Shown: piece by piece, positions 1 through 34,860 of the stretch | How the letters are laid out: each line of letters opens with the position of its first letter | Numbering within the stretch: position 1 is the stretch's first letter | Virus record (IMG/VR): IMGVR_UViG_3300035698_015959 | Span: 1-34,860 of that record | DNA from: a virus | DNA length: 34,860 nt | Strand: one strand, 5' to 3' | Program-made: the position numbers and the translations under genes | Notes under the pieces: model-generated | What the model was told of the DNA's origin: nothing | Databases searched by the model: none | What the model saw: only the letters and a program-made list of their open reading frames with translations

Positions 1-1
1 A

Positions 2-595
2 GACACCCGTCAAGTCGTAGACATAGGCCTAGACATCTCAACAAGTATTGTTGGTCTTACGCTTCTCGATGGGACCACGGGGCAATATGTTTTGATGAAA
101 GCCTTCAAACTTCAGAAGGCTGCCCTCAAAGATGTGTGGGACAAAGCTTCCTTCATGAAGGTGGCCCTTGGAGATTCAGTTGACACCAAGAAGTACAAAG
201 TCAGACGCATTTTCGTTGAAGAGGCAGCGAAGAAGTTCTCCCCAGGATTTTCTAGTGCGGGAACCATTTTTGCCCTTGCCAGCTTCAACGGAATCGTTTC
301 CTACATAGCCCACGAGTTATTCGAAAAAAAGCCACAGATGATCAATGTTCGTTCGGCTCGCAAGAAGCTCGGTATTAAGATCAATTATAAAGACAAGTCC
401 AAGGATACCAAAACCAAAGTTTTCGATGCTGTGCGAGGCCTCAACCCAGATTTTCCCTGGGAACAGCATACTGCAAAGACTGGCAAGAAAAAAGGTCAAA
501 CCGTATACGGTAAACAGAACTTTGACATGGCTGACGCCTGGGTTATTTGTCGTGGCGGTCAACTAATGCAAGGCAGTACCTCAGGTGGTTATTAA
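2..595 (+). CDS. RuvC-like Holliday junction resolvase, 5' end cut by window
   Basis: The frame is open from the first bases of the window, so the gene starts upstream. The visible N-terminal part reads VDIGLDIS followed by a beta-hairpin, the RNase H-fold entry of RuvC-type resolvases with its first catalytic Asp. A middle acidic motif (IFVEEAA) and a C-terminal NFDMADAWVI segment supply the remaining acidic residues expected of the family. The role would be to cut branched DNA during recombination or before packaging; T4 itself uses the unrelated endonuclease VII for this. The stop codon TAA overlaps the next ATG (TAATG), so the two genes are translationally coupled. The internal ATG at 92 is not the true start because the conserved motif lies upstream of it. 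Confidence 0.8.
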   Translation, partial: DTRQVVDIGLDISTSIVGLTLLDGTTGQYVLMKAFKLQKAALKDVWDKASFMKVALGDSVDTKKYKVRRIFVEEAAKKFSPGFSSAGTIFALASFNGIVSYIAHELFEKKPQMINVRSARKKLGIKINYKDKSKDTKTKVFDAVRGLNPDFPWEQHTAKTGKKKGQTVYGKQNFDMADAWVICRGGQLMQGSTSGGY

Positions 596-975
596 TGTAC
601 GAGCCAGGAGATTACGTGGTTGGGTACCCTGATTTCTATATCAGCGACAACAAGAAATATAAGTTTGGTGGCGGGAAAATCCAGTACTGTGAGAACAAGT
701 GGTCCATGATTGCCCAAAGGCAGCGGACCAAAGGATACAATATCTCCTGGCCTTTGGTTGATGTGGCAACTGGTGAGTTAGATGCCAAAGGAGTGAAAAT
801 TTATCCAAGCTACATAGGTTACGAAAAGCTCCAGGGAATGATAGTTGAAGTTGATGAAATGGGTGAGGAAAGGCCACACTGGGATGGAATCGTCCGAGTC
901 CTTACTGGTGAAAAGATTTTATGGTTTTGGCCTAGGAATGTCCGCCTGGTTAGATACGCAGGAGCAAAGTCATGA
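595..975 (+). CDS. Conserved-looking hypothetical protein, 126 aa
   Basis: I do not recognise this family. The protein starts MYEPGDYVVGYPD, is rich in Tyr, Trp and Gly, and alternates short hydrophobic stretches with turns, suggesting a small all-beta domain. There is no signal peptide, membrane segment or metal motif. An upstream TTG at 547 is open but lies inside the resolvase gene. The ATG at 595 overlaps the resolvase stop and is the better start. The end overlaps the start of the methyltransferase gene by 4 bases (ATGA), so resolvase, this gene and methyltransferase form one tightly coupled operon. A role in nucleic acid handling is only a context guess. Confidence 0.7.
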   Translation: MYEPGDYVVGYPDFYISDNKKYKFGGGKIQYCENKWSMIAQRQRTKGYNISWPLVDVATGELDAKGVKIYPSYIGYEKLQGMIVEVDEMGEERPHWDGIVRVLTGEKILWFWPRNVRLVRYAGAKS

Positions 976-1622
976 GTGCTACAGGACGAGGAAAAAAGAA
1001 GAGAGACCCAAATGATTTCTACCCCACACCAGGATGGACAGTCAGGCGCTTTTTAGAAAAAGCAGGAGGCCGTTTGAAGTCTGGTACATGGATTGAGCCA
1101 TGCGCAGGTGACGGGGCTATTATACGAGCTGCTAGGCCCCTTGTGCCACATGTTCGCTGGCACGCTGTTGAACTCCAAGGTAGGTTTGAAAAAAAGCTTC
1201 AACAGACCCCAGGGGTTGCAAGGGTTGACATCTCTAGTTTTTTAGATTGGCAGTACGAGCCCCAAAAGACAAACCCGAGTGCTAGGGCTGCGGTCATCTT
1301 GACCAATCCTCCCTACAAGATGGCGCAAGATATGATTATTCATGCGATGACTCAGGCCGAGCAAGTTTGCATGCTATTGCGCCTGAACTTTCTTGCCTCA
1401 GACGTACGATGTACTTGGATGCAAAATAACACTCCAGATATTTACGTCATTCCAAATAGGCCATCCTTCAGAGGTAAAGGGTCTGATGCCTGTGAATACG
1501 GATGGTTCATCTGGGATGACAAGTCTATTGGGAAAGTAACAATTCTTAATTCCACCCCGAGGAAAATAAGGTCAGATGAAAAAAAAGCAGTGCAAAAAAT
1601 GCTTGGCAACGAAGAAACTTGA
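972..1622 (+). CDS. Phage DNA N6-adenine methyltransferase
   Basis: This is a class I SAM-dependent methyltransferase that should methylate adenine in DNA. Visible motifs in order are DFYPTP near residues 15-20 (typical of phage Dam-like enzymes), the SAM-binding loop EPCAGDGAI at 42-50, the catalytic NPPY at 112-115, and the RPSFRGKGSDACEYGWFIW segment from about residue 163 found in this phage family. At 216 aa the length is normal. The last 47 bases overlap the following endonuclease gene in another frame. The final residues (AVQKMLGNEET) may therefore be read from the inserted element rather than from the original gene. It could protect phage DNA from restriction, or the neighbouring endonuclease's site from cleavage. 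Confidence 0.85.
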   Translation: MSATGRGKKKRDPNDFYPTPGWTVRRFLEKAGGRLKSGTWIEPCAGDGAIIRAARPLVPHVRWHAVELQGRFEKKLQQTPGVARVDISSFLDWQYEPQKTNPSARAAVILTNPPYKMAQDMIIHAMTQAEQVCMLLRLNFLASDVRCTWMQNNTPDIYVIPNRPSFRGKGSDACEYGWFIWDDKSIGKVTILNSTPRKIRSDEKKAVQKMLGNEET

Positions 1623-2556
1623 GAAATTTCATAAAGACAAATATTCAAAAGACGGCCTAACCAACATTTGTAAAGAATGCAGGAATGCTTACAAAAGACA
1701 GTACAATAAAGCTAATAAGGAAAAAATTTCGGCATACAATAAACAGTATGGGCAAGCCAATAAAACTGTCAAAAAAGTCAAAGACCAAAACAGGTACAAG
1801 CATACGAGAAACGAGTATCTGAAAAAAGTATCTGAGAACCAAGAGTTGTACTCTGCACGAAACAAAGCTTCTTACAGAAAGCACATTTACAAACGCCTGT
1901 TGGCCTCTGCACGAAAACGTGCAACCAAGCTGAACTTGGAATTCTCAATTACGATTGCAGATTTAAATTGCTCAGAACACTGTCCGATCCTTGGGGAAGA
2001 ATTCACCTTCGGTTCCCAGAGAATAAAACCACACTACTCCAGCAGAACCATTGATAGGTTGAACCCTAATATAGGATACGTTCCTGGTAACGTACTGGTG
2101 GTCAGCAGTCTAGCAAATGTCACCAAGAACAACGGCACCATTGAAGAATTAGAATTATTAACAGGTAATCTGACAAAAATTGAAAGACATGGCAGTCTCT
2201 CCTGGGATGTAATTTTCAAAAAAGAGGGTATGACCAGGCACCCTAACTCCGAGACTATAGTTTATGGCTTACTTCAAAGCTGCCGACGAAGAGCTAAAAT
2301 TAGGAATAGGCGCTTCTCTTTACAGAAAACTGATTTACCCATTCCACAGTTTTGCCCATTGCTGGGCCTTCCGCTTGAAAAGGGAAAGGGCAGGGTTACC
2401 ACCTCGTCACCTACAATCGACAGAAAAAATAACCTTCTTGGCTATACTCCAAAGAATACAATCATTTGTTCCCACAAAGCAAACAGAATGAAGAATCAGT
2501 GTTCTGTAGAACAACTCAAAAAGATTGTCAAAGCTTATAAGTCGTTAATCCAGTAA
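1576..2556 (+). CDS. HNH-type homing endonuclease with two tandem nuclease domains
   Basis: The N-terminus has a zinc-finger-like pair (KQCKKC and CKEC, residues 4-36) and a Lys-rich linker, common in phage HNH homing enzymes. Two copies of the same catalytic module follow. Each reads CP(I/L)LG, then TIDR, then a GY-P-N segment, then a Ser...AN...KN segment and a final helix (about residues 130-195 and 255-322). Normal members of this family have one such module. Both copies keep the Asp-Arg and Asn residues, so both may be active, or one may serve only for DNA binding. The gene starts inside the methyltransferase 3' end and has no operon link to the tail genes, consistent with a mobile insertion. 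The product probably cuts phage DNA and promotes its own spread. Confidence 0.8.
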   Translation: MKKKQCKKCLATKKLEKFHKDKYSKDGLTNICKECRNAYKRQYNKANKEKISAYNKQYGQANKTVKKVKDQNRYKHTRNEYLKKVSENQELYSARNKASYRKHIYKRLLASARKRATKLNLEFSITIADLNCSEHCPILGEEFTFGSQRIKPHYSSRTIDRLNPNIGYVPGNVLVVSSLANVTKNNGTIEELELLTGNLTKIERHGSLSWDVIFKKEGMTRHPNSETIVYGLLQSCRRRAKIRNRRFSLQKTDLPIPQFCPLLGLPLEKGKGRVTTSSPTIDRKNNLLGYTPKNTIICSHKANRMKNQCSVEQLKKIVKAYKSLIQ

Positions 2557-2628
2557 AATCGTCTGGATGTTATCGACTACGGACTCTCAAACATGATTGC
2601 TGACGAGCATTACGGAGTGTGGTCATAA
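2557..2628 (+). pseudogene. Orphan 3' coding remnant after the HNH gene
   Basis: Directly after the endonuclease stop codon the same frame stays open for 23 codons to a TAA at 2626. It reads as protein-like sequence containing DVIDYGLSNMIADEHYGVW. It has no start codon of its own suited to translation and resembles the C-terminus of a gene cut off by insertion of the endonuclease. The disrupted gene might be the methyltransferase or another gene. I cannot identify it, and the fragment is short enough that chance remains possible. Confidence 0.35.
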
Positions 2629-2692
2629 CTTTCTTAGCCACGGATAATCCGATATAGTTTTAGACTCGGCTGAGGGCTCTATACTTATATTC

Positions 2693-3910
2693 ATGGCTCG
2701 CAATGAAACTCGTCAGACTATCCATAGAGATCCGAGAAACCCAGAGGCCCATGTCAACTCTGGGTATGAAGGAGATTCTACGTCTGACGACTTTCTTATT
2801 CCGCCATGTGGAATTGAAGATTCGGACATGGCTCTCTTTCGCCTATTTGACAGGGACATTGGGTTTACTGTTCGTCTCGTAGAGGCTGGGAACAAACAGC
2901 TACAGGTCAAAAAGCCTTTTGTGATATTCGCCACTGGTGAGCGCTTTGCTTTGGCCAAGAGGCTACGCCCTCCGAGGGACAGGAACAACACATTGATGCT
3001 TCCTGCTATCTCCATTAGGAGAACATCGATTGAGCAAACTTCGGCTGACATTACTAGCCGTGGCATTAATCAATTCTCTGGACCGCTTGCAATCAAGCGT
3101 CGTCTTGAAAAAGGCGACCGTGACTATCAGAACTTGATCAATAAAATGGGCTTCAAGCACCTGTCGGAAGTTCCATCTACCAGAAGAGACACGGGTGAGT
3201 TGGCTAACCAGATTGAGGTTACCCAAGGTGGACTTCTGGAAACACGAGTCTCCTCAAACAACATGTGGGAGATTATTACGATTCCACAGCCTCAATTTTT
3301 CACTGCAACTTATGAAGTTATCTTCTGGACGAGTTTTACGCAGCACATGAACTACTTGATTGAAACATTCATGTCCTCTTTCCTGCCAAATGACAGGATT
3401 CACAAGTTAGTAACAGACAAGGGTTATTGGTTCCTTGCTTATACTGAAGACCAGTATCCAAACCAAGAAAACATTGACGACTTCACGGAAGACGAGCGTA
3501 TCCTTCGATATTCTATGACCGTGAAGGTAAAGGGATACGTGTTGGCTCCGCAACATCCAACCAACGCTGTTCCCGTCAGACGCTGGGTCTCTGCACCCAA
3601 CGTTACGTTTGATATAAGAAGCTACAATACCGAAGTGGTAGAAGCAAAGCACATGAACAGACCTCCTCAGAAAAATTCTGACAATCCTGGCACATTTGCT
3701 CTTACAGATATTGAACGAGACCCAAACACAAAGCAAACTCCTACCACGGATGAACGATACCTGGTAAGGAAGGATGTTATCGATGCTCGCACAGGAAACA
3801 AGAGGCCACGTTATGTGTCCATTCTTGAGTCAAATGAGAAAAAAGGCGAGACTGTTTACAGGGCATCAGATATAGAAACACTAGAGCAATTTATTAAGAC
3901 GCTCAAATAA
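2693..3910 (+). CDS. Tail terminator / sheath stabiliser, T4 gp15-like
   Basis: The protein resembles T4 gp15, which caps the finished tail tube and sheath and joins the tail to the head. Matching features are the N-terminal region DMALFRLFDRDIGFTVRL followed by an FATGERFALAKRLRP segment, a central FFTATYEVIFWTSFTQHMN segment equivalent to the gp15 IYELSIFTRYEDDM region, and LRYSMTVKVKGYVLAP equivalent to the gp15 WSLTFEVNGWMYPP strand. At 405 aa it is longer than T4 gp15 (272 aa), with extra N- and C-terminal parts. It lies immediately upstream of sheath 1, as expected for a tail module. The assignment rests on remembered motifs and is distant. Confidence 0.7.
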   Translation: MARNETRQTIHRDPRNPEAHVNSGYEGDSTSDDFLIPPCGIEDSDMALFRLFDRDIGFTVRLVEAGNKQLQVKKPFVIFATGERFALAKRLRPPRDRNNTLMLPAISIRRTSIEQTSADITSRGINQFSGPLAIKRRLEKGDRDYQNLINKMGFKHLSEVPSTRRDTGELANQIEVTQGGLLETRVSSNNMWEIITIPQPQFFTATYEVIFWTSFTQHMNYLIETFMSSFLPNDRIHKLVTDKGYWFLAYTEDQYPNQENIDDFTEDERILRYSMTVKVKGYVLAPQHPTNAVPVRRWVSAPNVTFDIRSYNTEVVEAKHMNRPPQKNSDNPGTFALTDIERDPNTKQTPTTDERYLVRKDVIDARTGNKRPRYVSILESNEKKGETVYRASDIETLEQFIKTLK

Positions 3911-3980
3911 TGAGATTTCTAAGAATCAATGTCCTAATTAGTTAGGGACTACCTGCACTTTTCAGGCAAAGGAACAAAAC

Positions 3981-6900
3981 ATGGCCAGCCAGATTTTCAA
4001 TTTTCCAGGTTTCTTCGACAGAGAAATCGATCTTTCAGCACGGGAGGAAAGCCCTACGGGCACTCCAGCTGGCGTGATCGGTGGCTCCGAAAGAGGCCCA
4101 GCATTCGTACCATACACCGTTGGTTCATTTGCTGACTACAGAACAATTTTCGGTGATCTTAACACAAGATACGCTGCTCCGTATGCGGCAGATAAATTTT
4201 TGGCGAATCGTTCAGCTCTGACTTTCATCAGAATTTTGAACGCTGGCGCAAACGAGACTAGCACAGATATTGACACGACCCGTACACAAGGCACTGTCAA
4301 GAATGCTGGTTTTATAATCAGTGGTGCAGCTGAAGTTCCAGGTAACGAGGCCGTAGCTCAGGGCGTAGTCCAGTTTATCGTAGCAAATCATTACGTATCT
4401 GGCAATGAAGCCTATGGCTTGCCCATGTTTACCGATAATGACTCTTTTGCCACTGGGTCTGACGGTGCTTGGAACGGTTATGCCAATCTTGTGCGTGGCG
4501 TGATCTTTTGTGCAAGCGGAACCCGTATGCAAATCCTTAGTCACGATCAGTACTACAGTGAAACTTCTGACGACGCTGCTACTCCTAGCGACACCACTCG
4601 TTACTTCAAGATTGCAATTTCTTCTTCCCTAGGCACTTCGTTTGGTAACGATGAGGGATTTGATGGTGTTAGAATCTTTACGGCTTCCCTGAATCCAACC
4701 GAAGACAACTATTTCGCTAAGCTTTTGAACACAGACCCAGAGAGGTTCGCCGATGAGAGACACTTGGTTTACGCCGATTACGCAGTGGATGCTGAAATTG
4801 CAACATTGGAGTCTGGAATTGACTCAGTTGCTATCGCTAGCGGCAGCGCTTCTACTTCTTCTACCTCTGGTGATTCTTCTCTGCCTTTCCTAAATGCATT
4901 CGGCAGATTTGACACACGTTACACCGCTCCTAAGTCACCATGGTTCATCTCACAGCCATACGGTGAGACCGAACATGACCTCTTCTACATTGAAGCAATC
5001 GATGATGGTGCATATGCCAACTCACGGATCAAGGTATCCATCCTTGATATCCAGAAATCGGCCAACCCTAAGGACAAATATGGAACCTTTAACTTGGTTG
5101 TCCGTGATTTCTTTGACACAGACGTAGAACCACGAATCCTTGAGCAGTTCAGCAACATGACGCTCAATCCAGATTCGGACAACTACATCGGTAAAGTCAT
5201 CGGAGATAAGAAGGCTCGCTTTAACTTCGATGCAGCGGATGTCTCAGATCGACGTTTGCTTACCACGGGCAAGTTCGCTAATCGTTCACGCAATGTCCGA
5301 GTAGTCATCTCTGACCAGGTGGCTAAAAAGGCAGTTCCTGCTGACGCTGTCCCATTCGGCTTCCGTGGTGTTGAAGTTCTTAACACCAACAGCGCTCTTG
5401 TAGACACCACAGGCTCAGCTGCTACTGATCGCCTGTACCTCAGAAGTACTGGAACTCTTGATACGCATGGACGACTTCTAGGTGCCATTGTTCCTCCGAT
5501 TCCACATCGATACAAGGTAACTCGTGGAGCTACTGACACCGATGGCTCACGTCTTGCAGGAGCACCAGGGACTACTGAAATCACTGATGGTCGTTACTAC
5601 TGGGGTGTGAAGTTCACACGTAACAGCAATGCTCTCAACCCTAACGTCGTTGAACTAGAAAACAAGCTCATTAAATCCATGACTAAGTTCGCTGGGATTA
5701 GTAAGCTTGACATGTTGGTGACTGGCTCTCAAAAGGATACCTTCAATAACAACAAGTTTACGCTTGCCCGTGTTGCCCTGGGCAACGGAGCGTTGGCGGA
5801 CATCACATCATCTGTAAACAAGCACATGAAGGAAACAGTGTATTTCAGGAATGGTAGACCTGATGGCTTTGAGTACAAGATTATTGATCCAATGACTGAT
5901 GACAGCCGCATTACTTTTGCAACTCTATATCAGAAGGGTGCGACTGCTTCTGACTTCAACAAGTTCACCAACTTTACCAAATTCACTACGTTCCTTTATG
6001 GCGGTTTCGATGGGACTAACATCCTGGATAAGAACGCTGCTACTTTCAACGACCGTTCAACATCTGCTGAAACACGTACGTCTGACGGTGAGATCGGAAA
6101 TGCAGCAGCTACATTCACCTCACCAGGTCTCGCAAGCAATGTAAACGGCGCTGGAATCTCCAACTCCACTGTGGCCTCATACCGAGCAGCTTCCGACATC
6201 GTTACTGATGCAATCGCTTCGAACGTGAATATTGTGGCGACGCCAGGTCAGCGTGACCCACTCGTTACTGATTATGTCTCGGACGCTGTTCGTGACTTCG
6301 GCATTGCTTTCTATGTAATGGACATCCCGCTATATGACTCAGATATTGAGCGAATTTGGGATGATGAGACAAGTAAATATGTTGACGTTGAACAGACAGC
6401 AAATTCCTTTGAGCTTCGTGCTCTTGACAATGAGTATGCTGGTGCCTACTTCCCAGATGTTGTCATTGAAGACATCGTAAACCGTCGTCGTGTGACGGTT
6501 CCTTCAACCGTCGGTGCCATTGCTGCACTTGGCTTCAACGATAGAATCGCATATCCTTGGTTCGCCCCAGCTGGTTTCAACCGAGCTTCCCTTGACTTCG
6601 TTACGAAGACCAAGGTCAAGATCAAGCAACCAGAACGTGAGCGTCTTTTCGCAATCCACGTGAACCCAATCACAAAGTTCCCAGGCACCGCTGCCAATGT
6701 AATCTTCGCCCAAAATACACTTGAACAGGCTGAGTCAGCACTCGGCTCGATCAATGTTGTTCGAATGCTCAATGAGCTAAAGCGTCAGATTATCGATATT
6801 GGTAATCGCACAATCTGGGAGCAGATCACCCCAACCATCTACACCGAGCTTGAGAAGTCATTCCGAAATGTTTTGAACACCATTACTTCACGTGCGGGTA

Positions 6901-7061
6901 TCGAGCGTTACGATGTTGTTGTTGATGAAAGAAACAACACGAACGTTGACCGTGATAACAACAAGGTCAATGTTCGAATCGTCCTTGTACCAACCAGAGC
7001 AGTTGAGTTTATCGCTGTTGACTTCATCATCACTCGCAGTGGAGTACAGTTCGCCAGCTAA
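3981..7061 (+). CDS. Contractile tail sheath protein 1, T4 gp18-like
   Basis: The product should polymerise around the tail tube and contract during infection. The N-terminus (FPGFFDREIDLSAR, then GTPAGVIGGSERGPAFVPYTV and FADYRTIFG) is the hallmark of phage sheath proteins. The C-terminal part (FNDRIAYPWFAPAGFNRASL, then a long helix with VRMLNELKRQI, and a terminal strand VEFIAVDFIITRSG) is the conserved sheath assembly domain. At 1026 aa it is much longer than T4 gp18 (659 aa), so extra surface domains are likely in the middle. A ribosome-binding site AAAGGA lies 7 bases before the ATG. A homologous gene follows at 8193, separated by a GIY-YIG endonuclease gene. Confidence 0.93.
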   Translation: MASQIFNFPGFFDREIDLSAREESPTGTPAGVIGGSERGPAFVPYTVGSFADYRTIFGDLNTRYAAPYAADKFLANRSALTFIRILNAGANETSTDIDTTRTQGTVKNAGFIISGAAEVPGNEAVAQGVVQFIVANHYVSGNEAYGLPMFTDNDSFATGSDGAWNGYANLVRGVIFCASGTRMQILSHDQYYSETSDDAATPSDTTRYFKIAISSSLGTSFGNDEGFDGVRIFTASLNPTEDNYFAKLLNTDPERFADERHLVYADYAVDAEIATLESGIDSVAIASGSASTSSTSGDSSLPFLNAFGRFDTRYTAPKSPWFISQPYGETEHDLFYIEAIDDGAYANSRIKVSILDIQKSANPKDKYGTFNLVVRDFFDTDVEPRILEQFSNMTLNPDSDNYIGKVIGDKKARFNFDAADVSDRRLLTTGKFANRSRNVRVVISDQVAKKAVPADAVPFGFRGVEVLNTNSALVDTTGSAATDRLYLRSTGTLDTHGRLLGAIVPPIPHRYKVTRGATDTDGSRLAGAPGTTEITDGRYYWGVKFTRNSNALNPNVVELENKLIKSMTKFAGISKLDMLVTGSQKDTFNNNKFTLARVALGNGALADITSSVNKHMKETVYFRNGRPDGFEYKIIDPMTDDSRITFATLYQKGATASDFNKFTNFTKFTTFLYGGFDGTNILDKNAATFNDRSTSAETRTSDGEIGNAAATFTSPGLASNVNGAGISNSTVASYRAASDIVTDAIASNVNIVATPGQRDPLVTDYVSDAVRDFGIAFYVMDIPLYDSDIERIWDDETSKYVDVEQTANSFELRALDNEYAGAYFPDVVIEDIVNRRRVTVPSTVGAIAALGFNDRIAYPWFAPAGFNRASLDFVTKTKVKIKQPERERLFAIHVNPITKFPGTAANVIFAQNTLEQAESALGSINVVRMLNELKRQIIDIGNRTIWEQITPTIYTELEKSFRNVLNTITSRAGIERYDVVVDERNNTNVDRDNNKVNVRIVLVPTRAVEFIAVDFIITRSGVQFAS

Positions 7062-7126
7062 CGCAAAACGGTACCTGTGTCATATACTAACTCTATGCCC
7101 AAATGTGGTTAACAATGGAGTTAGAA

Positions 7127-8095
7127 ATGAAGAAAGAGTTCAAGGGGCACGCCAATGAAGGTGGCGTGTACCAAATCACAAATATAATCAACGGAAAAAA
7201 GTACGTTGGTTCTGCTAAAACATTCAAGACTAGAGCAGCTGGCCACGCCAGCTCGTTAAAGAACGGCAAACACCAAAACAAGCATCTGCAAGCAAGCTTC
7301 GACAAGCATGGCGCAGATGCTTTTTTGTTTGAGGTAATTGAAGTTGTTCCTGGCGACAGAGTCGCCAGGACAACAAGGGAGCAAGAGTTAATTGACGAAC
7401 AACTTGGGAGTTGGGAGTCGTGCTTCAATTTCAAAAAGAAAACGGTCTGCAAGGAAGGCCCGTGGTCAAAAACTCCGACGGAAACTCGGAAGAAAATATC
7501 CGAGTCAAGTAGGAAGATGTGGCAAAACGATATTTTCAAAAAAAGAACCAGTAAGGCAATTAGCAAAGCTTTGCAAACACCAGAATCTAAAAAGTGTCGT
7601 TCAGAGAATTCCAAGGAAATGTGGCGCAAGCCTTCACACAGACAAAAACTTGCAAAAGTAATGAGAAAACATTCGACCAAACAAAAACTGACCTTGGCTA
7701 AGCATAGAAAAACAGCAACTGCAAATTCACGCAAAAAACGTGTAAAACATTATGGAAAAATTCTTGATCCGCTGGGCAGGATTCACGACGTAACAAACCT
7801 GGAAGAGTTTGCACGGAAGCACAATCTCGACCGATGCAACTTGCAGAAGGTATTTGAAGGCAGACATCCGTCATGCAAGGGTTGGCGAAAGTACGCTTTA
7901 GAACTTTGTGGGCTGCCGTACATACGGAACTTGAGCCATCAGGCAAAAGACTTTTTGATTGTCGACCCTCGTGGAAACACACACAAAGAAACAAACATCG
8001 CCCGCTTCGCCGCAAAACATGGGCTCAATAAAGAAAATTTGGCAGCGGTAATAAGAGGCACTCGCAAGTCCCACAAAGGATGGACGCATGTTTAA
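7127..8095 (+). CDS. GIY-YIG homing endonuclease
   Basis: The N-terminal nuclease domain has GVYQITN, then KKYVGSA about ten residues later, a downstream Arg (KTR) and a Glu in REQELIDEQ, the GIY-YIG catalytic set. The middle is a basic linker with TRKKISES-type helices, similar to NUMOD3 DNA-binding repeats. The C-terminus has two related repeats, each running from a DP-GR or DP-RG turn through an A-KH-L helix to a KGW ending, similar to NUMOD1-like DNA readers. I chose ATG 7127 because GGAG precedes it by 6 bases; ATGs at 7103 and 7115 are possible. A TATACT hexamer at 7084 may act as a promoter -10. It sits exactly between two sheath paralogues, a typical homing site. Confidence 0.85.
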   Translation: MKKEFKGHANEGGVYQITNIINGKKYVGSAKTFKTRAAGHASSLKNGKHQNKHLQASFDKHGADAFLFEVIEVVPGDRVARTTREQELIDEQLGSWESCFNFKKKTVCKEGPWSKTPTETRKKISESSRKMWQNDIFKKRTSKAISKALQTPESKKCRSENSKEMWRKPSHRQKLAKVMRKHSTKQKLTLAKHRKTATANSRKKRVKHYGKILDPLGRIHDVTNLEEFARKHNLDRCNLQKVFEGRHPSCKGWRKYALELCGLPYIRNLSHQAKDFLIVDPRGNTHKETNIARFAAKHGLNKENLAAVIRGTRKSHKGWTHV

Positions 8096-8101
8096 CAACA
8101 C

Positions 8102-8118
8102 AGTTCTACCTATTTACT
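8102..8118 (+). promoter_or_regulatory. Candidate phage late promoter motif (sheath 2)
   Basis: The 17-base sequence AGTTCTACCTATTTACT recurs with one change at 14403-14419, again upstream of a structural gene. The core TATTTACT also occurs before the tail tube gene and, as AATTTACT, before 13887. It is the only shared intergenic word I found upstream of structural genes. Function as a late promoter is inferred from placement only. Confidence 0.35.
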
Positions 8119-8192
8119 CGTTGTGTAGGATATAAGATGAGACGACCCAATAGTTACTTATCAGAGATTAGCAACCTAATCGGAGAGAATTC

Positions 8193-11100
8193 ATGACTAC
8201 CATCAATTTCAAAAGCGCAGGTGTATCTGCCCGTGTTATTAACCTGACTGGCCCAACCGCCGTTCAACCAGTCGGTATTCCAGCTGGCGTTATTGGAACA
8301 TCAGTAAAGGGACCTGCGTTTGTACCAACTACTGTTGCAACCACTCAGGACTTTACCGTGGTCTTTGGAGCGCCAGCTGACGGTGCTGTCAACGGACCAT
8401 TGGCGGTAGGTGAGTGGCTTCGTAATCAACAGGCCGCAACCTTCCTGCGTGTTCTTGGTGTAGGCCAGGCTAGACGTCGAGAGACTTCGGGCGATAACCA
8501 AGGTCGAGTTGTTGGTGCGGGTTTTGTCGTTGGTGGCAGGCAGCCATCTACTGATGGCGCCTTGGTTGATAATGCTTACGCAAACACAGGTGGACCCGAA
8601 GGACGTCTTTACTTTCTGAATGCATTTATGTCCGAGGCAAACAGCTCTGGGCTTCTTACTTCTGCTGGCCTTTCAAGTGACGGCGTTCCGCTTGTTCGTG
8701 CTGTCCTAATGGCAGCTTCTGGAGTGATTCTTCGACTTTCCTCTTCGATAACTGGAGTTGTCTCGACCGCTCCTGCTGCATCATTACTCTCAACTGAGGC
8801 TACCGCTGCTGGTACCATGCTAGGTGCAATAAATCTAAATGGCGGTCGTCAAGAATTTGTCCTTTTCCTAAATGGTCACAAGGGCTCGGATGTACTATAC
8901 CCTCGTGTTATCACGGCATCTCTTGACATCGAAGCACCAAACTACCTTGGCCGTGTGCTAAACACCGACCCTCTCCTTATGGAGAAGGCGGGCCACGTAC
9001 TTTACGCAGATTGGTCTGTCCACTCCAACCTTGCAGTTGTGACTTCTTCAAATGCAGTATCAACTTTTGCAAGTGGCGTAAATCCAAGCATCGCTGTTGG
9101 TGTTGAGCCAGCTATTTTCCTTGCGACTGGCTCTAATGCCAGAAACTCGGGTTCGGTCGTGGCCCCAAGTTTCGAAAACTTTGAAGACCGCTTCAAGACG
9201 CCCAAGTCTCCCTGGATCGTGTCACAGAAGTTTGGTGGCAAGCCTAAGAACCTTATCCGTATCCATACACTGAGCGATGGTGCCTACGAGAATGAACAAA
9301 TCAAGTGGTCTATCGAGAACTTGACTCCATCCGTTTCAGACGCACAGCCTTACGGTACATTTGACCTACTTGTTCGTCGTTTCGGCGACACTGACAAAAG
9401 GCGTGAAGTAACCGAAGCCTGGAGGAACCTGTCTCTTAACCCAAGCTCAGACAACTATGTTGCACGAGTTATTGGTGACACACACGTGTTCTACAACTTC
9501 GAATCTGCCGAGGGTTCACAGAAGATTACAGAAAATGGCGAATACCCTAACCGTTCTAGCCTGATCCGTGTTGAAGTCTCTAACCTTGTAGACAACCAAG
9601 AGGTTGATGACTCAGCCCTTCCAATGGGTTTCCGTGGAATCCCCCACTTGGTTACTTCGGGTACAACAGCCCTAGCACCACTTACTAGCGCCACCGCTTT
9701 TGATGGTATCTTTAGCTCTGGCGCTGAGCCTGCATACAACGTAGTGCAGATGCCAGTTCAGTTCCGTGACAACCTAAACATAGGCTCGTCGGCAGCCCAA
9801 CGACCAGACAAGGGATTGTACTGGGGCATTCAGTTTGAGCGCAAACTTACTGTGGCTGAGTCTAACTCGACCACCGAGCCCGAGCGAAGCATCGCCGCCT
9901 TTACACGTTACTTCCCAGACTTCCAAACAGCCTGGCAGAGTGTGCTCGTTTCTAATAACGAGGGTGTGGCTGACGTTTCAGGTTCGGTTTTGGATGCTGA
10001 CCGCTTCAACAACAATCTGTTTACTCTTGAGAACGTCAGGATTGTTCAGACAGCTGCTGGTTTGGCTGACACTGTGTCTCTTGTTAGTTGGAGCTACGTG
10101 AGACAAGGGAATATCACCGCCAACAGCACCTGGAGACCGCTCGCTTCGTCCGACCTTACAGACGCATCTGTACGTCAGGTAGCTAAGTTTAGTGGCATTA
10201 TTCAAGGTGGTTTCGACGGTGTGCGTATCTTTGATGAAGATACCTCTGATATTACCAACAAGGCAATCACCGAAGAGATGAACAACTCAAATCGTGGTAC
10301 ATCTGACGGTCCATCTGTCAAGTCTTACGCAACTGCTCTTGAGATTATGTCTGATGATACAGAAACTGACATTCAGCTTCTTGCTATCCCAGGCATCCGT
10401 CACCCAATCATTACAGATAACGCTACTCTCAAGACTGAAGACCGCTTTGATGCCATGTACCTCATGGACATTGAGGAGTATGACACGCTCAATGCTCCAT
10501 TTACAGGTTCAAGTGAACAAGACTTGTCGGTTCGTTTCACCGCAAACAACCATAGTGCTCGTGGCCTGAACTCTTCATTCGCTGCTGCGTACTTCCCTGA
10601 CCTCATCGTACGAGACGCATTCAACAACACTATCCGTCAGGTTCCACCGTCGGTAGCTGTTCTCGGTGCATTTGCACTCAATGATTCCATTGGATTCCCA
10701 TGGTACGCACCAGCAGGTTTCGCCCGTGGCGCCCTACAGACAACTGAAGAGGCTTTCATCCCGCTTAACCGTGACAACATGAATGCCTTGCAGGATGTCA
10801 AAGTCAACCCGCTTGTTTCCTTTGCAGGTTCAGAAGGTGTAGTTGTCTGGGGTCAGCGCACTCTCCTCGGCAAGGACTCAGCTCTTGAGCGTGTAAATGT
10901 TCGTAGACTGCTTATCAGCCTTCGTCGACAAGTCCGCCAGGTCGCCCGTCGCTTCATCTTCGAGCCAGGCCGTGAAGAAACCCTTGCAAGGTTTTCACAG
11001 CTTGTAAATCCAATCATGAAGAGGGTCCAAGACCAGAAGGGTGTTGAGCGCTTCTTGGTGAGAATCGATACCACAACCACCACTCAAACGGACGTTGAAA

Positions 11101-11207
11101 ACCGTACCATTCGTGGTCAGATTTTCCTTGTCCCAACCAAGACCCTTGAGTTCTTGTCCATTGATTTCGTTGTAACCAACCAGGGTAACTTCGTCACCAG
11201 CGTATAG
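8193..11207 (+). CDS. Contractile tail sheath protein 2, T4 gp18-like paralogue
   Basis: This is a second complete sheath protein. It shares with sheath 1 the N-terminal PAGVIGTSVKGPAFVPTTV block, the central PKSPWIVSQ, SDGAYENEQIKWSI and LSLNPSSDNYVARVIGD blocks, the late LNDSIGFPWYAPAGFARGAL block and the terminal LEFLSIDFVVTNQG strand. The order and length (1004 against 1026 aa) agree throughout, but identity is modest, so the duplication is old and both copies are maintained. GGAGAG lies 6 bases before the start. The protein may co-assemble with sheath 1, form a different part of the sheath, or be an alternative version. Nothing in the sequence indicates that either gene is broken. Confidence 0.93.
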   Translation: MTTINFKSAGVSARVINLTGPTAVQPVGIPAGVIGTSVKGPAFVPTTVATTQDFTVVFGAPADGAVNGPLAVGEWLRNQQAATFLRVLGVGQARRRETSGDNQGRVVGAGFVVGGRQPSTDGALVDNAYANTGGPEGRLYFLNAFMSEANSSGLLTSAGLSSDGVPLVRAVLMAASGVILRLSSSITGVVSTAPAASLLSTEATAAGTMLGAINLNGGRQEFVLFLNGHKGSDVLYPRVITASLDIEAPNYLGRVLNTDPLLMEKAGHVLYADWSVHSNLAVVTSSNAVSTFASGVNPSIAVGVEPAIFLATGSNARNSGSVVAPSFENFEDRFKTPKSPWIVSQKFGGKPKNLIRIHTLSDGAYENEQIKWSIENLTPSVSDAQPYGTFDLLVRRFGDTDKRREVTEAWRNLSLNPSSDNYVARVIGDTHVFYNFESAEGSQKITENGEYPNRSSLIRVEVSNLVDNQEVDDSALPMGFRGIPHLVTSGTTALAPLTSATAFDGIFSSGAEPAYNVVQMPVQFRDNLNIGSSAAQRPDKGLYWGIQFERKLTVAESNSTTEPERSIAAFTRYFPDFQTAWQSVLVSNNEGVADVSGSVLDADRFNNNLFTLENVRIVQTAAGLADTVSLVSWSYVRQGNITANSTWRPLASSDLTDASVRQVAKFSGIIQGGFDGVRIFDEDTSDITNKAITEEMNNSNRGTSDGPSVKSYATALEIMSDDTETDIQLLAIPGIRHPIITDNATLKTEDRFDAMYLMDIEEYDTLNAPFTGSSEQDLSVRFTANNHSARGLNSSFAAAYFPDLIVRDAFNNTIRQVPPSVAVLGAFALNDSIGFPWYAPAGFARGALQTTEEAFIPLNRDNMNALQDVKVNPLVSFAGSEGVVVWGQRTLLGKDSALERVNVRRLLISLRRQVRQVARRFIFEPGREETLARFSQLVNPIMKRVQDQKGVERFLVRIDTTTTTQTDVENRTIRGQIFLVPTKTLEFLSIDFVVTNQGNFVTSV

Positions 11208-11228
11208 GTCCAAACCTAAAGGAAATCC

Positions 11229-12482
11229 GTGAAGCTCACGAAAGTTCAACTAAAAGAGATGATTCGTCAGGCTGTTAGGCAACAGCTTGGCGAGTCGCCA
11301 ATTGAAGAAACAGTATATATTGGTTCAATCAAAAAGGGCATGGCGGCTGGAAAGGCTGCTGCGAACCGTGTTGATAGTCCTTCATACCGTTCTTCAAAAG
11401 GCGAAACCTGGGAAGAAGAGCTTGGCCGCATAGACAAGCAAGCTAAACTTAAAAGGGACATGGAACGACGATTTGCCTCCGCAGGTAAGTACTGGAAGAA
11501 GGTATTTGGTGAGGAGGCTAATGTTTACTACATGCAAGCCCAAATTGATGTCGGCGGCCCATTTAGGGTGAATATCAAACTAGAAGAACGTGATTCTTTT
11601 GCCGAACAAATCTTTGTAGTGAGCCTACTGAAAACAACCCAGACACTTGAAACGAAAGACTTCGGCATCGGCATCGGGGCCAAAGAAAATATCGCCCGCT
11701 ACGTCAAGAAAATGAAGAAGAAGTTTCAACAGGGTGGACTAAGCGAAGGTCATATGGCTAAAAGCCTAAGGCTTATACTTAGAGAAAATGAAAACAGACC
11801 TATGAAAGTTAACAAAAGACAGTTACAAGAGATGGTTCGTTTGGCTATCCGCAAGCAGCTAAACGAGCGCCACGGCGTTTATTCCCCTGATGGCGGAATG
11901 TCTCAGAATGATATCGCAATCCACTTGGAAAAAGAACGTGAAAAGAAGCGTAAAAGTGATGACGTCAACAAGAAACGCCAGGCTACCAAGAAATCTGCTC
12001 GGGGCATGGAACTTGAATGCGGTCCAGACATGGACCGTAGGCCCGACAGGAATAAAGAACCACGTAAGCTATCGGATTTATTTGCAGACGGCGACAGAGA
12101 GCTAGGAGAGGCCATGTACGAGCAATCTGGTGGTACCATGGATGACTTCTGTTCAGCTTATATTGAAGCAGCTCTTTGGAGCAGCACAGATGATTCAAGT
12201 GGCCAGCCTTTAGACGTGAACTACGAATCTGCTGACATCTCCGAAGAGACTCTTAGAAAAATGCAATCTGATTGCGACAAGTTTCAGGAGCTTGCAGGTG
12301 AAATGATTGATGGGCGTGAAGAGAGGGCTGGACACGATTTCTGGCTAACCCGCAATGGACATGGTTCTGGCTTTGCTGATGGACAGTGGCCTGAATACGA
12401 AAAAGAGTTAACAGAACTTTCAAAAAAGTTTGGTGAGACATGGCTCATCGTTGGCGATAATAATGAAATTGAAGGAATGTAA
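11229..12482 (+). CDS. Tagged putative internal virion protein with two tag A copies, 417 aa
   Basis: The start is GTG with AAGGA upstream, chosen because it begins the tag KLTKVQLKEMIRQAV ending QLGE. A second copy (KVNKRQLQEMVRLAI ending QLNE) begins at residue 192 with its own ATG at 11802, so the protein looks like two tagged modules joined in one frame. A separate start at 11802 cannot be excluded. Between them lies an alpha/beta domain of unknown family. The second half is acidic with several Cys and Trp and resembles nothing I recognise. The tag forms an amphipathic helix ending in LxE, like a T4 capsid-targeting peptide with its gp21 cleavage site. Location between tail sheath and scaffold genes fits a packaged head protein. 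Function otherwise unknown. Confidence 0.7.
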   Translation: MKLTKVQLKEMIRQAVRQQLGESPIEETVYIGSIKKGMAAGKAAANRVDSPSYRSSKGETWEEELGRIDKQAKLKRDMERRFASAGKYWKKVFGEEANVYYMQAQIDVGGPFRVNIKLEERDSFAEQIFVVSLLKTTQTLETKDFGIGIGAKENIARYVKKMKKKFQQGGLSEGHMAKSLRLILRENENRPMKVNKRQLQEMVRLAIRKQLNERHGVYSPDGGMSQNDIAIHLEKEREKKRKSDDVNKKRQATKKSARGMELECGPDMDRRPDRNKEPRKLSDLFADGDRELGEAMYEQSGGTMDDFCSAYIEAALWSSTDDSSGQPLDVNYESADISEETLRKMQSDCDKFQELAGEMIDGREERAGHDFWLTRNGHGSGFADGQWPEYEKELTELSKKFGETWLIVGDNNEIEGM

Positions 12483-12483
12483 A

Positions 12484-13152
12484 ATGAATTTTGAACTAAT
12501 ATTGAAAGAGGGATTTGACACTGATGATTCGGTTGTCAGGGAGCTGAAGATCTTCATCGACAATGATGGTGAGCTTTACCGTCAGCGCACAATGCCCATT
12601 ATGAAGAACCTCGCACGAAAAATGCGAAAGGGCAACTACGATCCAAGCAAGGCAACCAAACTCTGGATGTACCTTGTAAATGATGGTGCCAAAAAATACG
12701 CCAAGGAATTTGGCGGCGATCCTAAGGGCTGGCATGAAATGTTCCCAAAGGCAATTCGTATGGCTGTAGCTCAAGAACTAGCTGATGAATTTCAAAGTGA
12801 GGTTGACGCTGGCGGGTACGATGTTGAGGAACTCTCAATGAGGGAAAACAAAGTTGTTCGTGTCTCAAAAAGTCAACTAAGAGAAATGGTCCGCAAGACT
12901 ATCCGCAAACAGCTCAATGAGGCTGCTGGGTCCCGTGAGTGGGACTTACTTGAGAAAATTCGTGATGGTGGTGCAGATGACACCTCCATCCTTGAGGAAC
13001 TCATGAGAGCCATGTCTTCAGTCGAAGCTACTCAAAACCTTGAGTGGATTGCACAAATGTGGGATGTCGAACTTGAGGGTGATGATGATGGCGAAGATGA
13101 AGCTTGGATGGAAGACGACGACCTTGATGAGATCGTTGCTCCAGATTGGTAG
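12484..13152 (+). CDS. Putative internal virion protein with internal tag A, 222 aa
   Basis: The ATG follows the previous stop by one base. The N-terminus MNFELILKEGF is a short hydrophobic helix with an LKE site, like T4 capsid-targeting peptides. Residues 20-120 are a helical domain with WMYLVNDGAKKYAKEFGG that I have seen in small phage proteins but cannot name. A tag A copy (RVSKSQLREMVRKTIRKQLNE) occupies residues 126-146, and a very acidic tail follows. The arrangement suggests fusion of one cargo domain with a second tagged unit. Neighbours on both sides carry the same tag and are separated by 1 and 6 bases, so they are co-transcribed. Confidence 0.7.
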   Translation: MNFELILKEGFDTDDSVVRELKIFIDNDGELYRQRTMPIMKNLARKMRKGNYDPSKATKLWMYLVNDGAKKYAKEFGGDPKGWHEMFPKAIRMAVAQELADEFQSEVDAGGYDVEELSMRENKVVRVSKSQLREMVRKTIRKQLNEAAGSREWDLLEKIRDGGADDTSILEELMRAMSSVEATQNLEWIAQMWDVELEGDDDGEDEAWMEDDDLDEIVAPDW

Positions 13153-13158
13153 GAAAAT

Positions 13159-13593
13159 ATGAAAGTTGCTAAAAATCAACTTATACGAATGATTCGTGAG
13201 GCAGTTCGAGAGCAGCTAGACCCAAACGATTCAGATGACAGGGGCGCTGTCCTGGCCAACTTACGCAGACGGCTTGATGGAGGTTCGAAGCTGCATGCTA
13301 TCGGAGACGGGACATCGGACAACATTTACGGGCTTGTGAAGGCCAACTCCTCTGATGAGGCTAGGACAGTAGCTCGTGAGGCTGGACTTGATGATTATGC
13401 AGTTGACGAGGTCAACAGCAACGTAGTCAGACGTCTTGAGAAGCAAGCTGCAAGCTATGCCAGGCGTCGCCAAGAGAGAAAAGCTGCCAAGTATACCAAA
13501 GATGCCAAATTAATTCAGGGGTTCTTGGATTCTGACAAAAACACCATTGACCTCGGCAACAGACCAATCATGACGGTTGACCTTGATCTCTGA
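13159..13593 (+). CDS. Tagged putative internal virion protein, 144 aa
   Basis: The protein begins with tag A (KVAKNQLIRMIREAVREQLD), but here the last position is Pro instead of Glu. The usual LxE is therefore lost and this copy may not be cleaved at that point. The rest is a charged helical protein with an SDEARTVAREAGLDDY segment and a Lys/Arg-rich middle. No known domain, signal peptide or membrane segment is visible. It follows the preceding gene by 6 bases, with GGAAAA ahead of the start. Role as packaged cargo is inferred from the tag and the neighbours. Confidence 0.7.
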   Translation: MKVAKNQLIRMIREAVREQLDPNDSDDRGAVLANLRRRLDGGSKLHAIGDGTSDNIYGLVKANSSDEARTVAREAGLDDYAVDEVNSNVVRRLEKQAASYARRRQERKAAKYTKDAKLIQGFLDSDKNTIDLGNRPIMTVDLDL

Positions 13594-13601
13594 GATTTAA
13601 T

Positions 13602-13829
13602 GTGAAACTCACTAAAACACAATTGAAAGAGATGATCAAAGAGGCTGTGCAGAGTCAGCTTGATGAATCGGGAATTCTTGAACGTCGTGTTATGAAGCTT
13701 GATCGGTTTCGTAGTGAAGTAAATCTCTCTTCATATGAGCTTCTGGAGGATATCGTTGAAATGCTTGATGAGGACATGTGGCGTCAGGTAGTTATTGGTT
13801 TAAAAGACAAGTACGGATACAAGATCTGA
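13602..13829 (+). CDS. Small tagged putative virion protein, 75 aa
   Basis: A GTG start is chosen because it begins tag A (KLTKTQLKEMIKEAV ending QLDE), nearly identical to the copy at 11229, and because ATG at 13599 runs straight into a stop. After the tag only about 50 residues remain. They form two or three helices including YELLEDIVEMLDEDMWRQVV and a C-terminal LKDKYGYKI. The size fits a small internal head peptide. No enzymatic motif is seen. Confidence 0.65.
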   Translation: MKLTKTQLKEMIKEAVQSQLDESGILERRVMKLDRFRSEVNLSSYELLEDIVEMLDEDMWRQVVIGLKDKYGYKI

Positions 13830-13848
13830 AAACGCCTTTTAGGTCCCT

Positions 13849-13856
13849 AATTTACT
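13849..13856 (+). promoter_or_regulatory. Candidate late promoter core (weak copy)
   Basis: AATTTACT lies 30 bases before the start of the next tagged gene and matches seven of eight bases of the TATTTACT core seen at 8111, 14412 and 34310. Assignment is by resemblance and placement only. Confidence 0.25.
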
Positions 13857-13886
13857 ATAGGGGAAGTCGTTGCAACCAGGAATAAG

Positions 13887-14393
13887 ATGAAACTCAACAA
13901 AACACAACTCAAAAAAATCCTCAAAGAGGTAGTACGTGAACTAGTAGACGAGGGTGCGTTTGATAACGTTATTAAAGAAAGTGTTAGTCCAAGAGCTAAT
14001 GTTGCCCGTCGACCTGCTGCAAATGACTTTGCTGCCTCGTACGGACAAAGAAGTGAACCGATGAGCAATGATCATAGTGAGAGACAACAGGATAGTCTAC
14101 GTGGTCAGGGCAGCAAGAATACACGACTCCAAGAGTTAACCCGCCGAGCAGCAGCAGAAGCATCTGGTGGTGACCCACAACAAGCTAAAATGATGGAAGC
14201 GATTTTCGCTGACACAGCCGCCAGTACACTTCAGCGGCAATTAGGTTACGAAAGCCATGGCTCAGCGGGGCTTTATAGCGGAGAACCAGACCCAGAGCAA
14301 GAACGCCAAGACATGGCAGCTTTGGACGTACTTAGTGGTGGAAAAGGCGCACAACATTGGGCTGCATTAGCATTTGGTAAGTACAATCAGTAG
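13887..14393 (+). CDS. Tagged putative internal virion protein, 168 aa
   Basis: The N-terminus is a divergent tag A copy (KLNKTQLKKILKEVVRELVDE), still ending in an LxE-like VDE. The remainder is hydrophilic and low in order: a Ser/Arg/Gln-rich middle, an Ala-rich helical part (AAAEASGGDPQQAKMMEAIFADTAAS) and a Gly-rich end. It resembles a flexible packaged protein rather than a folded enzyme. It is the last tagged gene before the head-assembly genes and is followed by a candidate late promoter. No family recognised. Confidence 0.7.
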   Translation: MKLNKTQLKKILKEVVRELVDEGAFDNVIKESVSPRANVARRPAANDFAASYGQRSEPMSNDHSERQQDSLRGQGSKNTRLQELTRRAAAEASGGDPQQAKMMEAIFADTAASTLQRQLGYESHGSAGLYSGEPDPEQERQDMAALDVLSGGKGAQHWAALAFGKYNQ

Positions 14394-14402
14394 GAACTCA
14401 AT

Positions 14403-14419
14403 AGTTCTACATATTTACT
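14403..14419 (+). promoter_or_regulatory. Candidate phage late promoter motif (head genes)
   Basis: AGTTCTACATATTTACT differs at one position from the motif at 8102-8118. The core ends 21 bases before the ATG at 14441, leaving room for a transcription start and the AAGGAAGG ribosome-binding site. It would drive the 14441 gene, the scaffold and the capsid genes. Confidence 0.4.
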
Positions 14420-14440
14420 ACCAAGAAGGAAGGTTCAATA

Positions 14441-14938
14441 ATGCCAACACACAAACAACTAGTAGTAGAAGTACCAAGCACCACACGTGCTAACGGTTCT
14501 TCTGACACAGAAGCACGCAAGACTTCATACCCAGGGTCCCCACTTTACAACAATCTGGGCGGCGCTCCGTCATACCTAACAGACGCAGCAGTCGAGACGT
14601 TCTTTGAGGGCGAGGTTATCGAAGGCGTGGTAGATGATGGCGGTCACACCTTTGGAACATTCAATCGTGATTACGCTGACGCACCAAATCTTGAAGAAGT
14701 TGTAACTGGTGGTGGTGGACTTCCTGGCTCCCCATACGCCCCTAACGTTGCGTCTCCACCCGAGGGACAAAACCCAGCAGACATCCCAGCTGAGGGTGCT
14801 GCCGTAACTGTGGCTGCACGAGGCGGCGGCGGACCTTTCCAGGGAAGCACGCTTACAAGCCCACACGAGACATCCGTGAATGTTGCTCGCCAGAAGATTG
14901 GCACGCTCATGTTCGGTAACTCAGAACCAACAGCCTAA
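14441..14938 (+). CDS. Hypothetical Gly/Pro-rich protein of the head module, 165 aa
   Basis: I recognise no family. The protein is rich in Gly, Pro, Thr and Val, has a run of four Gly twice, and shows no catalytic motif, membrane segment or tag. A strong ribosome-binding site (AAGGAAGG) lies ahead of the ATG. It is 19 bases upstream of the scaffold gene in what looks like one transcription unit with scaffold and capsid. A minor head or scaffold-associated structural protein is the most likely role, inferred from position alone. Confidence 0.65.
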   Translation: MPTHKQLVVEVPSTTRANGSSDTEARKTSYPGSPLYNNLGGAPSYLTDAAVETFFEGEVIEGVVDDGGHTFGTFNRDYADAPNLEEVVTGGGGLPGSPYAPNVASPPEGQNPADIPAEGAAVTVAARGGGGPFQGSTLTSPHETSVNVARQKIGTLMFGNSEPTA

Positions 14939-14957
14939 ACCTAATAAGGAATAACAA

Positions 14958-17114
14958 ATGACAGACCTGTTTACAGAAGCGCTGAAAGACGCACAAAAGA
15001 TCCGTGAGATTGCTGAGAAGGACGCCAAAAACCGTCTTGTAGAGGCTCTTACGCCTTACATCAAGAAGGTGATCGCTAAGGAATCAGTTGGTGACAGTGA
15101 CTTCTACTTTGAGCAGGTTGAGGACGATGAGCTTGACCTAGAAGCACAGCAACCTGCGCCTGCGGCTCAGCCAGCCCCAGCCCAAGGTGCACCAGCACCA
15201 GCACCAACCACAGCTCCAACCGCAACTGTTCCAACTGCCGACCCAGCTCCTATCGAGGACCCTGGGGCGCTTGGGGATGTTGGTGTGGACGCAAGTATGC
15301 CTGATGAAGAGGGTAAAATCGTTGTTGACTTCGATGACCTTTTCGTTGATGCAGATACCGATCAAGTAACCATTACACCACCAGGTGCTGGTGGTGAAGA
15401 AATGGGTGCGGCGCCCGTGGCAGCAACTGGCGAAGAGCCTATGCTTGACCTCGCACCAGAAGGCTCTGAGCTTGCTCCTGCCCCAGCAGGCGAAGCAGTT
15501 CCTGTCGAAGGTGAAGAGGAAGACCCACTTGACCTTTCAACAGAAGCAATTACTTTCAAGGAGTATCAGAGAGTTCTATCAGATCTTTCTGAACGAGTTG
15601 ATAGAGCACTTTATTCCAATCACGTGACAGATATTACACGTGAATCGCTTAAACAAAGACTTTTCGACCTATTGGAGGCCATTGATGGCATGCGTGGTCG
15701 TGGAAGCATTTCAAACAAACAAGCTCGTCTCAACGAAAACAAGTTGGAATTTTTGTTCTTAAAACTGAAAGAGGCGAGTTTGCACAATAGTTACTCATTG
15801 AGTAGCGAAACAAAAGGTACCAACAACATGAAGACTCTCAAAGAATATGCAGCACAGCTTTTCGAGGAAGACGAAAACCTCGCAAAAGATTCGGCCAGCA
15901 CTGGCGACAGCGGCATGCCAGTAGATGACGAATACTCTGAGCATGCAGCTGACGTCTCTGGTGTTGATCCAAAACTTGGAAAACCAGAAGACATCAGGGT
16001 CCACCAGGACCGACACACTCAAGAGGCAGATGCCCTTGAGGACACTGACAATCCCGAGGAAATGCCCTGGGATGAAGGTGAGCCTGGCTTAAAAGAAAAT
16101 AGTGCAGACGCAGACACCGATGCAAACGATGACGTAGCAGAGGGTGCAGCTGGATTTGGTGACACAAGAGAAGAACCAACAGCTGAGTTTGAAGTCGACG
16201 ACGCAGAACTTGCGGAAGCAGTACGCTCCATCCGCAAAGATAGTATCAAGAAGAAATTGGCCGCTCTCCGTGAGGCAGAGGACAAGGACAAGGCATTCGA
16301 AGTTGATGCATCAGAAGATTACCCAGATCCTGGCCCAGAAGGCGGTGAGGATCCTTCACATGAGCACCTAAAGGAGGGCGCAGGAATGATGGAAATGGAC
16401 ATGGACGGCGATGAAGAGCTTGAAGTAGTTGACGACATGGCACTTGACAGTGACCTAGACGATGCAGCTGACCTCGTACTTTCCGTAGACCTCCCACCTG
16501 AGGTGGAAGCAGAACTAGCTGAACTTGGTCTTGATGACCTTGATGTTGATGTCACCCTCAACGTTAGCTCCGATGATGAGCTTGATGATGAGCTTGATGA
16601 TGAGCTTGATGATGAGGAGGACGAAGTTCTCCAGGATGACATGGAAGAAATGGCAATGGAGAGTAAGAGATCAGCACACAGAGCACGCTTTCTTGAAAAG
16701 AAGCTTCGTCGTGCCAAAAAGATTCTTGAGGCCAAGAACAGAGAACTAGCATCCGTGAAGGGCCAGTTGGTAGAGACCAACCTCTTCACCAGCAAGGCTG
16801 TGTACTACAGCAAGTTCCTTCACAGGGCTCTAAACGAAAGTGCTCTTACCAAGAAGGCTCTACAGCAAATTGTTGAGCACCTTGATAGGGGTCGTACGGT
16901 TGCCGAAACAAAGGCAATCTACAAAAAGATTGAGCGCAAGCTCAACGAACACAATAACAAAGCTTCCCGCAAATTGGGCGGATCATCCTCGACGGTTACT
17001 CGACCAGGGAGCGCAAGCTTGAATGAGAGCAAGAACTCTTCTTCAGGCGAACATCCAGAAACTCAAACAGCTTCTCGTTGGCAGGTACTTGCTGGCATTA
17101 AAAAGGGCGAGTAA
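14958..17114 (+). CDS. Prohead core / scaffold protein, T4 gp22-like, extended and acidic
   Basis: The gene lies directly upstream of the capsid gene, the place of gp22 in T4. The 718-aa product is helical at the N-terminus (FTEALKDAQKIREIAEKD), then Ala/Pro-rich (about residues 65-100), very acidic through the middle, and coiled-coil near the C-terminus (RARFLEKKLRRAKKILEAK). At residue 291 an internal Met begins MKTLKEYAAQLFEED, which looks like a T4 capsid-targeting peptide, so two ancestral core proteins may be fused here. The last residues, SRWQVLAGIKKGE, carry the tag B motif also found on accessory proteins further downstream. Scaffold function and later proteolysis are inferred from position and composition. 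No prohead protease or portal gene is in the window. Confidence 0.72.
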   Translation: MTDLFTEALKDAQKIREIAEKDAKNRLVEALTPYIKKVIAKESVGDSDFYFEQVEDDELDLEAQQPAPAAQPAPAQGAPAPAPTTAPTATVPTADPAPIEDPGALGDVGVDASMPDEEGKIVVDFDDLFVDADTDQVTITPPGAGGEEMGAAPVAATGEEPMLDLAPEGSELAPAPAGEAVPVEGEEEDPLDLSTEAITFKEYQRVLSDLSERVDRALYSNHVTDITRESLKQRLFDLLEAIDGMRGRGSISNKQARLNENKLEFLFLKLKEASLHNSYSLSSETKGTNNMKTLKEYAAQLFEEDENLAKDSASTGDSGMPVDDEYSEHAADVSGVDPKLGKPEDIRVHQDRHTQEADALEDTDNPEEMPWDEGEPGLKENSADADTDANDDVAEGAAGFGDTREEPTAEFEVDDAELAEAVRSIRKDSIKKKLAALREAEDKDKAFEVDASEDYPDPGPEGGEDPSHEHLKEGAGMMEMDMDGDEELEVVDDMALDSDLDDAADLVLSVDLPPEVEAELAELGLDDLDVDVTLNVSSDDELDDELDDELDDEEDEVLQDDMEEMAMESKRSAHRARFLEKKLRRAKKILEAKNRELASVKGQLVETNLFTSKAVYYSKFLHRALNESALTKKALQQIVEHLDRGRTVAETKAIYKKIERKLNEHNNKASRKLGGSSSTVTRPGSASLNESKNSSSGEHPETQTASRWQVLAGIKKGE
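16572..16616 (+). repeat. 12-base tandem repeat coding for DDEL
   Basis: Three exact copies of GATGATGAGCTT, followed by a partial fourth, encode consecutive Asp-Asp-Glu-Leu units inside the acidic part of the scaffold. Such a repeat can gain or lose units by slippage without changing the frame. Confidence 0.9.
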
Positions 17115-17167
17115 CGGAAAATAGCTTTTAGCAAAATACTTAGAAAAGATTTGAGGAGAAAAATCAA

Positions 17168-19090
17168 ATGAAGACTTTCACACTGTCACAGCTCGCAGAG
17201 GGCGTAAAAAGACGTTCCCTTGGCGCAGACTCACCACGTCTGTCCAAGAAATGGAACGCCACAGGACTCCTAGAGGGCCTAAAGGGAATGAACCGAGATA
17301 ACATGTCTCGTCTACTTGAGAACCAGGCAGCTGAGTTGCTCAAGGAGACAAACGCATTGTCCCTCGGAGGAGCTTCCCTAACCTCTAGCGGAAAAATCGC
17401 TGGTTTCACCAACGTCGCTTTCCCAATCGTACGCCGTGTATTCGCAGGCTTGATTGCAAATGAAGTTGTATCGGTTCAGCCAATGAGCCTACCAACTGGT
17501 TTGCTTTTCTACCTCGATTACACTTATGGTTCATCGGTTGGTGGAGACGCAGGTACATCAGCGAACCAGTTCTCAACCACATCCGTGGTTAGCCCATCAA
17601 CTTACACGAGTCAGGACTCCGTATACAACAACCCACGTGGCGTTGGCGTACGTTCAGGTTCTCTCGCAACTGGTGGCCAGTACGACCTTGCAGGTCATGG
17701 CTACTCGAAGGTGCACAAGCAGAGCCGTTGGCTCTCAGGTTCCGCAGCATCTGTCGGCTACTGGGCAACTGGTTCCGTATGGACCGCAGGCGCAGCCGTA
17801 GCTACTTCCGCAGACTTCACAGGCTTCAATGCTCGTTACGCAATGTACGATGCAAACGTTGAACGTGATCTCGCAGATAACCTTTTGGACTACTCGTTCG
17901 CATTCGTGCCAACATCTGAGTTCACTGGCAAAATCACTGGTACCGACCTTACCAACGTCAACCAAATCAGTATAACTGGTTTCGGTGAAGCTACCAACTC
18001 CGCAGTGGAGTGGGGCGAGAAGTACCAGGGTGGACGTGGCGTCCTCAACCTACGCAAGCTAACGCAGCGTGGTGATTGGGATGTTGCCAATGGTGTCTTT
18101 ACACCAAGCCCACTCGGTGGTTCACACCTTATGTTCGTTGTGCGTCTTGGTAACGCAGGTACCCCACCAGCTCCAGATGGCGCTGTGGGTAACGCAGTAA
18201 CTGCTTCCGCAGCTATCGCTGACGCACTTTCGGTCAACACTGACGGTTCAACCCTTACCATCCCAAGCTTCGAGTCTGACTTCGCAGTCGATTCTAGCCC
18301 ACGAATCCCAGAGGTTGATATCCGAATCGAATCCACCAGCGTAACGGCTCAGACCCGTAAGCTGCGTGCTCGTTGGTCGCCAGAAATGGCTCAGGACCTT
18401 ACGGCCTTCTACTCAATCGATGTAGAAGTCGAGCTTACGAACATTCTCTCTGAGATGATCACACTCGACATTGACCGTGAGATTTTGAACGACCTTCTCA
18501 CACAGGCAGGTGCTGCTAACCTCTTCTGGAGCCGTGCTCCAGGTAAGATTGTGAACAAGTTCACAGGCGCAGAGGCTCTACAGTCCAGCACCCTATCCCC
18601 AGGCCCAATGGCATTCGTAAACATCCAGGAGTGGTACCAGACTCTGCTTGAGACCATCACTGATGCTGCGAACACCATCCACCGTAAGACACTCCGTGGT
18701 TCAGGTAACTTCATGGTTACCAGCCCAGATGTCTGCACCATCCTTGAGCACCTAGTTGCATACAAGCCTTCCTACAGAGTAGACGCTGACGGACAGGTTC
18801 GTGACAACATGGTAATCGGCGCCGAGGCAGTTGGTACCCTTAACAACCGTTACACGGTTTACAAGGACCCTTACTTCCCAAGCAACAAGGTTCTAGTTGG
18901 CCTAAAGGGCAACACCTTCCTTGAATCAGGATACATCTACGCTCCGTACGTACCACTTATCCTTACTCCTGTCATCTATGCACAGGAAGATTTCACGCCA
19001 CGTAAGGGTGTCATGACTCGTTACGGCAAGAAGATGGTTAGAAATGACTTTTATGCAACCGTGACAGTTCTAGACATGGGTCTCATCTGA
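17168..19090 (+). CDS. Major capsid protein, T4 gp23-like
   Basis: The protein forms the head shell. The N-terminal 60 residues look like a removable delta domain: WNATGLLEG, then RLLENQAAELLKE, closely parallel to the gp23 KPLLEG and FENQ region. LKE at 58-60 is a good (L/I)xE site, compared with cleavage after Glu65 in T4. The following IAGFTNVAFPIVRRVFAGLIANEVVSVQPM block, then PTGLLFYLDYTYG, is the gp23 family signature. At 640 aa it is longer than gp23 (521 aa). GAGGAG precedes the start. Codon choice is strongly uniform, as expected of a very highly expressed gene. A strong terminator follows. Confidence 0.93.
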   Translation: MKTFTLSQLAEGVKRRSLGADSPRLSKKWNATGLLEGLKGMNRDNMSRLLENQAAELLKETNALSLGGASLTSSGKIAGFTNVAFPIVRRVFAGLIANEVVSVQPMSLPTGLLFYLDYTYGSSVGGDAGTSANQFSTTSVVSPSTYTSQDSVYNNPRGVGVRSGSLATGGQYDLAGHGYSKVHKQSRWLSGSAASVGYWATGSVWTAGAAVATSADFTGFNARYAMYDANVERDLADNLLDYSFAFVPTSEFTGKITGTDLTNVNQISITGFGEATNSAVEWGEKYQGGRGVLNLRKLTQRGDWDVANGVFTPSPLGGSHLMFVVRLGNAGTPPAPDGAVGNAVTASAAIADALSVNTDGSTLTIPSFESDFAVDSSPRIPEVDIRIESTSVTAQTRKLRARWSPEMAQDLTAFYSIDVEVELTNILSEMITLDIDREILNDLLTQAGAANLFWSRAPGKIVNKFTGAEALQSSTLSPGPMAFVNIQEWYQTLLETITDAANTIHRKTLRGSGNFMVTSPDVCTILEHLVAYKPSYRVDADGQVRDNMVIGAEAVGTLNNRYTVYKDPYFPSNKVLVGLKGNTFLESGYIYAPYVPLILTPVIYAQEDFTPRKGVMTRYGKKMVRNDFYATVTVLDMGLI

Positions 19091-19117
19091 CCTGATTAGC
19101 TAACAGCTAAAACACAC

Positions 19118-19147
19118 GAGAAAGCCGCCTTTTTGGCGGCTTTTCTC
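19118..19147 (+). terminator. Rho-independent terminator after the capsid gene
   Basis: AAAGCCGCC and GGCGGCTTT form a 9-bp stem around a loop of five T, and the stem is followed by a T-rich stretch (TTTTCTCTTTT). It lies 27 bases after the capsid stop and should end the head transcription unit before the endonuclease genes. Confidence 0.9.
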
Positions 19148-19289
19148 TTTTAACTGGTGAACACCGCCAACAGAGTGTGCCATACTATTTGTATGGTCGA
19201 GCTGTTGAGGGTGAACAGATTTCAAAAAGAAGTATTGGTGTTATCATACCCTTGCATGACTTTGGCGACTCAAGTAAGGGTGTAATGAC

Positions 19290-20747
19290 ATGCGCTGTCA
19301 AGTCTGCAATAAGGATTTTGAATCCAAGAGAAGGTTAGCGAGCCATCTACAAAAAAAGCATAGCATGGATTCATGTACGTACACATCAAAATATTTGTGT
19401 GAGAATTCCCGAACACCTGTTTGTGCCTTTGAGGACTGCAAACAAGAACCCAGATACGTTTCTTTTACGTTCAAAAGATTTTGCAAGGAGCATTCCAAAC
19501 ATGCAATGAAAAGTGGGGGGCGCCGTGGGGGGCAAGCTCAGGCTTGGAATAAAGGGAAAACAAAATTCGACGACAAAAGAATACTCAAGCAAGCAATCTC
19601 AATGTTAGGAAACGGGAATCACTTTTATGGCCAACAACACTCTAACCAAACGATTGAAACACTAAAGATTAGTTCGAAAATTACCCAGGGTGAATTCAAA
19701 GCCAGGCTAAAGGCTAGAGAGTCGGATTTCATCATCTCAACAAATTTTTCATACGAAGAATATGAATCTAGGCAATACCAAAAATTGCCAGTTGAGTGTA
19801 CCAGGTGTCACCGCACCTCCTACAAAACGCTTCAGTCCCTAGAGCGTGGAACCCTTTGTAAGTTTTGCTACCCTTTCACAGTCTCAAGAGGCGAACTAGA
19901 ACTTGGCAATTACGTTGAGTCTAAAATTGACCATGACGTTGTTAGAAACGATCGGACTGTCATTGCACCTTATGAGCTGGATATTTATGTCCCTAAATTG
20001 CACTTGGCAATTGAATACCACGGAGTTTATTGGCATATGGACAAAGGCCAGCCTGGGTTTGACAAGAAGCTCCACTACAAGAAGCACCTGCACGCTAAAA
20101 ACAAAGGAATCAAACTTCTTCAATTTTACTCTAATCAATGGGAGCAACAATCCGAGCTTGTAAAGTCAATGATTGATAACCAACTGGGACTTAATGCGAA
20201 AAAGGTGGGAGCCAGGACCTTGCAAATAACAATGCTTGATTCGAAAGCAGCAAAAGCTTTTTTCACTAAAAATCATTTACACGGATGGTGCAGAGCAAAA
20301 GCCACGTTTGCCCTAACTGACAAAGAAACAAACGAAGTACTTTCTGCGCTGTCGCTACGAAGCCCGATGCATAAGGTCTACAAAGATTCTTTGGAAATTG
20401 CCAGGTTCGCTACTAGGATGAACACTACGGTAGTAGGAGGCTTTAGTAAACTACTGTCATGTGTCAAAAAGTATACTAAGAGTCAACAGCTCCATACTAT
20501 CATCTCGTACGCAGACTTATTACATGGGACAGGCCGAGTTTACGATTTAGCCGGCTTTGACTATGTCAAACACACGGGTATCAATTATTGGTACACAGAC
20601 GGCGTTCAGCTCTTCAACCGTTTCAGGTATAAAGCCGAGGCAAACAAGAGTGAGAAGGAAGTTGCTAAAGCACAGAACGTCCAGCGTATATACGGATGTG
20701 GTAACTCACTTTACAAACTAGCTCTAAAGGTAGAAGACGATGCATGA
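19290..20747 (+). CDS. EDxHD (Vsr-like) homing endonuclease with zinc fingers
   Basis: The N-terminus has a C2H2 finger (CQVCNKDF...HLQKKH, residues 3-24) and a second Cys/His set (CAFEDC, CKEH). A Cys4 ribbon follows at 170-193 (CTRC, CKFC). The nuclease core has YELDIYVPKLHLAIEYHGVYWH (residues 228-249), giving E-x-D, then E-x-x-G and His, the signature of the EDxHD family typified by I-Bth0305I and related to Vsr nucleases. The C-terminal 180 residues hold a domain with the words KNHLHGW, LSLRSP and IARFATR, often found attached to these phage nucleases. The gene follows the capsid terminator and overlaps the next gene by 8 bases. It is probably a mobile homing element. Confidence 0.8.
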   Translation: MRCQVCNKDFESKRRLASHLQKKHSMDSCTYTSKYLCENSRTPVCAFEDCKQEPRYVSFTFKRFCKEHSKHAMKSGGRRGGQAQAWNKGKTKFDDKRILKQAISMLGNGNHFYGQQHSNQTIETLKISSKITQGEFKARLKARESDFIISTNFSYEEYESRQYQKLPVECTRCHRTSYKTLQSLERGTLCKFCYPFTVSRGELELGNYVESKIDHDVVRNDRTVIAPYELDIYVPKLHLAIEYHGVYWHMDKGQPGFDKKLHYKKHLHAKNKGIKLLQFYSNQWEQQSELVKSMIDNQLGLNAKKVGARTLQITMLDSKAAKAFFTKNHLHGWCRAKATFALTDKETNEVLSALSLRSPMHKVYKDSLEIARFATRMNTTVVGGFSKLLSCVKKYTKSQQLHTIISYADLLHGTGRVYDLAGFDYVKHTGINYWYTDGVQLFNRFRYKAEANKSEKEVAKAQNVQRIYGCGNSLYKLALKVEDDA

Positions 20748-22785
20748 TGAAATTCTAGTCAACACCCCATTTAACAAACACGTATATCTGACGGGAGATA
20801 AGAAAGTTGTCTGCCGACTTTGTGAAATTCAGGCTGTCCTCTCCAACTCCAAACGATCAATTGGTAGTCACTTCGGATTTCACCACAAAGAAATTGTTGA
20901 ATCCACTCGGAAAGTAATTGTGTTCACAGTTAAATGCTTGGAGTGTAAGGAGCTAGTGGCAAACTCCAACAACGTTCTTGGGAGACACGTTCGCAAAGAA
21001 CATGGTATGTCTTTTGAAGATTACGAGATTAAATGGTTGTTTCAGGGCGTACGACCAAAGTGTTCAGCCTGTGAGCTGCCCCTCAAGAGGCGCAAAGGCG
21101 GCTTCCCAACCTTCTGCTCAATCAAATGTGGTGCTATCGGTATCAACAACCCAATGTGGGGCAAGAAAGGTGCAGACAGCCCAAACACCGGCAAAGTCCG
21201 CTCACAAGAGCATCGTGAGAATTATAGCAAGGCGGCCCATAAGCGGTACAAGGAGAATCCAGAGCTTATCAACCAGCGTCGCAAAGAAACTATCGCCAGG
21301 CTTGAACGGGGTGAGTTCAATCGCAGTGGAAGTTTTGTTACAACCAACCCAATTACTGGCAAGCAAGAACGTTTTGACAGCACCTGGGAACATCAGTTTG
21401 TCATACTCCATAGAGACAACTACAGCGATCTTACTAAGACACATAAGATCCGCATTCCCTACACGTCGACTTTAGATGGCCGTGAACATGTTTACATCCC
21501 TGACTTTGTTTCCGAAAACAAAAAAGAGGTTGTAGAAATTAAAGGGAGGTTCAAAGAAAAAACTGCGGACAAGATTGATGCAGCGAAAGAGTGGTCGAAA
21601 GCAAACGGATATGTCTATCGTGTGTTCACTTGTGGCTCAAGCAAAACATTGTTTGAGGTTGATGTCTCGGGTATGCTTTACGGAGATACAGGCGCAGTTC
21701 CATACGGCGGAACTAAAATGTTGCGCTGGCAAGACCGAAACCTCTCTTCAGCCTTAGTTGAGAAGATGCCCGTCGAAGAAAAAGAAGAGGTGGCCAAGAA
21801 TGTGTTTGCCTTCTACAAAGAGAACGGCTTTCCTTATATCCTTCATGAAGAGCAAACCCTAAAAAAGGAATGGGCAAAACTACAAAAAGAAACTCTTGTT
21901 CCCAAACAAGAAGAAGGGTTTACTTTTTTACCCAATAAGCAGACGGCTGGCAACAAGCTTACACAACATTTCAATTCCAGACAATTCTACACTGTGAAAG
22001 ACAATGGTAGGAATAGCAAATCTATGATTGAAGCTTTCAGCGATGATGACATTTTGCTAAAAGTCATTAGAAACCGTTTGAATATTACCTATAAGGAAAC
22101 CTTCAATATACATGGGGCAATGCTTAGACAGGGCTTCAGGTCCACTAGGATGGCTGCTGTGACCTCTACTTTCAACTGCCTTGTGGCCAAACACATCTAC
22201 ACAGAACTGACTCCAAACGATGGCATTGTATTTGATTTCTCAGCTGGCTTCGGTCACCGAATGCTTGGAGCACTCGCAAGTTCAAATAACCTGAAGTATG
22301 TTGCTTGTGATCCATGGACAGAGGTAGTGGAAAACAACAAGCGAATGGCAAAGTTCATTGGTGCAAAAGACCGAGCAAAGATTTGGAACGTCGGGTCAGA
22401 AGTGTGGGTCCCGCCCAAAGCTCTTTTGGGAACGGTAGACCTAGCCTTCTCCAGTCCTCCCTATTTCGACAAAGAAGTGTATGACAACGGGGAAAATGGT
22501 CAGGCATACGGGAATAGGACATTTGAGGAATTCACTAGTGAATGGTGGAAGCCGACTCTCAGAACCATTATAACCCTATTGAAGCCCGAAGGAAAACTCG
22601 CAATCAACATGGTTGAGCCAATGATAGACGATTTGCTGAAGATTGCCCAGGAAATGGGGTTCAAAGAGTCACACAGATACCATCTACAAATGAGTAGAAG
22701 TCATTTTGAAAAAGCTAAAAAGCTTGGTGATAGAGCCAAAGGCTCATTCAAGGCTGAGCCAATTATTGTTCTTCATAGGAGATAA
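20740..22785 (+). CDS. Zinc finger - PD-(D/E)XK nuclease - DNA methyltransferase fusion
   Basis: Three parts are visible in 681 aa. Residues 25-130 have Cys/His pairs (CRLC...H, CLEC...H, CSAC...CSIKC) followed by a NUMOD3-like NNPMWGKKG segment. Residues 215-270 carry WEHQF, then YIPDF and VVEIKG, a PD-(D/E)XK active site (Glu217, Asp255, Glu266, Lys268). Residues 400-681 are an amino-methyltransferase with FDFSAGFGHR at 498-507 and the catalytic SPPY at 572-575. Nuclease and methyltransferase in one chain resemble type IIG restriction logic, but the zinc fingers and NUMOD segment point to a homing endonuclease that has joined a phage methyltransferase. The 8-base overlap with the EDxHD gene indicates co-translation of the pair. 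Confidence 0.75.
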   Translation: MHDEILVNTPFNKHVYLTGDKKVVCRLCEIQAVLSNSKRSIGSHFGFHHKEIVESTRKVIVFTVKCLECKELVANSNNVLGRHVRKEHGMSFEDYEIKWLFQGVRPKCSACELPLKRRKGGFPTFCSIKCGAIGINNPMWGKKGADSPNTGKVRSQEHRENYSKAAHKRYKENPELINQRRKETIARLERGEFNRSGSFVTTNPITGKQERFDSTWEHQFVILHRDNYSDLTKTHKIRIPYTSTLDGREHVYIPDFVSENKKEVVEIKGRFKEKTADKIDAAKEWSKANGYVYRVFTCGSSKTLFEVDVSGMLYGDTGAVPYGGTKMLRWQDRNLSSALVEKMPVEEKEEVAKNVFAFYKENGFPYILHEEQTLKKEWAKLQKETLVPKQEEGFTFLPNKQTAGNKLTQHFNSRQFYTVKDNGRNSKSMIEAFSDDDILLKVIRNRLNITYKETFNIHGAMLRQGFRSTRMAAVTSTFNCLVAKHIYTELTPNDGIVFDFSAGFGHRMLGALASSNNLKYVACDPWTEVVENNKRMAKFIGAKDRAKIWNVGSEVWVPPKALLGTVDLAFSSPPYFDKEVYDNGENGQAYGNRTFEEFTSEWWKPTLRTIITLLKPEGKLAINMVEPMIDDLLKIAQEMGFKESHRYHLQMSRSHFEKAKKLGDRAKGSFKAEPIIVLHRR

Positions 22786-22791
22786 CAAATC

Positions 22792-23085
22792 ATGTATAAA
22801 CCTTTTGAAATAGGTGAGCTTGCACAGGTAACAAATTCCAACGTAATGCATAATGAAGTGCAGGACTTTCTCGTCTTAGTTTTAGACCGCTTGTTAGTTG
22901 AAAGTTCGATGTCAATCCCAGCTTCTTGGTCTGACCGCTTGCAGATAAATTTGGATATTGTCCAACCTCAGTTTTATAAAACTGATGCTGGTGATTGGTT
23001 TTATCTGGTTCTTGGAAGAAGCTTCAGTAACTCAAATATACGGATACGCATGTTTCATCAGTACTGGTTAGCCCCAGTTGGCTAA
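22792..23085 (+). CDS. Hypothetical protein, 97 aa
   Basis: The small protein is separated by 6 bases from the upstream fusion gene, with GGAG ahead of its ATG. It is rich in aromatic and aliphatic residues (FLVLVLDRLLVE; WFYLVLGR) and probably folds as a compact alpha/beta domain. There is no tag, metal site or membrane helix that I can support. Function unknown. Confidence 0.6.
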   Translation: MYKPFEIGELAQVTNSNVMHNEVQDFLVLVLDRLLVESSMSIPASWSDRLQINLDIVQPQFYKTDAGDWFYLVLGRSFSNSNIRIRMFHQYWLAPVG

Positions 23086-23156
23086 AACCAAAGCCTTGCC
23101 GAGAACTTTAAGCAAATACTGGACGTGCCTACTCCCATTGGCTGCTAATTAAGTGC

Positions 23157-24664
23157 ATGTCTATACGCCTATACCACGGCTCGCCGAACAAGTTTGAGAG
23201 CTTTACCCAAAGAGATTGGGTGGCATTTGATGGTGCTACCGTTCAATCCCTATTTGGCTGACTCCTGACAGGAGTTTCGCAGCTATCAATGCAGGTCCAC
23301 GTGGATGGATATACGAAGTTGAGGCCAGCCCTAAAAAAACATTTCCTGACCAAGAACTCCGAATAAAGGATGGGCACCACATAATCCCGTCTCCTTACGG
23401 AGAGAAACTAGTTGAGGACATGCTTTCCAGAGGAATGTTTGACCTCGGCGAAGATGATTGGTACGAAGCGGAAGAGCTACTCAAAGCTATAGATCTTTTA
23501 AACTATGATGTGTTGGAGACTGGTGACTTTATTGAGTGGCTGAAGGATAACGGGTACGATTCGTTTAACGTAAGAGGGCCTGGCCCAACTAACATAGCAA
23601 TGCTTGACAGGGTAAGTGTTAAAATCCTAGGTAGAAAACCCGTGGGAAATCTCAAGGAAGCCAACGTGAAGCAGTTCTACGGAAGTAACTTTCAGCACAC
23701 GCTAAAGGATTACATGCAAGGCGAAGAAAGTGGACTTGCAACACATGGGGTTCATTACTCCGACTTCAAAAAATGGGGCGTTGCTCCTGGTGGAGGTTAC
23801 TTCCCAAGAGGTGTGTACTTCTATTAACTCTCATCCGATTGCGATGCAGGCATTGGCAATGGCTTTGCCACTAAACGCCAGTGGGCCAACGTTGCTCGGA
23901 TTGATAACTCCAAAATGGTTATATTGAAGCAGGGTCACGCCAGTGACTTCAATGAAGCCAGGCTCAAGAGAAGTGTTGAACAGCTTCAGGCGGCTTATGG
24001 GGAATTGCCAGGGTTGAATCCGCCAGGCAACAAGTTCAAGAACATTGCTGAGCACAACCCTGCCTTCGCCCACCTAGGAGACGTCCTATCTACGATGGAA
24101 GCAGAAGGTCTTGGCAGTTTCAACAAGTTGCTTCATGTTGCTGGTTATGATGGGATTGTTGATTATGATGGCTGGCTACTTCCTGTAGAAAGCTGCCAAG
24201 GAGTTCAGACGTGGCCAGGTGGCGCAAATCTTGTCACTTCGATTCAAACGCCGAGGAAAAGCCCAGATAAAGAAGAACGTCTGGTAACCATGTTGAGTAG
24301 ACTCAAACACCAATCTAATGGAAGTTTGAAACTCACGAGAAATGAAATTGCGCAAGTGGTTCAGATGCTCCCGAAGTTCTGGCACCAATGGGATATTTCG
24401 GACTCCAAATCAGACCTGTATGGTTGGCTGTTACAGAAGCTAGACTTTAGTCACGCAGATTCTCTTCGTTGGCTAGAAGACAAGAGTTACTTTGGTGATA
24501 GGTTCTACATGGAGCTTGAGCGGAATCCAACGACACCTAAGAAGTACTGGGACCAACTACTTCACTCGGCTGATCATGGAGCAAGGCTAACTGCGCAAGG
24601 TATGCTCGGGGAATCCTTTTCTCGGAAGCGTTGGCAGCAACTTGCGGGAATAGAGGCTATCTAA
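23157..24664 (+). pseudogene. Broken protein with two ADP-ribosyltransferase-like domains and C-terminal tag B
   Basis: The reading begins MSIRLYHGSPNKF and must change frame once between about 23231 and 23246 to continue as IPIWLTPDRSFAAI, a layout common to ADP-ribosyltransferase-like folds (YHG-, then a (L/I)(W/F)LTPD segment, then a strand WIYEVEA). The first domain ends near DSFNVRGPGPTNIAMLD. A second domain (GGGYFPRGVYFY and onward) is interrupted by one in-frame TAA at 23825, after which protein-like sequence continues to 24664. The last residues RKRWQQLAGIEAI are tag B. With one frameshift and one nonsense codon this is either a recently broken cargo gene or a gene with sequence errors. 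Open pieces are 23157-23258, 23246-23827 and 23828-24664. Catalytic residues cannot be assigned with confidence. Confidence 0.6.
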
Positions 24665-24671
24665 ATATAGC

Positions 24672-24901
24672 ATGAACGATATTACAAAAAACGACTTCAG
24701 GAGTTAGCGGGACTTATCTCGGAAAACGTTATCAACGAACAATCTGGCGGCCTTCGGCTGAGCGACGTGTTACAGTTGCTCGACGATGCTCGATATGTGA
24801 TTGAGTTGGAATCTGCTGAAGACGACATGCCTGTCCGCCCAGGAGACTACATGAAGTTGAAAAAACTACTTGAACGTATCACTGGTGGATTCCTCAGCTA
24901 A
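24672..24901 (+). pseudogene. Small tag B protein, frameshifted in a run of six A
   Basis: From ATG 24672 the frame stops after 11 codons. If the A run at 24686-24691 had seven A, the protein would read MNDITKKRLQELAGLISE and continue open for about 76 residues to TAA 24899. That N-terminus matches the tag B proteins at 28562 and 28932. No usable start exists in the long frame itself. The break could be a true mutation, polymerase slippage that restores the frame, or a sequencing error. The rest is a short helical protein (SDVLQLLDDARYVIELE; LKKLLERITGGFLS) without a known family. Confidence 0.6.
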
Positions 24902-25058
24902 AAGAAAACCTCTTTGAATCGCCCAGGGCTTCTTTGACCATTTCTTTGATTGTAGAGCCAAGAAGTCGCCTCGCTTCCTTCATAGCGGGTTGCTCGACAT
25001 GAACCTTGCCCTTGATCACAGGCGGCTTTGTGCCATACTTCCATATAAACCAAGTTAC
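24894..25058 (-). pseudogene. 3' remnant of a second DUF7178-like gene
   Basis: Read on the minus strand, this stretch is open and encodes VTWFIWKYGTKPPVIKGK and onward to ARRLLGSTIKEMVKEALGD, then ends. It matches the C-terminus of the intact minus-strand gene at 25842-26681. Homology stops abruptly at 25058, 30 bases before the HNH gene start. It is the leftover end of a paralogue whose front part is missing. Confidence 0.8.
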
Positions 25059-25087
25059 AAATATTCAATAATGCTGCAAACTAAAGT

Positions 25088-25861
25088 ATGGGAAAACTCG
25101 GCAGAAAACGTAAACCACATCGATTCATGGGTGTGATTGAACAAAAACATTGTTCAAGGTGTAATAAATGGTGTGCTCTAAAATTATTTCACAAATCAAA
25201 ACAGGCTTGGGATGGTTTGCACAATATATGCAAATCATGCGGCAATGAAAATTCTAGGTTGTCTCATGAGAGAAATGCAAAGAACATAAACCACAAACGT
25301 CGGAATGGAAAGCATCACACCTTTAAAGGCATTAAGCCGCATGTGTTTATTGGATTAACTGAACATAAGGAATGCTACAGTTGCAAGAAAATAGCTATGC
25401 TAAACGAATTCAATAAATGCTCAAGAAATTGGGACCTTTTAACAGATTTGTGTAGGACTTGTAACAAAGCTAAATCCAAAGCATACTACCAGGCCAACAA
25501 AGAAAAAATACGCACTAAGAGCCTTGAGTGGCAACGTAAAAAGATGATATCTGACCCCATGTTTCGTTTGGTTAGGAATCTAAGGAACAGGGTGTGGAGC
25601 ACAATAAAACGTGGTACTAAGTCAGCAAGAACTCTTGAATTGCTAGGATGTGACATCCTAACCCTTAAAAAATCGTTAGAGGCCAACTTTCTTCTCGGGA
25701 TGACATGGGAAAATTATGGTCAAAGATGGCATGTTGATCATATTATTCCATGCGCAAAATTTGACTTATCTCTAGCATCAGAACAAAGAACATGTTTCAA
25801 TTACACGAACCTTCAGCCTCTTTGGGCTGAAGATAATTTGGCTAAAGGTTCAAAAGTTTAG
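25088..25861 (+). CDS. HNH homing endonuclease
   Basis: Two zinc-ribbon units (CSRC and CKSC at residues 22-51; CYSC and CRTC at 96-125) precede a classical HNH domain: WHVDHII at 214-220, then FNYTNLQPLWAEDNLAKG at 237-254. The middle is basic and helical, suited to DNA binding. The last 20 bases overlap the 3' end of the convergent DUF7178-like gene. On the other side sits a 117-base partial copy of that same gene, so the enzyme gene lies between two related 3' ends. No tag is present, in keeping with a mobile gene rather than a virion protein. Confidence 0.88.
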   Translation: MGKLGRKRKPHRFMGVIEQKHCSRCNKWCALKLFHKSKQAWDGLHNICKSCGNENSRLSHERNAKNINHKRRNGKHHTFKGIKPHVFIGLTEHKECYSCKKIAMLNEFNKCSRNWDLLTDLCRTCNKAKSKAYYQANKEKIRTKSLEWQRKKMISDPMFRLVRNLRNRVWSTIKRGTKSARTLELLGCDILTLKKSLEANFLLGMTWENYGQRWHVDHIIPCAKFDLSLASEQRTCFNYTNLQPLWAEDNLAKGSKV

Positions 25862-26681
25862 CAACTTCTTCTTTGATTATAAAGCCAAGAAGTCGCCTCG
25901 CTTCCTTCATGGCAGGTTGTTCGACATGAACCTTACCTTTGATCTTCGGGGGCTTTGTGACATACTTCCATATAAACCAAGTTACAGCCTGAACCTGTTG
26001 TGGGGTAAGCCCTACGAGGTCAGCAACTTTTCTGTAATCATAGATGATGGCTTTACGTTCATTTTTGTTTGGGCTCTTCATGTTTTTGAGTGGCGTTTTG
26101 ATGCCTCTCCAAACATTGATGGCGTGTCCATCAAGAACGAGTTCACGTTCAACCCTATCTGGATTTTCGAGGGAGTGAAAGAACACAGAGACCTTAGGCC
26201 CCTTGACAATGCTTAGGTCGCCAGTCTCAAGGATCTTCATGGCCTTATTCTGGTTGGTCTTGTATGCGGGAATCTTGTCCCAAAACTGGTAACCTTCTGC
26301 GCCACCTAGATGCATCCAATTATCGAGGATACGTGAGGCAGCGAGTAGGTTCATCTTCCAACCTAGATTTGGACTCAAGACTGCACAGACGGCTGCTGCA
26401 ACAGATGTGTCGATACCATACTTGCTTGCAAGTTCAGAGACGTGACCGTGAGCATATTGATACCAGTTGCTCCAGTAGTCAATCTCTTCCTTAGACGCTT
26501 TCTTGAGAGTCGCCAAAATATTGTGGTAACCCTCGTTTTTGAAGAGGTTCATTGTCCCGTGAGGAATTTTCTTCCTGGTGGGTTCGTTCATGACGTAGTC
26601 AAGGCCAAGAGCCTTTTCGCCGTAGTCTTCCTCATCTTGTTCGTTGAGGAGCGATTCTAAAAGTTGGTCAAGTGACATCAT
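25842..26681 (-). CDS. DUF7178-like phage protein with short N-terminal tag
   Basis: The frame is open further upstream, but ATG at 26681 (or 26678) is the sensible start because it begins MSLDQLLESLLNEQ, a short helix with LNE like the cargo peptides. The body matches what I remember of DUF7178: VAAAVCAVLSPNLGW, then NQNKAMKIL, GPKVSVFF, LDGHAINVWRG and LTPQQVQAVTWFIW. The function is unknown; the helical layout loosely recalls DNA glycosylases. The C-terminal IIKEEVAKLLNL is again an amphipathic helix. It is convergent with the HNH gene and divergent from the ParB-like gene at 26751. Confidence 0.7.
   Translation of the reverse strand: MMSLDQLLESLLNEQDEEDYGEKALGLDYVMNEPTRKKIPHGTMNLFKNEGYHNILATLKKASKEEIDYWSNWYQYAHGHVSELASKYGIDTSVAAAVCAVLSPNLGWKMNLLAASRILDNWMHLGGAEGYQFWDKIPAYKTNQNKAMKILETGDLSIVKGPKVSVFFHSLENPDRVERELVLDGHAINVWRGIKTPLKNMKSPNKNERKAIIYDYRKVADLVGLTPQQVQAVTWFIWKYVTKPPKIKGKVHVEQPAMKEARRLLGFIIKEEVAKLLNL
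25869..25985. repeat. 117-base direct repeat of 24942-25058
   Basis: This stretch and 24942-25058 align without gaps over 117 bases with about 12 mismatches counted by eye. Both encode the same part of the DUF7178-like C-terminus on the minus strand. The two copies flank the HNH gene and could recombine to delete it. Confidence 0.9.
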
Positions 26682-26750
26682 TGTGTGGTTAAATATAGAA
26701 AGGCGGCAACTTTCTTGGTCCAAATGGGTATTTAGGAAGGTGGGAACCAA

Positions 26751-27098
26751 ATGCTGACTAGAACCGCAAAAATTCCAAATGTCACTGTGCACCCTGATAG
26801 TGACTGGCCAGGCTATATTGGGATTCAAGGCGGACGTGCGGGCGCATGGGCTGGCGAAGTGCATACGACACAAAAGTCTGTAGACTCAGAAAAAATTGGG
26901 CGTTTCGTTGAACTACTCGAAAACAACAAATCCCTCAACCCAATAGAGGTATTTCAGCACAAGCGTCAGGTTTGGATTGTGGATGGTCACCACCGTCTAG
27001 CAGCTTACCGAATTGTCGACCCAAGCAAGCCTGTGCCTGTATGGGTTTATAAAACAGGAAGAGGGGGGGGGACTACGTGCCACCTCCAAAGTTTGTAA
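26751..27098 (+). CDS. ParB-like domain protein, possibly fused to the next gene through a G tract
   Basis: The middle reads FVELLENNKSLNPIEVF, then VWIVDGHHRLAAYRI and VPVWVY, the ParB/sulfiredoxin-like core with its DGHHR motif. The start has AGGAAGG ahead of it. In the sequence as given, the frame leaves a run of nine G and ends with an unnatural tail (TTCHLQSL). One more G, or two fewer, would join it to the ADP-ribosyltransferase-like frame at 27077, giving one protein of about 430 aa. Such ParB-like domains occur in phages beside or fused to toxin-like enzymes. Role here unknown. Confidence 0.7.
   Translation: MLTRTAKIPNVTVHPDSDWPGYIGIQGGRAGAWAGEVHTTQKSVDSEKIGRFVELLENNKSLNPIEVFQHKRQVWIVDGHHRLAAYRIVDPSKPVPVWVYKTGRGGGTTCHLQSL
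27063..27071 (+). repeat. Run of nine G at a reading-frame junction
   Basis: Nine consecutive G occupy the exact place where the ParB-like frame would have to shift into the ADP-ribosyltransferase-like frame. Lengths of 7 or 10 G fuse the frames; 8 or 9 G stop shortly after. Confidence 0.95.
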
Positions 27099-28030
27099 GT
27101 GAAATGAAGACCAACGACAACCTAGAGTCTCTACTTGAAGCAATCTCGGCTGGCTCCTATGAGAAGATTGCGGGTGCTAAGCCAAACGACATTCTTACAG
27201 TATACCACGGCACCTCCCTGTCACGGATACAAGAATTGATCAATGGCTTTGATGCCACACAAGTACGGGGCAGAGATTATGGTGGACCGAGGCACAGAGG
27301 CCTGTTCGTCACTCCAGATTTTGAAGTGGCGAAAAAGTTCGGTGACGGAACCATATTGGAATTGAAAGTGTACGCCAAGTTCATCCACGGAACTGATTAC
27401 TCGGGCGTAACTGGCCGAGAAGAGCGGAAGCTAAAAGGTGATGATGCTCTTGACTGGGTTAAAAACAAGTTCCCCAACTCCTTCAGGCCCTGGATGTCTT
27501 TTGGGATGCTTGAGCCGAGCAATGAGCCGCAAGGTCTTTTAATTGGTGTTGTTAAGCCTGCACAGATTACACGTGTCTGGACTTTTGACCGCAAGGAAAA
27601 TAAATACACCGAACATACCCGTGAGGAGTTCCTCAAGTCGGGCATATCCTATAACGCAAGCTACAGAGGTGGCAAAGCGGAGTACGAATATGTACATGAT
27701 GCAGGTGTTGACTTGTCTGACCCGCAGTTAAAGCTTAACGACTTCATTCATGCGCTTGCTGAATATGAACAAGGCGAACCAGAAAAGTATCTTAAGATGT
27801 TTAAGTTCTACGCCGAGAACTTGCCCGAACGCATGAAAGAAAAGCTTGAGAACATCGCAATCGGAGGTTCCAAGCTTGGCCCATTAGCGGTCAAAAACAT
27901 CTCGAAAGAACTTCTTGCACTTGTGAGTGTGAATGAAGCCACCGCCTCTCTTGAACCGCTTTTGGAATATTTGCTTTTTGAAGCACGGACAAACACTGAT
28001 AAAACCCTAGAGGGGGTTTTAGAAGATTGA
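27077..28030 (+). CDS. ADP-ribosyltransferase-like protein
   Basis: The open frame begins at a GTG. The G tract may act as ribosome-binding site, or the frame may be the second half of a fusion. Residues 41-57 read TVYHGTSLSRIQELING and 75-88 read GLFVTPDFEVAKKF, followed by strands TILELKVYAKF and GLLIGVVKPAQITRVW. This order is typical of the ADP-ribosyltransferase fold, with the YHGT strand lining the NAD pocket. A Glu equivalent is not certain. The C-terminal third is helical and ends with SLEPLLEYLLFEA, and near the N-terminus lies NLESLLEAI, both similar to short cargo helices. It is most likely a virion or early host-modifying enzyme like T4 Alt. Target unknown. Confidence 0.62.
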   Translation: MPPPKFVSEMKTNDNLESLLEAISAGSYEKIAGAKPNDILTVYHGTSLSRIQELINGFDATQVRGRDYGGPRHRGLFVTPDFEVAKKFGDGTILELKVYAKFIHGTDYSGVTGREERKLKGDDALDWVKNKFPNSFRPWMSFGMLEPSNEPQGLLIGVVKPAQITRVWTFDRKENKYTEHTREEFLKSGISYNASYRGGKAEYEYVHDAGVDLSDPQLKLNDFIHALAEYEQGEPEKYLKMFKFYAENLPERMKEKLENIAIGGSKLGPLAVKNISKELLALVSVNEATASLEPLLEYLLFEARTNTDKTLEGVLED

Positions 28031-28052
28031 GTAGAGCGAGGAATCAAGGTTG

Positions 28053-28544
28053 ATGAAGGGCCGCATTGGTTCCCACCTAGGACCTAGGGAACTGTTCCGA
28101 TACAGAGAGTTTCACAGGGACTCAAGACCAGATCTCCAGAAGTCCATGAGTGAGAAGGGGTTTGACCCAGAGCACCCAATTCAAATGATCTTTGGCAAGA
28201 ATGGTGTTGCTATGGTCGGCGAGGGTAACCATCGCTTGAAGACTGCTATCCAACTCAAAATCCCCAAAGTCCCTGTGATATTTCATTTCCGTGAATCCAT
28301 CGAAAAACATGGCGATGTCGAGAGTGAATACACACAGATAAGGGATAGAGAACTTCTCCGCAAGCAGCAAAAGGAGAGACAAACTGCGGCATACAACAGA
28401 AAACACGGCATTGATAAAGACCGTGAGCAGCGTCAGGAACGTGAGAGGCTTGACCGTGAAGCTATGTCACCTGAGGAGCGTGAACGGGCTGAGCGTGAAA
28501 AAGAAGCCTCGGTTGATGAGTTAATGAGTCTTTTCAACTACTAG
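28053..28544 (+). CDS. ParB-like domain protein with charged helical tail
   Basis: The ATG at 28053 is preferred over the adjoining TTG at 28050. Residues 28-75 read DLQKSMSEKGFDPEHPIQMI and VGEGNHRLKTAIQL, then KVPVIF, which is the ParB/sulfiredoxin-like core with the GNHR motif. The C-terminal 70 residues are an Arg/Glu-rich single helix (RQERERLDREAMSPEERERA), ending SVDELMSLFNY. It lies 22 bases after the ADP-ribosyltransferase-like gene in the same direction and is probably in the same operon. A second ParB-like protein so close to the first suggests paired roles in the payload, but activity is unknown. Confidence 0.7.
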   Translation: MKGRIGSHLGPRELFRYREFHRDSRPDLQKSMSEKGFDPEHPIQMIFGKNGVAMVGEGNHRLKTAIQLKIPKVPVIFHFRESIEKHGDVESEYTQIRDRELLRKQQKERQTAAYNRKHGIDKDREQRQERERLDREAMSPEERERAEREKEASVDELMSLFNY

Positions 28545-28561
28545 TTAGAAACAGAGGGAAT

Positions 28562-28924
28562 ATGACTACAAAAAAACGGTGGCAGAGATTAGCAGGTATC
28601 TTAACGGAAACGGAGAATGTTTCTTCCAATCTAAGGGAGTCCGTTCCTGAGGAACATGGATTCAATCAGTACCTTAACCAAAAAAACAATAAATTATCAC
28701 AAGATGAGTTCATCGGCCATCGAAACTATTTAAAAGTAGCTGCGCCTGTGATAAAAAAGATCGAACAACTTCAGGGTTCATACTTCAATAACAGAAGACG
28801 TTTCACCGCCGAAGAAGAAGAATTGCTTAATGATGCTTTGAGAGTCCTGAGAAGGAGCTTGGTGCCATTAGCACTGATAGAAAAAGAAGAAGAGGAACCA
28901 ATCGTCCTCTTAGGAGATATGTGA
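28562..28924 (+). CDS. Tag B protein of unknown function, 120 aa
   Basis: The protein starts MTTKKRWQRLAGILTETE, an unbroken tag B with an ITE-type (LTE) site, preceded by AGAGGG. The rest is helical and charged (AAPVIKKIEQLQGSYFNN; EEEELLNDALRVLRRSL) with an acidic end. No known fold is recognised. It is followed after 7 bases by the tagged Dps-like gene, so the two are co-expressed and likely share a destination. Confidence 0.72.
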   Translation: MTTKKRWQRLAGILTETENVSSNLRESVPEEHGFNQYLNQKNNKLSQDEFIGHRNYLKVAAPVIKKIEQLQGSYFNNRRRFTAEEEELLNDALRVLRRSLVPLALIEKEEEEPIVLLGDM

Positions 28925-28931
28925 GCAAATA

Positions 28932-29522
28932 ATGGTAACTACAAAAGCAAGGCTACAGAAACTAGCAGGCATCATAAACGAGTCTACAAACGAGTCACTT
29001 CAAGAGATGCTTAATGAGCAAGCTCGTGTGTTTGACGATTCAGCAAAAGAACTCATCTTTGAAGTTCCAGCCTGGCTTAGGGCCATTCACCTTTGGTTCC
29101 ATTCGGCTCACCACGTAACACGTGGACCAAACTTTGCTGGCGATCACGTGGAGCTGTATGGCAGGATCTACGAGGAAGTCCAGGCAGAAGTTGATGGTGT
29201 CATCGAGAAGGCTGTTGGTGTCACTGGAGGGCAAGACATGGCTTGTCCAATGTGCCTAACCAAGCACGCAATGAAAATCATGGAACGATACCACTCACCA
29301 GTTGAACTAAAATCTTCTGACATCGCCAAAGAAGGCCTCCGTATGATTGAGGACTATTTGATTTTTCTTAACAGAACATTCAAAGAGTTGGACGCCAAGG
29401 GTATGCTTTCTCTTGGAATGAACGACCAGTGGGCTGCCTCAGCTAACACCCATGAAACCTATGCCTACCTTCTCGGACAAAGAGTGAGAGCCCCGAACGA
29501 CACTGTTCAAAAGATGATGTAG
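28932..29522 (+). CDS. Dps-like ferritin-fold protein with N-terminal tag B
   Basis: After tag B (KARLQKLAGIINESTNE, residues 5-21) and a second short helix (LQEMLNEQ), a Dps-like four-helix domain follows. The key stretch, residues 51-100, aligns with E. coli Dps: SAHHVTRGPNF for QAHWNMRGANF, DHVEL for VHEML, and EVDGVIEKAV for HLDTMAERAV. The ferroxidase ligands are thus present as His60, His72, Asp88 and Glu92. Dps proteins form 12-subunit shells, oxidise iron and shield DNA from peroxide. A tagged copy in a phage head region suggests packaging with the genome or delivery to the host. A CPMC pair at about 105-108 is unusual for Dps. Confidence 0.75.
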   Translation: MVTTKARLQKLAGIINESTNESLQEMLNEQARVFDDSAKELIFEVPAWLRAIHLWFHSAHHVTRGPNFAGDHVELYGRIYEEVQAEVDGVIEKAVGVTGGQDMACPMCLTKHAMKIMERYHSPVELKSSDIAKEGLRMIEDYLIFLNRTFKELDAKGMLSLGMNDQWAASANTHETYAYLLGQRVRAPNDTVQKMM

Positions 29523-29525
29523 GAT

Positions 29526-29897
29526 ATGAGCCTTCAGGCCATCAGAGACGAATATGGAGACATCCTTAAAAAATGGAGTGTCTTTGAGTATGATAACGAG
29601 ATTCGTGTATCCCTTGTTGTAATTGACCAAGAGCAGCGTGGTAAGGGGTACGGTCGTGAAATATTCAAAGCTATCAACTCATACGCCGACTCGACTGGCA
29701 AAGCCATTACACTGACACCCGACTCTTCATTTGGCACAACTAGATCTACTCTCATCCGTTTCTATAAGTCACTTGGCTTTGTCGTAAATAAGGGCAAGAA
29801 CAAGGACTACGAAATCTCTGACCTGATGTACCGCAGGCCCAAAGGCCTGCAAGAGATGATTTTTAGACTAATCGATGAAGCTCTAAGTGAGCTATGA
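29526..29897 (+). CDS. GNAT-family acetyltransferase with C-terminal cargo-like helix
   Basis: The acetyl-CoA loop QRGKGYG lies at residues 37-43, preceded by the strand IRVSLVVID and followed by a helix, then ALTLTP-like strand ITLTPDSS and FYKSLGFVV, the standard GNAT order in a short domain. The last 16 residues, GLQEMIFRLIDEALSE followed by Leu, form an amphipathic helix with LSE that resembles tag A placed at the C-terminus. The ATG follows the Dps-like stop by three bases with AGGAT as ribosome-binding site. Substrate unknown; host protein acetylation is conceivable. Confidence 0.75.
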   Translation: MSLQAIRDEYGDILKKWSVFEYDNEIRVSLVVIDQEQRGKGYGREIFKAINSYADSTGKAITLTPDSSFGTTRSTLIRFYKSLGFVVNKGKNKDYEISDLMYRRPKGLQEMIFRLIDEALSEL

Positions 29898-29930
29898 ATA
29901 TTAACGTGTGTATGAGTTCGTGCGCTTAGT

Positions 29931-30632
29931 CTAATCACGCCGAATGAACACAGTGTTGCAAATGTCCTGATGAAGCTGTTTATAGCCTGTATTGAGGATC
30001 TGCTCACGTAGGTTCTGGTATTTCGCCACAGTTTCAGGGAATTTCTTAAAATCGGGGTGAACATCTGCCATCTCAACCATTAACATCTTTGGCTTCCACT
30101 TCGCCAGGTCAAAGCCTTTGAAAACTTCTATTTCGTGTCCTTCTACATCTATAGACATCACGTCAATGTTGCCTGGCGCAAATCCTTCTTCTATAAGAAT
30201 AGTATCCAGTTTATCCTGCATTACCTCGTTAGATTTCGTCATCTGTGCAGTCCAACTTATTTGTTTGCTTGCTTCAACGTATTCGGAGTTTACAGTCGCA
30301 CCATGACCTTCCCCAAATACTGACACGGTCTTCTTCTCGGCTCCAGCAGCTTTGTTGACTACTTTTACTCCCTGGTTATACTCGTGGTTTCGCATACAAA
30401 TGTAAGCCGATTTTTTGTTTGGCTCCACGCAAAGCCCTTTCCAGCCGAGGTCAGCCAGCGGTGTCATAATTCCACAGTCAATCCCGTTTGAAGCTCCTAC
30501 CTCAACAAAAGTTCCGTTTCTGGTTTTGCCGAATAGTGATGTGAACAGATAGTCTAACTTCTGTTGTCGCTCGCCCTGGTCCTTAACATCCCAAAACAAT
30601 TGGGTGTGACCTCGATGCCATTTATAGAACAT
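29931..30632 (-). CDS. FkbM-family SAM methyltransferase
   Basis: Motif I FVEVGASNG is at residues 42-50 and CVEPN at 68-72. The FkbM signature DVMSIDVEGHEIEVFKGFD is at 157-175. Length (233 aa) is normal for the family, whose members O-methylate sugars or small molecules. The start has AAGGAG six bases upstream and lies two bases after the DUF192 gene stop, so the two minus-strand genes form an operon opposed to the surrounding genes. No cargo tag is seen. A role in modifying a surface glycan or a virion glycan is possible but unproven. Confidence 0.85.
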   Translation of the reverse strand: MFYKWHRGHTQLFWDVKDQGERQQKLDYLFTSLFGKTRNGTFVEVGASNGIDCGIMTPLADLGWKGLCVEPNKKSAYICMRNHEYNQGVKVVNKAAGAEKKTVSVFGEGHGATVNSEYVEASKQISWTAQMTKSNEVMQDKLDTILIEEGFAPGNIDVMSIDVEGHEIEVFKGFDLAKWKPKMLMVEMADVHPDFKKFPETVAKYQNLREQILNTGYKQLHQDICNTVFIRRD

Positions 30633-30634
30633 GT

Positions 30635-30994
30635 TTACTCCTTGATTAATTGGAGTCTACAACTGTCCTTGTCGATAGTATCAATCCAACTTGGGTCAAC
30701 CTCAAGGACAAATTTACAAGGAGGAGTTGAGTACACCTTCCTGGTGCCTTGAACCATCACAAATGAACAGACAAGCTCTCCATCAGCACTGAATCCGAGA
30801 AGACCAAGGTCGCATGGCACATTGCGCATATGGAAGGCTCGTTGTCTCTCATCCGACCAAAGGAAAAGCATGCCCGAATGAGGGCCAGGTCCCATTTTGT
30901 GATGCTGATAACCTTGGGCGTGCTCCTTGGGTGTTCTAAGAACCTGTACACGGAGCGGTTCCCCATTCAAAACAATATGCCAATGTTTGTCCAT
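30635..30994 (-). CDS. DUF192 family protein
   Basis: The pattern is typical of DUF192: a first strand pair (HIVLNGEPLRVQVLRTP), a GYQHHKMGPGPHSGMLFLW segment, an FHMRNVPCDLGLLGF stretch in place of the usual F-W-M-K-N-T block, and a final YSTPPCKFVLEVD. The family is widespread, usually secreted in bacteria, and of unknown biochemical role. Here there is no signal peptide. Its stop is two bases from the FkbM methyltransferase start. A truncated paralogue lies at 33119-33287 and shares the CCTAATTA word just upstream of the start. Confidence 0.78.
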   Translation of the reverse strand: MDKHWHIVLNGEPLRVQVLRTPKEHAQGYQHHKMGPGPHSGMLFLWSDERQRAFHMRNVPCDLGLLGFSADGELVCSFVMVQGTRKVYSTPPCKFVLEVDPSWIDTIDKDSCRLQLIKE

Positions 30995-31023
30995 GTGAAT
31001 AATTAGGCAAGGATGGTCACTAA

Positions 31024-32220
31024 ATGTCGAAGCACGAGCAACTCATAGCCCTAATCGAAGAAGAAGTTAAAAGGTCGTTGAATGAGCAGGCTGCCGAGGC
31101 CCCAGCAGACGCTCCTTTTGGGAAGTACCTTTGGGCTGAACCAAGTGATGAACCCGAGTCCTTGGGTAGGAATGGAATCCGAAGAGACAAAGCTAAAGAA
31201 CCGAACACAGAGGCCGAGAACCTTTTTTTGGATGCCTATCTTAGCCTGGTTGTTGACAACAGTGGAGACAGGTTCGCTAAATTCGCTAAGTCTGTGCTCG
31301 ACCCATTAAAACAAAGTGGCCTATACAACAAGTATGTTCAACCACCGAAAGGTCCGCTGTATCGTGGAATGAAGGTTACTCCAAGAGTGGCAGCAAAACT
31401 TTTACGCCTTCCCTATTCTGAATTTATGGTTGAAACAAACAGAGCCTGGTATGTCGAAGGAGGTGGCGTAGTCCCAGTCAAGGGTGGCAAGGCCATGTCC
31501 TGGTCAACCGACCCTGAAGTTGCATTTAACTTTGCAGTTGATAGTCAATGGGGGGACGACCATGGTGTTGCAATTCTGTTTGTTGCCAGCCCTGATGACG
31601 GGGGGAATTTCTATCTAAACCCTACCGAACTTCTAAATAAGTTTGACCTTGGCCGACTATCAAGTCTTATCCCTGAAGAAAAGGAAGTGGTGTCGATTGG
31701 TCCAGTTCCCTTTAGAGAGGCTGCCTTTCTGTCATTCGAACCTGATAAGTCCAATGTGTTTGACGATTATGCATACACGAACAAATATGCCAAAAAAACA
31801 TTTCGCATACTAAAACAGCAGCTAGAGTCACGTGCCACTAACCACAAAAAGTTCCAGAGCGAAAACTTTGTGAACAAAGTCGTTAAGTCTTTGGCCGATG
31901 ATTTGGTCAAACGTGCTATCGACGAACACCCAATCTATCAACAGATACGACCTGTTGATGTCAAGAGCATAAAAAATATTGCAGTCGACGAACTCAGCGC
32001 AGTTCTTTCTAACGAGCTGATAGATTGGGGTCACAGAGGGTACGGAGAGGTTTCTGTCTTTGTTGATGAAAATGAAGGAAAAATCCAGGAAGCAGTACAT
32101 GAAACTTTATCTGAGATGGCCGAGCGCATCCTTGAACTAGCCTCAGATGATAGTAATTACAGAAAGAGTAATTTCCTCGAAGCACTTGGTGTCGCTATCA
32201 GAAACAAAAAGAAGAAGTAG
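31024..32220 (+). CDS. R-S-E class mono-ADP-ribosyltransferase with N-terminal tag
   Basis: The first 21 residues (SKHEQLIALIEEEVKRSLNE after Met) resemble tag A and end in LNE. The catalytic domain has LYRGMKV with Arg114, MSWSTDPEVAFNFA with the Ser-Trp-Ser-Thr motif at 159-162, and EKEVVSIGP with Glu219-x-Glu221. This is the Arg, STS and ExE set of arginine-specific ADP-ribosyltransferases such as T4 Alt and ModA. The C-terminal 150 residues are a separate helical domain with no known match. T4 Alt is packaged in the head and modifies host RNA polymerase after injection. This protein is a good functional counterpart, though its target is unknown. Confidence 0.8.
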   Translation: MSKHEQLIALIEEEVKRSLNEQAAEAPADAPFGKYLWAEPSDEPESLGRNGIRRDKAKEPNTEAENLFLDAYLSLVVDNSGDRFAKFAKSVLDPLKQSGLYNKYVQPPKGPLYRGMKVTPRVAAKLLRLPYSEFMVETNRAWYVEGGGVVPVKGGKAMSWSTDPEVAFNFAVDSQWGDDHGVAILFVASPDDGGNFYLNPTELLNKFDLGRLSSLIPEEKEVVSIGPVPFREAAFLSFEPDKSNVFDDYAYTNKYAKKTFRILKQQLESRATNHKKFQSENFVNKVVKSLADDLVKRAIDEHPIYQQIRPVDVKSIKNIAVDELSAVLSNELIDWGHRGYGEVSVFVDENEGKIQEAVHETLSEMAERILELASDDSNYRKSNFLEALGVAIRNKKKK

Positions 32221-32238
32221 TAGCTGTCTGACAACCAG

Positions 32239-32360
32239 GTGTTTTCAATACGACAGATGCTGTTGGCCGAGCAAGCCGAGCAGGAGCACAGGATGAGGTT
32301 GACAGCCTTATGAGGCTGAGGTCTGCGGTCTGGGCCGCTATGCACAGAACATCGAATTAG
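32239..32360 (+). pseudogene. Possible frameshifted small gene remnant
   Basis: Between the ADP-ribosyltransferase gene and the repeated promoter, two short open stretches read protein-like if one frameshift is allowed near 32285-32295: FSIRQMLLAEQAEQE in one frame and DEVDSLMRLRSAVWAAMH in another. The first part resembles the short cargo helices. Evidence is weak; the stretch may be plain spacer. Confidence 0.25.
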
Positions 32361-32365
32361 TTCAT

Positions 32366-32409
32366 TATGGGGTTCACTTGTGGGCCCTATTGTGCTATAA
32401 TTGGAGAAT
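32366..32409 (+). promoter_or_regulatory. Sigma70-like promoter, copy 1 of a 44-base repeat
   Basis: A perfect TATAAT at 32396-32401 lies 17 bases after TTCACT (32373-32378, four of six matches to TTGACA). The 44-base stretch recurs at 32927-32970 with six mismatches, and the TATAAT is unchanged. It leads directly into the small zinc-ribbon gene at 32408. With GGAG only two bases before the ATG, the transcript would have a very short leader. Confidence 0.55.
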
Positions 32410-32539
32410 GGATGAAATGGAAGAAACGGTTTGCTGCAAGTTCTGTAACGAAGAGTGTGATGTCTCCGAAGCACATGTGCATCAAGAGGAATATGTGGGG
32501 GAGTGCTGCTGGGATGAGCGTCTGCGAATGACAGATTAG
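32408..32539 (+). CDS. Small Cys-rich (zinc-ribbon-like) protein, 43 aa
   Basis: The ATG follows a perfect -10 box by six bases. The product contains CCKFCNEEC, two His and a CC pair, enough for one zinc site, and ends WDERLRMTD. It is too short for a known family assignment. GGAG overlaps the region just before the start. The tight link to the duplicated promoter makes it more credible than a random short frame. Confidence 0.5.
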   Translation: MDEMEETVCCKFCNEECDVSEAHVHQEEYVGECCWDERLRMTD

Positions 32540-32917
32540 CTATCTGAATGCATGAACTAGTTCCGCAGATACACTGGAATTCCCGACATAAATCCACTCA
32601 CGTTCCTGGAGGGAATTTGAAGGGTCGATAGGTTTGACGATCCAAGTAACCTTGTGCCTGGCTAACGCCTGTCGAACCTCTTGCAACTCATACCAATCTA
32701 ATTCACCAACGACATCCCCTGCGTCAGGCACACCGAGTTGACCCAACTGTTTAGCGAGATCTAGATCGTCGGATGCAACTAGCTTTTTCCCCGAAGGATT
32801 TTCAACCTTGAAGATGTGTCGGCCCGAACCATACATACGTGCAACTTCAATATCTTCAGCCCAATAGGAGCCGTAGCCGAGCCAAGGGTCAAGTGTCTGC
32901 ACCATTCTGAAAAGCAT
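32540..32917 (-). CDS. ADP-ribosyltransferase-like protein, perhaps lacking its front end
   Basis: The visible domain reads LFRMVQTLDPWLGYGSYWAE, then EVARMYGSGRHIFKVENP, and ends with EREWIYVG, a layout like the compact ADP-ribosyltransferase-like domains of phage cargo proteins. The frame opens only ten bases from the second promoter repeat copy, and no ribosome-binding site precedes the ATG. An upstream part may have been lost when the repeat was inserted. The length of 125 aa could still be a complete minimal domain. Function unknown. Confidence 0.5.
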   Translation of the reverse strand: MLFRMVQTLDPWLGYGSYWAEDIEVARMYGSGRHIFKVENPSGKKLVASDDLDLAKQLGQLGVPDAGDVVGELDWYELQEVRQALARHKVTWIVKPIDPSNSLQEREWIYVGNSSVSAELVHAFR

Positions 32918-32926
32918 GATCGTAAG

Positions 32927-32970
32927 TATGGGGTTCCCTTGTAGACCCCATTATGTTATAATTGGAGAAT
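32927..32970 (+). promoter_or_regulatory. Sigma70-like promoter, copy 2 of the 44-base repeat
   Basis: TATAAT at 32957-32962 is spaced 17 bases from TTCCCT. The stretch matches 38 of 44 bases of the copy at 32366-32409. It precedes the 32994 gene by 23 bases. The variable positions all lie outside the -10 box and its flank. Confidence 0.5.
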
Positions 32971-32993
32971 AGAGAAAGAAGACGAGGTTCCTG

Positions 32994-33245
32994 ATGCCAG
33001 GCACGAAAAGCAAGCCGAATCCCGACAAAATCCTGAGCAAGGCGTTCACCCTCAAGGAAGAACTGGAAGATGCCCTTTGTATCGTTGTCAAGCTCATTGA
33101 GATGGCTAACGAGGTCAACATTGAAGAGTGGGGCCAAGAGGTCTGGGAAGAGGAACATCAAACCCTCGTTGGGCCCTGGAGGAGTTTCCTGGTGTTGATA
33201 TCCACTTGCGTGGTCCTTAGGTTCACGGAGAACCTTAAGTTGTAA
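32994..33245 (+). CDS. Small hypothetical protein, 83 aa, overprinting a DUF192 relic
   Basis: The gene has a promoter-like repeat upstream and GAGG six bases before the ATG. The first 45 residues (KILSKAFTLKEELEDALC, then VVKLIEMANEVNIEEW) look like a normal helical protein. From about 33119 onward the frame runs antisense through the fragment of a DUF192 gene, so the C-terminal half is probably new coding sequence made from the relic's opposite strand, or not translated usefully. No family recognised. Confidence 0.45.
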   Translation: MPGTKSKPNPDKILSKAFTLKEELEDALCIVVKLIEMANEVNIEEWGQEVWEEEHQTLVGPWRSFLVLISTCVVLRFTENLKL

Positions 33246-33287
33246 CGATTTGCCGTTGATTAGGACGTTCCAGTGTGAGTTAGCCAT
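33119..33287 (-). pseudogene. Truncated DUF192 gene copy
   Basis: From ATG 33287 the minus strand reads HWNVLINGKSLQLKVLREP, then GYQHQETPPGPNEGLMFLFP, clearly parallel to the intact DUF192 gene at 30635-30994. Similarity fades near 33119 and the frame then runs on as unrelated sequence to 32889. The conserved C-terminal half is missing. The start lies nine bases after the GIY-YIG gene stop. Confidence 0.75.
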
Positions 33288-33295
33288 GTTTGTAA

Positions 33296-34243
33296 TTAGG
33301 AACTTGCATAACGCCAAACAAAGCCACCAGCAGTTTTCCTGTTACCATGACAACATGCAGAAATGTTTGTCCTACTCGTGCCCGTGCGTTTTTCAGCTTC
33401 AATCGTACTTGAAAACGTGTTGATCGTTTCTCCTGTGTCGCAAGACACTTGTAACAGCGTCACATTTTTTCTTTTTTGAGAATAGACATACGGTTGAATC
33501 TTACTTTTATTGACGTCATACGACCACATAAACCCACCAGCAGATTTACGATTTCCTAGTGCGCAACTTCTAATGCCAGAAATTTTTGTTTGTCTAGAAG
33601 CCTCTGAGGCGCTTTCGTAGGTTTTTATTACGTTGCCGTTTAAATCATACTGGGAAACTTTTTTGGCCAATTTACGGTTTGGAACTCCTTTAGAAGATAA
33701 ACTCATTTTTCTTTTCGACTCTTCTGTGTGCTTTCTCCCGTACATGTGGTGGTCTTTCCCAATGCCCCACTGAGGATTGCCTTTGCCAGATTTGAAATGC
33801 AAGTGTGTCTGTTTCTTTTTTGCTTCAGATATCTTTTTGCAGGTTTCTTGTGAGACAACTTTACCCATGTGTGCTTGGCTCATTTTTCTCTTAGTGTCTT
33901 CTGAATGACTTCGGCCCAATGCACTTCCCGCTGTTGGGCATATGTTGTAGCACAACGTCTGATCGTCGTATGACTTGTCAAGATATCCCTGTTCCACTAA
34001 AACCAAATTTGTCAATTTATCCACACGCTCAACAAGAACCGCACGAAGCACTGCTGTACCATGTTTGTTGACTACGTGTTGCAAGTATTGGTTAGGGTGT
34101 TTGTTGCGCCTGAGCTTACTCAGATGATCGTTAAAGCGCTTTCGAATACACTTGGCGCTACCAATGTAGAACTTCCCATTCGCTATGTTCTCAATGCGAT
34201 AAATACCTCTGATTCCAAAAACTACTTTTGCCGGGTCATACAT
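33296..34243 (-). CDS. GIY-YIG homing endonuclease with NUMOD3 and NUMOD1-like repeats
   Basis: The nuclease domain has RGIYRIEN and GKFYIGSA, Arg in IRKRF, and Glu in LVEQGYLD, a complete GIY-YIG set in the first 90 residues. Residues 110-185 carry repeated HSEDTKRKMSQAH, QETCKKISEAKK and HTEESKRKMSLSS helices, the NUMOD3 type. The C-terminal half has two NUMOD1-like units, each ending with GNRK-AGGF-W. The gene lies on the minus strand between the tail tube gene and the truncated DUF192 copy and is convergent to neither. A TATACT lies just upstream of the start. It is a typical mobile gene and is distinct in sequence from the one at 7127. Confidence 0.9.
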   Translation of the reverse strand: MYDPAKVVFGIRGIYRIENIANGKFYIGSAKCIRKRFNDHLSKLRRNKHPNQYLQHVVNKHGTAVLRAVLVERVDKLTNLVLVEQGYLDKSYDDQTLCYNICPTAGSALGRSHSEDTKRKMSQAHMGKVVSQETCKKISEAKKKQTHLHFKSGKGNPQWGIGKDHHMYGRKHTEESKRKMSLSSKGVPNRKLAKKVSQYDLNGNVIKTYESASEASRQTKISGIRSCALGNRKSAGGFMWSYDVNKSKIQPYVYSQKRKNVTLLQVSCDTGETINTFSSTIEAEKRTGTSRTNISACCHGNRKTAGGFVWRYASS

Positions 34244-34309
34244 ATCTAACAGTATACCCGCTTGCAGTAACTTTTTAAACAGATGGCTGTGGAAACTGCC
34301 AGCAGCACA

Positions 34310-34317
34310 TATTTACT
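34310..34317 (+). promoter_or_regulatory. Candidate phage late promoter core (tail tube)
   Basis: CACATATTTACTA matches the core seen at 14409-14420 in 12 consecutive positions apart from the first bases. TATTTACT ends 23 bases before the tail tube ATG, close to the 21-base spacing before the 14441 gene. Confidence 0.38.
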
Positions 34318-34340
34318 AATAAGAAATCAAGGGCAACAAG

Positions 34341-34832
34341 ATGGCAGATACACTCTCGGTAACAGATATGTTGCCAACTAAATTTGAACCGATTACCAAG
34401 CGACGCTTCCTGCTCGCTATCGAGGGCATTGACTCATTCATCGTTAAGAGTGCTGCTCGTCCCACCTACAACACCGAAGAAGTCACCATCAACTGGATCA
34501 ACTCAACTCGCTACGTTGCTGGCAAGACTACCTTCAACACCATCTCGGTGACGCTGCACGATCCAATCGCACCAGCTGGCGCACAGCAGGTCATGGAATG
34601 GATTCGTCTTTGCTTCGAGTCCGTCTCAGGTCGTGGCGGTTACGCTGACTTCTACAAGCGTGACATCCAACTCAAGATGCTAGACCCCGTTGGTACAGTC
34701 GTTCAACTCTGGGACATCAAAGGTGCCTTCATCACAGAAGCTAACTTCAATGATGTCTCCTATGACTCAACCGCTGACCTCGCAGAAATCGCATTGACTA
34801 TAAGATTCGATAACGCAGTTTTACAATATTGA
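34341..34832 (+). CDS. Tail tube protein, T4 gp19-like
   Basis: The 163-aa protein matches T4-like tail tube subunits in length and layout: FEPITKRRFLLAIEGIDSFI at the start, PTYNTEEVTINWINSTRYVAG, the central ISVTLHDPIAPAGAQQVMEW, and the late WDIKGAFITEANFNDVSYDS, followed by a final strand. It forms the inner tube inside the sheath through which DNA passes. In T4, the tube gene directly follows the sheath gene. Here about 23 kb of head, cargo and mobile genes intervene. CAAGGG lies ahead of the ATG. Confidence 0.9.
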   Translation: MADTLSVTDMLPTKFEPITKRRFLLAIEGIDSFIVKSAARPTYNTEEVTINWINSTRYVAGKTTFNTISVTLHDPIAPAGAQQVMEWIRLCFESVSGRGGYADFYKRDIQLKMLDPVGTVVQLWDIKGAFITEANFNDVSYDSTADLAEIALTIRFDNAVLQY

Positions 34833-34860
34833 TCAAGTTGCTACCATTTGGTTGCTGTCC

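Follow-up and report, generated by a model that had tools for sequence, protein, structure and literature searches.

The closest described precedent for loading accessory proteins into a phage head is that of T4, in which a 10-residue N-terminal leader, the CTS, marks internal proteins that lack homology to one another and that are packaged, cleaved and injected (PMC9026906, PMC12373910). Residues 4 and 7 of this leader are mainly involved in targeting and residues 8 and 10 in processing; Asp at residue 10 stops processing but not targeting (PMC9026906). The internal proteins have nothing in common but the leader, and they block different type IV restriction enzymes (PMC12373910). T4 gp23 is itself cut after 65 residues (PMC9958956). 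In phiKZ and SPN3US, a gp21-related protease removes N-terminal propeptides from head proteins, with the cut after Glu (A-x-E in SPN3US). These propeptides are mostly longer than 100 residues, some being only 20-24 residues long, and the portions of the two sources consulted describe no tag common to dozens of cargos (PMC10052503, PMC5694885).

The stretch of DNA analysed here (the window) is a 34,860-base IMG/VR virus fragment of a T4-like phage. Five of its ORFs, located between tail-sheath-like genes (two are read upstream of the scaffold) and the scaffold gene, contain six copies of a 22-residue helical unit, tag A, that ends in a probable capsid-protease cut site (Table 1). The original prediction had listed six such copies, and all of them translate as it described, the end being [LV]xE in five and LDP in one. 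We consider tag A to be a capsid-targeting propeptide, with a probability of roughly three in four. The basic amphipathic helix would dock unrelated small proteins onto the prohead during assembly, either on the scaffold core or on the inner capsid face. A gp21-type prohead protease would then cut after hydrophobic-x-Glu at the tag end, after residue 22 in the long form and probably after residue 14 in a short form, and the cargo, left free inside the head, would be ejected together with the DNA at infection. Cargo genes would be exchanged as tag-plus-cargo cassettes. This proposal is drawn from sequence: from the tag and its modularity, from the motif at its end, which the capsid cleavage site shares, and from the link of the tag to gp23/gp21 phages.

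Table 1. Tag A copies and associated features of the window. A slash marks the putative cut.
Feature	Position	Strand	Description
417-aa ORF	11229..12482	+	tag 1, cargo 1 (about residues 23-190), tag 2, cargo 2; reads as two cassettes fused in frame
Tag A copy 1	11229..11294	+	N-terminal, GTG start; VKLTKVQLKEMIRQAVRQQLGE/S; end QLGE/S
Tag A copy 2	11802..11867	+	internal; MKVNKRQLQEMVRLAIRKQLNE/R; end QLNE/R
Cargo 2 domain, phrog_1915	12117..12479	+	AGHDFWLTRNGHG; untagged in other phages
222-aa ORF	12484..13152	+	tag copy 3 internal
Tag A copy 3	12856..12921	+	internal; VRVSKSQLREMVRKTIRKQLNE/A; end QLNE/A
144-aa tagged protein	13159..13593	+	cargo of no recognised family
Tag A copy 4	13159..13224	+	N-terminal; MKVAKNQLIRMIREAVREQLDP; end QLDP
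75-aa tagged protein	13602..13829	+	ortholog G001:14427
Tag A copy 5	13602..13667	+	N-terminal, GTG start; VKLTKTQLKEMIKEAVQSQLDE/S; end QLDE/S
Conserved tagged minor head/core protein	13887..14393	+	tag helix, disordered linker, C-terminal helices with WAxLAF
Tag A copy 6	13887..13952	+	N-terminal; MKLNKTQLKKILKEVVRELVDE/G; end LVDE/G
gp22-position scaffold	14958..17114	+	precedes gp23; C-terminus RWQVLAGIKKGE (tag B)
Major capsid protein gp23	17168..19090	+	PF07068, E 1.6e-79
Predicted gp23 maturation site (residue E60)	17339..17347	+	LKE/T, aligned with T4 E65
Tag-A-like C-terminal helix (tentative)	25845..25910	-	MKEARRLLGFIIKEEVAKLLNL, on DUF7178 protein
Divergent tag A	31024..31086	+	one residue shorter; end SLNE/Q; on 398-aa protein

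In leave-one-out profile scoring the six copies reach 33.5-48.9 bits each, compared to 15-21 for the best non-tag sites (maximum 21 bits; 31,268 scanning windows in six frames of the fragment). The top two of these other sites belong to a duplicated C-terminal peptide, at 25910 and 24983 on the minus strand. Between the copies, identity is 23-73% for the peptide and only 50-68% for the DNA, which argues against a recent DNA repeat and for copies that have diverged while being conserved at the peptide level. The tag opens the ORF in four of the six cases; in the other two (11802 and 12856) it is embedded in frame in a longer ORF. A possible cut site, LILRE/N, precedes the 11802 copy. An ATG at 12839 that has GAGGA before it could serve as an alternative start for a short product tagged by the 12856 copy. 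Copy 4 (13159), the one with the LDP end, has I-R-E/A at residues 12-15, which is the short-form end of the wider set described below. The internal copies had been taken for fused cassettes, and the sister phage G001 bears this out, the second tag (11802) being the start of a gene there. The second half of the 11229 ORF resembles this G001 gene, which begins at its tag (G001:13337; 46% over 85 residues), and a different part of the same G001 protein matches the cargo behind the tag at 12856. These matches indicate that tag-plus-cargo cassettes are shuffled and fused.

A search with the capsid protein retrieved 80 related loci, and iteration of the profile on these yielded 134 tags, spread over 58 loci and almost all located at ORF starts. 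For counting, the profile covered tag residues 2-19 only, the start codon and the LxE end being left out. Searching other phage genomes with a profile was the check proposed together with the original prediction; in the pooled sets of contigs from gp23-type phages it yielded 596 distinct tags against 4 hits with the reversed profile. The tag begins exactly at a start codon in 498 of the 596, and at most four codons from one in a further 48. Whole-record searches found about 35 tagged ORFs for G015, a phage of 289 kb, and 30 or more for the 484-kb phage LR756508, and no tag A in Rhodothermus phage RM378, Salicola phage SCTP-2 or LR756511. In a cultured relative, Flavobacterium phage immuto (host Flavobacterium sp. 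LMO8), gp080, gp094 and gp114 have tags of shortened form (MKKSQLRxIIxE..., ...ILSE). Many gp23 phages (T4, RM378, SCTP-2) are without tag A in the sequence searched, and none was found in T4 gp67, gp68 or gp20-23. When a strict DNA pattern of the tag was searched for, 115 stretches matched in viral contigs, whereas 257 Gb of bacterial and archaeal genomes yielded no more than 7, located on 4 contigs from 3 MAGs. These four look like phage contigs binned with bacteria, because one of them has 101,404 bases, as does one viral contig of the pattern list, and because gp23 is present in two of the three MAGs. Among 20 contigs found via the DNA pattern alone, and hence selected for a strict form of the tag, 13 hold gp23. 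A tblastn search of annotated phages with the 22-residue consensus, a query too short for such a search, gave no match. A literature search for the tag peptide strings, and for N-terminal packaging motifs beyond the T4, phiKZ and P1 work, returned nothing, which is a weak negative since papers seldom print peptide strings.

The end of the tag was compared with the capsid protein. In the alignment, T4 E65 (FLTE/A) falls on a motif, [LIV]-x-E/[STAQ], that all examined capsid proteins of the clade retain. In the capsid protein of L061 a V is inserted after the Glu of the aligned motif, and RM378, which is tagless, does not have the motif and shows KKH at the aligned position. This alignment suggests that the protease of the clade should, by homology, cut after hydrophobic-x-Glu, the same motif as at the tag end. 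The expectation of a prohead-protease-like tag end therefore holds as a sequence motif, common to the tag, the phages' own capsid protein and the aligned T4 gp23 cut site. The gene order in relatives is terminase, portal, a 285-aa gene, protease, (a 137-aa gene), a tagged 139-aa gene, a tagged 80-100-aa gene, a 164-aa gene, scaffold and gp23. The gp21-type protease gene ends 18 (G002) and 6 (G003) bases before the universally tagged gene. No protease gene was found in the window, where sheath genes occupy that place, and a search of the sister fragment G001 was negative. A CTS goes with a gp21-type protease and a gp23-type capsid protein; gp23 is encoded in the window, and the protease gene lies next to the tagged gene in relatives. 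A further gp21-type protease gene of the clade is located at G006:101267-101875. In nearly all relatives examined, the C-terminus of the scaffold reads RWxxLAGI(K). This peptide is also located at the end or the beginning of other proteins (24629, 28577 and 28950 in the window), and the 13887 protein ends in WAxLAF, similar to the scaffold peptide. Three ParB-like (DGHHRW) proteins of G014 and G015 have tag A at the start and RWxxLAGI at the end.

Conservation among the tagged genes is highest for 13887 and, in relatives, for its neighbour; these genes lie between protease and scaffold, near the place of T4 gp67/gp68. The tag might accordingly dock structural core proteins into the prohead, where they would be degraded like gp67 and gp68 and not delivered to the host; the 13887 protein, largely disordered with conserved C-terminal helices, fits such a core protein. 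However, most tagged genes are found in arrays distant from the head genes (at 52-60, 88-90 and 103-112 kb in G015, with gp23 at about 172 kb). Core proteins would not need the turnover of about 300 cargo clusters either, and one cargo is a Lar-like restriction alleviation protein. We regard this explanation as unlikely.

The end motif was analyzed in 77 N-terminal tags with a cargo of more than 60 residues; it is absent from the search profile. [LIVMF]xE ends at residue 22 in 33 of these tags and at residue 27 in 18, compared to about 2 of 77 at typical positions beyond the tag. Such motifs are common, being found in about 30% of comparable 13-residue stretches. The residue following the site is S, A, G or T in 39/77; elsewhere in these proteins, 29% of such motifs are followed by one of the four (p=6e-6). 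Where the late site is missing, the tag tends to have I-x-E at residues 12-14, then Ala, Ser or Thr. Counting one tag per cargo cluster, one of these three residues follows I-x-E14 in 34/62 tags without a late site versus 38/184 with it (p=8e-7), and conservation ends at residue 15 in the tags without a late site. The contrast between short and long forms is seen in the pattern-derived and pooled sets; the remaining smaller set does not show it on its own (3/37 versus 18/108, p=0.28). At least one candidate site is present in 275 of 306 cargo-nonredundant tags, about 10% having neither. Mere helix periodicity was rejected as the origin of LxE: the motif falls at 22 or 27, where conservation also ends, and in copies that lack it the end moves to I-x-E14, followed by a small residue. 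In the orthologs of the 13887 protein, E22 and G23 are invariant (39/39) and the rest of the protein is poorly conserved, the invariance of G being somewhat favoured by the choice of orthologs, made partly by a G near that position. In the AlphaFold model of this protein with its 39 orthologs, residues 5-22 of the tag form a helix of high confidence and the stretch behind it is disordered, as would be expected for a removable leader.

Tag A is amphipathic and basic, with a mean moment of 0.49 versus 0.30 for shuffled sequences and a net charge of +3.5. Such helices can bind membranes or nucleic acid, and the tag might be an intracellular docking or localisation helix (for host RNA polymerase, the membrane or a replication compartment) unconnected to the head. 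This would leave unexplained an end motif identical to that of the capsid protein and followed by a small residue, the shift of this end with the form of the tag and the arrest of conservation there, the adjacency to protease and scaffold genes, and the double-tagged proteins. Such a role is improbable in our view, and a capsid-targeting propeptide is the reading that we retain.

Once the tag is removed, the 567 cargos of the pooled set fall into 306 clusters (E 1e-3), and the 104 cargos of the core set into 86 BLAST clusters. Dissimilar proteins behind a modular tag, as the original prediction had it, are thus found well beyond the window, in large aquatic phages. Within one genome, the DNA following the tags is 26-28% identical, which is chance level, compared to 60-68% for the tags, and within one phage the same tag residue is encoded by varied codons. 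A Pfam search with 99 tagged proteins gave almost nothing (three weak single matches). The cargos have very different lengths, and their predicted domains include ParB-like DGHHRW, Lar-like (PHROG) and phrog_1915. The phrog_1915 domain of cargo 2 also occurs in Caulobacter, Brevundimonas, Klebsiella, Mycobacterium and other phages, and no tag accompanies it in the six other phages checked (6/6). A few tagged genes are homologous to one another, as they would be if all were diverged paralogs of one family in which the tag is merely the best-conserved part. The differences in length and predicted domains, the 306 clusters and the untagged phrog_1915 domain of unrelated phages make a common family very improbable.

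The cargos, most of them without a recognisable family, are presumptive effectors. We lean slightly towards a wider proposal, in which widespread large aquatic T4-like phages would load dozens of effectors per genome into their heads via one modular N-terminal tag existing in two forms, the short one cut after 14 and the long one after 22 or 27. Some cargos would be anchored at both ends, by tag A and RWxxLAGI, and the cassettes would be shuffled and fused; the tag would then reveal the injected repertoire from sequence alone. Phage-injected proteins are normally known only via virion proteomics of cultured phages, and most of the tag-bearing phages have never been grown in culture. Should tag A be a packaging address, injected proteins would become findable by sequence search, and about 300 cargo clusters, nearly all without a recognised family, would become candidate injected effectors for anti-defence or host takeover. 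Tag A would also be a second, independent tag, beside that of T4, for loading proteins into phage heads.

Like the CTS of T4 IPI, IPII and IPIII, tag A is a short N-terminal peptide found on otherwise unrelated small proteins of one gp20-21-22-23 phage. In both cases the end is hydrophobic-x-Glu followed by a small residue, and the genes are located away from the head genes. Tag A differs in its length (14-27 residues versus 10), its strongly basic character and its K-[ILM]-T-K-x-Q-L-[KR]-x-[IM]-I core; unlike the CTS, it is also found inside fused proteins and on up to about 35 genes per phage. The tag A profile scores -8.5, 4.2 and -11.1 on IPI, IPII and IPIII, which amounts to no similarity and agrees with the predicted independence of the two tags. 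Tag A would thus work like a CTS, but it is not filed as a CTS member because it is unrelated in sequence to the T4 leader. With the propeptides of phiKZ and SPN3US it has in common the N-terminal position, the predicted cut after Glu and, for the shortest of them, the approximate size.

A related helix had also been reported at 31024. It is present, with one residue missing near the start, and scores 15.9 on profile positions 5-19, a value that none of the 2.3 million windows of a reversed-profile scan reaches. The designation of its protein as an 'R-S-E ADP-ribosyltransferase' was not confirmed: a Pfam search gave no match, the AlphaFold model is uninformative (mean pLDDT 34), and one 100%-identical contig was the only relative found. 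T4 Alt is a packaged ADP-ribosyltransferase, and the 31024 protein may be a tagged enzyme likewise delivered from the head.

Beside tag A, the 22-residue basic helical tag proposed as a capsid-targeting propeptide, a second peptide, RWxxLAGI, is shared between proteins. It forms the end of the scaffold, the product of the gp22-position gene, in nearly all relatives, and is also borne by other proteins, at the N- or C-terminus. RWxxLAGI is probably a docking tag derived from the scaffold. Two small window proteins with ParB-like motifs (DGHHR, GNHR) match ParBc_2 weakly, and their motifs resemble those of the double-tagged proteins of two related phage loci (G014 and G015), which carry tag A at the start and RWxxLAGI at the end.

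Shortened tag-A leaders are found on gp080, gp094 and gp114 of the cultured Flavobacterium phage immuto (NC_055915), which makes the packaging idea directly testable. In the 484-kb phage LR756508, a small tagged protein with a PCMYCGS motif is likely the source of the Lar-like restriction alleviation match, whose output names no member.

Several window ORFs look by eye like homing endonucleases of the GIY-YIG or HNH type. One is flanked by the two tail-sheath-like genes. The peptide EQPAMKEARRLLG..IKE.V is present twice in the window, the copies being separated by an HNH-like gene.

Coordinates of the features (window unless stated)
Feature	Position	Strand	Remark
RWxxLAGI	17076-17111		
RWxxLAGI	24629-24661		
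RWxxLAGI	28577-28600		
RWxxLAGI	28950-28973		
ParB-like motif protein	26751-27098		
ParB-like motif protein	28050-28544		
Homing-endonuclease-like ORF	1576-2556		by eye
Homing-endonuclease-like ORF	7103-8095		by eye
Homing-endonuclease-like ORF	19290-20747		by eye
Homing-endonuclease-like ORF	25088-25861		by eye; HNH-like, between peptide copies
Homing-endonuclease-like ORF	33296-34243		by eye
EQPAMKEARRLLG..IKE.V copy	24983	-	short remnant
EQPAMKEARRLLG..IKE.V copy	25910	-	C-terminus of DUF7178 protein
PCMYCGS protein	219298-219552		in LR756508 (W03)
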